DNA of 53,007 nucleotides from Nitrospirota bacterium (lineage in GTDB: Bacteria; Nitrospirota; Thermodesulfovibrionia; Thermodesulfovibrionales; SM23-35). This document shows positions 1 through 53,007 of the stretch, one piece after another. The stretch covers positions 1 through 53,007 of the forward strand of contig JACUUX010000016.1 of NCBI GenBank assembly GCA_014859105.1. The letters run 5' to 3'. How positions within the stretch are numbered: position 1 is the stretch's first letter; the number at the start of each line of letters is the position of its first letter. The notes under the pieces were generated by a model. That model saw nothing but the letters and a program-made list of their open reading frames with translations. It did not search any database and was not told the DNA's origin. A program made the translations under genes and the position numbers.

Positions 1-60
1 TTGCATGTGTTAGGCACGCCGCCAGCGTTCGTTCTGAGCCAGGATCAAACTCTCAATAAA
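1..60 (-). rRNA. rrs: 16S rRNA, 5' end only
   Basis: Read on the minus strand, the first 60 bases give the universal 16S start AGAGTTTGATCCTGGCTCAG followed by the helix-1/2 region ending in CCTAACACATGCAA. The gene runs leftward out of the window, so only the 5' terminal segment is present. The mature 5' end is placed near base 60 by alignment with the E. coli start and is approximate. The sequence is bacterial; this short, highly conserved piece does not resolve the phylum. Confidence 0.97.
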
Positions 61-83
61 AACTCTTAACGGGGCCTACTTTT

Positions 84-98
84 AGTTTTCAAAGATCA
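84..98 (-). promoter_or_regulatory. rRNA leader boxA-like antitermination site
   Basis: Minus-strand reading TGATCTTTGAAAACT closely matches the boxA element of rRNA leaders (the Bacillus form is TGTTCTTTGAAAACT), where the NusB/NusE antitermination complex binds. It lies about 25 nt upstream of the 16S start and downstream of the promoter, as expected. The assignment rests on the motif and its position only. Confidence 0.7.
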
Positions 99-281
99 TC
101 TTCTCCGCAAGCCCCGGGGGCCGAGCTTCTGAGGCTTCTTCTAAGTGGGTGCCTTGGCAGATGCTTAGGCTTCCCCTCCGCCTTGACCGGCTTTGGGGCG
201 TGCATCACTACATCTACACATCGGCTCCCTTACGAATTGTTGTTCCCTCAGCTCGCCTTCGACCCGAGGTATTGCAGAGAA

Positions 282-317
282 AAATAAAGGCTATACCAAG
301 TAGTATAGCCTTTATTT
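282..317 (-). terminator. Perfect hairpin in the rRNA leader, possible attenuator
   Basis: A perfect 15-bp stem (282-296 with 303-317) encloses a 6-nt loop. On the minus strand it is followed by TTTTTCTCT, so it has the form of an intrinsic terminator inside the rRNA leader, about 220 nt before 16S. A 10-nt segment transcribed earlier (338-329) is perfectly complementary to 303-294, which is the loop and the adjoining ends of the stem. It could therefore form a competing antiterminator or a pseudoknot. It could also be the terminator of an unrelated short transcript. The fold is seen in the sequence; its role is inferred. Confidence 0.55.
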
Positions 318-380
318 ATATCAAAAAAACTACTTGGTCTCTTTAAGCCATCTTCAAACCTTTTCGTACCATCTAATATT

Positions 381-408
381 AGTATAACATTTTTGAAAAG
401 ATAGTCAA
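381..408 (-). promoter_or_regulatory. rRNA operon promoter
   Basis: On the minus strand, TTGACT (-35, 408-403) is separated by 16 nt from TATACT (-10, 386-381), with a TGT just before the -10. It faces the 16S gene about 320 nt away and is surrounded by very AT-rich DNA (about 410-530) with no gene. This is a near-consensus housekeeping promoter, as expected for an rRNA operon. Confidence 0.7.
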
Positions 409-528
409 TAGAGAAATATAATTAAATATAGCTAAATATAGTTTGATTTTCCTTTATTTTTCCAAATTAAGCAATATTTCTCTAATTTTTAATAAATAAC
501 AAAATAATAATCGTAAAAATGTGGATTA

Positions 529-1152
529 TTATACTTCATATGAAAAGAAATTATAAGCTCTTTCATGCCCAATAGTTGATTCAGGACCATGCCCGGGAAG
601 TACTTTAATTTCTTCCGGCAAGGACATTAATCTTTTAAATGAATTTTTAAGCTTTTGTATATCCCCTCCATATAAATCAGTTCTTCCTACAGAGCCGGCA
701 AACAATGTATCACCTGTAATTAAAATTCCTTCTCCATAAAGGCATATTCCTCCGGGACTATGTCCGGGCGTATGAAGAATCTCAAATCTCAAATTTCCAA
801 TTTCTATTTTATTTCCTTCCGAAACCAATATGTCAGGCTCTGGTAAGGGATCAATTTCATAACCCCACAATAAAGCCTGTTTTTCAATGTTGCTATAAAG
901 ATCCAGATCCTCCCTGTGAATGACAATCTTGGCGTTTGTCTGCTCTTTTAAATCAGGTACAGCACCCACATGATCAAAATGAGCATGAGTGCAGACTATA
1001 AATTTTACTTTAAGATTACTTTCTTTAATCAAATCAAGAATTCTATCCGGTTCGTCCCCTGGATCAACCACTAAAGCTTCTTTTGTATCTTCATCTCCTA
1101 TAATAAAACAGTTGCTTTCAAGTGTTCCGACAATAAGTTTTTCGATAATCAT
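529..1152 (-). CDS. MBL-fold metallo-hydrolase (glyoxalase II-like)
   Basis: The protein is a cytoplasmic metallo-beta-lactamase-fold hydrolase of about 207 residues. The metal-binding THAHFDH motif is at about residues 55-61. The other conserved parts follow in order: VVDPG upstream, HTPGHSPGG, the metal-bridging aspartate in ITGDTLF, and LPGHGPES near the C-terminus. This set is typical of the compact glyoxalase-II-like enzymes that hydrolyse thioesters such as S-lactoylglutathione, but substrates vary widely in the family and none is proven here. The ATG at 1152 is preferred because CAGGA lies six bases upstream; a TTG 18 bp earlier is possible. The gene is monocistronic, between the rRNA leader and a response regulator. 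Confidence 0.9.
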   Translation of the reverse strand: MIIEKLIVGTLESNCFIIGDEDTKEALVVDPGDEPDRILDLIKESNLKVKFIVCTHAHFDHVGAVPDLKEQTNAKIVIHREDLDLYSNIEKQALLWGYEIDPLPEPDILVSEGNKIEIGNLRFEILHTPGHSPGGICLYGEGILITGDTLFAGSVGRTDLYGGDIQKLKNSFKRLMSLPEEIKVLPGHGPESTIGHERAYNFFSYEV

Positions 1153-1225
1153 AACCATCCTGATTTGCAACTCTTTCAGTAAATATAACTTATAGACGTT
1201 AAGAGGTCAATCATTCGTAATAGTT

Positions 1226-1591
1226 TTATTCCCGGAAGATTAAATATAGCATAGATTTCAAATGATTTAAGCTAAATGGTTTTAAGAGGAAATAGTCTGC
1301 CCCTGCCCTTAAAAATTCTATTTTTTTATTTTCTATACTCATACCGATAATCGGCAATGGCATATTAAATTCTCTTATTTTTATAACTAATTCTATACCA
1401 TCCATTAAAGGCATATCCAGGTCTGTAATCAACAGGCTACAGGATTTATTTCTGAGTATATCAAGTGCTTCTTTACCATTATTTGCCATTATAACCTCAT
1501 ATTTGTTATATGAAAAAAAATCTGAAAGAAGCTTCCTGATAGACTCCCTGTCATCTACAATCAGGACCAGTTTGCCTGAAGTTTTACACAT
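1226..1591 (-). CDS. Stand-alone receiver (CheY-like) response regulator
   Basis: This 121-residue protein consists of a single receiver domain with no output domain. The acidic pocket is D13/D14, the phospho-acceptor is D57 in LLITDLDMP, the switch serine is at about 85 and the invariant lysine is K104 in LLKPF. All active-site residues are present, so phosphorylation is expected. No histidine kinase is encoded nearby, so the partner is unknown. It is transcribed away from the XRE gene at 1709, and the shared intergenic region carries repeated operator-like sequences. Possible roles are as a phosphorelay intermediate or a motility/chemotaxis effector. Confidence 0.9.
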   Translation of the reverse strand: MCKTSGKLVLIVDDRESIRKLLSDFFSYNKYEVIMANNGKEALDILRNKSCSLLITDLDMPLMDGIELVIKIREFNMPLPIIGMSIENKKIEFLRAGADYFLLKPFSLNHLKSMLYLIFRE

Positions 1592-1596
1592 TGTGC

Positions 1597-1642
1597 TTTA
1601 TACAACTTTTAGTTGCATAAAGTCAACTTTTTATACAACTTT
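1597..1642. promoter_or_regulatory. Operator-like repeats between divergent genes
   Basis: TTTATACAACTTT occurs exactly at 1597-1609 and again at 1630-1642, 33 bp apart (about three helical turns). The first copy also forms an inverted repeat with AGTTGCATAAA at 1611-1621, with one mismatch around a TTT spacer. The site lies between the divergent receiver and XRE genes. The XRE protein is the obvious candidate ligand; this is inferred from position and symmetry. Confidence 0.45.
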
Positions 1643-1708
1643 TGGGTGATAGACTTTATAGCCTAAGATAATCAAAATTGTATAGCTCTTATAAACAAAT
1701 ACAATCAA

Positions 1709-2071
1709 ATGACAAAGAGAAAAAATATAGGGGAGACAATAAAAAAATACAGGCATGCTGCTAACATGTCACAGATGGTGCTTGCTGAAAAAATCGGCAT
1801 CTCTTATCAGCAATTGCAAAAATATGAAAAAGGCATTAATAATATTTCTGTATACCGGCTGCAGCAAATATCAGACGCTTTAAAGATTCCGATTAGCAAT
1901 TTTTTAGAGAGTCTGGAGTCCGAAAAGGTTTCTGAGGAGATCGGTGAATACGGCCTGAGTAAAGAAGAAAAAAAACTTCTTGACCTTTTCCGTAGGATTG
2001 ATAATAAGGATATACGGCGCGGCCTGTTGCTTGAATTGAAAGGTATTGTAGGGCTTATAAAAAAGAAATAG
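1709..2071 (+). CDS. XRE-family transcriptional regulator
   Basis: The 120-residue protein carries an N-terminal Cro/C1-type helix-turn-helix (about residues 10-65; MSQMVLAEKIGISYQQLQKYEKG is the HTH core). A charged C-terminal region of about 50 residues follows, with an amphipathic helix that could serve in dimerisation. The family binds short palindromic operators and often autoregulates, which fits the repeats at 1597-1642. It is convergent with murJ. The AT-rich gap of about 110 bp upstream provides promoter space. Its target genes are unknown; the adjacent receiver gene is the likeliest. Confidence 0.85.
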   Translation: MTKRKNIGETIKKYRHAANMSQMVLAEKIGISYQQLQKYEKGINNISVYRLQQISDALKIPISNFLESLESEKVSEEIGEYGLSKEEKKLLDLFRRIDNKDIRRGLLLELKGIVGLIKKK

Positions 2072-2091
2072 GTTTCAGCGATCCGGCTGAT

Positions 2092-3681
2092 CTATTTTTT
2101 AAACCTCTCTTTTAGCATTTCGAGTACATAGAAAAATTCTTCACTTTTCATTAAATAACTACAGAAAAAATATACTGCAACACATAGCACAATGGTTCCG
2201 CTTAAATACAACGCTTTATTAATCGTAGCTCCCGATATCTGCCAGATCTCCCCGTGAAGAAGCATCCAGCCAATAACTGCCATGATAAATGAGGCAACCC
2301 CGGCTTTCACAAATGACCAGAAAATTCTACTGGCATCAACCGCTTTAAGCTTCTTTTTGAAGAAGAAAAAAAGTAAGCTGAAATTCACGAATGAAGCAAG
2401 GGCGTTGGCAAGTGCAAGGCCACTGTGTTGAAGAGGGTTCATAAGTATCACGCTGAATAAGACATTCGCCGCCAATGAGATGACAGCAACCTTAACAGGT
2501 GTTTTGGTATCCTGCAATGAATAAAAACTTGCCGTGATAACTCTTACTCCGACAATTGACCATATCCCCATTGAATAAAATAAAAGCGCCTGAGCAGTAC
2601 CTATCGTAGCAGCATAATCAAATTTTCCTCTTTGAAAAAGTATATTTACAATCGGTTCCCTTAAGGCAATTAAACCGGCCATTGCAGGGACCGTGATAAA
2701 AAATAATAATCTCAACGCAAATGAGAAATCGCCCCTCAACTTTTCTAAATCTCCTTTTACTGCATGTTGAGAAAGTGTCGGAAGAATGGCCATACCCATC
2801 GCAACCCCGAATATCCCTATTGGGAATTGTATCAGTCGCATTGAATAATAAAGATAAGTAATGCTTCCCTCTGAAAGATACGAAGCAAGAATTGTACTGA
2901 TAAATATATTTATCTGTGCCACAGCCATCCCCATAGTTGCCGGCATAATGAGAATAGACATCTTTTTAAGTCCCGGATGTCTAAAATCAAATTCTGGTTT
3001 CAATGAATATCCGTTTTTAAAGAAAGAAGGAAGTTGAAATGCAAGCTGTATAAATCCTCCTAATGCCACGCCTGCAGCCACTGCGAGAATCGGCTGCTCC
3101 ATTGCAGGTGTAAAAGAAATGACTATAATTATTATCGTAATGTTCAGCATTGCTGGTGCAAGTGATGGTATGAAAAAAACACGCTTTGTATTCAATGCTC
3201 CCATTACAAGAGCTGCAAGACTTATGAAGAAGAGAAAAGGAAACATTACCCGGGTAAGGAAAACGGTTAAAGAAAATTTTTCAGGCATTGAAATAAAGCC
3301 CGGGGCTATCACTGTTACAATCGAAGGCGTAAAAATAATCCCGATGATGCAGATTGACCCGACAAAGATCAGAATAAATGTAAATGTAATCCTGACAAGT
3401 CTCTTTGCTTCCTCAACACCTCGCTTCGTCTGATATTCAGTCAGAACAGGAATAAAGGCTGAAGACATGGACCCTTCAGCAAAAAGCTCCCTTAAAAGGT
3501 TTGGGATCCTGAAAGCTACAAAAAATGTATCTGCAACTCCTGTTGCACCAAAAAACTTTGCAATTATCATATCCTTGACATAGCCCAGTATCCTGCTACA
3601 AAGGGTGGCTATTGACATAATGCCTGCAGCCCTGGCTATAAGTCTTTTCTCGTCTGTTTCAGATGTTCCTTTTGTCTGCAT
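2092..3681 (-). CDS. murJ: Lipid II flippase MurJ (MviN)
   Basis: This inner-membrane MOP-superfamily protein has 529 residues and the usual 14 or so hydrophobic segments. The N-terminal signature ATLCSRILGYVKDMIIAKFFGA, the DTFFVAFRIPNLLRELFAEGS loop and the later TLSQ segment are diagnostic of MurJ. It moves lipid-linked peptidoglycan precursor across the inner membrane for wall synthesis. Length is normal and no break is seen. It stands alone between the XRE gene and trpC, each on the opposite strand. The start at 3681 is reasonable; a downstream ATG before the first conserved helix would remove only the charged leader. Confidence 0.97.
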   Translation of the reverse strand: MQTKGTSETDEKRLIARAAGIMSIATLCSRILGYVKDMIIAKFFGATGVADTFFVAFRIPNLLRELFAEGSMSSAFIPVLTEYQTKRGVEEAKRLVRITFTFILIFVGSICIIGIIFTPSIVTVIAPGFISMPEKFSLTVFLTRVMFPFLFFISLAALVMGALNTKRVFFIPSLAPAMLNITIIIIVISFTPAMEQPILAVAAGVALGGFIQLAFQLPSFFKNGYSLKPEFDFRHPGLKKMSILIMPATMGMAVAQINIFISTILASYLSEGSITYLYYSMRLIQFPIGIFGVAMGMAILPTLSQHAVKGDLEKLRGDFSFALRLLFFITVPAMAGLIALREPIVNILFQRGKFDYAATIGTAQALLFYSMGIWSIVGVRVITASFYSLQDTKTPVKVAVISLAANVLFSVILMNPLQHSGLALANALASFVNFSLLFFFFKKKLKAVDASRIFWSFVKAGVASFIMAVIGWMLLHGEIWQISGATINKALYLSGTIVLCVAVYFFCSYLMKSEEFFYVLEMLKERFKK

Positions 3682-3750
3682 TTTTGAGGATTATAGCAAA
3701 AAAACATAAGGAGTTTGCAAAATATGAAAATGATTTTTTAAAATCCTCTA

Positions 3751-4539
3751 ATGGGTATACTTAACGAAATCATCTTAAGGAAAAAAGAAAGATTACAGGA
3801 TATAAAAACCAAAATTCCATTAAAGGACATGAAGTTAAAGATTGCAGATATCGAAAAACCAAGGGATTTTGAAAAAGCGATAAGAAGATGCCCTCAAGAA
3901 AAAATCAAACTTGTAGCTGAGATAAAAAAAGCGTCCCCCTCGAAGGGGGTGATAAGAAAAGAATTCAATCATTTGTCTATAGCGAAAGTGTATGAAGAGA
4001 AACGGGTAAATGCAGTTTCTGTTTTAACGGAGAGGGATTTTTTTCAAGGAGATATTGCATTTCTTGTTGAGGTAAAAAAATTGCTGACAAAACCGGTTTT
4101 GAGAAAAGATTTCATATTTGATGAATACCATGTATATGAGTCAAGAGCTAATGAAGCAGACGCCATACTTCTTATTGCTGCTATACTGGAGAAAAACCAG
4201 GCAGCTGAATATCTCCATTTATCAAAAGAACTCGGCTTATCTGTGCTTTTTGAGATTCATAATTTGAAGGAACTCGAAATGGCGCTATTGATAAACAGCA
4301 AAATCATCGGAATTAATAACAGGAATTTGAAGACCTTACAGGTTAATATAAATACCACATTTGGGATTAAGAAGGAAATCCCTCCTGACAGGATTGTTGT
4401 GAGTGAAAGCGGAATAAAAACAAGAGAGGATGTGAAAAGGCTTGAAGATGCCGGGATCGACGCCATGCTTATCGGGACATCATTTATGGAAACAGAAGAT
4501 ATAGCAGAGAAGATTGACGAATTAATGGGGAGTGAATAA
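3751..4539 (+). CDS. trpC: Indole-3-glycerol-phosphate synthase
   Basis: This 262-residue TIM-barrel enzyme closes the indole ring in tryptophan synthesis by converting CdRP to indole-3-glycerol phosphate. The family motif KLVAEIKKASPSKG lies at about 51-64. PVLRKDFIFDEYHVYES, NNRNLKTLQVN and the phosphate-binding ESGIKTREDV and MLIGTSFM segments follow in the expected order. Full length. It is the first gene of a two-gene unit with trpF, which starts six bases after its stop. The remaining trp genes are not in the window. Confidence 0.97.
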   Translation: MGILNEIILRKKERLQDIKTKIPLKDMKLKIADIEKPRDFEKAIRRCPQEKIKLVAEIKKASPSKGVIRKEFNHLSIAKVYEEKRVNAVSVLTERDFFQGDIAFLVEVKKLLTKPVLRKDFIFDEYHVYESRANEADAILLIAAILEKNQAAEYLHLSKELGLSVLFEIHNLKELEMALLINSKIIGINNRNLKTLQVNINTTFGIKKEIPPDRIVVSESGIKTREDVKRLEDAGIDAMLIGTSFMETEDIAEKIDELMGSE

Positions 4540-4545
4540 TACAAT

Positions 4546-5163
4546 ATGCAGGTCAGGGTCAAGATATGCGGTATTACAAACCTTGATGATGCATTGGCAG
4601 CCGTTGATTCTGGAGCCGATGCTTTAGGCTTCGTGTTCTTTGAAGGGAGTCCACGTTACATATCACATCAAAAAGCAGCATCAATAATTAAAAAACTCCC
4701 TTCATTTATAACAACTATCGGTGTATTCGTAAATGAACATCCTGAAGAGATCGAAAAAATAATAGTCCTTACAGGTATAGATGTTGTTCAGTTACACGGC
4801 GATGAAACCCCTGATATGTGTTTTATTTCAAGGCGGGTTATAAAGGCTATCAGAGTAAAGTCTCTCGAGAGTCTTGAATCACTTATTCACTTTAAAGATA
4901 AAGTTTCCGCGTTTCTTCTCGATACATATGCACCTGATACGTTCGGTGGTTCAGGCCGGATATTTAACTGGGATATTGCCTCTGATGCAAAACAGTTCGG
5001 CAGGATAATCCTTGCAGGTGGCCTGACACCTGATAATATTATTGAAGCCATAAGACGGGTGAAACCATATGGTGTAGACGTAAGCAGCGGGGTTGAGTCA
5101 GAAAAGGGGAAGAAAGATTATAAAAAGATGAAGTTGTTTATAGAAAGGACAAAAGGAGCTTAA
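4546..5163 (+). CDS. trpF: Phosphoribosylanthranilate isomerase
   Basis: This 205-residue TIM-barrel enzyme catalyses the Amadori rearrangement of phosphoribosylanthranilate, the step before TrpC. The catalytic cysteine is in VKICGIT (about residue 8). GADALGFVFFEGSPRYI, VQLHGDE, the aspartate-containing LLDTYAPDTFGGSG loop and GVDVSSGVESEKGKKD are all in place. It is transcribed with trpC, so two consecutive tryptophan steps are co-expressed. No attenuator or leader peptide was noticed upstream of trpC. Confidence 0.97.
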   Translation: MQVRVKICGITNLDDALAAVDSGADALGFVFFEGSPRYISHQKAASIIKKLPSFITTIGVFVNEHPEEIEKIIVLTGIDVVQLHGDETPDMCFISRRVIKAIRVKSLESLESLIHFKDKVSAFLLDTYAPDTFGGSGRIFNWDIASDAKQFGRIILAGGLTPDNIIEAIRRVKPYGVDVSSGVESEKGKKDYKKMKLFIERTKGA

Positions 5164-5199
5164 AACAGGTTATAATATGCTGTTTCATAAATAACTATA

Positions 5200-5300
5200 C
5201 ACCTTTTGTCATTCCGGACTTGATCCGGAATCCAGTTTTTCCAACTGGGTTCCCGTTTTCGCGGGAATAACCGCATTTTGAATCATTTATGTATAGACCT
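5200..5300. repeat. Dispersed palindromic repeat (CATTCCGGACTTGATCCGGAA type)
   Basis: Two adjacent palindromes are visible: TTCCGGACTTGATCCGGAA, then a hairpin around CCCGTTTTCGCGGG. They are flanked by partly complementary ATAAATAACTATAC and ATTTATGTATAG ends. Related units occur at 9668-9762 and inside the coding sequences at 43530-43692 and 45495-45535. Such extragenic palindromes are common in metagenome-derived bacterial genomes. The gap 5164-5350 holds nothing else that I can see. Confidence 0.7.
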
Positions 5301-5350
5301 GTTAGAGACACCACACTAGTTATCAGTCATTTAATTTCACGACGTATGCC

Positions 5351-5722
5351 TTATTTTGTCTGATCTGAGCAGACTCTTATAATCGTTTTTACGTTTCCGC
5401 GTGGATTGAAATCCCCGATTACCTCTAAGAATCTCGGTTTTAATTTCTTCTCGAGTTCTGAATATATCTTATTGGTTACTTCTTCATGAGATATATAATT
5501 GCCCCGAAATGAATTCAGATAGAGTTTAAGAGACTTTAATTCGATTATCTTTTTATCAGGAATATAATTTATCCTGACAGTTGCAAAGTCAGGATATCCG
5601 GAACGGGGGCAAAGGCATGTAAATTCCGGGAAAAGGATGTTAATTTTATAGTCTCGTTCCGGGTTAGGATTATCCCATAACTCTAATTTTGCAATTTTTA
5701 TTGCCTTTTCACCGTATTTCAT
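5351..5722 (-). CDS. queF: NADPH-dependent preQ0 reductase (QueF)
   Basis: This cytosolic 123-residue enzyme belongs to the short (unimodular) type I QueF class of the tunnelling fold. It reduces 7-cyano-7-deazaguanine to preQ1 in queuosine synthesis. The catalytic cysteine sits in [14 protein letters not shown], and the substrate-binding [20 protein letters not shown] segment follows; both match the family closely. Other queuosine genes are absent from the window. No preQ1 riboswitch was recognised upstream of it. Confidence 0.95.
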
Positions 5723-5806
5723 AGAAAAAATCTAACATCTTGTCAAACAGATTGTAAAGATTTGATAGAGTCTATCTTTTAAAGTTCATTTTTAAGTTCA
5801 TTTGAC

Positions 5807-5836
5807 TTGACTTTAATTTTATTGCGACTTTATAAT
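5807..5836 (+). promoter_or_regulatory. Promoter of rpmH-rnpA
   Basis: TTGACT (5807-5812), an 18-nt spacer and a perfect TATAAT (5831-5836) lie 14 bp before the rpmH start codon, so the leader would be only a few nucleotides long. A second TTGACT at 5802 overlaps the -35. Two copies of an AAGTTCATTT motif lie just upstream. This is a strong sigma-70-type promoter by sequence. Confidence 0.75.
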
Positions 5837-5849
5837 AACAGTTTAAATT

Positions 5850-5990
5850 ATGGCGACTTATACCACATTTCATCCACATAAAATTAAAAGGAAAAGAACT
5901 CATGGCTTTTTTGAAAGGATGAGTTCTTCAGGCGGACGTAAGGTTCTGAAGAGAAGAAGGGCTAAAGGACGTAAAAGATTGACCGGTTGA
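5850..5990 (+). CDS. rpmH: 50S ribosomal protein L34
   Basis: This 46-residue, highly basic protein of the large ribosomal subunit begins [20 protein letters not shown] and ends [13 protein letters not shown]. FxRM and the [16 protein letters not shown] block are the L34 signature. It is the first gene of the conserved rpmH-rnpA-yidD-yidC-mnmE cluster found near the replication origin in many bacteria. Its stop codon overlaps the TTG start of rnpA, so the two are translationally coupled. Confidence 0.97.
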
Positions 5991-6346
5991 GTTCCAAAAA
6001 TTCTTTGCGATCCCTAACAAGGAAACGTGATTTTGAGTCAGTCTTTAAAGCCGGTATTGCTTTAGCTTCAAAATATCTTGTTATATATGCAAAAAATAAT
6101 AAATTTGATTATAACCGCCTCGGCCTTTCTGTCAGTAAAAAGACAGGTGGAGCTGTAAAGAGGAACAGAATAAAACGTCTGCTAAGAGAGGCTATGAGAA
6201 AACTTTCAGGGGAACTTCCTCCGAATTATGACTTTGTAATTGTTGCACGCAGAGCCTCCGCAGAAGGCAGACTTGATGATTTTATTAGAGATATTAAAAA
6301 ATTTATAAAAAAATTAAAGAAACAAAATAATTTTTCTTTAGAATAA
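5987..6346 (+). CDS. rnpA: Ribonuclease P protein component
   Basis: This 119-residue basic protein partners the RNase P RNA in 5' processing of tRNA precursors. The RNR signature region is present as [26 protein letters not shown] (about 46-71), after the N-terminal [14 protein letters not shown]. The TTG start overlaps the rpmH stop (TTGA), the usual coupling in this cluster. The lysine-rich C-terminus continues into an AT-rich gap before yidD. Confidence 0.96.
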
Positions 6347-6361
6347 GGATATCCTGAAATC

Positions 6362-6571
6362 GTGGGAAAAACTCTTATAATTTTTATAACCTTATATAAA
6401 TATATCTTATCCCCCTTTCTTCCCATGAGCTGTAGATTCACTCCTACCTGCTCTGAGTATGCAATCAAGGCAATAAATAAATATGGGGCAATTAAAGGAC
6501 TCTATTTAACTTCAAGGAGGCTATCGAGGTGTCATCCCTTCCATTCAGGCGGGTATGACCCTGTAAAATAA
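6362..6571 (+). CDS. yidD: Membrane protein insertion efficiency factor YidD
   Basis: A 69-residue small membrane-associated protein that assists YidC-dependent insertion. The Cys-rich core MSCRFTPTCSEYAIKAINKYG and the RLSRCHPFHSGGYDPV tail are diagnostic. The start is GTG at 6362, 15 bp after rnpA; yidC follows after three bases. Same orientation and order as in most bacteria. Confidence 0.96.
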   Translation: MGKTLIIFITLYKYILSPFLPMSCRFTPTCSEYAIKAINKYGAIKGLYLTSRRLSRCHPFHSGGYDPVK

Positions 6572-6574
6572 AAC

Positions 6575-8161
6575 ATGGAAAAGAGGGTACTTATTGCATT
6601 GGCGCTTACTTTCATTATTCTGATTGTCTATCAGGTTTTATTTGTTAAACCCCCACCTCAGGATGTTCAGAAGCAGCCAAAATTAGAAGAAAAAGAAAAA
6701 CCTCTAACTGAAGAACCTAAGGAAACATTACCAATTGTATCTGAACTTGACACCGTAACAGCAGAAGAAAAGGAGATAAAGGTTGAAACTGAATTATATT
6801 CAGCTGTCTTTACAACAAAAGGGGCAACAATAAAATATTTTGAGCTTAAAAAACATAAAGACGAATTCGGCAAAAATGTTGTGCTTCTGAAAAGCCCTGG
6901 ACTGAACCCTCCTTTAGGAATTGGCTCCAAAGATGACTTTGAACTTGCAGATAGTAATTTTGAACTCACCGGAAAGGATTTAACCCTCAATAAAGATTAT
7001 GAAACCGGGTCAGTCGTCTTTGAATATAATAATTCAGACTTTTCTGTTAAGAGAACATATACATTCTATAACGATACTTACAAAATAGACATAAAAGATG
7101 AAATTTCAGGAATGCCTGACTATTGGATAACACTCGGCACAAATTTTGGTATCCATAACAATAAAGACACTTTTATTCATGTAGGGCCGGTGCTTCTAAA
7201 AGATACTGATAGGATTGAATTTAACCCTAAGAAAGTGACTGAACCCGTAGTTTATAAAGAAAGATTGAAATGGATAGCACAGGAGGATAAGTATTTCTTT
7301 GCAGCTCTCGTACCCGTCACAACAGTAGAAGAAGCAAAAGTATGGAAACAAAAGGACTCCGCCGTTATAGCCTTCAGGGGCACTCCCGGCATGAACAGTT
7401 TTATACTATACGCAGGGCCAAAAGAATATGATACTTTAAAGGCACTTAATATCGGCCTCGAACACATTGTTGATTTCGGCTTCTTCTCAATAATAGCCCT
7501 TCCTCTTTTCTGGATATTAAAATTCTTTTATAAAATAACCCATAATTACGGATGGGCTATAATATTTCTTACACTTATTATCAGGATTCCGTTTATCCCC
7601 CTTATTAACAAAAGCCAGAAGTCCATGAAAAAAATGCAGGAATTACAACCAAAGATGGCGGAGTTAAGAGAAAAATATAAAAAGGATCCCCAAAGGCTGC
7701 AGCGAGAAATGATGGACCTCTATAAAAAGTACAAAGTAAATCCGGTTGGAGGCTGTCTCCCTATACTCCTTCAGATACCTGTATTCTTTGCACTTTATAA
7801 GATATTGATGATAGCTATAGAACTCCGAGGCGCTCCTTTTATGCTCTGGATAAAAGACCTCTCAGCACCTGATACACTCTTTGGCCACCTACCGGAATGG
7901 CTCCCTTTAATAGGTGGGTTTGCAGTCGGCCCCCTGCCTGTACTCATGGGGGCTTCCATGATAATTCAACAGAAGATGACCCCAACGTCTCTCGACCCGA
8001 GACAAAACAAAATAATGATGCTTATGCCCGTGATATTCACATTCCTTTTCCTCAATTTTGCATCGGGCCTTGTCCTTTACTGGCTCATGAACAATGTTTT
8101 CAGCATTATTCAGCAGTTTTACGCCAATAAAAAGCTTGCAAAAGAAGCCGGTAAAGTCTAA
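6575..8161 (+). CDS. yidC: Membrane protein insertase YidC (Oxa1 family)
   Basis: This 528-residue inner-membrane insertase acts with or without SecYEG. It has an N-terminal membrane anchor (residues about 5-22). A periplasmic beta-sandwich domain typical of Gram-negative YidC occupies roughly 60-320, and is preceded by a Lys/Glu/Pro-rich linker. The conserved C-terminal core starts at WAIIFLTLIIRIPFIPL and includes the coiled loop KSMKKMQELQPKMAELREKYKKDPQRLQREMM and the NPVGGCLPILLQIPVFFALYK signature. The large periplasmic domain supports a Gram-negative host. Full length. The jag/khpB gene often found next is absent; mnmE follows directly. Confidence 0.97.
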   Translation: MEKRVLIALALTFIILIVYQVLFVKPPPQDVQKQPKLEEKEKPLTEEPKETLPIVSELDTVTAEEKEIKVETELYSAVFTTKGATIKYFELKKHKDEFGKNVVLLKSPGLNPPLGIGSKDDFELADSNFELTGKDLTLNKDYETGSVVFEYNNSDFSVKRTYTFYNDTYKIDIKDEISGMPDYWITLGTNFGIHNNKDTFIHVGPVLLKDTDRIEFNPKKVTEPVVYKERLKWIAQEDKYFFAALVPVTTVEEAKVWKQKDSAVIAFRGTPGMNSFILYAGPKEYDTLKALNIGLEHIVDFGFFSIIALPLFWILKFFYKITHNYGWAIIFLTLIIRIPFIPLINKSQKSMKKMQELQPKMAELREKYKKDPQRLQREMMDLYKKYKVNPVGGCLPILLQIPVFFALYKILMIAIELRGAPFMLWIKDLSAPDTLFGHLPEWLPLIGGFAVGPLPVLMGASMIIQQKMTPTSLDPRQNKIMMLMPVIFTFLFLNFASGLVLYWLMNNVFSIIQQFYANKKLAKEAGKV

Positions 8162-8201
8162 ATATCCTATCTAATATTAGTTGTTATAAAATAAAAATAT
8201 A

Positions 8202-9593
8202 ATGTTCGATAATGATACCATAGCAGCCATCTCTACACCTCTTGGTGAAGGTGGGATAGGTATTGTAAGGGTAAGCGGGAAGAATTCTTTAGATATAACA
8301 GACACGATATTTTCCTCCCCGAAGAATAAATCTGTTAAGGACTTGAAATCTTACAGGGTTGTCTACGGCCATATAATCGACCCCTTAACCGGAGAAAATA
8401 TAGATGAAGTACTTTTAACAGTTATGAGATCCCCGTACTCATATACAAGAGAAGACATTGCGGAAATAAACTGTCATGGAGGTATGCTTACACTTAAAAA
8501 GACACTTGAACTTGTTTTGAAACATGGGGCAAGACTTGCAGACCCGGGTGAATTCACGAAAAGGGCGTTTATAAACGGAAGGATAGACCTTAGCCAGGCG
8601 GAGGCTGTTCTTGATCTCATACGGTCTAAGACCGAGGAAAGCAGGAGGATCGCTATAGAACAGCTCCAGGGTGGGGTTTCCGAAAAGATAACGGAATTGA
8701 GAGACAGGCTAATGGAAATCTGTGCTCATGTGGAGGCTTATATAGATTTCCCCGAGGATGAAATTGAGACATCATCCAAGCAGGATATGTTGGAGTTAAC
8801 CAAAACTATCAGCATGGAACTTCTGACTCTTCTTAGAACTTATGATGAAGCTAAATTTTTCAGGGAAGGTCTCTCAACAGCTATAGTCGGGAGACCCAAT
8901 GTGGGCAAATCATCTCTCCTGAATGCACTGCTAAAAAAGAACAGGGCTATAGTAACAGAAGTTCCAGGGACAACAAGAGATATAATAGAAGAGTATCTGA
9001 ATATAAAAGGTCTTCCCCTCAGGATAATGGATACAGCGGGTATTAGAGATGTAAAAGATATTGCTGAAAAAGAAGGCGTCAGAAGAAGTGTAAAAAGTAT
9101 TGAAAATGCAGACCTTATAATTGCCATATTTGACAGAAGCGAGCCTCACCATGTAGAGGATTTAGAGGTTATAGAAAAGATAAAGAATAAAAATATTATT
9201 GTTGTATTTAATAAATGCGACCTTCCGCTTGTCCTTGATAAAAAAATGATTATGTCACGGCTTATGCCTTATACCTCGATTTTTCTTGATATATCTGCAC
9301 TCAGAGGTGACAGGATTGATGAATTAAAAAATAAGATCTTTGAATCTTGCCTTAAGGACTGGAAAGAAGAAAGAGAAGGAGTTGTCATATCAAATCTGAG
9401 ACATAAGATAGCTATTGAAAAGGCTTATGAAGCTATTGACCGGGCTATTCACGCCTTGATTGATACCCAGCCTCTTGAAATTCTTGCATTAGAACTTAGA
9501 GACGCTCTGGATAGGCTTGGGGAGATAGTAGGAATTGTCACAACAGACGATATATTGAACAGAATATTCAACAATTTCTGTATAGGGAAATAA
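8202..9593 (+). CDS. mnmE: tRNA modification GTPase MnmE
   Basis: With MnmG, this protein installs the 5-carboxymethylaminomethyl (or related) group at U34 of tRNAs. It has 463 residues: an N-terminal folate-binding domain (MFDNDTIAAISTPLGEGGIGIVRVSG), a helical domain, and an embedded G domain with GRPNVGKSSLLN (about 229), EVPGTTRD and DTAGIRD, and NKCD. The universal C-terminal FCIGK carries the catalytic cysteine. All motifs are present. It ends the ribosomal/insertase cluster; 200 bp of repeat-containing DNA follow. Confidence 0.97.
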   Translation: MFDNDTIAAISTPLGEGGIGIVRVSGKNSLDITDTIFSSPKNKSVKDLKSYRVVYGHIIDPLTGENIDEVLLTVMRSPYSYTREDIAEINCHGGMLTLKKTLELVLKHGARLADPGEFTKRAFINGRIDLSQAEAVLDLIRSKTEESRRIAIEQLQGGVSEKITELRDRLMEICAHVEAYIDFPEDEIETSSKQDMLELTKTISMELLTLLRTYDEAKFFREGLSTAIVGRPNVGKSSLLNALLKKNRAIVTEVPGTTRDIIEEYLNIKGLPLRIMDTAGIRDVKDIAEKEGVRRSVKSIENADLIIAIFDRSEPHHVEDLEVIEKIKNKNIIVVFNKCDLPLVLDKKMIMSRLMPYTSIFLDISALRGDRIDELKNKIFESCLKDWKEEREGVVISNLRHKIAIEKAYEAIDRAIHALIDTQPLEILALELRDALDRLGEIVGIVTTDDILNRIFNNFCIGK

Positions 9594-9667
9594 AAAGATA
9601 TCACCTGTTGCAAATGATAAAACACAAAATGTAAAATTATGTTGGTCTTTTAAAAGTATTATTGTCG

Positions 9668-9762
9668 CTATTCCCGTATAAACGGGAACCCAGTAAACTC
9701 GTATATGAATTCCTGCTTTTTCGCCTCGGCGAATCAGACGACTTTGACGCAGGAATGACAAA
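9668..9762. repeat. Dispersed palindromic repeat
   Basis: A hairpin around CCCGTATAAACGGG is followed by a GAATTCCTGC...GCAGGAATGAC inverted pair, belonging to the same family of extragenic palindromes as 5200-5300. It occupies most of the gap between mnmE and the next small gene. Nothing else was recognised in 9594-9800. Confidence 0.6.
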
Positions 9763-9800
9763 AATATTTAGCTCCAGATAGTAAACCTTAGGGAGTTTTT

Positions 9801-9995
9801 ATGAAATGTATTCAGGAAAAATTTAAGAAATACTGTAACTGCACATACGAACCATGTGAAAGGAAGAACAGATGCTGTGAATGCCTACATTACCACAGAA
9901 GAATGGGAGAATTACCCGCATGCTTCTTCAATGCAGAATACGAAAAAACCTACGACCGCTCTATAACGAATTTTATAAGAATGTACAAAAAGTAA
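9801..9995 (+). CDS. Small Cys-rich cytosolic protein (DUF6485-like)
   Basis: A 64-residue protein with seven cysteines in its first 30 residues (MKCIQEKFKKYCNCTYEPCERKN then RCCECLHYHR) and one later in LPACFFNAEYEKTYDRS. The pattern resembles the small DUF6485 proteins, which probably bind a metal; the function is unknown. No signal peptide. GGGAG lies seven bases before the ATG. It stands alone. Confidence 0.75.
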   Translation: MKCIQEKFKKYCNCTYEPCERKNRCCECLHYHRRMGELPACFFNAEYEKTYDRSITNFIRMYKK

Positions 9996-10084
9996 CAACC
10001 CTTTCTGTAGGTTGCATCTTTCGCTCATGATATAATTATGCTGAGTACAACCAGATAGTTAATGAATGCACAGGTGACAGGGTT

Positions 10085-10420
10085 ATGATAAAAGGTCGGT
10101 ACGGTGGTCCCCAGAGACGAAGAAGTCCACGTTATGAGAAGAGATTTCGGGCAACATTAGAATATGAAGGTAAAATCTATGAAATTAGAACTATTGATAT
10201 TTCAGCACACGGTGTTCTTATCCCACGACGTCTACCGCCACCTATTGGGACTCATATTAAATTGACTCTATCACTCAGAGACGAAACTTCTATATTTGAG
10301 GGGGTTGTTATAAGGCATGCAATCAGCTTCTTTAACGGAGTAAAAACTGTCTGTATAGGGATCGACATTTCTTCACCTGAGTATCAAGAATTTGTAAAGG
10401 ATAAGATTTTAATTGCTTAA
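10085..10420 (+). CDS. PilZ-domain protein
   Basis: A 111-residue, single-domain PilZ protein. The basic N-terminal RRRSPRYEKRF segment corresponds to the RxxxR c-di-GMP-binding motif. DISAHGVLI corresponds to the D/NxSxxG motif about 30 residues later, and beta-strand sequence follows to the end. Both ligand-binding parts are present, so c-di-GMP binding is likely. Such proteins act as adaptors in motility or surface attachment. No partner gene is adjacent. AGGG lies a few bases upstream of the ATG. Confidence 0.85.
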   Translation: MIKGRYGGPQRRRSPRYEKRFRATLEYEGKIYEIRTIDISAHGVLIPRRLPPPIGTHIKLTLSLRDETSIFEGVVIRHAISFFNGVKTVCIGIDISSPEYQEFVKDKILIA

Positions 10421-10539
10421 TCTAACTGGCAAGTAGCTTCACTCCTTCCTTTAACAAACTCCCATTGGATTGCCCGAGGAGAGCAATAATCCACATAGGA
10501 AGTCACTCCATGCTTCTCAGCCAGTCGAAGTATGGAATA

Positions 10540-10675
10540 AACTGGATTGAGAGAAACTCAGGAACTACTACTACGCTCTATGAGGTAACCTGTGGCAACG
10601 ATACCTTCGTTGCCGTGGGTGGCACACGATACTGACCTCTTCTGATGGAATGAATTGGATTGTAAGAAGATCACA
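10540..10675 (+). pseudogene. Fragment of a BNR/sialidase-type repeat protein
   Basis: Reading from 10540 gives NWIERNSGTTTTLYEVTCGN then DTFVAVGG; after a one-base shift it continues TILTSSDGMNWIVRR. This is the repeated unit (GxFVAVGxxGTILTSSDGxNWxxR) of secreted BNR-repeat proteins. Only about 1.3 units survive, with a frameshift and no start, so it is a gene remnant. The rest of 10421-10790 holds only scattered short frames. Confidence 0.65.
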
Positions 10676-10820
10676 ACCGGAAACTAAGGAAGCTCGATAA
10701 ATTTTATTCTCCATAAGTCCCCGTGCGTATTTCGAATAAAAATCTCCAAAATTTGAGGTTCTAAATACTTGTTTTTTAACAGGTGTTGCAAACAACCTGA
10801 AAAATCAGCCTTGTTTACCT

Positions 10821-11030
10821 TTAGGAATGCTTTAAAAAAGGACAATTTTTATGATTTGAACTCCTGCAATATTCCTTAACCATAAACTCAAGAACTACGC
10901 TTGATTTTCCAATAAGACAGCATGCCATGTGCCATTCTCTTAAATGCGGGCACACCATAGAATCATTTTGTGGCATTTTGTATTCTTCGGAATTCTTGAA
11001 TTTGTCTTTTAACAGAGTGTTTTCTCTCAA
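10821..11030 (-). CDS. Small Cys-rich protein, function unknown
   Basis: A 69-residue protein with CPHLREWHMACC (cysteines about 15 residues apart) and EYCRSSNHKNCPFLK. This is a C-x-C/H pattern typical of small metal-binding proteins seen in deltaproteobacterial and Nitrospirota-like genomes. It starts with TTG immediately after the stop of the upstream gene, whose last codons (GAGGAGGGA) would serve as its ribosome-binding site. The two genes are therefore probably co-translated. An internal ATG (MPQNDSMV) is the alternative start. No function is assigned. Confidence 0.6.
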   Translation of the reverse strand: MRENTLLKDKFKNSEEYKMPQNDSMVCPHLREWHMACCLIGKSSVVLEFMVKEYCRSSNHKNCPFLKHS

Positions 11031-11035
11031 AATTC

Positions 11036-11230
11036 TTATCCCTCCTCAATGATTGGTATTACAAGAGTCCTTATCTGTTCCGACGTTATCGGCGTCATCT
11101 TTGGATGGGCGTGATTATGATGAAATAAACTTACCTCTGTAATTTTCTCAGTGGCCCAATCACTATTTTCTGTTTCAACCTTAACCGAAAAATTGCAGCC
11201 TTGAGCAGGACAATTGAAAACATATTGCAT
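11036..11230 (-). CDS. DUF1059-like small Cys/His protein
   Basis: The protein has 64 residues from the ATG at 11230, chosen because AAAGGAGG lies about six bases upstream; an in-frame ATG at 11269 has no such site. It begins MQYVFNCPAQGCNFSVKVE and has a central HHNHAH cluster followed by a helical tail. The C-x4-C plus H-x-H arrangement resembles DUF1059, small putative metal-binding proteins of unknown role. First gene of a two-gene unit inside the 19-bp inverted repeats. Confidence 0.65.
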   Translation of the reverse strand: MQYVFNCPAQGCNFSVKVETENSDWATEKITEVSLFHHNHAHPKMTPITSEQIRTLVIPIIEEG

Positions 11231-11379
11231 GGCAGCCTCCTTTGTGAGTAACTTTATAATGTTATTCATATCATTAAGTTTAATTTTAGATATTTAACTT
11301 AAGAAATCAATCCTACCTGCGTAGGAGACATAAATTATTCTTTCATGAAGTAAGAGGTAAATAAGACAGATTTTTCAGG

Positions 11380-11589
11380 TTGTTTGCTCCCTCTACCATT
11401 GATCGCTTTTCCTCAGCACCCCAGCGCCGTCTCCGCTGGTCTGAGGTAATGACTTCCACCGGACTCATATCCCTCCTCTTCTTGGCTGTCGTCATATATC
11501 TAAATCTAAGACTGCAACTTATTTCGGGTTTCTACAATGTCCGGGTTAAACGGGGGCTACTTCAGTATGAGCACAAAGGAAACAAATAA
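11380..11589 (+). CDS. Short doubtful reading frame with one hydrophobic segment
   Basis: A frame of 69 codons beginning at a TTG within the right inverted repeat. It includes one predicted transmembrane stretch (LISLLFLAVVIYLNL) after an Arg/Ser-rich start. No ribosome-binding site was seen and no family recognised, so it may be a remnant or not a gene. The surrounding gap 11590-11930 contains no other frame of interest apart from a good AGGGAGG site that belongs to the next gene. Confidence 0.2.
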   Translation: MFAPSTIDRFSSAPQRRLRWSEVMTSTGLISLLFLAVVIYLNLRLQLISGFYNVRVKRGLLQYEHKGNK

Positions 11590-11930
11590 ACCGCTTAGAA
11601 TAAATCTATTAGGCTAACCTTTATCAAGGAAATCAATTTTTATCGAATTAATGCAACAGTGAAGCTTTGTAGAAGGTAGCAGATAGAAAAATAGCATGTT
11701 ACCTTCGGGGTGAAAGATGCACAGTATTCCAGAGAGGTCTAAAGGGCAACCCTCCTTCATGAATTTCACGTTTCAAAAATAGCACAAATAGTGTAAATTA
11801 AAAACGGAAATCTATAGATGGAATATTAGAATCTGTTTCAGATAACATCGCAAAGGAGGTGGTTGTTAGGAAACTGGTGGATGTTAATATGTGTTGAATT
11901 TACCAGAATATTTTTCAGGGAGGTAGAATC

Positions 11931-12449
11931 ATGAAAAAATTAATTTCCTTTTTGTTGATTATGGCATTTGTTTTAACATTTTCATCTATCTGTGCAGCGC
12001 AAGAATCTTCGCTCGGCCGTGGCAATATCGCAGTGAAAGTGAGTTATATCAGCTTCACTGAAGACGATGATACGGGCGTCTATGCTGGACTTGAAGGATA
12101 TGGCGAAATAAGACCGAACTTATACCTCGGTGCGGAGGTGGGATACGCCAATTCAATTAGTGAGGCAGATATTTTTGTTCCGGTTGAGTTAAACCTGAAA
12201 TACGCAATAAAAGCCGCACCTGACTTTGTCATCGGCCTGGGTGCCGGCGGCTCTTATATTTATGTTGATCAAGAACACACTGGAAACGATTGGCTATTTG
12301 GCGCACAATTCTTCATGGACTTGAACTACATAATAGATAAATTTTTCATAGGTATCAATGCAAAATATCAACTAACTGAGCATTTCAAAGATTCAAACAT
12401 TGATTTCAACAACTGGAGACTCGGCGGGCAGATAGGCGTAATGTTCTGA
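11931..12449 (+). CDS. Outer-membrane beta-barrel protein
   Basis: A 172-residue exported protein with a classical Sec signal peptide (MKKLISFLLIMAFVLTFSSICAAQ, cleavage near residue 23). It is followed by alternating beta-strand sequence (GNIAVKVSYISF, LYLGAEVGYAN, FVIGLGAGGSYIYV, FFIGINAKYQLTEHF) and ends WRLGGQIGVMF, with the terminal aromatic residue used for BAM insertion. It resembles small OmpW/OmpA-type eight-strand barrels of unknown role. GGGAGG lies seven bases before the ATG and a terminator follows. Confidence 0.85.
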   Translation: MKKLISFLLIMAFVLTFSSICAAQESSLGRGNIAVKVSYISFTEDDDTGVYAGLEGYGEIRPNLYLGAEVGYANSISEADIFVPVELNLKYAIKAAPDFVIGLGAGGSYIYVDQEHTGNDWLFGAQFFMDLNYIIDKFFIGINAKYQLTEHFKDSNIDFNNWRLGGQIGVMF

Positions 12450-12465
12450 GTTTTCTGACAATTTG

Positions 12466-12497
12466 AGGCAGATCCATCATATTTGGCTCTGCTTTTT
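12466..12497 (+). terminator. Intrinsic terminator after the barrel gene
   Basis: An 8-bp stem with one mismatch (GCAGATCC with GGCTCTGC, loop of nine) is followed directly by TTTTT, 18 bp after the stop codon of the outer-membrane protein. Confidence 0.6.
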
Positions 12498-12642
12498 AAA
12501 TATGATAATTGAACCTTAGACCCCACACGATTGCTCGGGATCCATAGTGATTCCTCTTCAGCGAAAGGAAGGAGAAAGGAATACTTGAAAGTGTTTCTTA
12601 AAGACTTGGATTTGATTAAGATCGTGCAATTAATCCAAACAA

Positions 12643-13230
12643 TTGCCTTCGGTCCGAAAGGTGAACATTACGGGTAGTAACAGCATATCCAGTCCTCCGC
12701 AAAACCTCACCGTCTATCCTAAGGTAGTCTATAGTGTAAAAGAAATGATGTCAGAGGGCAAAGCTGTATTAGAGGGTTACTTTAGTGGAGGCGAGTATGA
12801 TCCCATATTTATTGATAAACCGATTACTGCACTTGGTGATGCAGCTTACTTCAAGATATTAGATTATATTGTCCAAATTGGCACTAATTTAGAGAAATAA
12901 CCACGAGCGCCTGAGCATTTAGACGAAGAAGGCTTAAGGGACTATTTTCTGTCATTTCTGAACGTTGTTTCCAGAAGCCACTCTGCTACAGGAGAGGCTT
13001 TCAACAAGAAGAACGAACAGATATCCCAGTTCAAGACATGGATGGTAATAACATATTTATCACAGAATGTAAGCTTTGGAAGGGGAGTTCAAAGTTAAAT
13101 GAGACGATCAATCGATTATTAGAGCGGTATGTGCGTTGGAGAGATCACTATCCTGAAAGTTTGATATCAAGTGCTGAGGTACTCGATAACTGCTACAATT
13201 CTGCTACATCCGGAGCTATAAATAATTGAC
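12643..13230 (+). pseudogene. Broken PD-(D/E)XK nuclease-like gene
   Basis: The first segment ends AAYFKILDYIVQIGTNLEK, then meets an in-frame TAA at 12898. The same frame continues EHLDEEGLRDYFLSFLN and ATGEAFNKK. After a one-base shift near 13012 it becomes TDIPVQDMDGNNIFITECK and LWKG, ending LLERYVRWRDHY. Together these match a family whose C-terminal half reads LRDxxLxxLN, ATGExFN, TDI, xNxFIxECKxWxG and QLLxYxTWRD, with the PD-(D/E)XK catalytic residues in TDI and ECK. One nonsense codon and one frameshift make this a pseudogene unless recoded. It lies immediately left of the tRNA-Leu target. A short upstream frame (12580-12650) may be more of its 5' end. Confidence 0.7.
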
Positions 13231-13255
13231 CAAATTCCAGAAAATACTTTAAAAT
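13226..13255 (+). promoter_or_regulatory. Original promoter of the split tRNA-Leu gene
   Basis: TTGACC (13226-13231), an 18-nt spacer and TAAAAT (13250-13255) lie seven bases before the tRNA 5' end at 13263. It now drives only the orphaned 5' half of the tRNA and then runs into element 1. Confidence 0.6.
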
Positions 13256-13262
13256 CAAGCGT

Positions 13263-13301
13263 GCCGGTGTGGTGGAATTGGCAGACGCGCCGGACTCAAA
13301 A
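13263..13301 (+). other. Orphan 5' half of tRNA-Leu, left attachment site
   Basis: The 39 bases are identical to the first 39 bases of the complete tRNA-Leu(CAA) at 27844, stopping exactly after the anticodon loop CTCAAAA (13295-13301). The sequence then diverges into element 1. It is preceded by a tRNA-type promoter, so this is taken to be the original chromosomal 5' half, now attL of element 1. Confidence 0.9.
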
Positions 13302-13369
13302 AAATATACAACCTACGGTTGAAAACACTTTCTGGATTGCCTGCTTGTTATTTGCTCGCATTTCTGCAT

Positions 13370-14362
13370 TCAATAGGGAAGTTTATCCACTGCCTCTTGA
13401 AGATGTTTTTGCGATAGGTGCGCATAAACCAGAGTTGTATTAAAAGAGCCATGACCTAGTAGTTCCTGGACCGTCCTGAGGTCGACCCCGGCCATAACTA
13501 ACTGACTTGCAAAAGTATGTCTGAGATCATGCGGCCTGATGTGGTCATACCCTGCTTTTTTTAAATAAAACTTTATCTGTCTTGCCATCTGCTCGCCTGA
13601 CACTCCTATAATCCTGCCAACGCCTCGATCGTATTCATTTAAAATTTCTCTTAGCTTTGAACAGATCGGAACCATGCGAGTTTTGTAGCCCTTTCCTTTT
13701 AAAATAATAAACTCATTTTTTATGTCAGCCCAGGTTAAATTATTAATTTCTCTCCGGCGAGCTCCGGTATAAATATAAAGAGCAAAGATAAGCCGGTACC
13801 GCTTATTGTCTCCTATCACTTCGAATGTTTTTTCGATTTGAGGGATAGAAAGAAATCGGGGAGGATCTTTGTGATATTTAATTTGCTTGAATCCCCTCAG
13901 GGGATTCTCTTTAAGATAATTCCACGCTGCGGCTACGGAGAAAGCAGCTTTGATTGTCCTTATCTCGATGTTTATTGTAGACGGCTTATTCTTTCGCTGC
14001 CGGCAATAATCAATATGTGTCTCCATGTCTCGCATTGTGATAGATGTTAATTGTCGCCTCTTTTCAACCGCCTGCATGAATTTATCGAGAGAGAGCTTAG
14101 CGCGTTCGTACGTTCCCCATGCCCTGTTTTTTTCCGCCCAAGATAAATATTCTTCGCAGAAATCTTCAACGGTTTTAGAGGGAATTTTATCCAGCAATAT
14201 AAGCTTACCGAGCAGCGCCTCTCGCTGTATCAACTTAAATCTTGAGCGAGCTTCGCGTTCATCTTTTGTTTTTAGAGATCTCCATGTTCCCCGGTTTATT
14301 TCTGAGTACCAGATTCCATTGGATCTCCTGAATAATCGCATTGAGAATTTAAGCATGTTCAT
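13370..14362 (-). CDS. int: Tyrosine recombinase, integrase of element 1
   Basis: A 330-residue phage-type integrase with an N-terminal arm-binding/SAM-like core-binding domain (about 1-150) and a C-terminal catalytic domain. The catalytic residues are R202 (TGAR), H278 and R281 (HDLRH), H304 (LLGHGS) and the nucleophile Y313 (VYAHL); the set is complete. It lies 70 bp from the left attachment site and reads toward it, as integrases usually do. Its ATG overlaps the stop of the excisionase-type gene upstream (ATGA), so the two are coupled. It presumably recombines at the anticodon-loop core CTCAAAA. Confidence 0.95.
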   Translation of the reverse strand: MNMLKFSMRLFRRSNGIWYSEINRGTWRSLKTKDEREARSRFKLIQREALLGKLILLDKIPSKTVEDFCEEYLSWAEKNRAWGTYERAKLSLDKFMQAVEKRRQLTSITMRDMETHIDYCRQRKNKPSTINIEIRTIKAAFSVAAAWNYLKENPLRGFKQIKYHKDPPRFLSIPQIEKTFEVIGDNKRYRLIFALYIYTGARRREINNLTWADIKNEFIILKGKGYKTRMVPICSKLREILNEYDRGVGRIIGVSGEQMARQIKFYLKKAGYDHIRPHDLRHTFASQLVMAGVDLRTVQELLGHGSFNTTLVYAHLSQKHLQEAVDKLPY

Positions 14363-14583
14363 TTAAAAGATTTCAAGAAATCTTTTACGATAACGCTTTT
14401 AAATTCCACAAAGGCATCCAACGATTCCTTCGGGATCAGATATCTCCTTCCAACCCTTACGACCCGGATCTCGCCTTCATCAATAAGCCGTTTAAGTGTA
14501 GTCCAGGAAAGGCCGATGTAATAACAGGCCTCGCCTGGGCTAAAAATGGTCCGGCCCTCTTCCGGTTTTGTTTTTTTAATCAC
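14359..14583 (-). CDS. Excisionase-type helix-turn-helix protein
   Basis: A 74-residue protein with a MerR/excisionase winged HTH (HTH_17 type): FSPGEACYYIGLSWTTLKRLIDEGEIRVVRVGRRYLIPKESLDAFV. Its start is GTG, overlapping the stop of the gene upstream (GTGA), and its stop overlaps the integrase start. It is therefore the likely recombination-directionality factor for the adjacent integrase, a role inferred from family and context. Confidence 0.8.
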   Translation of the reverse strand: MIKKTKPEEGRTIFSPGEACYYIGLSWTTLKRLIDEGEIRVVRVGRRYLIPKESLDAFVEFKSVIVKDFLKSFK

Positions 14584-15038
14584 AGAGGGCGCAGACCGCC
14601 TTTAGTGAAATCCACGGGGAACGCCGAATTCGCTTCTTCCGTTTTTTCAGATGCCTGCCCTGGATCCTCGGCCCCTGAGGATGTTTTTGTTTTTTCTTCC
14701 AGCGGGGTAAGATCCGCAAAAAAAATGTACATGCTTTGCCATAAAGTGAGATTTAATATTCGTTCCATTTCTTCGCCGGAGGTAAAAATTATCCCGATTT
14801 TAGAAAGCACATCAAGAAAATCCCGCAGGCGAAATCGATTCGCAAGGGCGGCGATCTCTTCCGCATTACCGATGTTTTGAAAATATTTTACTCCCTCGAT
14901 TTTAAGGAGGCGTCTCCTGAAAACTTCCAGCTCCTTGATATGTGCCTCCTGTCCGGCAATCATCTCTTTTGAAGTGTTAATTTTTGCTTCTTCGGTCCTG
15001 ATTTCTTCTTTGAGGCCCTCGATTTTGTTTTCCAGCAT
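14580..15038 (-). CDS. Coiled-coil protein of unknown function
   Basis: A 152-residue acidic protein with a long N-terminal coiled coil (about 1-50, heptad-like LKEEIRTEEAKINTSKEMIAGQEAHIKELE), a globular middle and a low-complexity Ser/Glu-rich tail. AGGAGG lies eight bases before the ATG. It is the first gene in a coupled run with the excisionase-type gene and the integrase. I do not recognise the family; the position suggests an accessory regulator of integration or excision. Confidence 0.6.
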   Translation of the reverse strand: MLENKIEGLKEEIRTEEAKINTSKEMIAGQEAHIKELEVFRRRLLKIEGVKYFQNIGNAEEIAALANRFRLRDFLDVLSKIGIIFTSGEEMERILNLTLWQSMYIFFADLTPLEEKTKTSSGAEDPGQASEKTEEANSAFPVDFTKGGLRPL

Positions 15039-15235
15039 TTTGTTACCTCCTGTTTTTGAATTTTTTTAATTCCCCTTAAAAAGGGGGCCTGCCGCCGGCG
15101 GCAGGCCCGAGTTAAAGGAGTACCCCCGATGAAGACTCCTGGCAGCTCTCCCTGCATCAGGCTGCCAAGACCACGTAAGACGGAGGTCTTTACTGGTCGT
15201 CGCCTACCAGCTTTCTTACGCGGCAGTCGACTCAT
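14960..15235 (-). CDS. Doubtful Arg/Lys-rich reading frame
   Basis: A 91-codon frame starting MSRLPRKKAGRRRPVKT. Its ATG overlaps the stop of the preceding gene (ATGA), which favours translation. However, its second half runs through a 24-bp perfect palindrome (15085-15108) and then overlaps the well-supported gene at 14580-15038 by 79 bp. It may be real only at its 5' part, or not at all. No family recognised. Confidence 0.3.
   Translation of the reverse strand: MSRLPRKKAGRRRPVKTSVLRGLGSLMQGELPGVFIGGTPLTRACRRRQAPFLRGIKKIQKQEVTKCWKTKSRASKKKSGPKKQKLTLQKR
15085..15108. repeat. 24-bp perfect GC-rich palindrome
   Basis: GGGCCTGCCGCC at 15085-15096 is followed directly by its exact inverse complement. 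On the minus strand it is followed by CCCTTTTTAAGG, so it could act as a terminator for the gene at 15232-15486. Its GC content contrasts strongly with the AT-rich surroundings. Confidence 0.5.
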
Positions 15236-15486
15236 TTTTGAAGACTTAAAAGATATTCGTACAATGAAGATCCGAATCTCTTTTGAATCTCAGTTTCAAG
15301 TTTTCGGTTTGCGATCTCTTTGTCTTTAATCGAAGTAATCTCGTATCGATTCCCGGCTTTGTCTTTTACGACCAAAATAGGCAGACGACCCCCAGCGTCC
15401 TTTTTGGCTTCGCCGTAAAGGTCGACAAGCTTCCGTGGTAGCCTGGTGTCCACGTGGAAACAAAACGGTTTATAAAGATCATTCAT
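15232..15486 (-). CDS. Small hypothetical protein of element 1
   Basis: An 84-residue protein (MNDLYKPFCFHVDTRLPRKL through LYEYLLSLQK) with mixed alpha/beta character and a charged C-terminal helix. AAGGAGA lies six bases before the ATG, supporting translation. It is the first gene after the putative origin region and precedes the integrase unit. No family recognised. Confidence 0.55.
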   Translation of the reverse strand: MNDLYKPFCFHVDTRLPRKLVDLYGEAKKDAGGRLPILVVKDKAGNRYEITSIKDKEIANRKLETEIQKRFGSSLYEYLLSLQK

Positions 15487-15520
15487 ACTATCTCCTTTTT
15501 ATTTTTATGTATATATCATA

Positions 15521-15954
15521 AAAAAGTGGTAGTAAGTGGTAGTACGACTACCACTTGTACTCCACCGTAGATTGGCTATTATCAACACTTACTACCACTA
15601 CTCCACTTTTTGATGTTTTTTCTATCTAGCATTTTAAGATTGAAACTGATCCACGACGGACCAGGGGATAATAAACATTCTAAAAAATATATAGTGGTGG
15701 TATATATCCCTATCGAGGTAAGGGAGGTAAGGGAGGCAAGTATAGCGTTTAACTTATTGAAATATATATATTTTCCCCTTACCTTAAAATCAAAAAAACC
15801 AAAATAAAAGGTAAGAGAAAAGGTAAGGGGCAAAATTAAGGTAAAAAAATCCTTACCTCCCTTACCTTTTTCATTACCTCTTTTTATATAAAAAAGTAAG
15901 GCGCAATGTGTTGATAGACTTAGCTTTGTGTTAATCCTTACCTCCCTTACCTTC
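15521..15954. other. Iteron-rich region, putative replication origin of element 1
   Basis: Two sets of short repeats flank an AT-rich core. GTGGTAGTA-type units occur at 15526-15544 (two direct) and in inverse orientation at about 15546-15555 and 15587-15606. GGTAAGG-type units occur at 15715-15736 (two direct), 15776-15785, 15809-15831 (two), 15838-15844, 15851-15878 (three inverse) and 15936-15954 (two inverse). The last pair lies inside the 3' end of the primase gene. Between them is AT-rich DNA (about 15745-15775). Iterons next to a primase/helicase gene are the usual layout of satellite and plasmid origins. Function is inferred; I see no convincing gene here. Confidence 0.5.
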
Positions 15955-18606
15955 AAAATTATGTATATGAGCTCTATAAAATTTAATAACCTTGATTGCT
16001 TTGTTTTTAAACCAAACACTGACAGTGTTTGCGGACTCTTTTGTTTCGATCAGCCCCCTGATTTTTAAAAGTCGATAGAGCGTATTTTTCGTGACAGGAA
16101 AGTGGGTACCTTCTTGTCTACAGAATCTCTGAACAACATTCCACAGCGCCGGCGGTATGATATATAAATAATCCTCATCGTAACATCCAATGAAGTCTCC
16201 TTTTAGCTGACCAAGAAGCGGAAGCTCGAACGGATTTTCTTTGTTCTCTAAAAATACTTTACCCTGGTTAATTAAAGTTTCAAGAATGTCAATAAACATC
16301 CGCACGGGGTTTTCTCGTTGAAATCGCTTTTCTTGGGAATTTGATAGGCCTGTGAAAATTTTCCAACCCGCAGTTTTGAAATCCACGCTCTTCTGATAAT
16401 CAATCACACGTTTTTCAACCGCCCAGGCTGTTACAACTTCAAGCGTAAAATATAAAAATGCGATCTGCTCGGAAAGCTTTCCGTGCATGTCTGCCGCGGA
16501 AGCTTTTTCTCTTAATTTAATGAACGTCTCGCAAAAGAGATCTTGAATCTTTGATAAATTTTTCTTTAAAAAAAGAATATATGACGTCATTGCATGTGGA
16601 AGGAGATATGCTTTTTTTTGTAATTCTGTGAGTTTTTTAAGTGAAATATCTTCTTTCGATATTTCTACAACTAGCATCCTGGCGAGCGTACTTTGCAGCG
16701 TTGGTAAATCCTCGCCGGTGGACAGAATCATCCCGCGCGGTTCATAGCAGCCTTTTTCAGTCGAATCAGAATTCAACCGACCGCGATCTGTTCGATTGCT
16801 TGCGCTTCTTATGATTCTTTGCAAGATGCTTTCTTTTAACTGCGCTTCCCTTTCCTGGATTGTTGGGTGGTAATCATCGATAACCATTAACATGTCTTTG
16901 AGCGTGAATGCCCGTCGCGCAAGTAAATTTGCAGTTGATTCGAAATTCGACAGCTGATGTATTGATCTAAAATTTCCGAAATGCGAAAGCAGCAATAAAG
17001 CTAAGGTAGTTTTTCGGGTGCCCGTCTCGCCATAGATATACCCGGAAAAATTTGGCTGCGGATCTAAAAAAGTTGTGAGCGGTGCCAAGTAAGCCAGAAA
17101 AAACAAAGGAAAAGTGACAGCTTTATTACCTAGATCAAGGAATGAAAGAGAAGCTTCTAAGGCTTCTTTTTCATTTCCAACGGCCAAAGGAAGCGAGTAC
17201 TTTTGAAGCTCGCGCGGCAGTTTTGTTGATACATTATCTTTTCCAATCGCGCCAACCGCGGTAAGAAAAATCCATTCGCCGTCTACTTCGCGCCAGCCGG
17301 TATGGCTGTAGACTGTCTCTGTCTGCGGTTGAGAGGATATTTGAATAAAATATCTTAAGAAGTCTTTGACCGTCTGCCCCGGTTCGATAACAGCATGGGT
17401 GCCCCATTGATGCAGCCAGCTCATTGCCGAAAAGGAGCTTGCGTTTACCTCGATGGTCGGTAGGTTTTTTCTATTTTCAATTTTACCTTTAAGGATATAT
17501 TTGCGTTTTTGTTCGATACCGTCATCTTCTATAATTTCCTTCTCGATGATAGCGTTGAAGTTCGCTAAACGGACAGGTACCTTGCCGTCTCTGGTCGTTT
17601 TCATTCGACGTGAGTAACCATCCTTGTCGACAAAATATTCTTTTGTATTTAATTTCTGATCTTCTACAACCTCCTGAGCGTTATCGATCAATTTTTGAAA
17701 ATCTTCCTGCGTCTTTTTTAGAACGATAAAAAAATCTGTTATATCTTTTTTCTCCGTGCTGCCATCGAGATCCGCCGGCCACGCGATGACTTTTATATTC
17801 TTGGCAGTGCCGCGAAGACTTTCAGCGACTTTTCGAGATCCTCGCTTTCCAGGAGCGTCATTATCGAACGCAAGAATCACGTTCATCTCTCTAAAAAGAG
17901 CGTTCCATTCTTCTTTCCAAGTCCCGGCTCCGGCGGTACCGCAAACCGCCGGAAACTCGAGCTGATTGAGAAGCAATGCCTTAAGTTCGCCTTCGCAGAT
18001 AATAATGTGCGGTAACTTTTTATCGATGATCTCGCCTGGATAGATGCAAGCTTTAGCACCTTTGCTTTGCTGGCCTTTGTGTTCTTTGAAAAGCCACTTT
18101 CCCGGTTCGATTTCAGCAGGAATCATAAAATGTTTATTTTGATACCCGATTAGATATTTTTTTATCGTCTCGATCGAGAGACCATATTTGATTTGTATCT
18201 TTTTTAGAGCATCGGGCGTTTTTAATAGTTGACCATGAATCGCTTTTATTTGTTCGAGATTGAGATACCGCGGGATTTTTGCTGTAGATTTTTTTTCAAT
18301 TTTCTTATTTGTCTTGGTAAAAAGATTGTGGTCAGTTATAACTCTTTCGCAAGCCTCGGGGAAGTTGAGATCGAAAAGTTTTTGAACAAACTGAATAGCG
18401 TTGCCATGCTTGTCACATCCGAAACAATTCCACAGACCAGTTTCTAAATTTATTGATAAAGAAGGCGTGGTATCTTCGTGAAAAACGCAGTTGACTTTAA
18501 CTTGTTTTTTTCCGTTCGTATTAAACCCGGGGACGTACTTTTGATAGAAATTTTCGAAATCAAGCGAGTTTAAAATTTTGTCAACGTCATATTTCTGATA
18601 ATGCAT
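15931..18606 (-). CDS. Primase-helicase: CHC2 zinc finger, Toprim and DUF927-type ATPase
   Basis: An 891-residue replication protein. The CHC2 zinc finger has C40, H43, C61 and C64. The Toprim domain follows with E205 (CEGE) and D248/D250 (AFDNDAPG). After a linker, a DUF927-like RecA/SF3-type ATPase carries Walker A GETGTRKT (526-533) and Walker B VIDD (about 575-578). A C-terminal winged-helix-like region (about 780-890) may bind DNA. This architecture can both prime and unwind DNA and is typical of autonomous replication modules of satellites and integrated plasmids. It lies directly beside the iteron cluster, whose last repeats encode its C-terminal EGKGGKD. The HTH gene at 18610 is immediately upstream in the same operon. 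Confidence 0.9.
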   Translation of the reverse strand: MHYQKYDVDKILNSLDFENFYQKYVPGFNTNGKKQVKVNCVFHEDTTPSLSINLETGLWNCFGCDKHGNAIQFVQKLFDLNFPEACERVITDHNLFTKTNKKIEKKSTAKIPRYLNLEQIKAIHGQLLKTPDALKKIQIKYGLSIETIKKYLIGYQNKHFMIPAEIEPGKWLFKEHKGQQSKGAKACIYPGEIIDKKLPHIIICEGELKALLLNQLEFPAVCGTAGAGTWKEEWNALFREMNVILAFDNDAPGKRGSRKVAESLRGTAKNIKVIAWPADLDGSTEKKDITDFFIVLKKTQEDFQKLIDNAQEVVEDQKLNTKEYFVDKDGYSRRMKTTRDGKVPVRLANFNAIIEKEIIEDDGIEQKRKYILKGKIENRKNLPTIEVNASSFSAMSWLHQWGTHAVIEPGQTVKDFLRYFIQISSQPQTETVYSHTGWREVDGEWIFLTAVGAIGKDNVSTKLPRELQKYSLPLAVGNEKEALEASLSFLDLGNKAVTFPLFFLAYLAPLTTFLDPQPNFSGYIYGETGTRKTTLALLLLSHFGNFRSIHQLSNFESTANLLARRAFTLKDMLMVIDDYHPTIQEREAQLKESILQRIIRSASNRTDRGRLNSDSTEKGCYEPRGMILSTGEDLPTLQSTLARMLVVEISKEDISLKKLTELQKKAYLLPHAMTSYILFLKKNLSKIQDLFCETFIKLREKASAADMHGKLSEQIAFLYFTLEVVTAWAVEKRVIDYQKSVDFKTAGWKIFTGLSNSQEKRFQRENPVRMFIDILETLINQGKVFLENKENPFELPLLGQLKGDFIGCYDEDYLYIIPPALWNVVQRFCRQEGTHFPVTKNTLYRLLKIRGLIETKESANTVSVWFKNKAIKVIKFYRAHIHNFEGKGGKD

Positions 18607-18609
18607 ACC

Positions 18610-18786
18610 TTATTTTCCTTTTTTATTTATTTTTTTAATCCACGCTTCTAATTGCGATGTACTAATGAGCCGCCTCCTGCCGACCTTCAAACTTTTCAAT
18701 TCACCCTTTGCGATCGCTCGTTGCAAAGTGACAGGGTGAAGATCTAATAGCGCAGCGCTTTGAGTTACGCTTAACAGTTTATCCAT
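18610..18786 (-). CDS. Excisionase/AlpA-type HTH protein
   Basis: The protein has 58 residues from the ATG at 18786, chosen because AGGAGG lies seven bases upstream; the in-frame upstream extension has no such site. It is an HTH_17 domain: LLSVTQSAALLDLHPVTLQRAIAKGELKSLKVGRRRLISTSQLEAWIKK. It stops three bases before the primase-helicase ATG, so it probably regulates, or is regulated with, replication. Two palindromic or repeated motifs lie in its promoter region (18809-18848). Confidence 0.8.
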   Translation of the reverse strand: MDKLLSVTQSAALLDLHPVTLQRAIAKGELKSLKVGRRRLISTSQLEAWIKKINKKGK

Positions 18787-18808
18787 GCGACACCTCCTTT
18801 CGCTAAGA

Positions 18809-18848
18809 TGATACGAGCGTATCAAAAATGTTTTGCATAGTCTGACAG
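18809..18848 (-). promoter_or_regulatory. Palindrome and shared motif upstream of the replication operon
   Basis: TGATACG-AG-CGTATCA (18809-18824) is a palindrome just upstream of the HTH gene. Next to it, TTTTGCATAGTCTGACAG (18831-18848) recurs with one mismatch at 26633-26650, upstream of the tail-gene operon and in the same orientation. Both operons of element 1 thus share an upstream sequence, probably a promoter part or activator site. Confidence 0.5.
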
Positions 18849-18902
18849 AAGAAAAAATTTTTTAATATTTTCTTTCAATGTATTCCATTAAAAATGTCTA
18901 TA

Positions 18903-18942
18903 ATAAAAAGGGGCCGGAGAGAATTGAGCTTCTCCGGCCCCC
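18903..18942 (-). terminator. Strong intrinsic terminator
   Basis: An 11-bp perfect GC-rich stem (GGGGCCGGAGA with TCTCCGGCCCC, 18910-18941) is followed on the minus strand by TTTTTATT. It ends the two-gene unit at 18958-19556 and insulates the replication operon. Confidence 0.85.
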
Positions 18943-18957
18943 TATCAGAAAAACCAA

Positions 18958-19224
18958 TTATTTTTTTTTCCATATTTCTTCAAGCTGTTTTTGTAAGGCT
19001 TTAAACTGTGCTACGACATCTTGGAAAATAAACCGGTAACCCTCAAGTGAGTTATCATTGAGCTCGGTTAAAATGTAAGCCGCATCTTCCATGAAACTTA
19101 CTCGATAGAACAGAAAATCAAAATTATCAACGAAATCTCTCAGCTCTCGAAATTTTACGGTAACTATTCTTTCATCTTTATCGATTTCGCTTCTTTCATC
19201 TTTTCTTTCTTGCAATCTTTTCAT
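18958..19224 (-). CDS. Small charged protein of unknown function
   Basis: An 88-residue protein with a Lys/Glu-rich start and a long helical C-terminal part (AYILTELNDNSLEGYRFIFQDV...LQKQLEEIWKKK). AAGGAGG lies about eight bases before the ATG. It shares length and a D-A-x-Y/H-x-L...F-x-x-L-x-x-L-E layout with its upstream neighbour and may be a divergent paralogue. A strong terminator follows. No family recognised. Confidence 0.55.
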   Translation of the reverse strand: MKRLQERKDERSEIDKDERIVTVKFRELRDFVDNFDFLFYRVSFMEDAAYILTELNDNSLEGYRFIFQDVVAQFKALQKQLEEIWKKK

Positions 19225-19343
19225 GAGTCTTTGCCTCCTTTTTTTGATACATATAGCAACCGAGGGCCTCCGCAGCTCTGCTGCAGTATGCTATATCTAT
19301 CATGCCGGTGACTGGCCAGGATTCCCGGAAGTTGATAGATGTA

Positions 19344-19556
19344 TCATTCACTGCCAGCCTCCAGCTTCTCCAGTTCGTCTTCAAAATTATTAAAAAAATC
19401 AACCACACTTTCAGCACTCTCTTCAATAACCGAAAACAGACCCCATGTGTTTTTGTCGTTTTCTCCTGCTACGTGCGCTCCAATGCTCGCGAGATCTTTG
19501 ATTTGCAGCAGAGCATGATTTGCGTCGCTAAATGATTTTATAAAGGTTTTTGCCAT
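19344..19556 (-). CDS. Small acidic helical protein of unknown function
   Basis: The protein has 70 residues from the ATG at 19556 (MAKTFIKSFSDANHALLQIK), chosen because AAAGGAGG lies eight bases upstream; a GTG nine bases earlier overlaps that site. The sequence is helical and acidic, ending FFNNFEDELEKLEAGSE. It is the first gene leftward from the divergent promoter region at 19580-19678. The gap 19225-19343 encodes at most a 35-codon frame (MIDIAYCSRAAEALG start) that I cannot support. Confidence 0.55.
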   Translation of the reverse strand: MAKTFIKSFSDANHALLQIKDLASIGAHVAGENDKNTWGLFSVIEESAESVVDFFNNFEDELEKLEAGSE

Positions 19557-19579
19557 TATTGTCACCTCCTTTACAGTAT

Positions 19580-19678
19580 GCTATCTTTCTTATAAAGCTA
19601 TCATAATATAAAAGATATGTCAAGAATATTTCTATAATAATTATTTTTATTGACAAGCTATCTTTGTTATGATATATT
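19580..19678. promoter_or_regulatory. Divergent promoter/operator switch region
   Basis: Rightward: TTGACA (19650-19655), 17 nt, TATATT (19673-19678), with the likely start of transcription at or very near the ATG at 19685, so the RHH mRNA may be leaderless. Leftward: TTGACA on the minus strand at about 19610 precedes a TATTATGATA stretch. GCTATCTTTCTTAT (19580-19593) and GCTATCTTTGTTAT (19657-19670) are near-identical direct repeats 77 bp apart, one over each promoter. This is the layout of a repressor-controlled switch. Confidence 0.55.
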
Positions 19679-19684
19679 TCTTTT

Positions 19685-19867
19685 ATGGCAGCCAAAAAAA
19701 AGACTAAACCCGAAGAGATGGGCAAAAGGAAGCAAGCGCTAATAAGGATAGATAACGAATTAATGAAGGATGTTAAAATTCTCGCTGTTAAGCAAGAAAA
19801 AAAGTTCAACAATCTTGTTATTGATGCCTTAAAAGAATATTTGCAAAAATATACATCAAAAAAATAA
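19685..19867 (+). CDS. Ribbon-helix-helix-like DNA-binding protein
   Basis: A 60-residue basic protein: lysine-rich N-terminus, then QALIRIDNELMKDVKILAVKQEKKFNNLVIDALKEYL. This gives a short beta-strand followed by two helices, as in Arc/MetJ/CopG repressors. It is the only plus-strand gene in element 1 with clear support (a promoter, a terminator and divergence from the rest). It is a good candidate for the repressor acting on the repeated GCTATCTTTNTTAT sites. Transcription may start at the initiation codon itself. Confidence 0.7.
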   Translation: MAAKKKTKPEEMGKRKQALIRIDNELMKDVKILAVKQEKKFNNLVIDALKEYLQKYTSKK

Positions 19868-19886
19868 AACACTAAGTCTTCTCCTT

Positions 19887-19925
19887 GGCCCTGGCCGCAC
19901 ACCGGCGGGGCCTTTTTTTATTTTT
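19887..19925 (+). terminator. Intrinsic terminator after the RHH gene
   Basis: A stem formed by GGCCCTGGCCG and CGGCGGGGCC (19887-19912, near-perfect, loop CACAC) is followed by TTTTTTTATTTTTTT. It separates the convergent RHH gene and the HTH gene at 19918. Confidence 0.85.
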
Positions 19926-20100
19926 TTCTCACATCTATTTTGTGCTCTTGGAACCATGCATCTAATTCATTTTTATCGAAGATGATCATTTTACCGATTT
20001 TGACGTGTGGTATTTTCTTGAGCTCGCAAAGCCTGTAAACCTGAAATCGTTTTATCCCAAACTCGGCTTCAACATCTTTTGCTCTCAAACGCTTATTCAA
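19918..20100 (-). CDS. HTH_17/AlpA-type DNA-binding protein
   Basis: A 60-residue winged-HTH protein: RLRAKDVEAEFGIKRFQVYRLCELKKIPHVKIGKMIIFDKNELDAWFQEHK. GGGGAATCAC lies just upstream of the ATG, giving a weak ribosome-binding site. This is the third excisionase-type protein in element 1; AlpA-like proteins of satellites often activate integrase or late genes. An AT-rich region upstream (20101-20298) includes a 20-bp A/T tract sequence that recurs at 27599-27619. Confidence 0.75.
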   Translation of the reverse strand: MNKRLRAKDVEAEFGIKRFQVYRLCELKKIPHVKIGKMIIFDKNELDAWFQEHKIDVRKK

Positions 20101-20298
20101 AGTGATTCCCCCTTTTCTGAAAACCTTGAGTTTCTATTAATTATTTCGATTACAAAGATTATTTCAAGTAGACTTTTTTATTTTTTTTATAGTTAAAAAA
20201 GCAAATAGACTATTTCAAGAATGGCTTTATTGCTTGATTTTTAAAAAAGGGAGGTTCAAAAAAGCGGCGATATAGGACAAAATTCTATCATTTTTGCT

Positions 20299-20925
20299 CT
20301 ATTTTAATCTTTCTCCGCAGACAGGGCATACATTTACAGAATCATCTTCGATCTCCGGACCTGCCCTGGGGAAAGATTGACCCCAATATTTTATTTCTAT
20401 CCTTTTGAGTTGATTGGTGAATTCGTTTCTGTCTGTATATTTATTTCTTCTCCTCAAACATCTTGCACGCTCTTTATAATACAATTCTAACCGACCTGAG
20501 GATTTCAGGCGTTTATACTTTTGCATACACAAATAATTATCCAAATTATATTTATTTGTGTAGATAAATTTACCAGTCGAGTTGTACATTATTTTTTTTA
20601 AAGAAGGATATTTTTTTAAATAACGTGATAGTTGCACTACGCTTTTATTCATGTATTCTGCAATCTCCTTCCTGCCAAAAACATAATCGAGTTTTAGTGT
20701 ACACAGGATATCCTGATCGGAAAAAACATACTTGCCATTTTTTTTGACCGGTTTTGTATAGATAACTTCATCCTCATCTGTTACGTCAACCGGAATTGTT
20801 ATTTGTTCCAGAAATCTTTTTGTTTGTTTGATTTGGGAAGTTTTATTTCCATAGCGGGAGAGACCCCAGGCCTCTGTAATCTTCTCCCAGCCTTTAATTT
20901 TTTTGTTTAATAAATGCCGGATCAC
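20299..20925 (-). CDS. Hypothetical protein with C-terminal zinc-ribbon-like motif
   Basis: A 208-residue basic protein. Residues about 60-115 (SDQDILCTLKLDYVFGRKEIAEYMNKSVVQLSRYLKKYPSLKKIM) look like a helix-turn-helix region. The end is VNVCPVCGERLK, a CxxC half zinc ribbon. Its ATG overlaps the stop of the RelE-type toxin (ATGA), so it is the third gene of that operon. A DNA-binding role is plausible, but no family was recognised. Confidence 0.6.
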   Translation of the reverse strand: MIRHLLNKKIKGWEKITEAWGLSRYGNKTSQIKQTKRFLEQITIPVDVTDEDEVIYTKPVKKNGKYVFSDQDILCTLKLDYVFGRKEIAEYMNKSVVQLSRYLKKYPSLKKIMYNSTGKFIYTNKYNLDNYLCMQKYKRLKSSGRLELYYKERARCLRRRNKYTDRNEFTNQLKRIEIKYWGQSFPRAGPEIEDDSVNVCPVCGERLK

Positions 20926-21179
20926 TTATAAATCTCTCGCCGGTGTCCAACTTTATGGACCGTGATAATCTGTTTGTCGTAATCAACATCATAGATAACT
21001 CGCCAGTCGCCGACTTTAAGTTTATAGAATCCAGCATAGTTGGCGCTAAGGAGTAAGGGCATAATGTTTTCAAAATTCTCTGATAACCAGGCGAGCTTAT
21101 CAGTAATACGGAGGGCAATGTTTTTATCGAGTCGCGAGAGGTCATCGAGAGCTTTAGGAAGGATGATAACTTGGTACAT
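20922..21179 (-). CDS. RelE/ParE-family toxin
   Basis: An 85-residue protein with the RelE fold pattern: MYQVIILPKALDDLSRLDKNIALRITDKLAWL, then GFYKLKVGDWRVIYDVDYDKQIITVHKVGHRREIY. The R in WRVIY and the C-terminal H/R-R-x-x-Y are those used by mRNA-cleaving RelE toxins. It lies two bases after the antitoxin gene. Such pairs stabilise mobile elements. A few members instead inhibit gyrase (ParE), so the target is not certain. Confidence 0.88.
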   Translation of the reverse strand: MYQVIILPKALDDLSRLDKNIALRITDKLAWLSENFENIMPLLLSANYAGFYKLKVGDWRVIYDVDYDKQIITVHKVGHRREIYK

Positions 21180-21181
21180 GA

Positions 21182-21394
21182 TTAAAGTCCGAGTTTCTTT
21201 TTTGCTTCTTTAAGAGGGATCCCTTCGCCTCTTTTTTCCTGCTGCATTGATTCTCTTAATTCTTCTTCAATCTCCGGTCTCAATTCGAGACCATAATCCG
21301 AATCAAGGGCTTCATGAACACTTCGCTTGATCAATTCCTGAAGTTCCCCGGCTGTCATGTCAGAAACTTTTTTGTCTTTTACAACGGCACCCAT
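21182..21394 (-). CDS. Antitoxin partner of the RelE-type toxin
   Basis: A 70-residue acidic protein (MGAVVKDKKVSDMTAGELQELIKRSVHEALDSDYGLELRPEIEEEL) ending in a Lys-rich tail. It is the first gene of the pair, with GGGGGTTT weakly matching a ribosome-binding site upstream. The small acidic sequence directly before a RelE-like toxin identifies it as the antitoxin. The N-terminal MTAGELQELI pattern occurs in type II antitoxins of this kind. Confidence 0.78.
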   Translation of the reverse strand: MGAVVKDKKVSDMTAGELQELIKRSVHEALDSDYGLELRPEIEEELRESMQQEKRGEGIPLKEAKKKLGL

Positions 21395-21511
21395 ATTTTA
21401 AACCCCCTTTCTATAAAACTATTTTACACAATCCACACAATTAAAAACATAAAGAAAAGGATCTCGCGAAAGCTGGAAATATGGGTTGTCGGGATTGAAA
21501 AATTCACGTGG

Positions 21512-21670
21512 AAGGCAAGCGTTGCCCTTGATGCTGAACGATGCGAAACAAAGACGATAGTTATATCGTCAAGGACCGAGATCGTTCAATCTGAGCGATT
21601 CTACGAAGCCAAAAATTAAAGAAGCGGCTTTTTAATCTGGTTCGAGCATGATACTCGAACCAGATTAAAA
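21512..21670. other. Structured intergenic region with nested hairpins
   Basis: Nested complementary arms are visible: TGAACGAT (21535-21542) with ATCGTTCA (21581-21588), enclosing GACGATA/TATCGTC (21553-21570) around a GTTA loop. Before them is a small AAGGCAA/TTGCC hairpin. After them is a perfect 17-bp stem with a 7-nt loop (21630-21646 with 21654-21670). The region lies between the Mor-like gene and the toxin-antitoxin operon and carries no supported gene. It may encode a structured RNA; the last hairpin lacks a terminal U-run. Confidence 0.4.
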
Positions 21671-21699
21671 TAAAGAGTTAACAGCTCAGGTTAACGCTA

Positions 21700-22173
21700 T
21701 TAAGGCAGGCTGGTTTGTACATCGTGTATAAACCAGGGTTGCTCCCTATTGATTACACGCCAGACTTGAGCTCGACTGAGACCGAACATAATCGCAAGCT
21801 CTTTATAATTACTGCCGGTGAACATATTTCTGATTTTTCTGTTCCGTTCTTCACGGCTGAGGTTTTTCCAGGAAGGGAATGCTATCCGGCGGCCTTTTAG
21901 TTCCATGATGAATTTACGCATGATCTCTTTTGCGGATGCTTCGCTGAAACGTTCGCTCAGATTTGTGTAAAGTGTAAGAAGAACCTCGGCGGTTTCGGGG
22001 TTGTTCGGGAACTTTAAAGGTATTGTGATCCTGCAGCCGCCCAGGACATCGATGATAGTCTTAATTATTTTTTCGCCGGCTTCCGGACCGTAATCTTGAC
22101 AGTAAAACTGGAAAAGCCTGTTCAGAGTTTGCCGGCTTCTCTGCCACCAATTCTTATTTTGGTTGTCTGCCAG
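21700..22173 (-). CDS. Mor-like late transcription activator, possible CTG start
   Basis: From an in-frame CTG at 22173 the frame encodes about 157 residues. The first part reads QTLNRLFQFYCQDYGPEAGEK then IIKTIIDVLGGCRITIP. The C-terminal part is SREERNRKIRNMFTGSNYKELAIMFGLSRAQVWRVI. A GG-x-x-x-x-IP turn followed by a C-terminal HTH is the layout of Mor/C activators of Mu-like phages. No ATG, GTG or TTG precedes the conserved N-terminal part and a stop lies six codons before the CTG. GAGGG sits six bases before the CTG. An ATG at 21921 would give only the last 73 residues. A frameshift to an out-of-frame ATG (22180) is the alternative. Its probable targets are the tail genes. Confidence 0.65.
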   Translation of the reverse strand: MADNQNKNWWQRSRQTLNRLFQFYCQDYGPEAGEKIIKTIIDVLGGCRITIPLKFPNNPETAEVLLTLYTNLSERFSEASAKEIMRKFIMELKGRRIAFPSWKNLSREERNRKIRNMFTGSNYKELAIMFGLSRAQVWRVINREQPWFIHDVQTSLP

Positions 22174-22217
22174 TGCATTCCCTCGCTTTCAGCGATATAG
22201 GGTAATGTTACGGCATT

Positions 22218-22607
22218 TTACAGATTTTTTTTGTAAATAGTATTTATGATTTGAAGGCAAAGCTTATCGAGGCATTCATAGCAACAGGTAAGTACCAGAC
22301 AGTCAATGCCTGGCGACGGCGGGCTATCCGGGGGACATATCCAGATGTATAAATCGTTCAATGAGAAATCAGTTTTTTTTATGACAAACTTTTCGGCTAA
22401 ACTTACAACATCGCTCTGAAGACTTATTCCTAGAAAAGAGAACATCGAAAATTTTAAACCGAGCATCTGTATTTTTGCGATCCCGATATTGACGTGATCA
22501 AGATTAATATTTTTTTGGCAATAACCACACGGAATAAAAGGAGCCGATTCTTGAAGTCTTCTTCTTGCGTAATCCTCTTCTCTCTCTAACCGGGATTCTG
22601 ACATCAC
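22218..22607 (-). CDS. Hypothetical protein downstream of the tape measure
   Basis: A 129-residue protein with two Cys pairs (CGYCQKN near 27 and CCYECLDKLC near 110) that may bind zinc. Its start overlaps the tape-measure stop (ATGA), so it is translationally coupled. In phages this position often encodes a distal tail or tail-tip protein, but I see no resemblance to one. Confidence 0.6.
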   Translation of the reverse strand: MMSESRLEREEDYARRRLQESAPFIPCGYCQKNINLDHVNIGIAKIQMLGLKFSMFSFLGISLQSDVVSLAEKFVIKKTDFSLNDLYIWICPPDSPPSPGIDCLVLTCCYECLDKLCLQIINTIYKKNL

Positions 22608-25600
22608 AGTAAATCTAACCCCCTGAGTTGTAATTTTCTATTCAGAGCGGGGATAAGTACATCGTCAAGCCATCTGTTTGTAGTTTCAGGATCGAAACTC
22701 GGAGGCGGGTTAATATTGAGGTCCCATTCTAATTTTTTTGTAACTGTTACTTCGGTAGTTGGTATGCCTGCCGCAGCCATTGCCAGTCCGCTTAAATCCG
22801 GGACCAGACCGCTCACGATATCACGGATTCCGCCTGCACTGCCGGCGGTACCTCTGACTTTGCTTTTTTCTTCCCCAAGATATTCCTGTTCATCCCTCTC
22901 CATCTCCTCGAGGACCTTCTTTTTCTTCTCCTTGTAAATCTCGTCAAGCAGTGCCATGGCCTCATAATACTCTTTTGTCCTGCCGAGCTCATCGGCATAT
23001 TTTTCTTCGAGTTTTTTCTTTTCCTGCTCGTACCACATCTCGATCTCTCCGAGCCTGTCGCCCCGCAGCTGCATGAGCTGCATCCTGAGGCTGTCGATGT
23101 AATCCTGAAGAGACTGCAAAAGACTTTTCACGTGATTGATGTAATCTGTGACTCTCTGTGCCCACTCAAAGACACTCGTGCCGACCATTTCAACCATCTT
23201 GCGTCCGAATATCTGCGCATTCCAGAATGTGTCATAGCTGGTCATTGTGGTTTTTCTCATGAATTCGTCAACCTGGTACTGGACGTCCGTAACGGTCGTA
23301 TTAACCGCTTCCTTCCATTCGCCGAAATATTGTTTTACGTCATCCCACGTGTCGGTCAGAATTCCCTTGACGGCAGCCTGAAGTTTTGCTCTCCGGTTGT
23401 CTACATAGTCGATGTAGGCATTAAGCGTCTCGGTCGTTATTGCAAAGACTGCCTTCGCTTCTTCTTTCGTTGCCTCTATGGTTTTTTCAGCCGACTCTTT
23501 TGTTACCTTTACCTTTGTCTCTGCGATCTCCTGTTCGGATTTTATGATGGCTTTTTGATATTCATTCTGAAGTTTTTCCTTTGCGGCAAGCGCTTCCTCG
23601 TATGCGATAATGTCTTCTTCCGTAAGCTGTTCTTTCTTTGCGTTCGCCTCTGCTATTTTTCTGACGGCTTCCTCTGCAATGCGGATTTCTTCTCCGTATG
23701 CTTTTCTGATCCGCTGAAGCTTGCGGTTGAGGTACTCCTCCTCTCTCATCTCCCCTCGCTGAACCGCAGCCTGCTCGACTGCATCCTCGAGGTCAAGCTG
23801 TGATTTCAGTGTGCCGAGCCTGAGCTCCTGAAGTTTTTTCCAGCTGTCAAAGTCTTTCTGATATTCCTGCTTAAGCCCGGATGTGAGCTCCTGGCGGATA
23901 CTCAGTTGCTCCTGCGCAGAGCGGAGTTTGATTTGTTTAATCTCCTCCTCGATGGCTTTGATCTTGTCCAGGTTCGCCTCCGGCTGTTTCCTCAGTTCCT
24001 CAAGCTCAAGCTGTTTGAGGTAGATTATGCGGTTGACATAATCTTCCGTGCGCCTCTCACGGAATGTAAGATATTCCTGGAGCGAGATCTTCCCTTCTTT
24101 GTATTTTTGCTCCTCAAGGGCGATCTCGTAATCTATTGTGGCTTTGAGTGTGTTCGCCTCGATCTCCATGATCTTCATCCACTGCTCTGAACCGAATTTT
24201 ACAGTTGCGATAAGGTCTTCGTAGGTTTTACCGAGCGTTTCCATAGACGAGGCCGCTCTTTTAAAAGCCTTGTCTTGCTCATCCCAGACGATAACGCCTT
24301 CCTTGATTAAGCGATGAAATTCCTGGATTTTGTCATCCAGGGTTCCTTGTGTTATACCCAGGGATCGATATTTGTCTTCCAGTTCTGCAGCCGTTACCGC
24401 CATTCTTTCTTGTACCTGCGCGGTTCTTTCGAGTGTCTTTTTATACTCTTCTGTTTCCTTCCGTCCCCAGATTAGGTAATAAATCAGACCCGCTAACGCA
24501 ACGCCGGCAACGGCAGCAGCACCTAAAATGCCAACTCTGAGGGCAAAGCTTAAAAGTCCTGATGCGCCGGCAGATGCTGTAAGTGATGTCTTAAGACCTA
24601 ATACAGATGCGGTAACAGCTTTTATACCGGTAATCAGTCCCGGAATTATTGTTGACCAGGCGGCAAAACCTTTGATGATTGCAGCGGTAACAAACCCCAG
24701 TCCCCCAAGTGCAACGCTCAGTCCCCCGACAACCAGAAGAAGTACTCCCAAGCCCCCTACGATACCTAAAACAACTGTACCGGCAGGGCCGAGAGCTTCC
24801 TTGAATTCTGTTATTTTTGTGACGACAGAAGCTATTGATTTAGCAGCTTTCGAAAGTGCAGACAGAAAAGGTTCACCGAATGAGATGAGCAGGCCGCTTA
24901 AAGCGCTTTTAAGAATCGTAACCCCGCCCCACAAGTCTTTAAGCATCCTTTCGGAAATCGTCTCTGCGATGCCTTGGGAGTCTTTTAGTTTTTGCGTGAA
25001 CTCTTCGAGAGCTCCCGAACCCTCGGCAAGCATCGCAGCCATTGCAGGGCCGGCACGGTCGCCGAATATGCTCATTATGATAGCCGTCCTCTCGGCCTCT
25101 CCGCCGACGTTCTCAAAAGCCTTTTCGAACTGCGCTATGATATTTGAGAGACCGACAAACCTGCCTTCCTGGTCCGTGACGGTAATGCCGAACTCTTCAA
25201 GTTTTTTCTTTCCGTCACCCACAGGCTTGATTAATGACGTGATGATTTTTCTCAAAGAGGTACCGGCCATTGTGGCTTTAATGCCGCCCATTGCCATCAT
25301 GCCGATCGCAGCGGATGTCTCTTCAAATTCAACACCGGCGGATTTAGCAATAGGACCAACGTATTTCATGGCCTGGCCAAGCTCGACTAAATTAGTATTT
25401 GCGCTTGTGAATGCCTTGACGAGAACATCGTTTGCACGATTCAGCTCCTCGACTCTCATGCCGTAACCGGTCAGGATGTTGGATGTGATATCCGCCGCAG
25501 TGCCTAAGTCAAGGTTTGCTGCAGCTGCAAGCTGAAGCACTGACGGCATGGCGCTGATTATCTCGTTTGTCTTGAAGCCGGCCATCGCCAGGAAGCTCAT

Positions 25601-25942
25601 TCCCTCCGCCGCTTCTTCCGCTGTGAACTTTGTGGTACGTCCAAGGTCCTTAGCAGTGTCCGATAATTTCTTGAATTCTTCTTCGGTTGCACCGGTAAGA
25701 GCATGAACTTTTGACATTGCTCTTTCAAAATCGGCGGCAAACTTGACCGGCACAGCAAGCGAGGCGGTAAGGGCAGCGCCCATTGCTCCGACCTTTGTGC
25801 CGAAGTCCATCATCTCCTGCGAGGTCTTGCGGATCTTCTCCGCTGAATCCTGCAGTTTCTCCATCCCGCCCCTGAGGCGGTTGATGGACTCGCTTGCGAG
25901 GTCCTTCGCTTTCAGGATTAATTCAACGATCTCGGTCGCCAT
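22604..25942 (-). CDS. Phage tail tape-measure protein, TP901 family
   Basis: A 1112-residue protein. The N-terminal coiled region is followed by the TP901 core (about 60-330): FERAMSKVHALTGATEEEFK, LGRTTKFTAEEAAEGMSFLAMAGF and MKYVGPIAKSAGVEFEETSAAIGMMA. A glycine-rich hydrophobic region (about 385-490) follows, then long coiled coil (about 500-870, many Glu/Lys/Ala) and a C-terminal ERDEQEYLGEEKS region. It sets tail length in siphophages and myophages. The reading frame is intact, which argues for use. It sits between two small upstream genes (six-base gap) and one overlapping downstream gene. No other tail, head or packaging gene accompanies it. Confidence 0.93.
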   Translation of the reverse strand: MATEIVELILKAKDLASESINRLRGGMEKLQDSAEKIRKTSQEMMDFGTKVGAMGAALTASLAVPVKFAADFERAMSKVHALTGATEEEFKKLSDTAKDLGRTTKFTAEEAAEGMSFLAMAGFKTNEIISAMPSVLQLAAAANLDLGTAADITSNILTGYGMRVEELNRANDVLVKAFTSANTNLVELGQAMKYVGPIAKSAGVEFEETSAAIGMMAMGGIKATMAGTSLRKIITSLIKPVGDGKKKLEEFGITVTDQEGRFVGLSNIIAQFEKAFENVGGEAERTAIIMSIFGDRAGPAMAAMLAEGSGALEEFTQKLKDSQGIAETISERMLKDLWGGVTILKSALSGLLISFGEPFLSALSKAAKSIASVVTKITEFKEALGPAGTVVLGIVGGLGVLLLVVGGLSVALGGLGFVTAAIIKGFAAWSTIIPGLITGIKAVTASVLGLKTSLTASAGASGLLSFALRVGILGAAAVAGVALAGLIYYLIWGRKETEEYKKTLERTAQVQERMAVTAAELEDKYRSLGITQGTLDDKIQEFHRLIKEGVIVWDEQDKAFKRAASSMETLGKTYEDLIATVKFGSEQWMKIMEIEANTLKATIDYEIALEEQKYKEGKISLQEYLTFRERRTEDYVNRIIYLKQLELEELRKQPEANLDKIKAIEEEIKQIKLRSAQEQLSIRQELTSGLKQEYQKDFDSWKKLQELRLGTLKSQLDLEDAVEQAAVQRGEMREEEYLNRKLQRIRKAYGEEIRIAEEAVRKIAEANAKKEQLTEEDIIAYEEALAAKEKLQNEYQKAIIKSEQEIAETKVKVTKESAEKTIEATKEEAKAVFAITTETLNAYIDYVDNRRAKLQAAVKGILTDTWDDVKQYFGEWKEAVNTTVTDVQYQVDEFMRKTTMTSYDTFWNAQIFGRKMVEMVGTSVFEWAQRVTDYINHVKSLLQSLQDYIDSLRMQLMQLRGDRLGEIEMWYEQEKKKLEEKYADELGRTKEYYEAMALLDEIYKEKKKKVLEEMERDEQEYLGEEKSKVRGTAGSAGGIRDIVSGLVPDLSGLAMAAAGIPTTEVTVTKKLEWDLNINPPPSFDPETTNRWLDDVLIPALNRKLQLRGLDLL

Positions 25943-25948
25943 TATTTT

Positions 25949-26296
25949 TTACAGTTGTAAGCTCCAGTGATCTCGAGATAAAGCCGGCGTAAGTAAATTT
26001 TTCTTTCGATTCTCCTCGTGCTTCTCCCGGAATGCTTTTTTCTTTTCTTCTCCTGAAAGGGGTTTTAAGAGACTCCGCTCTGAGTGAGAGTCTTTTATTT
26101 TTTCCGAGGACTCACTACTTTTCCTTTTCGGAGGTGTAAGAGGATTGTCTTTACGCCAATTTGCTGGCTGATAGATTACTTTTCCGTTTATGTCTGTAAC
26201 AGCGGTCTTAATTGATTTGTATATAATATTTCCCGCTTTGACTAGCAGTGCTTTTTGATTTTTTTCTACTATTAATTCTTTGGTTATTTGATTCAT
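25949..26296 (-). CDS. Small basic protein upstream of the tape measure
   Basis: A 115-residue protein with a beta-rich N-terminus (MNQITKELIVEKNQKALLVKAG...) and a Lys/Ser/Glu-rich second half ending LLTPALSRDHWSLQL. It is six bases before the tape-measure gene, where phages place tail assembly chaperones. The sequence does not show that family clearly. GGGGGG lies about ten bases upstream of the ATG. Confidence 0.55.
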   Translation of the reverse strand: MNQITKELIVEKNQKALLVKAGNIIYKSIKTAVTDINGKVIYQPANWRKDNPLTPPKRKSSESSEKIKDSHSERSLLKPLSGEEKKKAFREKHEENRKKNLLTPALSRDHWSLQL

Positions 26297-26341
26297 ATTT
26301 TTACCCCCCTTTGAGTAACCGTAACTACTGCAACTGTGGAG

Positions 26342-26611
26342 TTACGGTAGTTTTTGATTTAAGCGATCTCTAAAGTCTGTCAATTTCTCTATGACTGACG
26401 ACAGAAGATCAATATCATCACCTCGCCTTCGCGGTTTTTTTGCGTTCTCACGACGTTGTTTAAGTGCAGAGTCGCTCATTGTATACTGCCGCTTGAGTTT
26501 GTATTTTTTCTTCACCGGGTCGCAGTCAAAAAGATCCTCAAATCTTCCACCATCGGCTTCGTGATCTTTAACCAGCTTTACGAATTTTTCGAAAACTTCA
26601 TTCTCGCTCAT
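26342..26611 (-). CDS. First gene of the tail-gene operon, function unknown
   Basis: The protein has 89 residues from the ATG at 26611 (MSENEVFEKFVKLVKDHEADG). The in-frame upstream extension to 26680 runs through a perfect hairpin (26669-26699) and reads CCNCC, so it is probably leader. The sequence is charged and helical, ending LTDFRDRLNQKLP. No family recognised. An 8-bp stem around its stop codon (26319-26347) may attenuate transcription into the next gene. Confidence 0.55.
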   Translation of the reverse strand: MSENEVFEKFVKLVKDHEADGGRFEDLFDCDPVKKKYKLKRQYTMSDSALKQRRENAKKPRRRGDDIDLLSSVIEKLTDFRDRLNQKLP

Positions 26612-26632
26612 ACAGCAATTACAGCAGAAAAG

Positions 26633-26699
26633 TTTTGCATAGTCTGGCAGGGGCGAAATTAGCGAATTACATCCGTGCAACCTGAAGTAGCACGGATGT
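26633..26699 (-). promoter_or_regulatory. Shared motif and hairpin upstream of the tail-gene operon
   Basis: TTTTGCATAGTCTGGCAG (26633-26650) differs by one base from 18831-18848, upstream of the replication operon. Just upstream is a perfect 10-bp hairpin (ACATCCGTGC, 11-nt loop, GCACGGATGT; 26669-26699). Together they probably form the control region of the operon at 22218-26611. Confidence 0.5.
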
Positions 26700-27759
26700 C
26701 ACTTTTGGGGTAAAAATTTGGCATGCGCTCGGAGTTTCGCCAGGGCGGCTCTCGGGATTTGATAGATCTATCAGCATACCCTGGTTGATGTCCTGGAATC
26801 CTATGCTATCCGTAACACGCCGGCATCTCTGCAGGACCAGGGGAAATTGATATATTTATCACATGACCTGCTTTCGGGCCTAGAAGGGCTGGTTGAATGC
26901 CGCCGGGTGTCTTCATTACGAAGATGCCATAGTACTTTTTGACCATTGAGGACTTGAAATTATACTGAAACCGGTGGGCTAACCCCCTCGCGCTCCCCCT
27001 TTTCGAAAACTAAGGACTTCTGACCAGATAAATCTTTCACACAGAGACTTAAAAAAGTCTATAGAAACCCCTACAATTTATAGCGACCATTAGGTGACCA
27101 CTGACAAAATTTGTCACTAAATCTTTGATCGGGGGTAGGGTCCAGTCGTTGTTAATTTGTGAACAATCAAACTGTTTACAATTTTACATAATGACCCTTA
27201 GCGGACATTTGCTATTTCTGTAAACCATTGATTTTAAAAGATTCACACATTTTGCAAAATTATCAAATCCAGCAAAATACAATATCTTGTGGATGCTCGA
27301 TCCTGTTGATTTCATATCCCCAGATAAAGCAAATAACCAATCGATTCAAATCTAATCACACTTTTTATTAAAAGAGAAGGCTGTAAGTTGTTGATTTTAT
27401 TAATCCTTAAAACACCCTTACCACACTCTTTATAATAATGTGCAGTAATAATTCCGCTTCTGATTTCGCTTTTTTCGCTATTTTTTGCCCACGTGCCTGA
27501 ACAACCACAACCGAGACCAAGTACAGAATCCCTCAAAGTATTGTCAATACAAGCTTTAGACACAATAAATAACAGATAATAATTAACTATATATAATGTA
27601 TTTTTTTTATAGTTAAAAAGAAGAAAACGAAACGAAATCGGAGTAAAACCACGCCCCTTCCGAGTAATTTCGTTAAAAATATAAAAAAGATTTCGTTATT
27701 TCGTTATAGCGAAAATAAATTTGGCCTGCTTGTAATTTGCTAACAAAGTGCGAGCAATT
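26700..27759. other. Long non-coding region with palindromic operator-like sites
   Basis: About 1.1 kb with little coding potential. It contains TGATAGATCTATCA (26760-26773, perfect) and TGATATATTTATCA (26848-26861). A third relative is TGATAGATGTATCA at 19333-19346. There is also a perfect TGACAAAATTTGTCA (27102-27116), and ATTTCGTTA units with inverse ACGAAAT units in 27628-27712. The variety of symmetrical sites suggests regulator-binding or packaging/replication sites. One weak frame (27312-27563, minus, GTG start, no ribosome-binding site) is listed separately. Confidence 0.45.
27312..27563 (-). CDS. Weakly supported small protein
   Basis: An 83-codon frame (GTG start) with a Cys/Gly-rich centre (LGLGCGCSGTWAKNSEKSE) and a hydrophobic end. 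No ribosome-binding site was seen. The first half looks protein-like, whereas the second half is AT-driven. It is the only frame of note in this 1.1-kb region. Function unknown. Confidence 0.3.
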   Translation of the reverse strand: MSKACIDNTLRDSVLGLGCGCSGTWAKNSEKSEIRSGIITAHYYKECGKGVLRINKINNLQPSLLIKSVIRFESIGYLLYLGI

Positions 27760-27787
27760 TTGACACTTACTAACACTTTCTGATACT
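27760..27787 (+). promoter_or_regulatory. Promoter of the reconstituted tRNA-Leu, supplied by element 1
   Basis: TTGACA (27760-27765), a 16-nt spacer and GATACT (27782-27787) lie about 55 bp before the tRNA. A TATAAT two bases further on offers an alternative -10. This DNA is inside element 1 and shares nothing with the original promoter at 13226, so the element appears to carry its own promoter for the tRNA it rebuilds. Confidence 0.5.
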
Positions 27788-27843
27788 CTATAATACTTTC
27801 TATTATTGAGTAACTTATCGTTTTAAAAGGAAATCATTGAAAA

Positions 27844-27930
27844 GCCGGTGTGGTGGAATTGGCAGACGCGCCGGACTCAAAATCCGGTGGGGGCAACTCC
27901 GTGCGGGTCCGACTCCCGCCACCGGCACCA
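27844..27930 (+). tRNA. tRNA-Leu (CAA anticodon), complete
   Basis: An 87-nt class II tRNA. The acceptor stem GCCGGTG pairs with CACCGGC, the discriminator is A and CCA is encoded. The anticodon stem is CCGGA/TCCGG with loop CTCAAAA (anticodon CAA, reading UUG), and the variable arm is long (TGGGGGCAACTCCGT). The T-loop reads TCCGACT, so position 55 is C instead of the nearly universal U. The 5' 39 bases are repeated at 13263 and the 3' 57 bases at 51634. The gene thus appears to be assembled from the attachment ends of two elements. Confidence 0.95.
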
Positions 27931-28019
27931 GGCACATCAGCCAATTACACCAATCCCTCTTACTTATAGCCTTTAATATCAATGGTTTCATGGTTTTAGC
28001 CTCTCTTAAGTGTTGATAA

Positions 28020-29147
28020 TTAATGGTTTATGGTGCTTATCCATTGCTCTGAAAGAGTGTCATTTTTTGTTATTGTAACCAAATTGTAACCATTTGTAAC
28101 TGTCTGTAACTTTTCTTTTGTGTTCTGGTGCATCATTGAGACTTTTTCGGATGCAGTCCTTAAATCGGATTCATTGACTATGTTGTACCGGTCAAAGATA
28201 GCCCTTGTCTTATGGCCTGAAATCTTCATAGCGACTATTTCAGGGATGCCAGCCCTTACCATATTCCTTACAGCGGTTCTTCTCAGGTCATGGAATATAC
28301 GGCCTTCAAGCTTTGCCTTCTTACAGGCATTATCCCATGCAGCCCTTATATCCTTCCCGATCCTGTTACCTTTGAAGAAAAACACATAAGGACACTCAGG
28401 ATATTCTTTATCCCTGATAGCCTTCTGTTTCAGTACCGCTTCGTATAGCTCCCCTGTGAGATAAATAATCCTTGCCTCATTGTTCTTTGTAGTCCCGGCC
28501 TCAAGAGTAACCTTGCCTGAAATCAAATCAACCTTACCCCATGTGAGAGACAGTATCTCTCCCTTTCTCATGCCTGTGTGGTATCCCATAGTAAGCACTG
28601 GTTTGAGATATTCAGGCAATGCCTCTTTAAGTCTCAGGTATTCGTTATGTTCAAAGTATCTGGTTCTTGCAGGAGCTTCTTTAAGTTTCGGGATATAAGG
28701 AATATGCATAACCTTCTTAGGAGTTTGTTTAGCTCCTAAAGAGAACATCCTCTGCAATGCTGAAAGTTCTCGGTTGATAGTTCCGTTTGCAGCCCCTTCT
28801 TTCTGTCTTTCGACAATGTAATACTGGATAAGGTTTGTAGTGATATTAACAGCCTTGATACCTAAAAAATAAGCCTTCAGATGCTTCAGACTACATTCTG
28901 TAAGCCTGTCAATGCTTTTCCTGCCATTCATTTTGTAATCGGTTATCAAGTCTTCTGCAAGCTCATTATAAAGTATCTTTTCGACTCTCAGGCCGGGGAA
29001 TCGGCCTTCTGCTATTTCGGCTTCTCTGATATGGAGTTTTTTTAGTGCAAGCTTTTCGTTCTTTGTGTGAGTGCTTTCAAAATAGGGTTTGCCATTACGG
29101 TAGTATTTAATCCAGAAAACATTGCCTCTCTTATAAAGCGACCCCAT
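28020..29147 (-). CDS. int: Tyrosine recombinase, integrase of element 2
   Basis: A 375-residue phage-type integrase with an N-terminal [18 protein letters not shown] arm-binding segment, a core-binding domain and a catalytic domain. The catalytic residues are R194 (TGMRKGE), H286 and R289 (HDLRR), H312 (SGHKT) and Y321 (DRYNI). It is unrelated in close detail to the element 1 integrase, yet uses the same anticodon-loop core. Its 3' end is 90 bp from the tRNA. The last 30 codons contain GTAACCA-type repeats that recur near the right end. The start overlaps the XRE gene stop by one base. Confidence 0.95.
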
Positions 29148-29398
29148 TACCTTACCTCCTTTCTCTTTTTTCCCTTTCTTCCTTTGGAACGTTGATAATA
29201 TCTACGTTCCTTGTCTTTACCGTCACCTCCTCTTTTAACCTTCAAACACTCAAGGGCTAAATGTAAGAAGGGTGATATAGGTCTATTCCCTGATTCCCAC
29301 CTGGAAATACAGGCTTTTGTGACACCAAGTAAGCCCGCTAAACCATCTTGAGTTAAACTGTGTTTCAATCTCCATGTTCTAAGGTCATCAGGTTTCAT
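29147..29398 (-). CDS. XRE-family regulator
   Basis: An 83-residue protein with a Cro/C1-type HTH ([47 protein letters not shown]) and a strongly basic tail. It directly precedes the integrase, so it may control integration. A TTGACA (29433-29428, minus) with a 17-nt spacer and TAACTC lies just upstream. The weakly conserved -10 suggests a promoter needing an activator. Confidence 0.85.
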
Positions 29399-29475
29399 GA
29401 TAATGAGTTACCAAAGTCAACATAATTTGTCAAGAGAAAAATAAAGAGGTCAATATTTTTTTTTATTTTCTCAGA

Positions 29476-29685
29476 TTAAAACTCATGCCTCTGTTTGTAT
29501 TGCTCGATAATCCTGTCAATATCCCGTATGTCAAAATAAACCCTTCTATCAAACTTTATAAAAGGCAAGATACCCCTATACATGAGTTCTCTGATTCCCC
29601 AAACAGACCGATTCAGGTATAAAGAGGCATCCTTAATGCTCAATAACCTTTTACCCACCGGATTATTAATCCCCTGTGCCTTCAT
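29476..29685 (-). CDS. Excisionase-type HTH protein
   Basis: A 69-residue HTH_17 protein: RLLSIKDASLYLNRSVWGIRELMYRGILPFIKFDRRVYFDIRDIDRIIEQYKQ. Its start overlaps the stop of the gene upstream (ATGA). It is the likely directionality factor of element 2, separated from the integrase by the XRE gene. Confidence 0.8.
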   Translation of the reverse strand: MKAQGINNPVGKRLLSIKDASLYLNRSVWGIRELMYRGILPFIKFDRRVYFDIRDIDRIIEQYKQRHEF

Positions 29686-29984
29686 AAAACCTTGATCTTC
29701 CTTGTTGTGTAAAGGGCTGTAACCGTTTTGTAACCATAATTAAGTGCTTTCTGAAGGTTAACTTTTGTTAACCGGACTGATCTATTATTAAATGCTATCT
29801 TGGCTTCATAAATGCCTTTCTGTTCTGTAGTTTTCTGTAGTAATTTTTGAATGTTAAGTCTTGTTAAGTTATGATCTGTGAATGATGTTTGAAATTTAGG
29901 TCTTATTCGGTTTTTTTGCTCTACCAAATGACTTTGAATATTTTTCAGAATACTAAGTTTTACTAACTTTATATTGCTTTGCAT
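29682..29984 (-). CDS. Basic protein built around a repeated motif
   Basis: A 100-residue lysine-rich protein containing LSILKN, LTRLNIQKLLQK and LTKVNLQKAL. These are translations of the same short DNA motif (GTTAACCTNAGAAAACTT type) that recurs through the next gene. It also holds GTAACCGTTTTGTAACCAT (29719-29737), nearly identical to a site by the right end of the element. Either the protein is real and the sites are embedded in it, or this is mostly a binding-site region with an open frame. No family recognised. Confidence 0.45.
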   Translation of the reverse strand: MQSNIKLVKLSILKNIQSHLVEQKNRIRPKFQTSFTDHNLTRLNIQKLLQKTTEQKGIYEAKIAFNNRSVRLTKVNLQKALNYGYKTVTALYTTRKIKVL

Positions 29985-30832
29985 CTGCTCTTTCTCAATA
30001 TCCGACTTTTCCCGTCAATTACCAACTTTTACCTACTTTTACCAACTTTTTCCGAGGTTAACGAATCTGATCTTTTCATCGATATACGTTTAAGCCGCTT
30101 ATGAACGGCAGTTTTACTGATTCCGAGTGATTTTCCAATGAATGACAGGGGCTTGCCCTGTTTCCGGAGCTCAATAATTATCTCTTCAGATGATTTGGAT
30201 GGTTTTTGTAGGTTAACGTTATCATTTTTAACGTCAAGTTTTCTCAGGTTAACACCATCACGGTGACAGAGTGTTGATGCGGTTTCCTGTAAGCTCTGAA
30301 CCTGTAGTTTTCTGTAGTTAACAAATTTCTCAGGGCTATCATTTATTATCATCTCTGAAGGGTTGATGTTCATTTTGATGTCAACATTTGACAACTCTTC
30401 GGTCTTAAGTTTTCTGAAGTTTACGGGGTTAACTTCATGAATTTTTTCGAATTCTTTTAGACCTTCAGCAGAGAGCGTACTTTTCTCCTTACTGTCCTGC
30501 ATAACCTTCATAAAATAGCGCTCGATTTCTGGGATTTCAAAGTCTTTTGATACTGGTACAGGACCCGTGTACGGAACCATATCCCCTCGCTTCACAAGAT
30601 GTTCCGAGAATGCAAATACTTCGTTCGTGCCTATCTTCCGTAAATAGTTAACGGCAGTGACAGTTCCCTGAATGTAGGGTTTTGTAAGGTTATCTTTTAC
30701 CACATCTGCTGCTTCATTTTCAGGGTTACCAGACCGTCTATCATCATGTTGACGGATATCTTTTGGAAGTGAACTTTTATTAACCAGAGCGACGTTTACT
30801 TTTGTCAACACCTTAGGTTTTCTAAGGTTACC
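29742..30832. repeat. Iteron-like repeats embedded in two reading frames
   Basis: Variants of AAGTTTTCTNNAGGTTAAC (plus strand) occur at 29742-29762, 29827-29844, 30201-30217, 30236-30253, 30303-30322, 30405-30424, 30676-30694 and 30811-30832, with partial copies around 30055 and 30640. Spacing is irregular and all are in the same orientation. The minus-strand translation is VNLRKL or similar. Iterated, same-strand sites inside a regulator gene suggest a replication or partition locus bound by its own product; this is inferred. Confidence 0.55.
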
Positions 30833-31057
30833 ACTGCCTTCTGAATTGCTTGGGAAACCCAAGTCATTTGTAGTAGATGAAATATGATTGGCAAGGCTGC
30901 TTTTGGGGGACTGGATTGCATTACTGGTACCCTTTAAAGCCTTAAGATAACGCTTTCTCACGGCAACATGGGAAATACCAAGGAGGAGCCCGATTTGCCG
31001 GAATGACTTTCCTTCCTTGTGTAGTCGGACTATTTCTTTATCTTCTCCCTTTTTCAA
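30029..31057 (-). CDS. Protein with terminal helix-turn-helix domains and a repeat-bearing linker
   Basis: A 342-residue protein. An N-terminal homeodomain-like HTH (KEIVRLHKEGKSFRQIGLLLGISHVAVRKRYLKAL) and a very similar C-terminal one (IIIELRKQGKPLSFIGKSLGISKTAVHKRLKRI) flank about 250 residues of polar, low-complexity linker. The linker contains NLRKPKV, VNFRKL, VNYRKLQV and VNLRKLDV, the translations of the embedded DNA iterons. A dual-HTH protein whose gene carries its likely binding sites could be a replication initiator, partition protein or master regulator of the island. No family recognised beyond the HTH units. The gap 31058-31297 carries no gene that I can support. Confidence 0.65.
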   Translation of the reverse strand: MKKGEDKEIVRLHKEGKSFRQIGLLLGISHVAVRKRYLKALKGTSNAIQSPKSSLANHISSTTNDLGFPSNSEGSGNLRKPKVLTKVNVALVNKSSLPKDIRQHDDRRSGNPENEAADVVKDNLTKPYIQGTVTAVNYLRKIGTNEVFAFSEHLVKRGDMVPYTGPVPVSKDFEIPEIERYFMKVMQDSKEKSTLSAEGLKEFEKIHEVNPVNFRKLKTEELSNVDIKMNINPSEMIINDSPEKFVNYRKLQVQSLQETASTLCHRDGVNLRKLDVKNDNVNLQKPSKSSEEIIIELRKQGKPLSFIGKSLGISKTAVHKRLKRISMKRSDSLTSEKVGKSR

Positions 31058-31297
31058 TGCTTACCTCCTCCTATAAACTCAAGGACACTACTCCTCGAGC
31101 TTTTTAACTCATCAATCTGTTTTGATGTCCACTTCCACTTACGCCTGGTCATCGCGTGCGTCCGCTTTTCATTCATCTCATTTCTCACTTTCCTAATTCC
31201 TATGACCTTCTATTCCAATATTTTTTGAGATCTTAAATATCATTAGTAAGTATTTATTCATGTACGTATTTATATGTAGTGTCATTTATCTCTTTCA

Positions 31298-32044
31298 CTA
31301 TGGGTCATTTGTCACCTTTAAAACTGCCTCTCTTGGTGGTTTAGGAATCGGGAATATTCGCCTCACCTCAGTAGCCTTTCCTTCCCATCTGCGAGGTGTA
31401 CCTGGCCTATATTCAATCAGGCCGTAAGCTGACAACTCCTCAAGAGCAGGTCTTACATATTTTTTTGATATCCCGGCAAACCTTGCGATTTCCACATGGT
31501 TCTCATAAATAACACTTCCTGGTTTCAATCCTTTACGTTTTTCCAATTCCGGAAGGGCGACCCAATATACAAGCTTACTCTTATTGCTGAGGATCAACTG
31601 CCAGTGGTACGTAAAGAAAAGTCTGAAATTAATTTTATAAACTCTGGAGAGCCCTTTTGAAAAGATACACAGGTCCTGTCCTATACAAAACTCTTTGAGA
31701 AAGGCATAGCGGCAACTATAATTGTATTTTCTTCTTATCGCGGTATTGATTGTTGAGAATATGGCAGACTGTCTTAGAGGTGGATTATTCAGCCTGTTCC
31801 ATTCGAGCAATTCATGTTCGATTCTATTCCTTTCAAATCCTAACTTTACAAATTCACTTGCAAGGATTGCGCTGATTGAGCTTCTGTCTGGTATCCCGCC
31901 CTCTTCAAACCCAGTCTTAATCATGGTTGCGATACATGGCCTAATTGCTTTCGGATTAATAAATAAGTCATTGGAGACTTCACCCTGTGCCAATAATCCT
32001 CTGAGCGATGCATCTATGGCGTTTGTGGCATATCCTTTTGCCAT
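31298..32044 (-). CDS. Replication-associated protein with winged helix (putative)
   Basis: A 248-residue protein. The middle contains a Cys-rich segment (NYSCRYAFLKEFCIGQDLCIF, about 110-130) resembling the zinc or Fe-S patches of phage and plasmid primase/replication proteins. The C-terminal part (about 170-225) is a winged-helix pattern: NHVEIARFAGISKKYVRPALEELSAYGLIEYRPGTPRRWEG. It may be the replication protein of element 2, but the family was not identified with certainty. It overlaps the next upstream gene by 31 bp. Confidence 0.55.
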   Translation of the reverse strand: MAKGYATNAIDASLRGLLAQGEVSNDLFINPKAIRPCIATMIKTGFEEGGIPDRSSISAILASEFVKLGFERNRIEHELLEWNRLNNPPLRQSAIFSTINTAIRRKYNYSCRYAFLKEFCIGQDLCIFSKGLSRVYKINFRLFFTYHWQLILSNKSKLVYWVALPELEKRKGLKPGSVIYENHVEIARFAGISKKYVRPALEELSAYGLIEYRPGTPRRWEGKATEVRRIFPIPKPPREAVLKVTNDP

Positions 32045-32307
32045 AGATTATCTTTTTCCTTTCTCATACTGTGAATCTGACTTTTTAAAGTCTTTATTGC
32101 AAAGGCAAACCTTGCCGCTTCCACAACAGCCCCATCGTTATAATCGGCAAGCGCATGTAACAGATCATCGGACTGAGTGAAAACAAAGACAATCTTGCCG
32201 CTTTGATCAGCAAGTCTTGGAACGTATCCCCTGAGGGTCAGGAAACCGGCTTGGTAGGCATCTAAAGTGGTATAGACCTTTTCAGCTTGTTCATTATTCT
32301 TTCTCAT
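32014..32307 (-). CDS. DUF5659-like small protein
   Basis: A 97-residue protein with the pattern TLDAYQAGFLTLRGYVPRLADQSGKIVFVFTQSDDLLHALADYNDGAVVEAARFAFAIKTLK. It resembles a small mobile-element protein family (DUF5659 type) of unknown function that is common in islands next to replication or regulation genes. First gene of a short unit with the putative replication protein. Confidence 0.65.
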   Translation of the reverse strand: MRKNNEQAEKVYTTLDAYQAGFLTLRGYVPRLADQSGKIVFVFTQSDDLLHALADYNDGAVVEAARFAFAIKTLKSQIHSMRKEKDNLWQKDMPQTP

Positions 32308-32396
32308 GCCTTGATTTTGGCATAAGGAAGATTAAGTGTCACGAAAGATAAAAGGGGGAAGTTAAAAAAAATAAAGGGGGATGTTTATTTTACGGA

Positions 32397-33284
32397 TTAT
32401 AGATATTTCTTATAACCACCTTCTATCAGAACTAATGCATTTTTATAATAGTTTTCAATATTTTTAAGGTCAAATAAACTCTTATATTCCGGATAAACAG
32501 TTATCAAGATTTCTGATATTTCAGAATAGCTCATCTCCTCCTTTACTAAGTCATAAACTATTAGGTAATATTTCCATTTTTCGTCTCGTCGTCTACTTTT
32601 CTTTGGCTTCAAGTAGTCCTTAATAGTAGGTATGAATTTTTTTTCAATATCACTAATCTTTGCATCTTTTCGTATGCCAACATAAATGGTATCTTCGGGA
32701 ATATCTGATGGTGAGAGAAAAAGAAGGACTGATAAAGGCGAAGGCAACACCCAATCAGGTATTTTTTTTAGGTCATCGTAACTTTTGCACTTTAAATAAG
32801 ATAGTCCATTTATCGTTGGACTACACCTTAACCTGAAATATCCAAGTGCGGGGTCCGGGATCCCATGAAACCAACAGCTATGCCACCTCTCGAAACAATA
32901 GATAAAGTAGCCGTACCTTATCAGGGGGGATGAATTGGTGGGCAGAGATATGCCCTTTTTTTGACATTCTTCGCACAGGAGAGTATAGTCATCATGTTCC
33001 TGAGTCTTGTAAGGCATTTTCAGAGGTATTAACCCTATATCTTCAATTTCAGCGGTGAAATCAGAATATGCCTTACGCTCTGTGTCATAGTCGACTGGCT
33101 GGCCTTCTCTTTCAATGCTTATAAAGTGACATATTTTAGAATAAAGGCTTTGATACGCTTCGGATCTCCTTATAAATTCCCACATCCACCCTACTAACGG
33201 CAGATTATCCATATATTCATAATCGGTAGAATTGAACTTTGTTATTTGTCTCTCTTTCTTTTTTTCTTTTTTCTTTTTCATCAA
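32397..33284 (-). CDS. Island protein with DUF6499-like N-terminus
   Basis: A 295-residue protein. After a Lys-rich start, LPLVGWMWEFIRRSEAYQSLYSKI matches the WxWEFxRRxxxYxxxY pattern of DUF6499 regulators found in integrative elements. A CEEC-like segment (LCEECQKKG) and an HTH-like C-terminal part (SEISEILITVYPEYKSLFDLKNIENYYKNALVLI) follow. Probably a DNA-binding regulator. It is preceded by a folded leader region at 33311-33366. Confidence 0.55.
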   Translation of the reverse strand: MMKKKKEKKKERQITKFNSTDYEYMDNLPLVGWMWEFIRRSEAYQSLYSKICHFISIEREGQPVDYDTERKAYSDFTAEIEDIGLIPLKMPYKTQEHDDYTLLCEECQKKGISLPTNSSPLIRYGYFIYCFERWHSCWFHGIPDPALGYFRLRCSPTINGLSYLKCKSYDDLKKIPDWVLPSPLSVLLFLSPSDIPEDTIYVGIRKDAKISDIEKKFIPTIKDYLKPKKSRRRDEKWKYYLIVYDLVKEEMSYSEISEILITVYPEYKSLFDLKNIENYYKNALVLIEGGYKKYL

Positions 33285-33310
33285 CCACTCTCCTCATGGC
33301 CTCCTAAAAC

Positions 33311-33366
33311 TCAGGGGATCGGCTGAGGAGAACAGCCTCTTTCGCCTCCGGAAGGCTATCCCCTGA
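33311..33366. other. Compact three-way-junction RNA/DNA fold
   Basis: TCAGGGGAT (33311-33319) pairs perfectly with ATCCCCTGA (33358-33366). The enclosed 38 nt form two small hairpins: GGCTG/CAGCC with a 7-nt loop, and GCCT/AGGC around CCGGA. It lies between the truncated methylase-type gene and the DUF6499-like gene. It does not match any riboswitch or ribozyme consensus I could test by eye. It may be a terminator, a structured leader or a palindromic repeat. Confidence 0.4.
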
Positions 33367-33378
33367 CCTTATTATAAC

Positions 33379-33663
33379 TCAGTGACGGGGGATCTCTTTA
33401 TTTTTTGCCTCCTGAATCGTCTCCTTAATCTTTTCTGGATGGTCCACAAGGGTCTGTGCCTCATGGGATTGCTTCTTGGTTATGCCTTCGGGCAAATCTT
33501 TCCTTTTCATGGTTCCCCTACCAGAACTATGAAAATCAGGAATCTTCTTCAGCAATTCCCCCAGCTTAGCCTCTGCGTATAGCAGGGCATCACCCATGCG
33601 CTGACCATCCCAAAATGCCGCATTCTCCCTGACTCTGCTCGGGAGAATGACGAGCTTACACAC
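33379..33663 (-). pseudogene. Fragment of a phage-type DNA methyltransferase/ParB-like protein
   Basis: The 94-residue frame contains AEAKLGELLKKIPDF, then LPEGITKKQSHEAQTLVDHPEKI and IQEAKNKEIPRH. This is the N-terminal helper region found before the catalytic domain in many phage-encoded N6-adenine methyltransferase and ParB-like proteins. The upstream part of that region is degraded and the catalytic domain is missing, so it is a remnant. Its start is not convincing. Confidence 0.55.
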
Positions 33664-33707
33664 GGCGAAGCGGTCAGCGTAGAGCGATCAGTTATGTTGC
33701 GCGGAAT

Positions 33708-34628
33708 TCACACTTCCGGTTCAATCGGTTTCTCTTGCAAGCAGCCATTGCTTTCTTTTAGACATGAAAGTGAAGATCTGACTGATTCGAGGCAGCTTTC
33801 CCACCAGTTGCCTGTTTCACCATTGCCAATATGAACTTGCACTGTCTTGTAGAAACATCTTTGATGATTTGCCTGAACCTGCCAAAACCATTGAGGACCT
33901 TTACGTTCAGCGGCAATCAACAATACTCTTACTCCCAGCGACGCTGCAATGTGGGTTGTCGTCGTTGAGATCGTCACTAAGCAATCAAGTTGGCTTATTT
34001 CTTTGACCACGGTGTCAAGAGAACTCTCGCTCTTTGTATCCAACACGTCCTCCGGAACAACAATCGCCCCAAACTTACGAAGAAGGCCATCAGGGTCAGC
34101 GATTTTAAGATTGCGCTGAAGTGAGACGAATTCTCCTTTTATGCCGTCAAGGATACCTATGAACTGTTTCAAAGGGACCGATTTTTGGTTAATAGGGCGG
34201 TTGTTGCTGATGCTTGCCCAAGCGATACCGATTCGTGGGTGGCGGTCGATTGTTTTAGAACGCTGACCTACCGGGCCGAGTGGGATGAATGGTTTCTCCA
34301 TGAGGTTACCAGTCAGGGCATGTCTCAGGATCGCAAGAGGGGGCCTTCCTTTTTTTCCCTGCAGCGCGTCAAAGACGGGATCTTTCTTCAGGATTGAACA
34401 AACCTGCCAATCGGCATACACCTTGACCGGAAACCCCAGATTGACGGCTTCCCTCTTTAGCAACGATGCCACGAGCAATTCTTCTCCCCAACCTCTGGCG
34501 CCGGGAAATCCAAGGAAGAACGGTCCTTTGAGGTCTGTTCGGTCGTCGTGCCATTGAGGATCTTGATTGAGCTTGTCGAGGCCGGACTCGAAGTGTCCAT
34601 TGGCCAGTTCCCGAAAAGCATCATTCAT
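33708..34628 (-). CDS. Glycosyltransferase-like protein (GT9/GT41-type C-terminal fold)
   Basis: A 306-residue protein. The second half reads RHPRIGIAWASISNNRPINQKSVPLKQF, FVSLQRNL, LDCLVTISTTTTHIAASLGVRVLLI and GPQWFWQ. This resembles the C-terminal nucleotide-sugar-binding half of TPR-linked or heptosyltransferase-like proteins. No TPR region remains, although the beginning (LANGHFESGLDKLNQDPQW) could be the last unit of one. It is isolated among defence genes and looks more GC-rich than its neighbours, so it may be independently acquired cargo or a truncated gene. Function uncertain. Confidence 0.6.
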   Translation of the reverse strand: MNDAFRELANGHFESGLDKLNQDPQWHDDRTDLKGPFFLGFPGARGWGEELLVASLLKREAVNLGFPVKVYADWQVCSILKKDPVFDALQGKKGRPPLAILRHALTGNLMEKPFIPLGPVGQRSKTIDRHPRIGIAWASISNNRPINQKSVPLKQFIGILDGIKGEFVSLQRNLKIADPDGLLRKFGAIVVPEDVLDTKSESSLDTVVKEISQLDCLVTISTTTTHIAASLGVRVLLIAAERKGPQWFWQVQANHQRCFYKTVQVHIGNGETGNWWESCLESVRSSLSCLKESNGCLQEKPIEPEV

Positions 34629-34659
34629 AGAGTCAGTATAAAGATTCTTAAATCAATTG

Positions 34660-35601
34660 CTACGCAAGCCACATGCTTTGCCCTTCAACAAAAGTTCCAT
34701 TAGCTGGCTGTAATCTATCAAGCTCATTTTGTAATTTTTTTCCACTTTGAGAAAGTGCGATTAACCTATCATTATCCATTGAAACAAATTCTAATAAACA
34801 TAATCTGGTTATTTCATGTAAGCGTCCAAATCTGGTATTTTTCCCATTGAAACTTTTTTCATCAGGTGAAATATCCCAAATCCCGTGGGCGAGATTATTC
34901 CTTCCTGTTTCATATTCTTTTTTTAACCAATTTTTTATTGAGCCATCATGGTCAAATCGTGACAAGAACGATGCTACTCTCGAAGAAAGCATTTCTGCTT
35001 TATTCCCTTTAGGAGAAAAAAGAGATTCAAGAATGACAAAAAGTGTTAAATAACACATTTGGTAAGAGATTGAAAAACCACATGTAACCTGTGAAAAGAG
35101 TACAATTGCATTTCTAAGGTTCTTGAATCTATCATTAGAACAATTAATCAAAGCAGTCAAAATATCCTTGCTTAGGTTGATATCATTAAATGAATAACGT
35201 GCTTTTTCATTTGGTTGCCATGGAGTTCTCAAGTTAAATAAAGAAGGATTTCTTATTAATTCACTATCGGCACTTAATTCGAATTGGCCTGAAATATGTA
35301 TTCCTATAGGTGCTCTCAACCGAAGGGCTGTTATAAAATAAAAAAATAGATTATTTCTTTTAATTCTTAAGTAAGGTTCTTCAGAAATTGGACTGTGTAA
35401 GCAACAGTGAGTAAATCCCATACCGGTTTCATACCCTGGCAAGACAAAACAAGACAAGGACAAGGGTGCTTTTGCAAGAATTTCTCTATGGATTTCGTCT
35501 AAGTAAAGACCTGGAGTAATTTTTATAGGCAAATCCTTATCATACTCATAAGGGAGATGACTAAAAAGCAGTAAAACATCGCCTACCTGAGCTCTTGTCA
35601 T
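34660..35601 (-). CDS. HEPN-domain protein, ApeA-like (putative defence protein)
   Basis: A 313-residue protein. The first 150 residues are beta-rich with no recognised family. The C-terminal half is helical and includes LTLFVILESLFSP and WLKKEYETGRNNLAHG. The last element gives R-N-N-L-A-H, an Rx4H motif as in HEPN ribonucleases, at about residue 235. The order (variable N-terminal domain, then an Apea-type HEPN) fits stand-alone abortive-infection RNases such as ApeA, but identification is by pattern only. It stands alone in the defence island; the gap 35602-36009 downstream of its promoter holds repeats only. Confidence 0.55.
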   Translation of the reverse strand: MTRAQVGDVLLLFSHLPYEYDKDLPIKITPGLYLDEIHREILAKAPLSLSCFVLPGYETGMGFTHCCLHSPISEEPYLRIKRNNLFFYFITALRLRAPIGIHISGQFELSADSELIRNPSLFNLRTPWQPNEKARYSFNDINLSKDILTALINCSNDRFKNLRNAIVLFSQVTCGFSISYQMCYLTLFVILESLFSPKGNKAEMLSSRVASFLSRFDHDGSIKNWLKKEYETGRNNLAHGIWDISPDEKSFNGKNTRFGRLHEITRLCLLEFVSMDNDRLIALSQSGKKLQNELDRLQPANGTFVEGQSMWLA

Positions 35602-35876
35602 AAGTATCTTATCCTCCTTTTTCTTTGAATATCGATGGTTCTAATATATAATATTTTATCGAATTGGAGGACACAAGAGTTCAGTAAGGACCGCTCTAAA
35701 CAGGACTTTCCTAATTTATAGGTAAATGATATTTATTCCCCCAAGAAACTTTTGCGATAAAAGTAAAATGTCAGAACCCTGACCGCCGGGATGGAAAAGA
35801 CGCTGTCTATAAAACCTCTGTAAATTTCCAGCCCGGGATTACTTGATGAATAAGACTTTTCAGAGTAGAAATTTAG

Positions 35877-35946
35877 TGTCCATTAAACACATGTTTTGTG
35901 GACAGTATATAAAGACAGGGTGAACACATAGGTTCGCCCTGTCTTT
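35877..35946. terminator. Hairpin pair: TGTCCA repeat and terminator-like stem
   Basis: AAAGACAGGG...CCCTGTCTTTT (35911-35946, loop ACATA) is a long, nearly perfect stem with T-runs on both strands, so a bidirectional terminator is likely. Just before it, TGTCCA and TGGACA (35879-35904) form a smaller inverted pair of the same kind as the TTTATGGACAG repeats at 48394-48500. Confidence 0.6.
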
Positions 35947-36009
35947 TATCGTGGTTGTTTTTATCAGAGCGGCCACTTAGGGCGGACCCTACATAAAAAT
36001 ATTTTTTAT

Positions 36010-36183
36010 TTTTTCCCCTCCACAATCTCAATCTCCTCAAGGGTGAGGCCGTAGAGGTCATAAACATTTTGTCGATTTCCCGTTCAAGGGCGGAGGTATC
36101 GGCGTTGGGTCTTTCTTTTTGGCAGCGAGGATTTGATGAACGAGGGCGATGAAGGGCTGGCTGTTGAAGAGTTGCTGACTCAT
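36010..36183 (-). pseudogene. Remnant of a second Eco57I-type methylase C-terminus
   Basis: The minus strand reads FIALVHQILAAKKKDP, then ADTSALEREIDKM, then YDLYGLTLEEIEIVEG, separated by single-base losses. It closely matches the end of the intact methylase at 41444-44959 (QPLISLVDQILAAKQKDPNADTSALEREIDKMVYDLYGLTPEEIEIVEG). A further scrap of the same sequence (CCCCTCAACAATCTCAATCT type) follows at about 36865. These are leftovers of a duplicated or replaced methylase gene on either side of the MNT/HEPN pair. Confidence 0.8.
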
Positions 36184-36536
36184 TGAGAATTTTTTTTAGC
36201 TAAGTCATTCAGGATTTTTTCAGCAGATAACTTAATCTCAGGCAATCGTTCCTTTACAACTTTCCAGACAATCTCATAATTAATTCCAAAATAAAAATGG
36301 CTGATTTTATCCCGCATTTTTGCCATGTCGTGCCATGGCAACTCTTTGTATTTATTTCTGATGGCTATGGGTATGTTTTTTGTAGCTTCTCCTATAATCT
36401 CAATTTCATGAATAACAGCAGTTCTTGTTTTTTTGTCAGAGGAAAACGCTTCAAAGTTCATATCACCTACAAAGTTCTCTATGTCATTAATTGCCTCAAG
36501 AATATCTTTTACAAATAGAGAAAAATCACGTGTCAT
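36180..36536 (-). CDS. hepT: HEPN toxin of an MNT/HEPN pair
   Basis: A 118-residue helical protein of the HepT/DUF86 family. The catalytic RDKISHFYFG gives the Rx4HxY motif of HEPN ribonucleases at about 85. In characterised pairs the partner nucleotidyltransferase adds AMP to the tyrosine of this motif, neutralising the toxin. Its start overlaps the antitoxin stop (ATGA). Such pairs are common in defence islands and stabilise them. Confidence 0.9.
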   Translation of the reverse strand: MTRDFSLFVKDILEAINDIENFVGDMNFEAFSSDKKTRTAVIHEIEIIGEATKNIPIAIRNKYKELPWHDMAKMRDKISHFYFGINYEIVWKVVKERLPEIKLSAEKILNDLAKKNSQ

Positions 36537-36826
36537 ATATAAACTACCTCATTTAATATTTTATCCTTCAGTTCGGCTCTTAGTCCGCTTTTCTCTATCA
36601 GGTCAACTTTCTTTCTTAAAAGCTTTTGCAGCTTGTTTTCAAGTTCAATCAATTTCAGTAGATCCGGGAGTTCGGAATACTCAACAAGGATATCTATATC
36701 ACTTCTTTTTTTCTGTTCACCACGGACAACGGAGCCAAAGATGCCAATCTCCTTGACGTTATAATCCCTGACTACTTCTGCCTTATGTTTCTTCAGCGTT
36801 TTCTTAATTTCATTTAGTGTCTTCAT
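36533..36826 (-). CDS. mntA: MNT-type nucleotidyltransferase antitoxin
   Basis: A 97-residue minimal nucleotidyltransferase. IGIFGSVVRGEQKKRSDIDILVEY provides the GSxxRGE and DxD catalytic motifs (about 28-50), and a helical tail follows. It precedes hepT and is translationally coupled to it, as in the HepT/MntA systems in which the antitoxin AMPylates the toxin. It is first in a two-gene operon. Confidence 0.92.
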   Translation of the reverse strand: MKTLNEIKKTLKKHKAEVVRDYNVKEIGIFGSVVRGEQKKRSDIDILVEYSELPDLLKLIELENKLQKLLRKKVDLIEKSGLRAELKDKILNEVVYI

Positions 36827-36854
36827 TGTTTTCTCCCGCCCTTATTTTACAATT

Positions 36855-36960
36855 TATTTCTTCCCCTCAACAATCTCAATCTTCGTCCGCCGAATAATGT
36901 GACTGTCTTAATTCCCCTCTATCAAGAGGGGCGTAGGGGTGTGTTTGTTGCTTTTCATGA
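36855..36960. repeat. Methylase-tail scrap and a TCTATCAAGAGGGG palindromic repeat
   Basis: CCCCTCAACAATCTCAATC (about 36865-36883) repeats the 3' end of the methylase genes. It is followed by AATTCCCCTCTATCAAGAGGGG, a palindromic dispersed-repeat type. No gene is visible between the MNT gene and the radical SAM gene. Confidence 0.5.
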
Positions 36961-37009
36961 AATGTCGATGTTGGTGTCTGAGCTCGCAGTTGTTCCCTAT
37001 TTTTTCCGC

Positions 37010-38161
37010 CTATTCCAAACAGTTGCAATACAAACCGTTTATCGGCAGATTCAGGCTTTTCCAGATTTTGATATCCTCCTTGCACAGCGATATTTTTGCT
37101 TTTTTGTCATGCTTCATTATCGCATCAATGATTGTCTTAAACATCGCTAAACGATATTCGTCCGGATATCTTAGCTTAGTTCCATCACTAATCAGTCCGG
37201 AATTGATCTTTAAAAGGGGAGAATCAGGGAAGCGAGAACTAATATGTGAAACAAGTCCTTTCGATGGCCGATATTCACCGATAGTAATGCGTTCGGGTTT
37301 AACGTAGACAAATATTTTCTCAACAAGATCAACATAATCCTTTTTCCATGTTGAATAAAGGATAACAGGATCTATCCTTAAGCGTATTTCATAGCCGGCA
37401 TCCTGCAGCTTCTTTGCTGCCATTAATCTCGCCTCTGGAGAAGCAGTTCTATGTTCAAGTTGCTGATAAACCTTATCTGTGTTAACACTGAAAGACATTA
37501 TCGACCTACCCCCATGATCTAAATTCAATAAAGAATCAATGTTGTCACTTTTCGTAAGAAAAAGCAATTTTGTCTTGTAAGTTTCCTTTGCAGCAAACGG
37601 TATAAGTTCTTCTGCAAACCCTGTAATGTCCTCAACTGCCAAGGGGTCACATAATTCGCCAAGGTTCAAAACCCTGAGCATATCAGGGATATCTGACCGA
37701 TCAAAACTTATAATCTCCTTAAACATTTTTTCATAATTAACAAAATGCGTTGATATAGGCATGTTGCGGAAGGTGAGATAGAGGTAACAGTATTCACACC
37801 AGAAATTGCAGTTGTTATAAGCTGTTAATTTATAAAACTTTGCACATCTGCCGATTGGGTGCTGAAACTGTTCAACAAAAGGACTCGTACGATTTCTTAA
37901 TAGAAGAATTCCCCTTTCGGCTTGAAGTTTCTTAATTCCCCTTTTACCATCGAACGATGGAACTTTATCGAACCACTTTATTGGTAAATCTGCTTTCTTC
38001 GCTATTTTTTTAGACGTAAATTCATTACACTTTCCACTAATGGCCCATAGTTCAGAAACGAGGGGTTGTCTTTGTTCTTTATTCTCATAAGTGGCTACCT
38101 GTTCACCAATCTCCATATTGAATATCATTTTATTTGCCTTATAAAGATAATTTTTTGGCAT
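37010..38161 (-). CDS. SPL-like radical SAM protein
   Basis: A 383-residue protein with the radical SAM cluster motif CxxxCxxC at C118, C122 and C125 (NNCNFWCEYCYLY). The flanking sequence (KFYKLTAYNNC, ELCDPLAVEDITGF, RSIMSFSVNTDKVYQQLEHRTASPEARLMA, YEIRLRIDPVI) is typical of spore photoproduct lyase-like proteins. Those enzymes use a 4Fe-4S cluster and SAM to make a 5'-deoxyadenosyl radical. DNA repair is known for true SplB, but island-borne relatives have no known role. Its ATG overlaps the TcmP stop by one base (TAATG). It is the last gene of the five-gene operon. Confidence 0.85.
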   Translation of the reverse strand: MPKNYLYKANKMIFNMEIGEQVATYENKEQRQPLVSELWAISGKCNEFTSKKIAKKADLPIKWFDKVPSFDGKRGIKKLQAERGILLLRNRTSPFVEQFQHPIGRCAKFYKLTAYNNCNFWCEYCYLYLTFRNMPISTHFVNYEKMFKEIISFDRSDIPDMLRVLNLGELCDPLAVEDITGFAEELIPFAAKETYKTKLLFLTKSDNIDSLLNLDHGGRSIMSFSVNTDKVYQQLEHRTASPEARLMAAKKLQDAGYEIRLRIDPVILYSTWKKDYVDLVEKIFVYVKPERITIGEYRPSKGLVSHISSRFPDSPLLKINSGLISDGTKLRYPDEYRLAMFKTIIDAIMKHDKKAKISLCKEDIKIWKSLNLPINGLYCNCLE

Positions 38162-39018
38162 TATTTGCCTTTTTCATATTTCTTAAAAATATCTTTGACA
38201 ATATTATTTGCAACATCTTTTTGAGACGCAAAATACAAATAATAAAGAGGGCCATTCTTTACATTTGTCATCAGGATAGGTTCTGGTACATCATTAAAGC
38301 CACTCTCTATCAATCTTTTACGGAATTCTTTGGCAAGAGTCCGATAATTTTCGATTCTAATGTATTCTGTTTCTCCGAAAAGAGTTTTTTGCTCTTTATA
38401 TAAAATGTCTTTCCAACTTTCATCACCCCAAAAATCATTCATTCTTTTAATATCTTCCGGGTCGGCTTTATCGAAATCAGCAAAAAGTACATTTCTGTTC
38501 ATGTCCATTATTGGAAAATTGATAAAGATATCTATGGTTGCCAATTCAGCAGCTTTCTTTATTGTTTCCCATTTAAGATGTAACCCATATGGGTCAAGAA
38601 TGCATAATGCTCTTTTAAATGTGTCATAGCCAAGCATAGGAAAGATATCTTTAACAAGAACTTCATTGCAATCGCCATGATAAGGATGGATATTAGAGTT
38701 CTCTCTTGCAAGTTCAATAAAAACATCCGCTCTTTCTTCAGCAAGATCAATGAAAAAATATTCTGTAAAAGGAGGCTTGACCTCCAGAGCATTTAACGGC
38801 GAGCCAGGGACCATTTCCCCAGTTCTCCTGCTGATATGCTTGCCGGCACCCGCAAATGCATCAATATATACATACCCCTTGCACCATGACTGATTTTTCA
38901 TAATGCTCGTATATGCACAGGCGTATTTCTTGATTATCTCAAGCTTTATCTCGGACCAGAAACCGATTTGATCAAGTTTCATATTAACTCTATGTATATA
39001 TTTGCCATGTGTACGCAT
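38161..39018 (-). CDS. tcmP: Three-Cys-motif partner protein TcmP, Rossmann-fold
   Basis: A 285-residue protein. It has the hallmarks of a class I methyltransferase: YIDAFAGAGKH (motif I, about 52-61), FFIDLAEERADVF (about 88-100), HGDCNEV (about 114) and LDPYGLHLKW in the place of the DPPY motif (about 141-150). Proteins of this type are named TcmP because they occur beside a partner with a three-Cys (radical SAM-like) motif, exactly as here. The substrate is unknown. It overlaps both neighbours by one base (TAATG). An internal ATG 12 codons in is an alternative start. Confidence 0.85.
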   Translation of the reverse strand: MRTHGKYIHRVNMKLDQIGFWSEIKLEIIKKYACAYTSIMKNQSWCKGYVYIDAFAGAGKHISRRTGEMVPGSPLNALEVKPPFTEYFFIDLAEERADVFIELARENSNIHPYHGDCNEVLVKDIFPMLGYDTFKRALCILDPYGLHLKWETIKKAAELATIDIFINFPIMDMNRNVLFADFDKADPEDIKRMNDFWGDESWKDILYKEQKTLFGETEYIRIENYRTLAKEFRKRLIESGFNDVPEPILMTNVKNGPLYYLYFASQKDVANNIVKDIFKKYEKGK

Positions 39019-41447
39019 TAAAGATCATCGAATAATCTATTCACGTTAAATTGGTCACCAACATCACTACTGGAGTATTCGCCCTCGTAATCAATGTCTG
39101 GTTCTCCTGGATCAAGTTCAGCAGCTTCTTCTTTCAAACTTTCCGCTTTGCTTTTTAACTCATCCGCAAGAGCTTGCAATTTCATAAATTCAAGAGGCAA
39201 TACATCTCTAAGATTTACAATCATTTCAGCTAAATCAGACAACTCATCGGCAAATTCATTTAATTGATCAGCCATTGGAGAATCAAGATCAAAAGACAGG
39301 TCCTCTTCTGCAAGTTTAATAAAATCATCAATCATTCCTCTATATTTATCAGGAAATAAGCGCAGTTTTAAAAATCTTGGTTCATTACTGTTAATAATCC
39401 TGAGAAGCTCAATCCACAGTTTTAAATGCAAAAGCTTTATATACCGGTCATCTTGCCAAGATCTTAATCCCTCCTGAAAGTCACTAATGGATGATTCCCA
39501 AGATACATCCAAATCTGGTGATGGCAGAAGTTTATCGGCAATTACACAAAGCTCCCAATAAGCATTGAGCAATTCAGGACTAATAATCTCACTATTCTCG
39601 TTCCATTTGTGACGCAATTTATCAAGTAGCTCCATTGAAATTTTTGCAATCTTACCTTTTATGGCTTGTTCGGAAGCACTTGAATAGCTACTTCTCAAAA
39701 TAGTGAGAAGAGATGTCAACGAATATTTGTCTGTTATTTCGTCGATTAGTTGCATGCATCTTGATTCAAGAACATTCCACTGTTCATCTGTAGAAAGAAG
39801 AGGCAATCTTCTTTCTCCTTTTGCTCCTCCAGCATCGGAAAGCGATAGTTTAATTATGTCTAACGTTGCAAATTCTAATAATCTTTTACTAATAGAATTG
39901 TTATTTGATATTTCTTCAATTACCAAGTCTCGATAACTTGGATGAATCCAGCTGATATATTCAGTACTCGTTATTGTGTTCTTTTTTAGGAACGCTTCTA
40001 ATAGTTCATCCATTAAATCAGTAAATAATGGCCATCCGTCCATAGATGAACAGTAATTGGTATAAACTTTTTCCAGATATGACAAGCTGACAACTTTTCC
40101 CTCATCGATTGACACTAATGACGCTAATAGCCATTTGTGAGGTAACGGCAATTTCTTGTATGTTTTCTTCATTCTCTGCGTTGGATTATTTATTGCCTCA
40201 TCAATTTCCTTCTGAAGTGCCGTATTGTCTATAAGTCCTTTTGAAAAACCATTGCTAAGATATGGGAGCCGTTCTTTTACAAAACTACGTATTCTTTCAG
40301 GTGTAAAATTCTGACTATATACAATGAATTCGGCGTACTTTTTCACTATTTCTTTGGGAAGACTCAATAAATTTTCAGCTTTAGCTTGACGGTAGAGCAT
40401 CAAAGCTTTCTCTGGAACTGTTAGTTTAGTTGCATCTACCAAAACTTCAGCAGGCTTTGGAAAATTTTTAGCTATATCTTCCAAGTCCATGTCCTTATAA
40501 GCTCTTTCCAGAATATGCTTCCTTGAGGTTAAGATTAACCAATGTTTCCTGTTTATTAATCTCAAGACATGAGGAAGGTCCTTTTCCCATAGCTTACCCC
40601 TCGAAGGATCATATTCAGTCCTACCAAATGCGTCATCTACCATAAAAACTTGTTTATTTTCGGTCTTGTATAAACCTATGAACTCCTTAGGTTCTTTACA
40701 TGCTATAAGTTCCCAATCGTCCGTTAGTTGTGTTAAGACTATCATTTGCGCTATGGCAGTTTTGCCTACTTCAGGTGGGCCATCCAAGACTACGAAATTA
40801 TATTTTTTTAATGTCTCCAGTGCCTTTTGATAAGGTCCTGTCGGGACAAAAACAGCAGCTAACTCTTTTGCTTGTTCTATAGCTATTTTGCTTTGGGTAT
40901 GGATATGTCGATTGATAATGCTCTCTAAAAGACCGGATAGGTCTCTGAGGCTTAATAATTGGGGGAAAGCTTTTCTTATCTGGGGATTGTTATCAAGCCA
41001 ATCGCATACATCATTTCCTCCATGAGTATATACTCTTGTCTCCGGAAAATTTTCCTTAAAAAGATTTTCAATAGTGGTTCGCAAGGCAGAGGTCAAAAGA
41101 GCATTTGTTATAAAGATGTAAAAATCTGCTTTGATCCATATACCTTTATCAACCCTAGTCTTAATATTGTCTATTTCAGTTTTTACTGCCTTTAACAACA
41201 GAGGTTCTGGATTTGCTCCACTTGCATTTGCATTTTCAACAAACTTCACTTGAAAAATAAAAGTGCCTTCATTCTCTACTTCTTTGGACGGATAACCTAA
41301 TTTGCCCTTGTAATATGCATCTCTTCCCCAATCACCACGCCCTCCCCAAGACTGTATACCAAAACCAAATTGTGCTTTTAGGACACTTTGAATAACTTGC
41401 TCAAACTGAAACCAACCAAGATCATCTAATCGATAACGGATTGTCAT
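39018..41447 (-). CDS. Mrr-like nuclease fused to an nSTAND NTPase
   Basis: An 809-residue multidomain protein. Residues 1-150 resemble an Mrr/PD-(D/E)XK endonuclease: FEQVIQ with E16, GRDAYYKG with D43 and FIFQVKF with Q66-x-K68. Then comes an nSTAND3-like NTPase with Walker A GPPEVGKT (223-230) and Walker B VFMVDDAFG (D271-D272). The remaining 400 residues are helical and end in an acidic tail. This layout of nuclease effector, STAND switch and helical sensor is that of Avs-type antiphage proteins. Its ATG overlaps the methylase stop (ATGA), so it is translated with the restriction-type genes. The trigger is unknown. Confidence 0.85.
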   Translation of the reverse strand: MTIRYRLDDLGWFQFEQVIQSVLKAQFGFGIQSWGGRGDWGRDAYYKGKLGYPSKEVENEGTFIFQVKFVENANASGANPEPLLLKAVKTEIDNIKTRVDKGIWIKADFYIFITNALLTSALRTTIENLFKENFPETRVYTHGGNDVCDWLDNNPQIRKAFPQLLSLRDLSGLLESIINRHIHTQSKIAIEQAKELAAVFVPTGPYQKALETLKKYNFVVLDGPPEVGKTAIAQMIVLTQLTDDWELIACKEPKEFIGLYKTENKQVFMVDDAFGRTEYDPSRGKLWEKDLPHVLRLINRKHWLILTSRKHILERAYKDMDLEDIAKNFPKPAEVLVDATKLTVPEKALMLYRQAKAENLLSLPKEIVKKYAEFIVYSQNFTPERIRSFVKERLPYLSNGFSKGLIDNTALQKEIDEAINNPTQRMKKTYKKLPLPHKWLLASLVSIDEGKVVSLSYLEKVYTNYCSSMDGWPLFTDLMDELLEAFLKKNTITSTEYISWIHPSYRDLVIEEISNNNSISKRLLEFATLDIIKLSLSDAGGAKGERRLPLLSTDEQWNVLESRCMQLIDEITDKYSLTSLLTILRSSYSSASEQAIKGKIAKISMELLDKLRHKWNENSEIISPELLNAYWELCVIADKLLPSPDLDVSWESSISDFQEGLRSWQDDRYIKLLHLKLWIELLRIINSNEPRFLKLRLFPDKYRGMIDDFIKLAEEDLSFDLDSPMADQLNEFADELSDLAEMIVNLRDVLPLEFMKLQALADELKSKAESLKEEAAELDPGEPDIDYEGEYSSSDVGDQFNVNRLFDDL

Positions 41448-44400
41448 GCTTTTATTCCTCTCGTGTTTCCCTCCACAATCTCAATCTCCTCCGGTGTGAG
41501 GCCGTAGAGGTCATAGACCATTTTGTCGATTTCCCGTTCAAGGGCAGATGTGTCGGCGTTGGGGTCTTTTTGCTTGGCGGCAAGGATTTGGTCAACGAGT
41601 GAGATTAAGGGCTGCTGTTCTTTTCTGGAAATATTAGGAATCGGAATATTATCAAAGTGATTTCCAAACCACTTAATTCCATCTTTTCCCCATATTACTG
41701 AACCCAGTTTGATATAGAATAAAATGATTTTTGAGTTAAGGATGGCAGCAAGATAGTTTATGTCCTCAGATACAGCAAAGGAAGAACTATCAACTGTGAA
41801 TTCACCATTTAAACTTATTGCAAAAGCATTTTGATTCGATAGCCTTGTCCAAACTAATTTCGGTTTGAAAAATTTATCATAATAACTACATTTTCTCAGC
41901 TCATACCATTTTTTTAATCCATGCTTTGCTTCGTAAACTTCTTCAAGTAGTTTTTTATGCTTTTTAAGATAATTATATACCCCAGGATATGCCTCAATTT
42001 TAATGCCAGAATACATATAAATAAGATATTCTTTAGGGGAAAGTATTTTGTACCGTTTTATATTAGCACCTCTCAAAACAGGCCTAATTATTTCGATGCT
42101 TTTAGGGTCTTCTTTTATTATTTCGTTTCTTAGGGATTCTGAAATGATAAACACATCATTTAGCCCCGTGGTTATTCCTCTGTTAATTGATATCCCTTCC
42201 CATTTTGAAAATGGAACTCCTCTTTTTCCAATTTTAAATTTTAGATTTTGAATATTTCCCTCTTCAAAATTCCATTGATTATCACGGTAAAATTCACGTT
42301 TTAATTTTTTACCATCCTTAATTAAATCACCTATATATTCACCTTTTGATTCGTATATCAGAATCGGACTATTTGAAAAATGTGTGTTCTGAATAAGTGC
42401 AACAAGACTGCCAACATTAGCACTTTCGAATACATTTATCTCATTGAAATTAATTAGTTGTAAAAGATTCTTCTGAGACATGTATTTTCTTAACCCAATA
42501 CCATAATTAGTGAAACAAAAACGATTAGATGATATATAGCATAAGCAGCCATACTGCCTTAATAGGTTTATTCCTTTTTCATAAAACAAACAATAAACAT
42601 CTGCATCTTTTGAAAAAGTTTCATAAAGTTGCTTACTAAGAATAGCTGCAGTTTCACTCGGTAGCTTTGCAATTGGAATATACGGCGGATTACCTATCAC
42701 AATATCAAATCCCCCCTCACCCTTACTCTCTCCAGCAAGGAGCGAGGGATTTTTGATGCCGAACATCCACTCTGGGTCAAACCACGAGGATGACTCATCA
42801 GTAAATGGCTTCCATTGAGATAGCTTCAAAGTCTGAGTTTCAAGGGTCTTTTTATGCGTCGCCATTTCCTTGACCGCATACTCGTACATTTTTCCTTGTA
42901 TTTCTTGGAATTCAGATTCTATGCTTCTCTTTTCAGTCCCATAGCTTGTGAAATAGGCGTCTCTCAAATCTTTTAGTCTGTTTATATCATCACGCGCCTC
43001 AAACATTTCCATTTGGGAAAATCGAGCCATCTGAGGCAAACCTATCAGGCTGTTTGCTGCAACGAATTTGAATTCGAGATTTGGCAGTGGAACAATGCCT
43101 CTGTTGGGTTTAGTGTCATCAACCTTTTCGTCAACGATGAGAGACAGGAAAAATCTGAGCTTTGAAATCTCTACAGCAATGGGCTGAATATCAACACCAT
43201 AAATGGAGCTCTGTATAATACCGAGCTTGTGAATGTAGTCCCAGTTTTCTCTTTTAAGTTTTGCCTCAACCTCATGCCTGAGTAGTTTATTGTCAATTCT
43301 CGACAGTTTTCTTGAAAGCCACTTCTTTGATTGTGGGTCTATCTTCTGGAGTATCAGCAACATCTTATGGAGTATTCCCATAGGGAATGCACCGCTTCCA
43401 CAGGCAGGGTCAATGATTTTTACTCTATCGAGGGCATCTATAATTGCATCTTTTTGGGATTCTGATAAGTCAACATCGTAATCGCCGTAGGAGAGGAGTC
43501 TGGAGAGTTTCTGGTCTATTTCCTGTTTGTCATTCTCCGGCTTGCTTGCCTGCCGAACACCTGGAGGGACCTGGGAATCCAGAGATGAAGGACTGGATTC
43601 CGCATCAAGTGCGGAATGACGGCTGACTGCTCCGTCATGCTGAACTTGATTAAGCATCTCTTTAGATTCCGAAACAAGTTCGGAATGACGCAATGAATAT
43701 AACTGTGTCTTCAAATATTGTTTCAAACTCTCGTCAACCATGTATTCAACAATCGGTCTTGGTGTGTAGTAACTGCCTGTGGATTTTCTTGCTGTTTCAC
43801 CTGTTTCAGGGTTTATCTCGGCAAGGAGGTTTTCAAATATCCTGCCCAACATCTCCGGGTCAACAGAAATATCAATATCGATTGTCGTACTTTCATCTAT
43901 AGTGAAGTTGTATAATTCAAAAATTTTGAAAAGGTCTAAAAACCATTCATCAGGTATTCTTAATGTATTGATATATTTCGATATGCCTGACTCATAGTAA
44001 ATTTCATAATAATCATGCAAGTGATGCTCGAACAAACCACCATTCAGAAAAGGAATATCATTCCAGAAGCCATGTTTCACACTTTTATCCCGATTTTCGA
44101 CCGGTGTATTTAAGACCCGAAAAAATAAAGGCTCTAAAAGGCTATGGTAATAATCCGGATACTGAATTATTGCATCTGAAGATAAAAGCACATTTGGTAT
44201 CAGAGGAACACCTGCGTCTGATTTCTTCTTTTTCAGAAACCAGCAGAACATGAGCCTGCCGATAAGTCTTACAGCAAATTCTTTTCTTAAAATATCTGAT
44301 GGCTTTGGATATTTAAGCTGTCCTGCCTCCACAATCTTCCTTGAACCTATTTTCCTCTCGCCACCAACAAGCTCTGTAAACTTCTTTGCAATCTCTGTAT

Positions 44401-44959
44401 AAAACTCCCTGGTTACTTTCTCTATGCTGAATGCCTTTTCAATCTCCTCAACAGATGGAACTTTCCTGTCATCAAGCAAAGGCAAAAGCTGTTTCTGTGC
44501 CGTATGACTCGGCTCGGTTTTGCCTACTAAAAACGAATATCTTTTTGGAGGTGTGCCAATTTCAACCTTAACGCCTTTTTCATCAAGCCTGTAATCCATC
44601 TTGACAAAAGATAGCCGCCAGTCAGGATTGACCTTTGAGTAAAAGGCAACAAGGGCGGAGTCCTTAAGGTTGGTTTTTAAATATTTTCCGATAAGGTTTC
44701 TCTGCAGGCTTCTTGCACGTTCTACTTTACTGCTGCTCTTTAGCTCGACAGTAAGAACATCAAGGCATTTCTTTTCGATGTCTTCATATGTACCGAGATA
44801 AATAAAATCTTTTATCTTCTGCTTTTCGTCTTCCGTGAAATACTGTTTCAGGGAGTGCTCTCTGGAAAAATCAAAGTGGTTGAAAAGATTTAAAACAAGC
44901 CCTTTGTAAAGAGCTTTATTGAATTCGTTCTCGAAAGTTCTTTGTAAGAACTCTTTCAT
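41444..44959 (-). CDS. Eco57I-type adenine methyltransferase (type IIG/PglX-like)
   Basis: A 1171-residue protein. The N-terminal 390 residues have a nuclease-linked, helical character. GSYYTPRPIVEYMV (about 395) leads into motif I DPACGSGAF (517-525), and motif IV NPPY is at 757-760. A TaqI-C-like specificity region (about 860-1120) follows. It modifies DNA at N6-adenine. Two in-frame insertions are evident: translated palindromic repeats at about 424-479 and another dispersed-repeat peptide (PSLLAGESKGEGG) just before NPPY. It starts four bases after the helicase stop. A decayed copy of its C-terminus lies at 36010. Confidence 0.92.
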   Translation of the reverse strand: MKEFLQRTFENEFNKALYKGLVLNLFNHFDFSREHSLKQYFTEDEKQKIKDFIYLGTYEDIEKKCLDVLTVELKSSSKVERARSLQRNLIGKYLKTNLKDSALVAFYSKVNPDWRLSFVKMDYRLDEKGVKVEIGTPPKRYSFLVGKTEPSHTAQKQLLPLLDDRKVPSVEEIEKAFSIEKVTREFYTEIAKKFTELVGGERKIGSRKIVEAGQLKYPKPSDILRKEFAVRLIGRLMFCWFLKKKKSDAGVPLIPNVLLSSDAIIQYPDYYHSLLEPLFFRVLNTPVENRDKSVKHGFWNDIPFLNGGLFEHHLHDYYEIYYESGISKYINTLRIPDEWFLDLFKIFELYNFTIDESTTIDIDISVDPEMLGRIFENLLAEINPETGETARKSTGSYYTPRPIVEYMVDESLKQYLKTQLYSLRHSELVSESKEMLNQVQHDGAVSRHSALDAESSPSSLDSQVPPGVRQASKPENDKQEIDQKLSRLLSYGDYDVDLSESQKDAIIDALDRVKIIDPACGSGAFPMGILHKMLLILQKIDPQSKKWLSRKLSRIDNKLLRHEVEAKLKRENWDYIHKLGIIQSSIYGVDIQPIAVEISKLRFFLSLIVDEKVDDTKPNRGIVPLPNLEFKFVAANSLIGLPQMARFSQMEMFEARDDINRLKDLRDAYFTSYGTEKRSIESEFQEIQGKMYEYAVKEMATHKKTLETQTLKLSQWKPFTDESSSWFDPEWMFGIKNPSLLAGESKGEGGFDIVIGNPPYIPIAKLPSETAAILSKQLYETFSKDADVYCLFYEKGINLLRQYGCLCYISSNRFCFTNYGIGLRKYMSQKNLLQLINFNEINVFESANVGSLVALIQNTHFSNSPILIYESKGEYIGDLIKDGKKLKREFYRDNQWNFEEGNIQNLKFKIGKRGVPFSKWEGISINRGITTGLNDVFIISESLRNEIIKEDPKSIEIIRPVLRGANIKRYKILSPKEYLIYMYSGIKIEAYPGVYNYLKKHKKLLEEVYEAKHGLKKWYELRKCSYYDKFFKPKLVWTRLSNQNAFAISLNGEFTVDSSSFAVSEDINYLAAILNSKIILFYIKLGSVIWGKDGIKWFGNHFDNIPIPNISRKEQQPLISLVDQILAAKQKDPNADTSALEREIDKMVYDLYGLTPEEIEIVEGNTRGIKA
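42711..42753. repeat. Dispersed repeat inside the methylase gene
   Basis: A CCCCCTCACCCTTACTCTCT-type stretch followed by CCAGCAAGGAGCGAGGG encodes NPSLLAGESKGEGG on the minus strand, immediately before the catalytic FDIVIGNPPY. This is the wording of a common dispersed repeat in bacterial genomes and has kept the frame. Confidence 0.5.
43530..43692. repeat. Palindromic repeats inserted in frame in the methylase gene
   Basis: At least three hairpin units of the CATTCCGNNTTGATNCGGAA type lie side by side. Their minus-strand translation is HSELVSESKEMLNQVQHDG, then SRHSALDAESS, then SLDSQVPPG, inserted in an otherwise conserved stretch between the YYTP segment and motif I. The total length is compatible with the frame, so the methylase remains open. 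The same family is extragenic at 5200 and 9668. Confidence 0.8.
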
Positions 44960-44963
44960 CTAT

Positions 44964-47900
44964 TCAATTACCTATTAAATATTCTGAAAGAATGACCTCT
45001 CTGGGACCTGATGTCTCGGCTGCCGTCTCTGAAATATGCTCTTTAAAAAATTCCTGTGGTATCCCGCTCCTCAAGATCGATAATATCTTTAAAGGTTCTT
45101 GCATTCCGGTAAAAGCATTTATCAATTTTTTTGCTGTTTGCTTTGGTAGCGCCCCTTCCTCGACAACTTTTAATAGCTTATTAAGATATTCCTCATCGTC
45201 TTCTGTAAAGCCTTTATAGTCTTTAATTGCCTTAATAGTCTGTAATAGCTTTGATTCATAGCTTCTGCTGCCGGGATGTTTTAATTGCCTTACCTCATCC
45301 GATGTTGCCAGCTCAAAGGCTTTTTTATTTGCGTCTAAGTAATCGTAAAAGTCTTTAGGCAAATTTTCTTTAGGGGTATCTTTCTCTGCCTTTAAGATTT
45401 CTACAGCCCTGAAAAAGTCCAGTTCATCAGTTCCGTTTTTATCAGCATGGAATATTTTTCTAAGCTTGCCTTTGCGGAAAAAGGTAAGAACGCTGTTTTG
45501 AGATTGCTTCGTCGCTTCGCTCCTCGCAATGACATCTTGAATCTTGCGGGCTGTTCTTGCTTTTTTGGGCAAGCGCTTTATTCTTTCAAAAAGATCGGGG
45601 TCATTATCCCTTAACTCACGGATAATCTTTAAATATTTAAGTTCACTCTCTTCCTCTTCGTCCTCGCCTGTAAGCAGTTTCTTTGAGCTTAAACGATTGA
45701 ATATTTCATGCGATTGAATAGGTTCACCATCGGTCAGTAGTCTTGCATCAGCACCAAGCATTTCAATAAAGGCATTTATCTTTGCCTCTGCTGCAGCCTT
45801 TAATCCGATTTCGGATTCTGCCTGAATCGTAGGGAAGAAATTATACGCATAAATCTTATCGAATTTCGTATCTACACGGTTAATCCTGCCCACACGCTGT
45901 ATAACCCTTGTAGGGTTCCATGGAATATCATAATTGATAACAACATTGGAACGGTGAAGGTTAACGCCTTCTGAAAGAACTTCAGTTGTAACTAAGATCC
46001 TGTAATCATCTTTAGGAGAGCGGGCTCTGGCATCAAAATTCTCTATAACCTTTTCTTTTATAGCAGCCCCTGAGCTTCCGGAAAAACCAAGCACTATATC
46101 CCCGAATTGTTTGTTTATATGGTTTTCAAGATAGTCTGCTGTTTCCTTGGATTCCGTAAATACTATCAGTTTGTTTGCTTTGAGTATGCTGTCTTTTTCA
46201 AGCAGGTTAAGGAATTTATCAATCTTCGGGTCATAATATATTTTTGTCCACATTTCATTAATCTGTTTCAGAATTTTCAGGTCATTTTCCAAATATTTTC
46301 TGAATTCTTTTTCAAAGTCCTCTGCCCTGTATTCTTCAGCCTTGTCTTCGTCTATCAGGCGTTGTATTGCTTCTTCATCGTCATTTTCCAGTAGCTCAAA
46401 AATTTTATTTATGTGCTTTTTGCTTACAAAGACCCTTCCCTTGTCGTATTCCCTGATAAATGTCTCATAGGATTTTATAAACCTTCCAAGTGTGTTTTTG
46501 AATGCATGGAAACTGCTTTCAAGACGCTTGACAAGGAGTATTTTCATGAACTTACCCATATTGATCTGGGATAGCTTTTCAGGCTGAGTGATTCCTTCTT
46601 TCAGATATAAAAGGGGTGTATATCGAGCATATTTGAAGGCAGCCGAAGTTGCAAGTTTAATGGTTTCTGTAAATGTTTTATCCAGTTCAGTATCAAACTC
46701 GTAGAAGACCTGTTGTGGATCTGCAACGTCGGGGAATTTTAAATCTTGTTTTTTAAGGTCGTCCTCAAAATATTTAATGATCTCATTTCTGGTTCTTCTT
46801 ACCATTAAATACTTCAGGACATTTTCCCTTATTTCCTTAGCGTTTTCTCTGGTCACCTTAATAAAATCATCATAGTCTTCAAACCTGTCGAGATTTTTCA
46901 ATTTCTCCTGAAGACGATTAAAAAATCTCTCAAGATCACGGACTCCAGGATTAGGCAGAGTGCAATTGCGGGCTTTTTGGAATAATTTCAACTGGCTTAA
47001 GATATCTTTAGGGGTATTGTTAAGAGGTGTTGCTGAAACCAATATTACTCTTTTGCCCCTGCAAATCTGTGCGAGTTTCTCATAGCTGATATTAGTCTCG
47101 GTACGGAAACGATGTGCCTCATCAATAAAAACATTCTTGTATCTGTCCGTGCCTTCTTTGATAATATCATCCAGCTTCCCGATTGATCTGAAATAGGTTC
47201 CTCTGACTCCGAAATCACGGAATATATTCGTCCACGAGCCTGGGTTTTGCTCATCCAGAAGCGCAGGCGGGGCTATAACCAGATTCCTGCCATTTAGTTG
47301 TTGTGCCAGAAGTGCAGAGATATATGTCTTGCCTAAACCAACAACATCTGCCAGAAATACCCCGCCGTATTCCTCAAGTTTTGATTTGGCATCTGCAACT
47401 GCTTCTTTCTGATACTGATATTCAACAAAATTCTCTGGCAAGTATGTAGACGATATTTCTTCCGGGATTCTGCTTATCTTTTCTCCAAAATACTCGTACA
47501 GGAATTTAAGGTAAAGTTCATACGGCGTAATATCATTATTAAGCCAGGTCCTTGTTTTAACAGTTTCAATATAATCTTCTGAAACAGGAACGGACTTTTT
47601 CCAGAGCTCGTTAAATTTCTCTAAGGCAAAATCATAATCAGCTCTGTCTTTGAGCTCGACATTGAACTCCAGATTATCTATTAATCCTGCTTCTGTAAAA
47701 TTGCTTGAACCGGTAATGACCCTTCCAACATCTCTATCCCCTTCTCCAAAGGTCATTATGTATACCTTTGCGTGGATGGAAGCATGCGGGTATACCCTTA
47801 TTTCGAGTTTCCCGGACTTTATCCATTCGATGAACTTCTCAACGCCATCTTCGACCTCGGGTTTATCAGGAGAGTCTTCCATTTCGGAGATGACATTCTC

Positions 47901-48218
47901 TTTGAAATCATCTTTCGCTTCATTGTGGGAAAGGCGTAACGATAATTGTTTTTCCTGTTCAGCTTTTTGTATCAACTCATATGCATATCTATTAAGGCTG
48001 ATACCTACAAGAATTCTAATTCTTTCTGTTTTTTCAAGAGACTCATAAAGTTTAAAGAAACCGCTTGTTTTGAAAAAGCCTACAAGCACATCGAAATAAC
48101 GGGTATTTTGCTCGATAGTTACCTTGAACCTGTCAAGAAGGGTTTGATCCGGCTCATTTGTGAAAAAGGTAAGGTCTGTAATTATTGGCTTGTATTTTAT
48201 AGAATCCTTCTCAGGCAT
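44964..48218 (-). CDS. PLD-nuclease/SNF2-type helicase
   Basis: The protein has about 1084 residues from the ATG at 48218; upstream TTG codons (48245) could extend it by nine. A phospholipase-D-like domain comes first (HASIHAKVYIM with HxK near 150, GSSNFTEAG near 170). The superfamily 2 helicase follows: ADVVGLGKT (Walker A, about 290-298), FIDEAHRF, SATPLNN, TTEVLSEGVNL and QRVGRINR. The C-terminal 300 residues are unassigned. Such PLD-helicases pair with Eco57I-type methylases in restriction-like systems; the PLD domain may be the nuclease. A translated dispersed repeat (VIARSEATKQS, about residue 895) sits in the C-terminal part. First gene of the five-gene operon. Confidence 0.9.
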   Translation of the reverse strand: MPEKDSIKYKPIITDLTFFTNEPDQTLLDRFKVTIEQNTRYFDVLVGFFKTSGFFKLYESLEKTERIRILVGISLNRYAYELIQKAEQEKQLSLRLSHNEAKDDFKENVISEMEDSPDKPEVEDGVEKFIEWIKSGKLEIRVYPHASIHAKVYIMTFGEGDRDVGRVITGSSNFTEAGLIDNLEFNVELKDRADYDFALEKFNELWKKSVPVSEDYIETVKTRTWLNNDITPYELYLKFLYEYFGEKISRIPEEISSTYLPENFVEYQYQKEAVADAKSKLEEYGGVFLADVVGLGKTYISALLAQQLNGRNLVIAPPALLDEQNPGSWTNIFRDFGVRGTYFRSIGKLDDIIKEGTDRYKNVFIDEAHRFRTETNISYEKLAQICRGKRVILVSATPLNNTPKDILSQLKLFQKARNCTLPNPGVRDLERFFNRLQEKLKNLDRFEDYDDFIKVTRENAKEIRENVLKYLMVRRTRNEIIKYFEDDLKKQDLKFPDVADPQQVFYEFDTELDKTFTETIKLATSAAFKYARYTPLLYLKEGITQPEKLSQINMGKFMKILLVKRLESSFHAFKNTLGRFIKSYETFIREYDKGRVFVSKKHINKIFELLENDDEEAIQRLIDEDKAEEYRAEDFEKEFRKYLENDLKILKQINEMWTKIYYDPKIDKFLNLLEKDSILKANKLIVFTESKETADYLENHINKQFGDIVLGFSGSSGAAIKEKVIENFDARARSPKDDYRILVTTEVLSEGVNLHRSNVVINYDIPWNPTRVIQRVGRINRVDTKFDKIYAYNFFPTIQAESEIGLKAAAEAKINAFIEMLGADARLLTDGEPIQSHEIFNRLSSKKLLTGEDEEEESELKYLKIIRELRDNDPDLFERIKRLPKKARTARKIQDVIARSEATKQSQNSVLTFFRKGKLRKIFHADKNGTDELDFFRAVEILKAEKDTPKENLPKDFYDYLDANKKAFELATSDEVRQLKHPGSRSYESKLLQTIKAIKDYKGFTEDDEEYLNKLLKVVEEGALPKQTAKKLINAFTGMQEPLKILSILRSGIPQEFFKEHISETAAETSGPREVILSEYLIGN
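45495..45535. repeat. Dispersed repeat inside the helicase gene
   Basis: TTGCTTCGTCGCTTCGCTCC with the neighbouring TCGCAATGAC is a widespread dispersed-repeat sequence. On the minus strand it reads DVIARSEATKQSQN, in frame within the helicase C-terminal region. Confidence 0.75.
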
Positions 48219-48245
48219 ACAGTAAGGTATCAGGATTCTCAACAA

Positions 48246-48820
48246 ATTTTCAAGGATTTAGCAGCCAATTCAGGTTAAATTCTGTCGGTGGCCTGCCCGA
48301 GGTTTGCGTAAGCCTGCATTTACTGCCCGGAAGCAGCAAGCAGAATTATTAGCCTACCCAAAAATCGCTGTCCATGTGAGAATGCTTTGAATACTGTCCA
48401 TAAATCAGGTGTTTTATGGACAGCAAATTGTTATTCTGGAAAGCTTAATCATCAAGCAACCCGAACGGGAGAATTTGTAGAGGTTTTATGGACAGCATCT
48501 TGTCCAGCCTGCCGGTCATGGGTCATGGTTATATCTTTCCTTTTCAAGCGTAAACGTTGAAAAATCTTAGGTGGGAACGTCAGTGAAGTAATTTTACGTA
48601 ATCTGGAAATTAATCGAAGCTTTTTTACTTTCATCGCAAAAATTTCTTGAGGAAATAGATACTATTTACCTATGAATTCGGAAGGTCTTGTTCAGACACA
48701 CTACTTCCTGAAGTCTTCATTGCCAATAAATGCGAAAATAGTGTAGATTATATTCAGCAATCAATGCGGGTTGCGAGCTCCGGATGGAATTATGTCAGGG
48801 TAGGAAAGAGGCATGGATAT
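48246..48820. other. Non-coding gap with TTTATGGACAG repeats
   Basis: CTGTCCATAAA (48394-48404) and TTTATGGACAG (48413-48423) form an 11-bp inverted repeat with an 8-nt loop. Another TTTTATGGACAG occurs at about 48485-48496 and a partial CTGTCCAT at 48368. A related pair lies at 35879-35904, on the other side of the defence cluster. The region also contains a GC-rich hairpin stretch (48280-48345). The only frames (48452-48634, minus) look fortuitous. These may be remnant transposon ends. Confidence 0.45.
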
Positions 48821-49060
48821 ATGGAAGAACTGACCAAAGCGCAAATAGCAATAGTGATGGAAATAGAAAAATTAATAGTTGAATTACGTGGCGGAACTGA
48901 ACAACAGATTTGGAAGATGACATTTGAAAAAATCCTAAAATTAGTGGATGAATTTGAGCTCACAAAACACAAGGAAACAATAGAATCCATATACGACAAA
49001 TTTATGAAAGAAGGTCTTTACGAATATGCTGGAAGGTTTGCTGCAAAATGTAACCTCTAA
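48821..49060 (+). CDS. Small helical protein of unknown function
   Basis: The protein has 79 residues from the ATG at 48821 (MEELTKAQIAIVMEIEKLIVE); an in-frame upstream ATG at 48764 adds a non-conserved-looking leader. It is helical and charged, ending DKFMKEGLYEYAGRFAAKCNL. No family recognised. It separates the defence genes from the cytochrome genes and faces away from the former. Confidence 0.5.
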   Translation: MEELTKAQIAIVMEIEKLIVELRGGTEQQIWKMTFEKILKLVDEFELTKHKETIESIYDKFMKEGLYEYAGRFAAKCNL

Positions 49061-49244
49061 GACAAAAAGAAATGTCAAAACTCCCAGGAAATGCCCTAAA
49101 TAACCGTAACCAGATATCCTACTTCTAACGTTCACTCAAAAGTGACCTCTTACTTCCTGTAAGTCAACGCGTGTGATATACTTAACAAAACAACAGATTT
49201 CATTTCGAATTTATCAAAATTACAATTAAGATCAGGAGGGATAA

Positions 49245-49514
49245 ATGATTTTTAAGAAAATGATTTCTGTCTTCATTATTATTTGTTTTATTACGCTATT
49301 TTTTTGTGATCTGACTACTGCTGGGGGCTGGGATCAATGCAAGGGCTGTCACAATGGCAATTTAGCTCCAGATGCAAAAGAATTGAGTAATAAGTATGAC
49401 ACGGCAGACAAATTTGTTGCGGCAGCCAAAAGATCAGAAAACTCCTTAATGGCAAGTATTAAGAGAAATGAAAAGCTTTTGAGAGAAGCCGCAAAAGATA
49501 TCGGCTTGAAATAA
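49245..49514 (+). CDS. Small exported mono-haem c-type cytochrome
   Basis: An 89-residue protein with a Sec signal peptide (MIFKKMISVFIIICFITLFFCDLTTAGG) and one haem-attachment motif CKGCH at about 36-40. A helical tail follows (AKELSNKYDTADKFVAAAKRSENSLMASIKRNEKLLREAAKD). No distal methionine is obvious. It acts in the periplasm as an electron carrier or sensor. AGGAGG lies six bases before the ATG. It is 23 bp upstream of the porin-cytochrome gene, so the two form an operon and probably act in one electron path. Confidence 0.85.
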   Translation: MIFKKMISVFIIICFITLFFCDLTTAGGWDQCKGCHNGNLAPDAKELSNKYDTADKFVAAAKRSENSLMASIKRNEKLLREAAKDIGLK

Positions 49515-49537
49515 AATTATTAAAAAGGAGGTAGATT

Positions 49538-50695
49538 ATGAGACGCCTTAGCACACTAACAATATTAATAGCTGCCTTGGCATTTCTATGTGTATCTTTA
49601 CTTCCGGACAACTCAAATGCAATCCCGTCCTTTGCAAGAAAGTACCAAATGAATTGCAGTAATTGTCATTTGGCATGGCCTCAGTTAAATCAGATGGGGA
49701 GGACGTTCAAGGAAAATGGTTATAAGTTCCCTGGCGATGCAAAAACCGAGGTAATTTCTGATTTCCTGCAATGGGATAAACATATCCCCCTTACAGCGGT
49801 TATCGTATCCCGACCGTATGATGAGAAAAAGAGCGATGTCAGAAAAGTGAGAGCATTACATGAAGTAGAGTTAATGGTAGCGGGGTTATTGTATAAGAAT
49901 GTATCAGGATTCCTTGAGATAGAGGCTGAGGACGAAGAGGATTTTGAGCCTGAGATTAGCACTGGTGTCTTGGGCTACCATCCGATGAAAGCATTGAACA
50001 TCCAATTGTCTTATTCACCGGTCTTGTGGGCAGATCCCTATGATACGTTTTCAGACAAAAGAAAATTGACGAGGGGGGGCTATTCCGTTATTGACAATCC
50101 ATTTGGCGGCGCTGATAACGAAGGAACACTCGCCAATTCTCGACAGACAATTGCATTATACGGAAGGTCATTCGAAAAATTATTCTACAGTGTTGGCTTC
50201 AGTGGCCTTGCAGATGATGCTGAAGGGAAAAATGCGAATAATTTTCATGGTCGGCTTGCAGTGGATATAATCCCTGAAGTAACCATAGGAGCATTTGGTA
50301 TCACCGGTAAATGGGATCAAGACGATATAGATAGGGATTTTAGCCGGTACGGATTCGACCTGCAAGTGGATTATTCTAATGTTAGATTAACTGGTGCTTA
50401 TCTCCATGCAAAGGATGATCGGGATATAGCAGGGAATGAAGATAATGATGCATGGTACGCCCAAGCATTTTATGTATGGAAAAAAGACGTTCGTCCTTTA
50501 TTGGTTCCGCTTGTTCGATTTGACAGTTATGAAAAAAGTGACGGAAAAGATGAATATAAAGAATTGACTTTGAATTTGGGATATTATTTCACGGAGAATA
50601 TAAAAGGGTTTGTTGAATACTGGACGCAAACTGATAAGCCAGATGATGTTATGCGAGACAATAGGATTACCCTCCAGGTTGTTGCTACTTTCTAA
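49538..50695 (+). CDS. Outer-membrane barrel with an N-terminal haem motif
   Basis: A 385-residue exported protein with a signal peptide (1-29). Next comes IPSFARKYQMNCSNCHLAWPQLNQMGRTFKENGYKFPG, with haem motif CSNCH at about 41-45. Some 320 residues of alternating beta strands end in ITLQVVATF, an outer-membrane barrel signature. The family (a cytochrome c domain on a porin-like barrel) occurs in metal-reducing and sulphur-cycling bacteria and suggests electron passage at the outer membrane. AAGGAGG lies seven bases before the ATG. Confidence 0.85.
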   Translation: MRRLSTLTILIAALAFLCVSLLPDNSNAIPSFARKYQMNCSNCHLAWPQLNQMGRTFKENGYKFPGDAKTEVISDFLQWDKHIPLTAVIVSRPYDEKKSDVRKVRALHEVELMVAGLLYKNVSGFLEIEAEDEEDFEPEISTGVLGYHPMKALNIQLSYSPVLWADPYDTFSDKRKLTRGGYSVIDNPFGGADNEGTLANSRQTIALYGRSFEKLFYSVGFSGLADDAEGKNANNFHGRLAVDIIPEVTIGAFGITGKWDQDDIDRDFSRYGFDLQVDYSNVRLTGAYLHAKDDRDIAGNEDNDAWYAQAFYVWKKDVRPLLVPLVRFDSYEKSDGKDEYKELTLNLGYYFTENIKGFVEYWTQTDKPDDVMRDNRITLQVVATF

Positions 50696-50711
50696 ATTAT
50701 TGTACTAAATC

Positions 50712-50741
50712 AAAAGGGCGAGATAATTATCTTGCCCTTTT
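50712..50741 (+). terminator. Intrinsic terminator after the porin-cytochrome gene
   Basis: AAAAGGGCGAGATAA and TTATCTTGCCCTTTT form a stem with one G-U pair, followed by TT. It has the A-run/T-run symmetry of a bidirectional terminator, 16 bp after the stop codon. Confidence 0.7.
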
Positions 50742-50762
50742 TGAAGAAAAGAGAAAGGTTAT

Positions 50763-50996
50763 ATGCATTGGGATTACGGCTGGGGGATGGGATTTGGATT
50801 CGGATGGATTGCGATGATTATCTTCTGGGCCTTGCTGATTTTAGGAATCGTTTATCTTGTCAAAATGATTGCAGTAAGTTCAAAAAAGGAAGATAAGCAA
50901 GATACTGCCATTGATATTCTTAAAATGAGATATGCCAAAGGAGAAATCAGCAAAGAAGAGTTTGGGAAAATTAAGGATGATTTAACGAGAACCTAA
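50763..50996 (+). CDS. SHOCT-domain small membrane protein
   Basis: A 77-residue protein. Gly/Trp-rich start (MHWDYGWGMGFGFGW), one transmembrane helix (IAMIIFWALLILGIVYLVKMI), then a SHOCT domain, IDILKMRYAKGEISKEEFGKIKDDL. Such proteins are common next to cytochrome and metal-related genes; their role is unknown, probably oligomerisation at the inner membrane. AAAGG lies before the ATG. Confidence 0.85.
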   Translation: MHWDYGWGMGFGFGWIAMIIFWALLILGIVYLVKMIAVSSKKEDKQDTAIDILKMRYAKGEISKEEFGKIKDDLTRT

Positions 50997-51633
50997 TTCT
51001 GGCAAAAAATCCTTAGTATGCTTCCCACCTAATGAGCAGCGTCCGCATTGCGACTTTGATAAAGAAATTGATAAAACTTTTTGATCCCTTAAAACGTTTG
51101 TTCGTAGGTGTTGTCAACAACCAAGATTATTGATTCATTTACGAGATGTTTCTCTGAGAAATATTGATCTTCACATTTCTGTGAGAAATAAGCGGACCAT
51201 TCGAGGAGAGCCCATCCCCAAGGTTTTTTTAATAATGTCCAGAGATGAAACAAACAATAGGGGGGTAGAGGTGGTAATCGGGGGATTTTGGATTTTTTTA
51301 CTCTTGGCACTATAAGGGTGAGGATACGAGGCAAGCTCTGGCTCTCGCTGACTCACTGGATAGCCTGATGCTGGAGGGGGTGAATGGAAAAAAAAATGAA
51401 TTGATGATTAATAGAAGGGTGAAGGGGGGCGAAAGGACGCCCCCCTGATACGTCTTATTGTTACAATCTTCAGTCGTTTCACTGTAACCATTTTGTAACC
51501 ATCAGAGTTCTTTTTAACCCAAAATACCACACTTCCAGCCAACTACCTGAAAACCTATAAACCCTTGACAATTAAGGGTTTGATAAGTAAAATCAGGTAG
51601 TTAGCGGAAGTGACAAAAGAGGCTGTTTTTGGT
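50997..51633. other. Right end of element 2: hairpins and arm-type repeats, no gene
   Basis: No supported gene is present. The region contains a GGGGGGCG/CGCCCCCC hairpin with a 6-nt loop (51424-51445) and GTAACCATTTTGTAACCAT (51484-51502). The latter matches 29719-29737 at 18 of 19 positions and resembles 28075-28100. A large imperfect palindrome (51530-51612) also occurs: about 20-bp arms with an inner perfect AAACCCTT/AAGGGTTT stem. It ends 22 bp before the attachment core. The layout suits integrase or excision-factor binding. Confidence 0.5.
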
Positions 51634-51690
51634 CTCAAAATCCGGTGGGGGCAACTCCGTGCGGGTCCGACTCCCGCCACCGGCACCAGG
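51634..51690 (+). other. Orphan 3' half of tRNA-Leu, right attachment site
   Basis: Fifty-seven bases identical to 27876-27932: the anticodon loop CTCAAAA, the 3' anticodon stem, variable arm, T-arm and acceptor strand, with ACCA and two more bases. This is taken as the original chromosomal 3' half, displaced by element 2. It has no 5' half or promoter and cannot make a tRNA. Confidence 0.9.
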
Positions 51691-51698
51691 AGTTTATT

Positions 51699-51857
51699 AT
51701 GTTTATTAAATTTTCTTTAAAGCAGCTTATGAAACGCACAATTTTAGCTTCAGGCGCTTTTTCGCGTTTAATAATTGGGATAGGTGCTTCCTCATTACTG
51801 CTTCTATCACTGAAAAAACCCTTAAAATCTATTTTTATCAAAAAATCAAAAAAGTAG
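51699..51857 (+). CDS. Very small doubtful protein
   Basis: A 52-codon frame (MFIKFSLKQLMKRTILASGAF...) with one hydrophobic segment (LIIGIGASSLLLLSL) and a lysine-rich end. No clear ribosome-binding site. It lies directly after the original tRNA 3' end. Possibly a membrane peptide, possibly fortuitous; the remaining gap to 51970 shows nothing else. Confidence 0.25.
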   Translation: MFIKFSLKQLMKRTILASGAFSRLIIGIGASSLLLLSLKKPLKSIFIKKSKK

Positions 51858-51970
51858 GACCATTATCCGTTTTTAATATTTAATTCATACAAATTCAGCA
51901 TTTCTACGACAGAATTGTCTCTTAACATTATCTATAATCCTCAATCTTAATTTTTATTTTAAATCATACA

Positions 51971-53007
51971 TTAACTGAACGTTGTTATCTCTCCTAACGC
52001 CCATGCCACGTTTATTCTGACCTCAGGGTTAACATCTCTTAAAGCAGCGATAAGAGGGTCGACTGCACGCTCGTCTCTTATCTTTCCAAGAGCAACCACA
52101 ACATTCTCCCGGACATTGGGATCGTCATCATTCAGCCTGGCAATCAGAGGTTCCACTGCCGGAGATCCTATCTTCCCCAGCGCCCATACCGCACTCTCCC
52201 GTACGCGTGGGTCAGGGTCTTTCAGATTGGCTATCAGAGGCTCTACGGCCCGTGCATCCTTTATCTTACCGAGAGCTTCTACTGCATTCTCCCGGACAAA
52301 AGCGTTCTCATCTTTAAGGGCTGTAATCAAGGGCTCTACGGCCGGAGATCCTATCTTCCCCAGCGCCCATACCGCATTCTCCCGTACGCGTGAGTCGGGG
52401 TCTTTCAGGCTGGCTATCAGAGGCTCTACGGCCGTAGAGCCTATCTTCCCCAGCGCCCATACTGCATTCTCCCGTATGCGTGGGTCAGGGTCTTTCAGAT
52501 TGTCTATCAGAGGCTCTACGGCCGGAGATCCTATCTTCCCCAGCGCCCATACCGCATTCTCTCTCATCCTTGAGTCTTCATCTTTCAGGGCAGATATCAA
52601 GGGCTCTACTGCCCGTGCATCCTTTATCTTCCCGAGAGTCTCTGCCGCCCTGTAACGTACTCGTTGATCTTCTTCATCCGTCAGAGCAAAAATCAAGGGC
52701 TCTACCGCAGGACTACCTATCTCTATTAAAGCCCACACTACATTTTCCTGTACCCTGGTATTTTCGTCCCTCATCGCTCTTATAAGAGGCTCTATTACAC
52801 GGCTATCTTTTATTCCACCTAATGCCCATGCAGCATTCTCCCGCGTGCGGGAATCTCCATGTTTAAGCGCATTGATCAGAGGTTCGACTGCCGGAACTCC
52901 CAGTTCCCTCAATGCCCACACCGCATTCTCCCGCGCGCGGGGATTCTCATCCTTAAGCGCATTGATCAGAGGTTCGACTGCCGGAACTCCCAGTTCCCTC
53001 AATGCCC
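51971..53007 (-). CDS. HEAT-repeat (PBS lyase-like) protein, 5' end outside the window
   Basis: At least 344 residues made of about eleven tandem 31-residue HEAT repeats of the form AVEPLIxALKDEDPxVRENAVWALGKIGS. The last unit ends WALGEITTFS. The frame is still open at the window edge, so the true start is further right. The repeats are nearly identical at the DNA level (93-bp units), which implies recent expansion or homogenisation. Such proteins are scaffolds for protein-protein contact; no enzymatic residues are seen. Confidence 0.9.
   Translation of the reverse strand, partial: ALRELGVPAVEPLINALKDENPRARENAVWALRELGVPAVEPLINALKHGDSRTRENAAWALGGIKDSRVIEPLIRAMRDENTRVQENVVWALIEIGSPAVEPLIFALTDEEDQRVRYRAAETLGKIKDARAVEPLISALKDEDSRMRENAVWALGKIGSPAVEPLIDNLKDPDPRIRENAVWALGKIGSTAVEPLIASLKDPDSRVRENAVWALGKIGSPAVEPLITALKDENAFVRENAVEALGKIKDARAVEPLIANLKDPDPRVRESAVWALGKIGSPAVEPLIARLNDDDPNVRENVVVALGKIRDERAVDPLIAALRDVNPEVRINVAWALGEITTFS

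Follow-up and report, generated by a model that had tools for sequence, protein, structure and literature searches.

The question raised by this locus is whether the short repeats beside a primase-helicase gene in a Nitrospirota genome are the replication origin of the element that carries the gene and, if so, which of the repeats belong to it. The stretch that was analyzed (the window, 53,007 bp) is a whole contig of a 3.16-Mb genome, and it contains an element of 14.6 kb (element 1) that is bounded by a 39-bp tRNA-Leu duplication. Element 1 encodes a tyrosine integrase, the primase-helicase, which is referred to here as the initiator, a ParE-like toxin and a tape-measure protein.

The GGTAAGG unit is present in eight exact copies between positions 15521 and 15954, compared with 17 in the whole window, and 1000 dinucleotide shuffles of this segment give an expectation of 0.16 copies and a maximum of 3. 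The exact copies start at 15717, 15726 and 15822 on the plus strand and at 15777, 15851, 15860, 15936 and 15945 on the minus strand. If one mismatch to AGGTAAGG is allowed, there are 11 copies in the segment, eight of them exact, and the exact doublet GGTAAGGGAGGTAAGG occurs three times in the host genome, always within these same limits. The window has no second GGTAAGG cluster; elsewhere in the genome, only the exact doublet was sought. Immediately 3' of the initiator gene, the copies are arranged as two sets of opposite orientation, accompanied by an AT-rich part (Table 1), and the coding sequence itself ends in the last doublet, GGT AAG GGA GGT AAG GAT TAA, which is translated as GKGGKD followed by the stop. 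The original prediction had described repeats beside the primase-helicase gene, with GGTAAGG units in direct and inverted orientation about an AT-rich core and the last pair inside the primase coding sequence, and the excess over shuffles, the arrangement and the gene end all agree with it. Its picture of two repeat families around one AT-rich core is only half right: GGTAAGG flanks an AT-rich part of its own, but the GTGGTAGT copies form a separate palindromic block (block 1).

Table 1. Features of the window that bear on the candidate origin and on the two neighboring elements.
Feature	Position	Strand	Remarks
Left attachment repeat of element 1	13263..13301	+	Repeats the 5' part of tRNA-Leu (27844-27882) exactly over 39 bp, in direct orientation
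Tyrosine integrase of element 1	13370..14362	-	Pfam PF00589, E 6.1e-26
GTGGTAGT block (block 1)	15524..15606		10-bp perfect inverted repeat with 3-nt spacer (15534-15543/15547-15556) and two further half sites
Box GATATATACCACCACTATATATTTTTT	15682..15708	-	Counterpart of the C-run box of homologues (ACATATACCCC...TTTTT) by the last iterons
Iteron pair E	15716..15732	+	Two AGGTAAGG, spacing 9 bp; orientation opposite to A
AT-rich part, putative duplex-unwinding region	15740..15819		20-25% G+C in 40-bp windows
Extra iteron copy within AT-rich part	15777..15784	-	
Iteron pair D	15809..15828	+	15821-15828, 15809-15816 (1 mismatch); faces C; spacing 12
Iteron triple C	15851..15879	-	15872-15879 (1 mismatch), 15860-15867, 15851-15858; spacings 12 and 9
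Iteron B, single inverted copy	15894..15901	+	AAGTAAGG, 1 mismatch
Iteron pair A	15936..15952	-	Two AGGTAAGG, 9 bp apart; inside the last initiator codons (GKGGKD)
Initiator gene, 891 aa	15931..18606	-	Pfam, motifs, AF2 models, fold matches
C-terminal winged-helix domain, residues 759-891, predicted to bind iterons	15934..16332	-	R845 in helix H3, W865 in wing strand
Spore-photoproduct-lyase-like protein, element 2	37010-38161		
PDC-M41A, element 2	38161-39018		
nSTAND3 protein matching PDC-S73, element 2	39018-41447		
Type IIG-like methylase, element 2	41444-44959		
PLD/SNF2 helicase, element 2	44964-48245		

The initiator has a CHC2 zinc motif (C40..H43..C..C; Pfam E 1.8e-16), Toprim motifs (E205 and D248xD), a DUF927 AAA+ helicase with Walker A at residues 526-533 and Walker B at 573-578 (Pfam E 1.7e-7) and a C-terminal winged helix at residues about 759-882. 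Its score against PF06048 (DUF927) is 31.7 bits with a curated cut-off of 22.6, which places it in the DUF927/Cch helicase family. An AlphaFold2 model of residues 324-891, made with a 19-sequence alignment, has a pLDDT of 87.2 and matches SaPIbov1 Rep over its full length (8tch_A; VIA-align Z 24.6, rmsd 7.0, 456 aligned, model 1..563; Foldseek E 5.4e-15). SCCmec Cch (5dgk) is also matched over its full length (Z 23.9, 461 aligned), and the next-best VIA-align chains are MCMs, with Z 14.1 and below. When the C-terminal domain is modeled alone (AF2 pLDDT 85.7), its VIA matches are TcpK (Z 10.5), residues 446-556 of SaPIbov1 Rep (Z 10.2), 2ipq (Z 8.2) and Cch (Z 6.5), and the likeness to the Rep and TcpK domains bears out the winged-helix-like C-terminus that had been expected. 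Searches of the PDB with the alignment profiles A4 and A5 found neither Rep nor Cch and gave no meaningful match. Judged from the models, the kinship of the initiator with Rep and Cch is one of fold, together with the Pfam DUF927 match, and does not extend to a PDB profile match.

Several published systems resemble this arrangement. As described in PMC7581432, SaPI origins are directly downstream of the rep/helicase gene and are recognized by its C-terminal domain, and Cch, which has a DUF927 domain, is a relative of SaPIbov1 Rep. PICI origins are described as having two iteron sets on either side of an AT-rich region, and they begin right after the 3' end of the initiator gene (PMC6092414). 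DUF927 domains had been predicted to form a helicase family that occurs in fusion with primases (PMC5862659). The window shares with the SaPI/PICI Rep-ori systems (SaPIbov1 Rep, PDB 8TCH) the helicase and C-terminal winged-helix fold over the full length, as well as a candidate origin directly 3' of the gene with opposed iteron sets and an AT-rich part (PMC7581432, PMC6092414). It differs from them in the DnaG-type CHC2-Toprim primase that is fused to its initiator, in its Nitrospirota host and in the missing profile match to PDB Rep. SCCmec Cch (PDB 5DGK) has the DUF927 helicase and the fold in common with the window initiator; no iteron origin is given for it in the portions of the literature cited here. 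Cch2 belongs to another helicase family (D5-type), and its C-terminal domain is published to bind repeats just downstream of its gene, the origin repeat being TACCACTTA (PMC7581432). TcpK, which acts at the pCW3 oriT (PDB 5VFY, 5VFX) and is the best fold match of the C-terminal domain, is described as binding tandem 9-nt boxes with its wing in the major groove, and the boxes are 12 bp apart in the sequence printed in PMC6137059; the window iterons are 9-12 bp apart and are only predicted to be bound. Unlike the window initiator, TcpK is a stand-alone dimer that functions in conjugation and has no helicase fusion.

The P4 system is also similar in that crr comes directly after the alpha primase-helicase gene and contains type 1 repeats in both direct and inverted orientation; the P4 repeat spacings are 9 (crr) and 10 and 11 (ori). 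However, the annotated P4 ori is 4.5 kb from crr, and the type 1 iteron letters are GGTGAACA as opposed to GGTAAGG in the window. P4 alpha is of another primase type and another helicase family than the window initiator. The original prediction of a locus that is P4- or PICI-like in layout and not in sequence holds for the layout. As far as the models can be trusted, the module is SaPI/PICI-like in layout and fold, has diverged in sequence and carries a fused DnaG-type primase.

Homologues of the initiator were found in the same order, the same phylum, Desulfobacterota, Ectothiorhodospiraceae, Clostridia and IMG/VR; they are present in genomes of the host's own family and order, and the nearest ones with named records are Nitrospirota MAGs. 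The single window protein recovered no relative when used as a query of viral contigs; alignment A1 recovered relatives, A3 four more that are distant and A2 none beyond known contigs, and the L067 protein as a query recovered no contig other than its own. Among close relatives, the helicase and C-terminus are about 42-53% identical. The N-termini vary, i.e., CHC2 in the window and L045, DUF3854 in L048 and L052, and RepB-primase with PriCT-1 in L083. Most homologues have repeats 3' of the stop, with letters that differ from one homologue to the next, namely, GGTTACAG (L046), AGCGGTA (L045), AAGGTAAT (L048), GTAACTGG (L052), GGTAACAG (L062), CAGTTAC (L063), CAGTAAC (L064), CCGTGACA (L066), CAGTAAGG (L083) and TTGACC (L067), and their position and orientation are partly kept between loci.

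The repeats were compared by spacing, with a test for exact 7-mers (at least two G or C) that recur at lags 9-12 in the interval from -40 to +450 around the stop. The core set consists of 20 homologues and leaves aside L050 (truncated C-terminus), L060 (protein identical to L059), the fragments L055, L057 and L058, and re-fetched duplicates; seven homologues with about 28-32% identity were tallied separately. Repeats spaced 9-12 bp apart 3' of the gene were found at shuffle p<=0.05 in 15 of the 20 core homologues, and 13 of the 20 lie above the 95th percentile of a control set of 537 windows drawn from the same loci. A repeat pair is present at lag 9 in 13 of the 20 core loci, at lag 10 in eight, at lag 11 in four and at lag 12 in 12, and the corresponding counts at lags 13, 14, 15, 16 and 17 are 0, 0, 2, 0 and 0. 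The control fractions with a pair at lags 9-12 are 0.02-0.06, and in a second control, taken from 25 other loci that are mostly DnaG-type primase matches, four of 311 windows score at least 5. As a known case, the P4 genome has its peaks in this statistic at the annotated crr (lag 9) and ori (lags 10 and 11). An absence of repeats beside close primase homologues had been named as evidence against an origin, and this is not what was found.

Five core homologues fail the spacing test (L047, L049, L051, L053 and L086). The sequence after the L086 stop is only about 230 bp, and L047 and L053 have some surplus of a repeated 7-mer (p 0.036 and 0.020). Three of the seven distant homologues pass (L067, L056 and L077). 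Raw pair counts, which carry no shuffle p, are none at lags 9-12 for the gut record L100, two at lag 10 for the gut record L101 and five lag-9 matches for the canonical DUF927 gene L092. At 1500-2100, L008 has a remnant that consists of the C-terminal domain only (48% identity) with adjoining GAGGTAAGG repeats; integrase-like frames adjoin this remnant as well, and the helicase and primase parts are lost. Such a remnant could be a passive or interfering origin.

We predict, with a probability of about 0.86, that the GGTAAGG cluster at about 15716-15952 is the replication origin of the 14.6-kb element and serves the element's own initiator, and a functional SaPI/PICI-type origin with a fused DnaG-type primase is its most likely form as judged from sequence. 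The initiator, whose gene ends inside the cluster, would recognize the GGTAAGG origin, presumably by way of its C-terminal winged helix, for which the fold and the 9-12-bp spacing of the iterons are the grounds. By analogy with SaPI and Cch2 work, the opposed iteron sets would load two facing DUF927 AAA+ (Cch/SaPI Rep-like) hexamers; the AT-rich part at about 15740-15819 would then melt, and the fused CHC2-Toprim domain may be the first to prime the opened strands, as its domain content suggests. The published SaPI, PICI and DUF927 systems make this a mechanism of a known kind. The gene end and the origin probably move as a single unit, and so the iteron sequence and the DNA-binding domain could drift together. 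If this is correct, the SaPI/PICI-type combination of a self-loading helicase and its origin would extend to Nitrospirota, to other environmental phyla and to DnaG-primase-fused initiators, and an origin with no known iteron might be found by seeking 7-mers repeated at lags 9-12, 3' of a helicase gene. The choice of an origin by its initiator would also become directly testable by swaps of single residues and iteron bases.

The other repeat, GTGGTAGT, is confined within the window to 15521-15954, where it has four copies (a mean of 0.014 and no more than 1 in shuffles). The palindrome of block 1 spans 23 bp, and the block starts 38 bp upstream of an 84-aa ORF; a search of 174 other genomes of the order recovered no relative of this ORF. 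One possible explanation is a composite origin to which each of the two blocks contributes a functional iteron family, like the type 1 and type 2 repeats of P4. The block 1 copies likewise have a 10-bp tandem spacing and inverted orientation, the P4 ori has a second set of tandem decamers, and the Cch2 repeat TACCACTTA, as given in PMC7581432, is near ACTACCACTT in letters. However, the likeness to the Cch2 and P4 repeats is short and may be due to chance, block 1 was not seen among the homologue 3' regions that were read, and its 10-bp palindrome is absent from all 100 other genomes searched. Because of this absence, two iteron families are not supported, and the original prediction that GTGGTAGTA is the second family of the same origin found no support; we consider a composite origin unlikely. 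Block 1 was also rejected as an iteron family of the core origin since it was not seen beside the homologues that were read and could pass just as readily for a palindrome of the operator type or a hairpin resembling a terminator. We take it to be an operator or terminator-like element, or possibly an attenuator, outside the core origin. On its minus strand, block 1 (15524-15556) reads ACTACCACTTACTACCACTT; the printed origin repeat of SCCmec Cch2, TACCACTTAAT, and the type 2 repeat of P4, CCACTTAAAG, bear a short likeness to it that may be due to chance.

A former origin, now inactive in a decaying prophage, would be consistent with the tape-measure gene that element 1 retains and with the lack of head or packaging families among the ORFs scanned. 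Against this, the initiator reading frame runs uninterrupted through 891 aa and has its CHC2, Toprim and Walker motifs, eight of the 11 iteron copies are exact, and the attachment repeat is exact over 39 bp. An inactive origin seems improbable.

It could also be imagined that the repeats are not an origin and serve in transcriptional control, as operators or an attenuator for the genes downstream of the initiator. The perfect palindrome of block 1 upstream of the 84-aa ORF would suit such a role, and as a minus-strand RNA, the block folds into a long hairpin that ends in a U run (MFE -34.9, z -4.34). The RNA of the GGTAAGG cluster (block 2) also folds better than shuffles (z -5.36) because inverted repeats must fold. 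However, transcriptional control suits block 1 better than block 2, which overlaps the initiator coding end, has its copies spaced 9-12 bp apart and recurs 3' of homologous initiators with differing next genes. No sigma-70-like promoter was found on the minus strand of 15200-16100 in a scan limited to the sigma-70 type; its single plus strand match is under the shuffle mean, and an Rfam scan of the same interval gave no match. We regard transcriptional control as very unlikely for the cluster. A transfer origin (oriT) or accessory-protein site, which comes to mind because TcpK (Z 10.5) and a C-terminal domain of TraI type (2ipq, Z 8.2) are among the folds closest to the winged-helix domain, is barely credible, given that the winged-helix domain is fused to a primase-helicase and not to a relaxase and that no relaxase family was found among the subset of window ORFs scanned against Pfam.

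In the comparisons that follow, the iteron seeds were picked and oriented by the analyst (18 loci for the position maps, 11 for the layout permutation and 16 for the last-codon count). Oriented by its gene-end pair, the window has the layout ++ - +++ -- + --, which resembles L062 to L064, L066 and L045; it has eight positions in common with L063, eight with L045 and seven with L066 (200 permutations, p 0.005 each). A common layout at permutation p<=0.05 is found in only 10 of 36 locus pairs, and L083, L046 and L052 are mostly unmatched. In 10 of 16 loci, iteron copies lie within the final 12 codons, and since 9 bp equal three codons, peptide repeats such as VTSVT and GKGGKD appear at the gene end. 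A C-run box comes after the last iterons in many loci; its pattern, which was defined after the boxes had been viewed, matches in 12 of 21 loci, including L051, where it has no iteron context, over a background of 0.078 per 520 bp.

Two columns of the C-terminal domain display a pattern that follows the iteron letters. At column 865, in the wing strand, five loci with GTAAG or GTAAT iterons have W or F, and eleven loci with C at the corresponding iteron base have K or R. At column 845, in helix H3, the four GTAAG loci have R and the GTAAT locus has K. Of the 120 columns compared over 16 loci, column 865 comes first (p 0.037 in a label permutation that takes the maximum over columns). The iteron base classes were set by eye, and L047 and L088 (ambiguous orientation) as well as L049, L051 and L086 (no clear iteron) were omitted. 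After one clade is collapsed, which leaves 12 loci, the p value rises to 0.25 and the idea of a recognition code is weakened. That W865 and R845 track one iteron base is suggestive only, a lead and not a result.

One might tentatively propose, though we find it doubtful, that the whole family has one register whatever its letters: iterons spaced by 9-12 bp, an order that is conserved in part (++ / - / +++ / --- / AT-rich / -- / C-run box), the first copies often in the last codons of the initiator, and one wing and one helix residue that set an iteron base (W865 and R845 with GTAAG, a wing K/R with GTNAC). Origin specificity could then be readable from the protein sequence. A literature search by title and the start of the abstract, with subscription papers on SaPI origins outside it, found no treatment of a 9-12-bp register across such origins, and it is not claimed to be unpublished.

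Some other features of the contig deserve mention. The ParE-like toxin gene of element 1 is at 20922-21179 (E 1.2e-13), and no partner antitoxin was identified for it. The tape-measure protein (1112 aa, 22604-25942) is encoded within the same 14.6 kb. The tRNA-Leu gene itself occupies 27844-27930, and a second element (element 2, 27876-51690) adjoins element 1 there, between 57-bp copies of the tRNA-Leu 3' part (at 27876 and 51634). Its integrase gene is at 28020-29147, and tandem GTAACC copies that are 10-11 bp apart (28076-28110) lie inside the end of this gene and are possibly integrase arm sites. The cargo of element 2 at 37010-48245 resembles a defence cluster (Table 1). Element 2 has a photoproduct-lyase-like gene, and a gene that by eye resembles one for a radical-SAM protein of the photoproduct-lyase type lies directly after the homologue L051 (3800-4800), which lacks 3' iterons. 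Finally, the interval 52050-52850 contains tandem repeats of about 90-100 bp (GGCTCTA...), which by eye are like the coding repeats of a HEAT-type protein.
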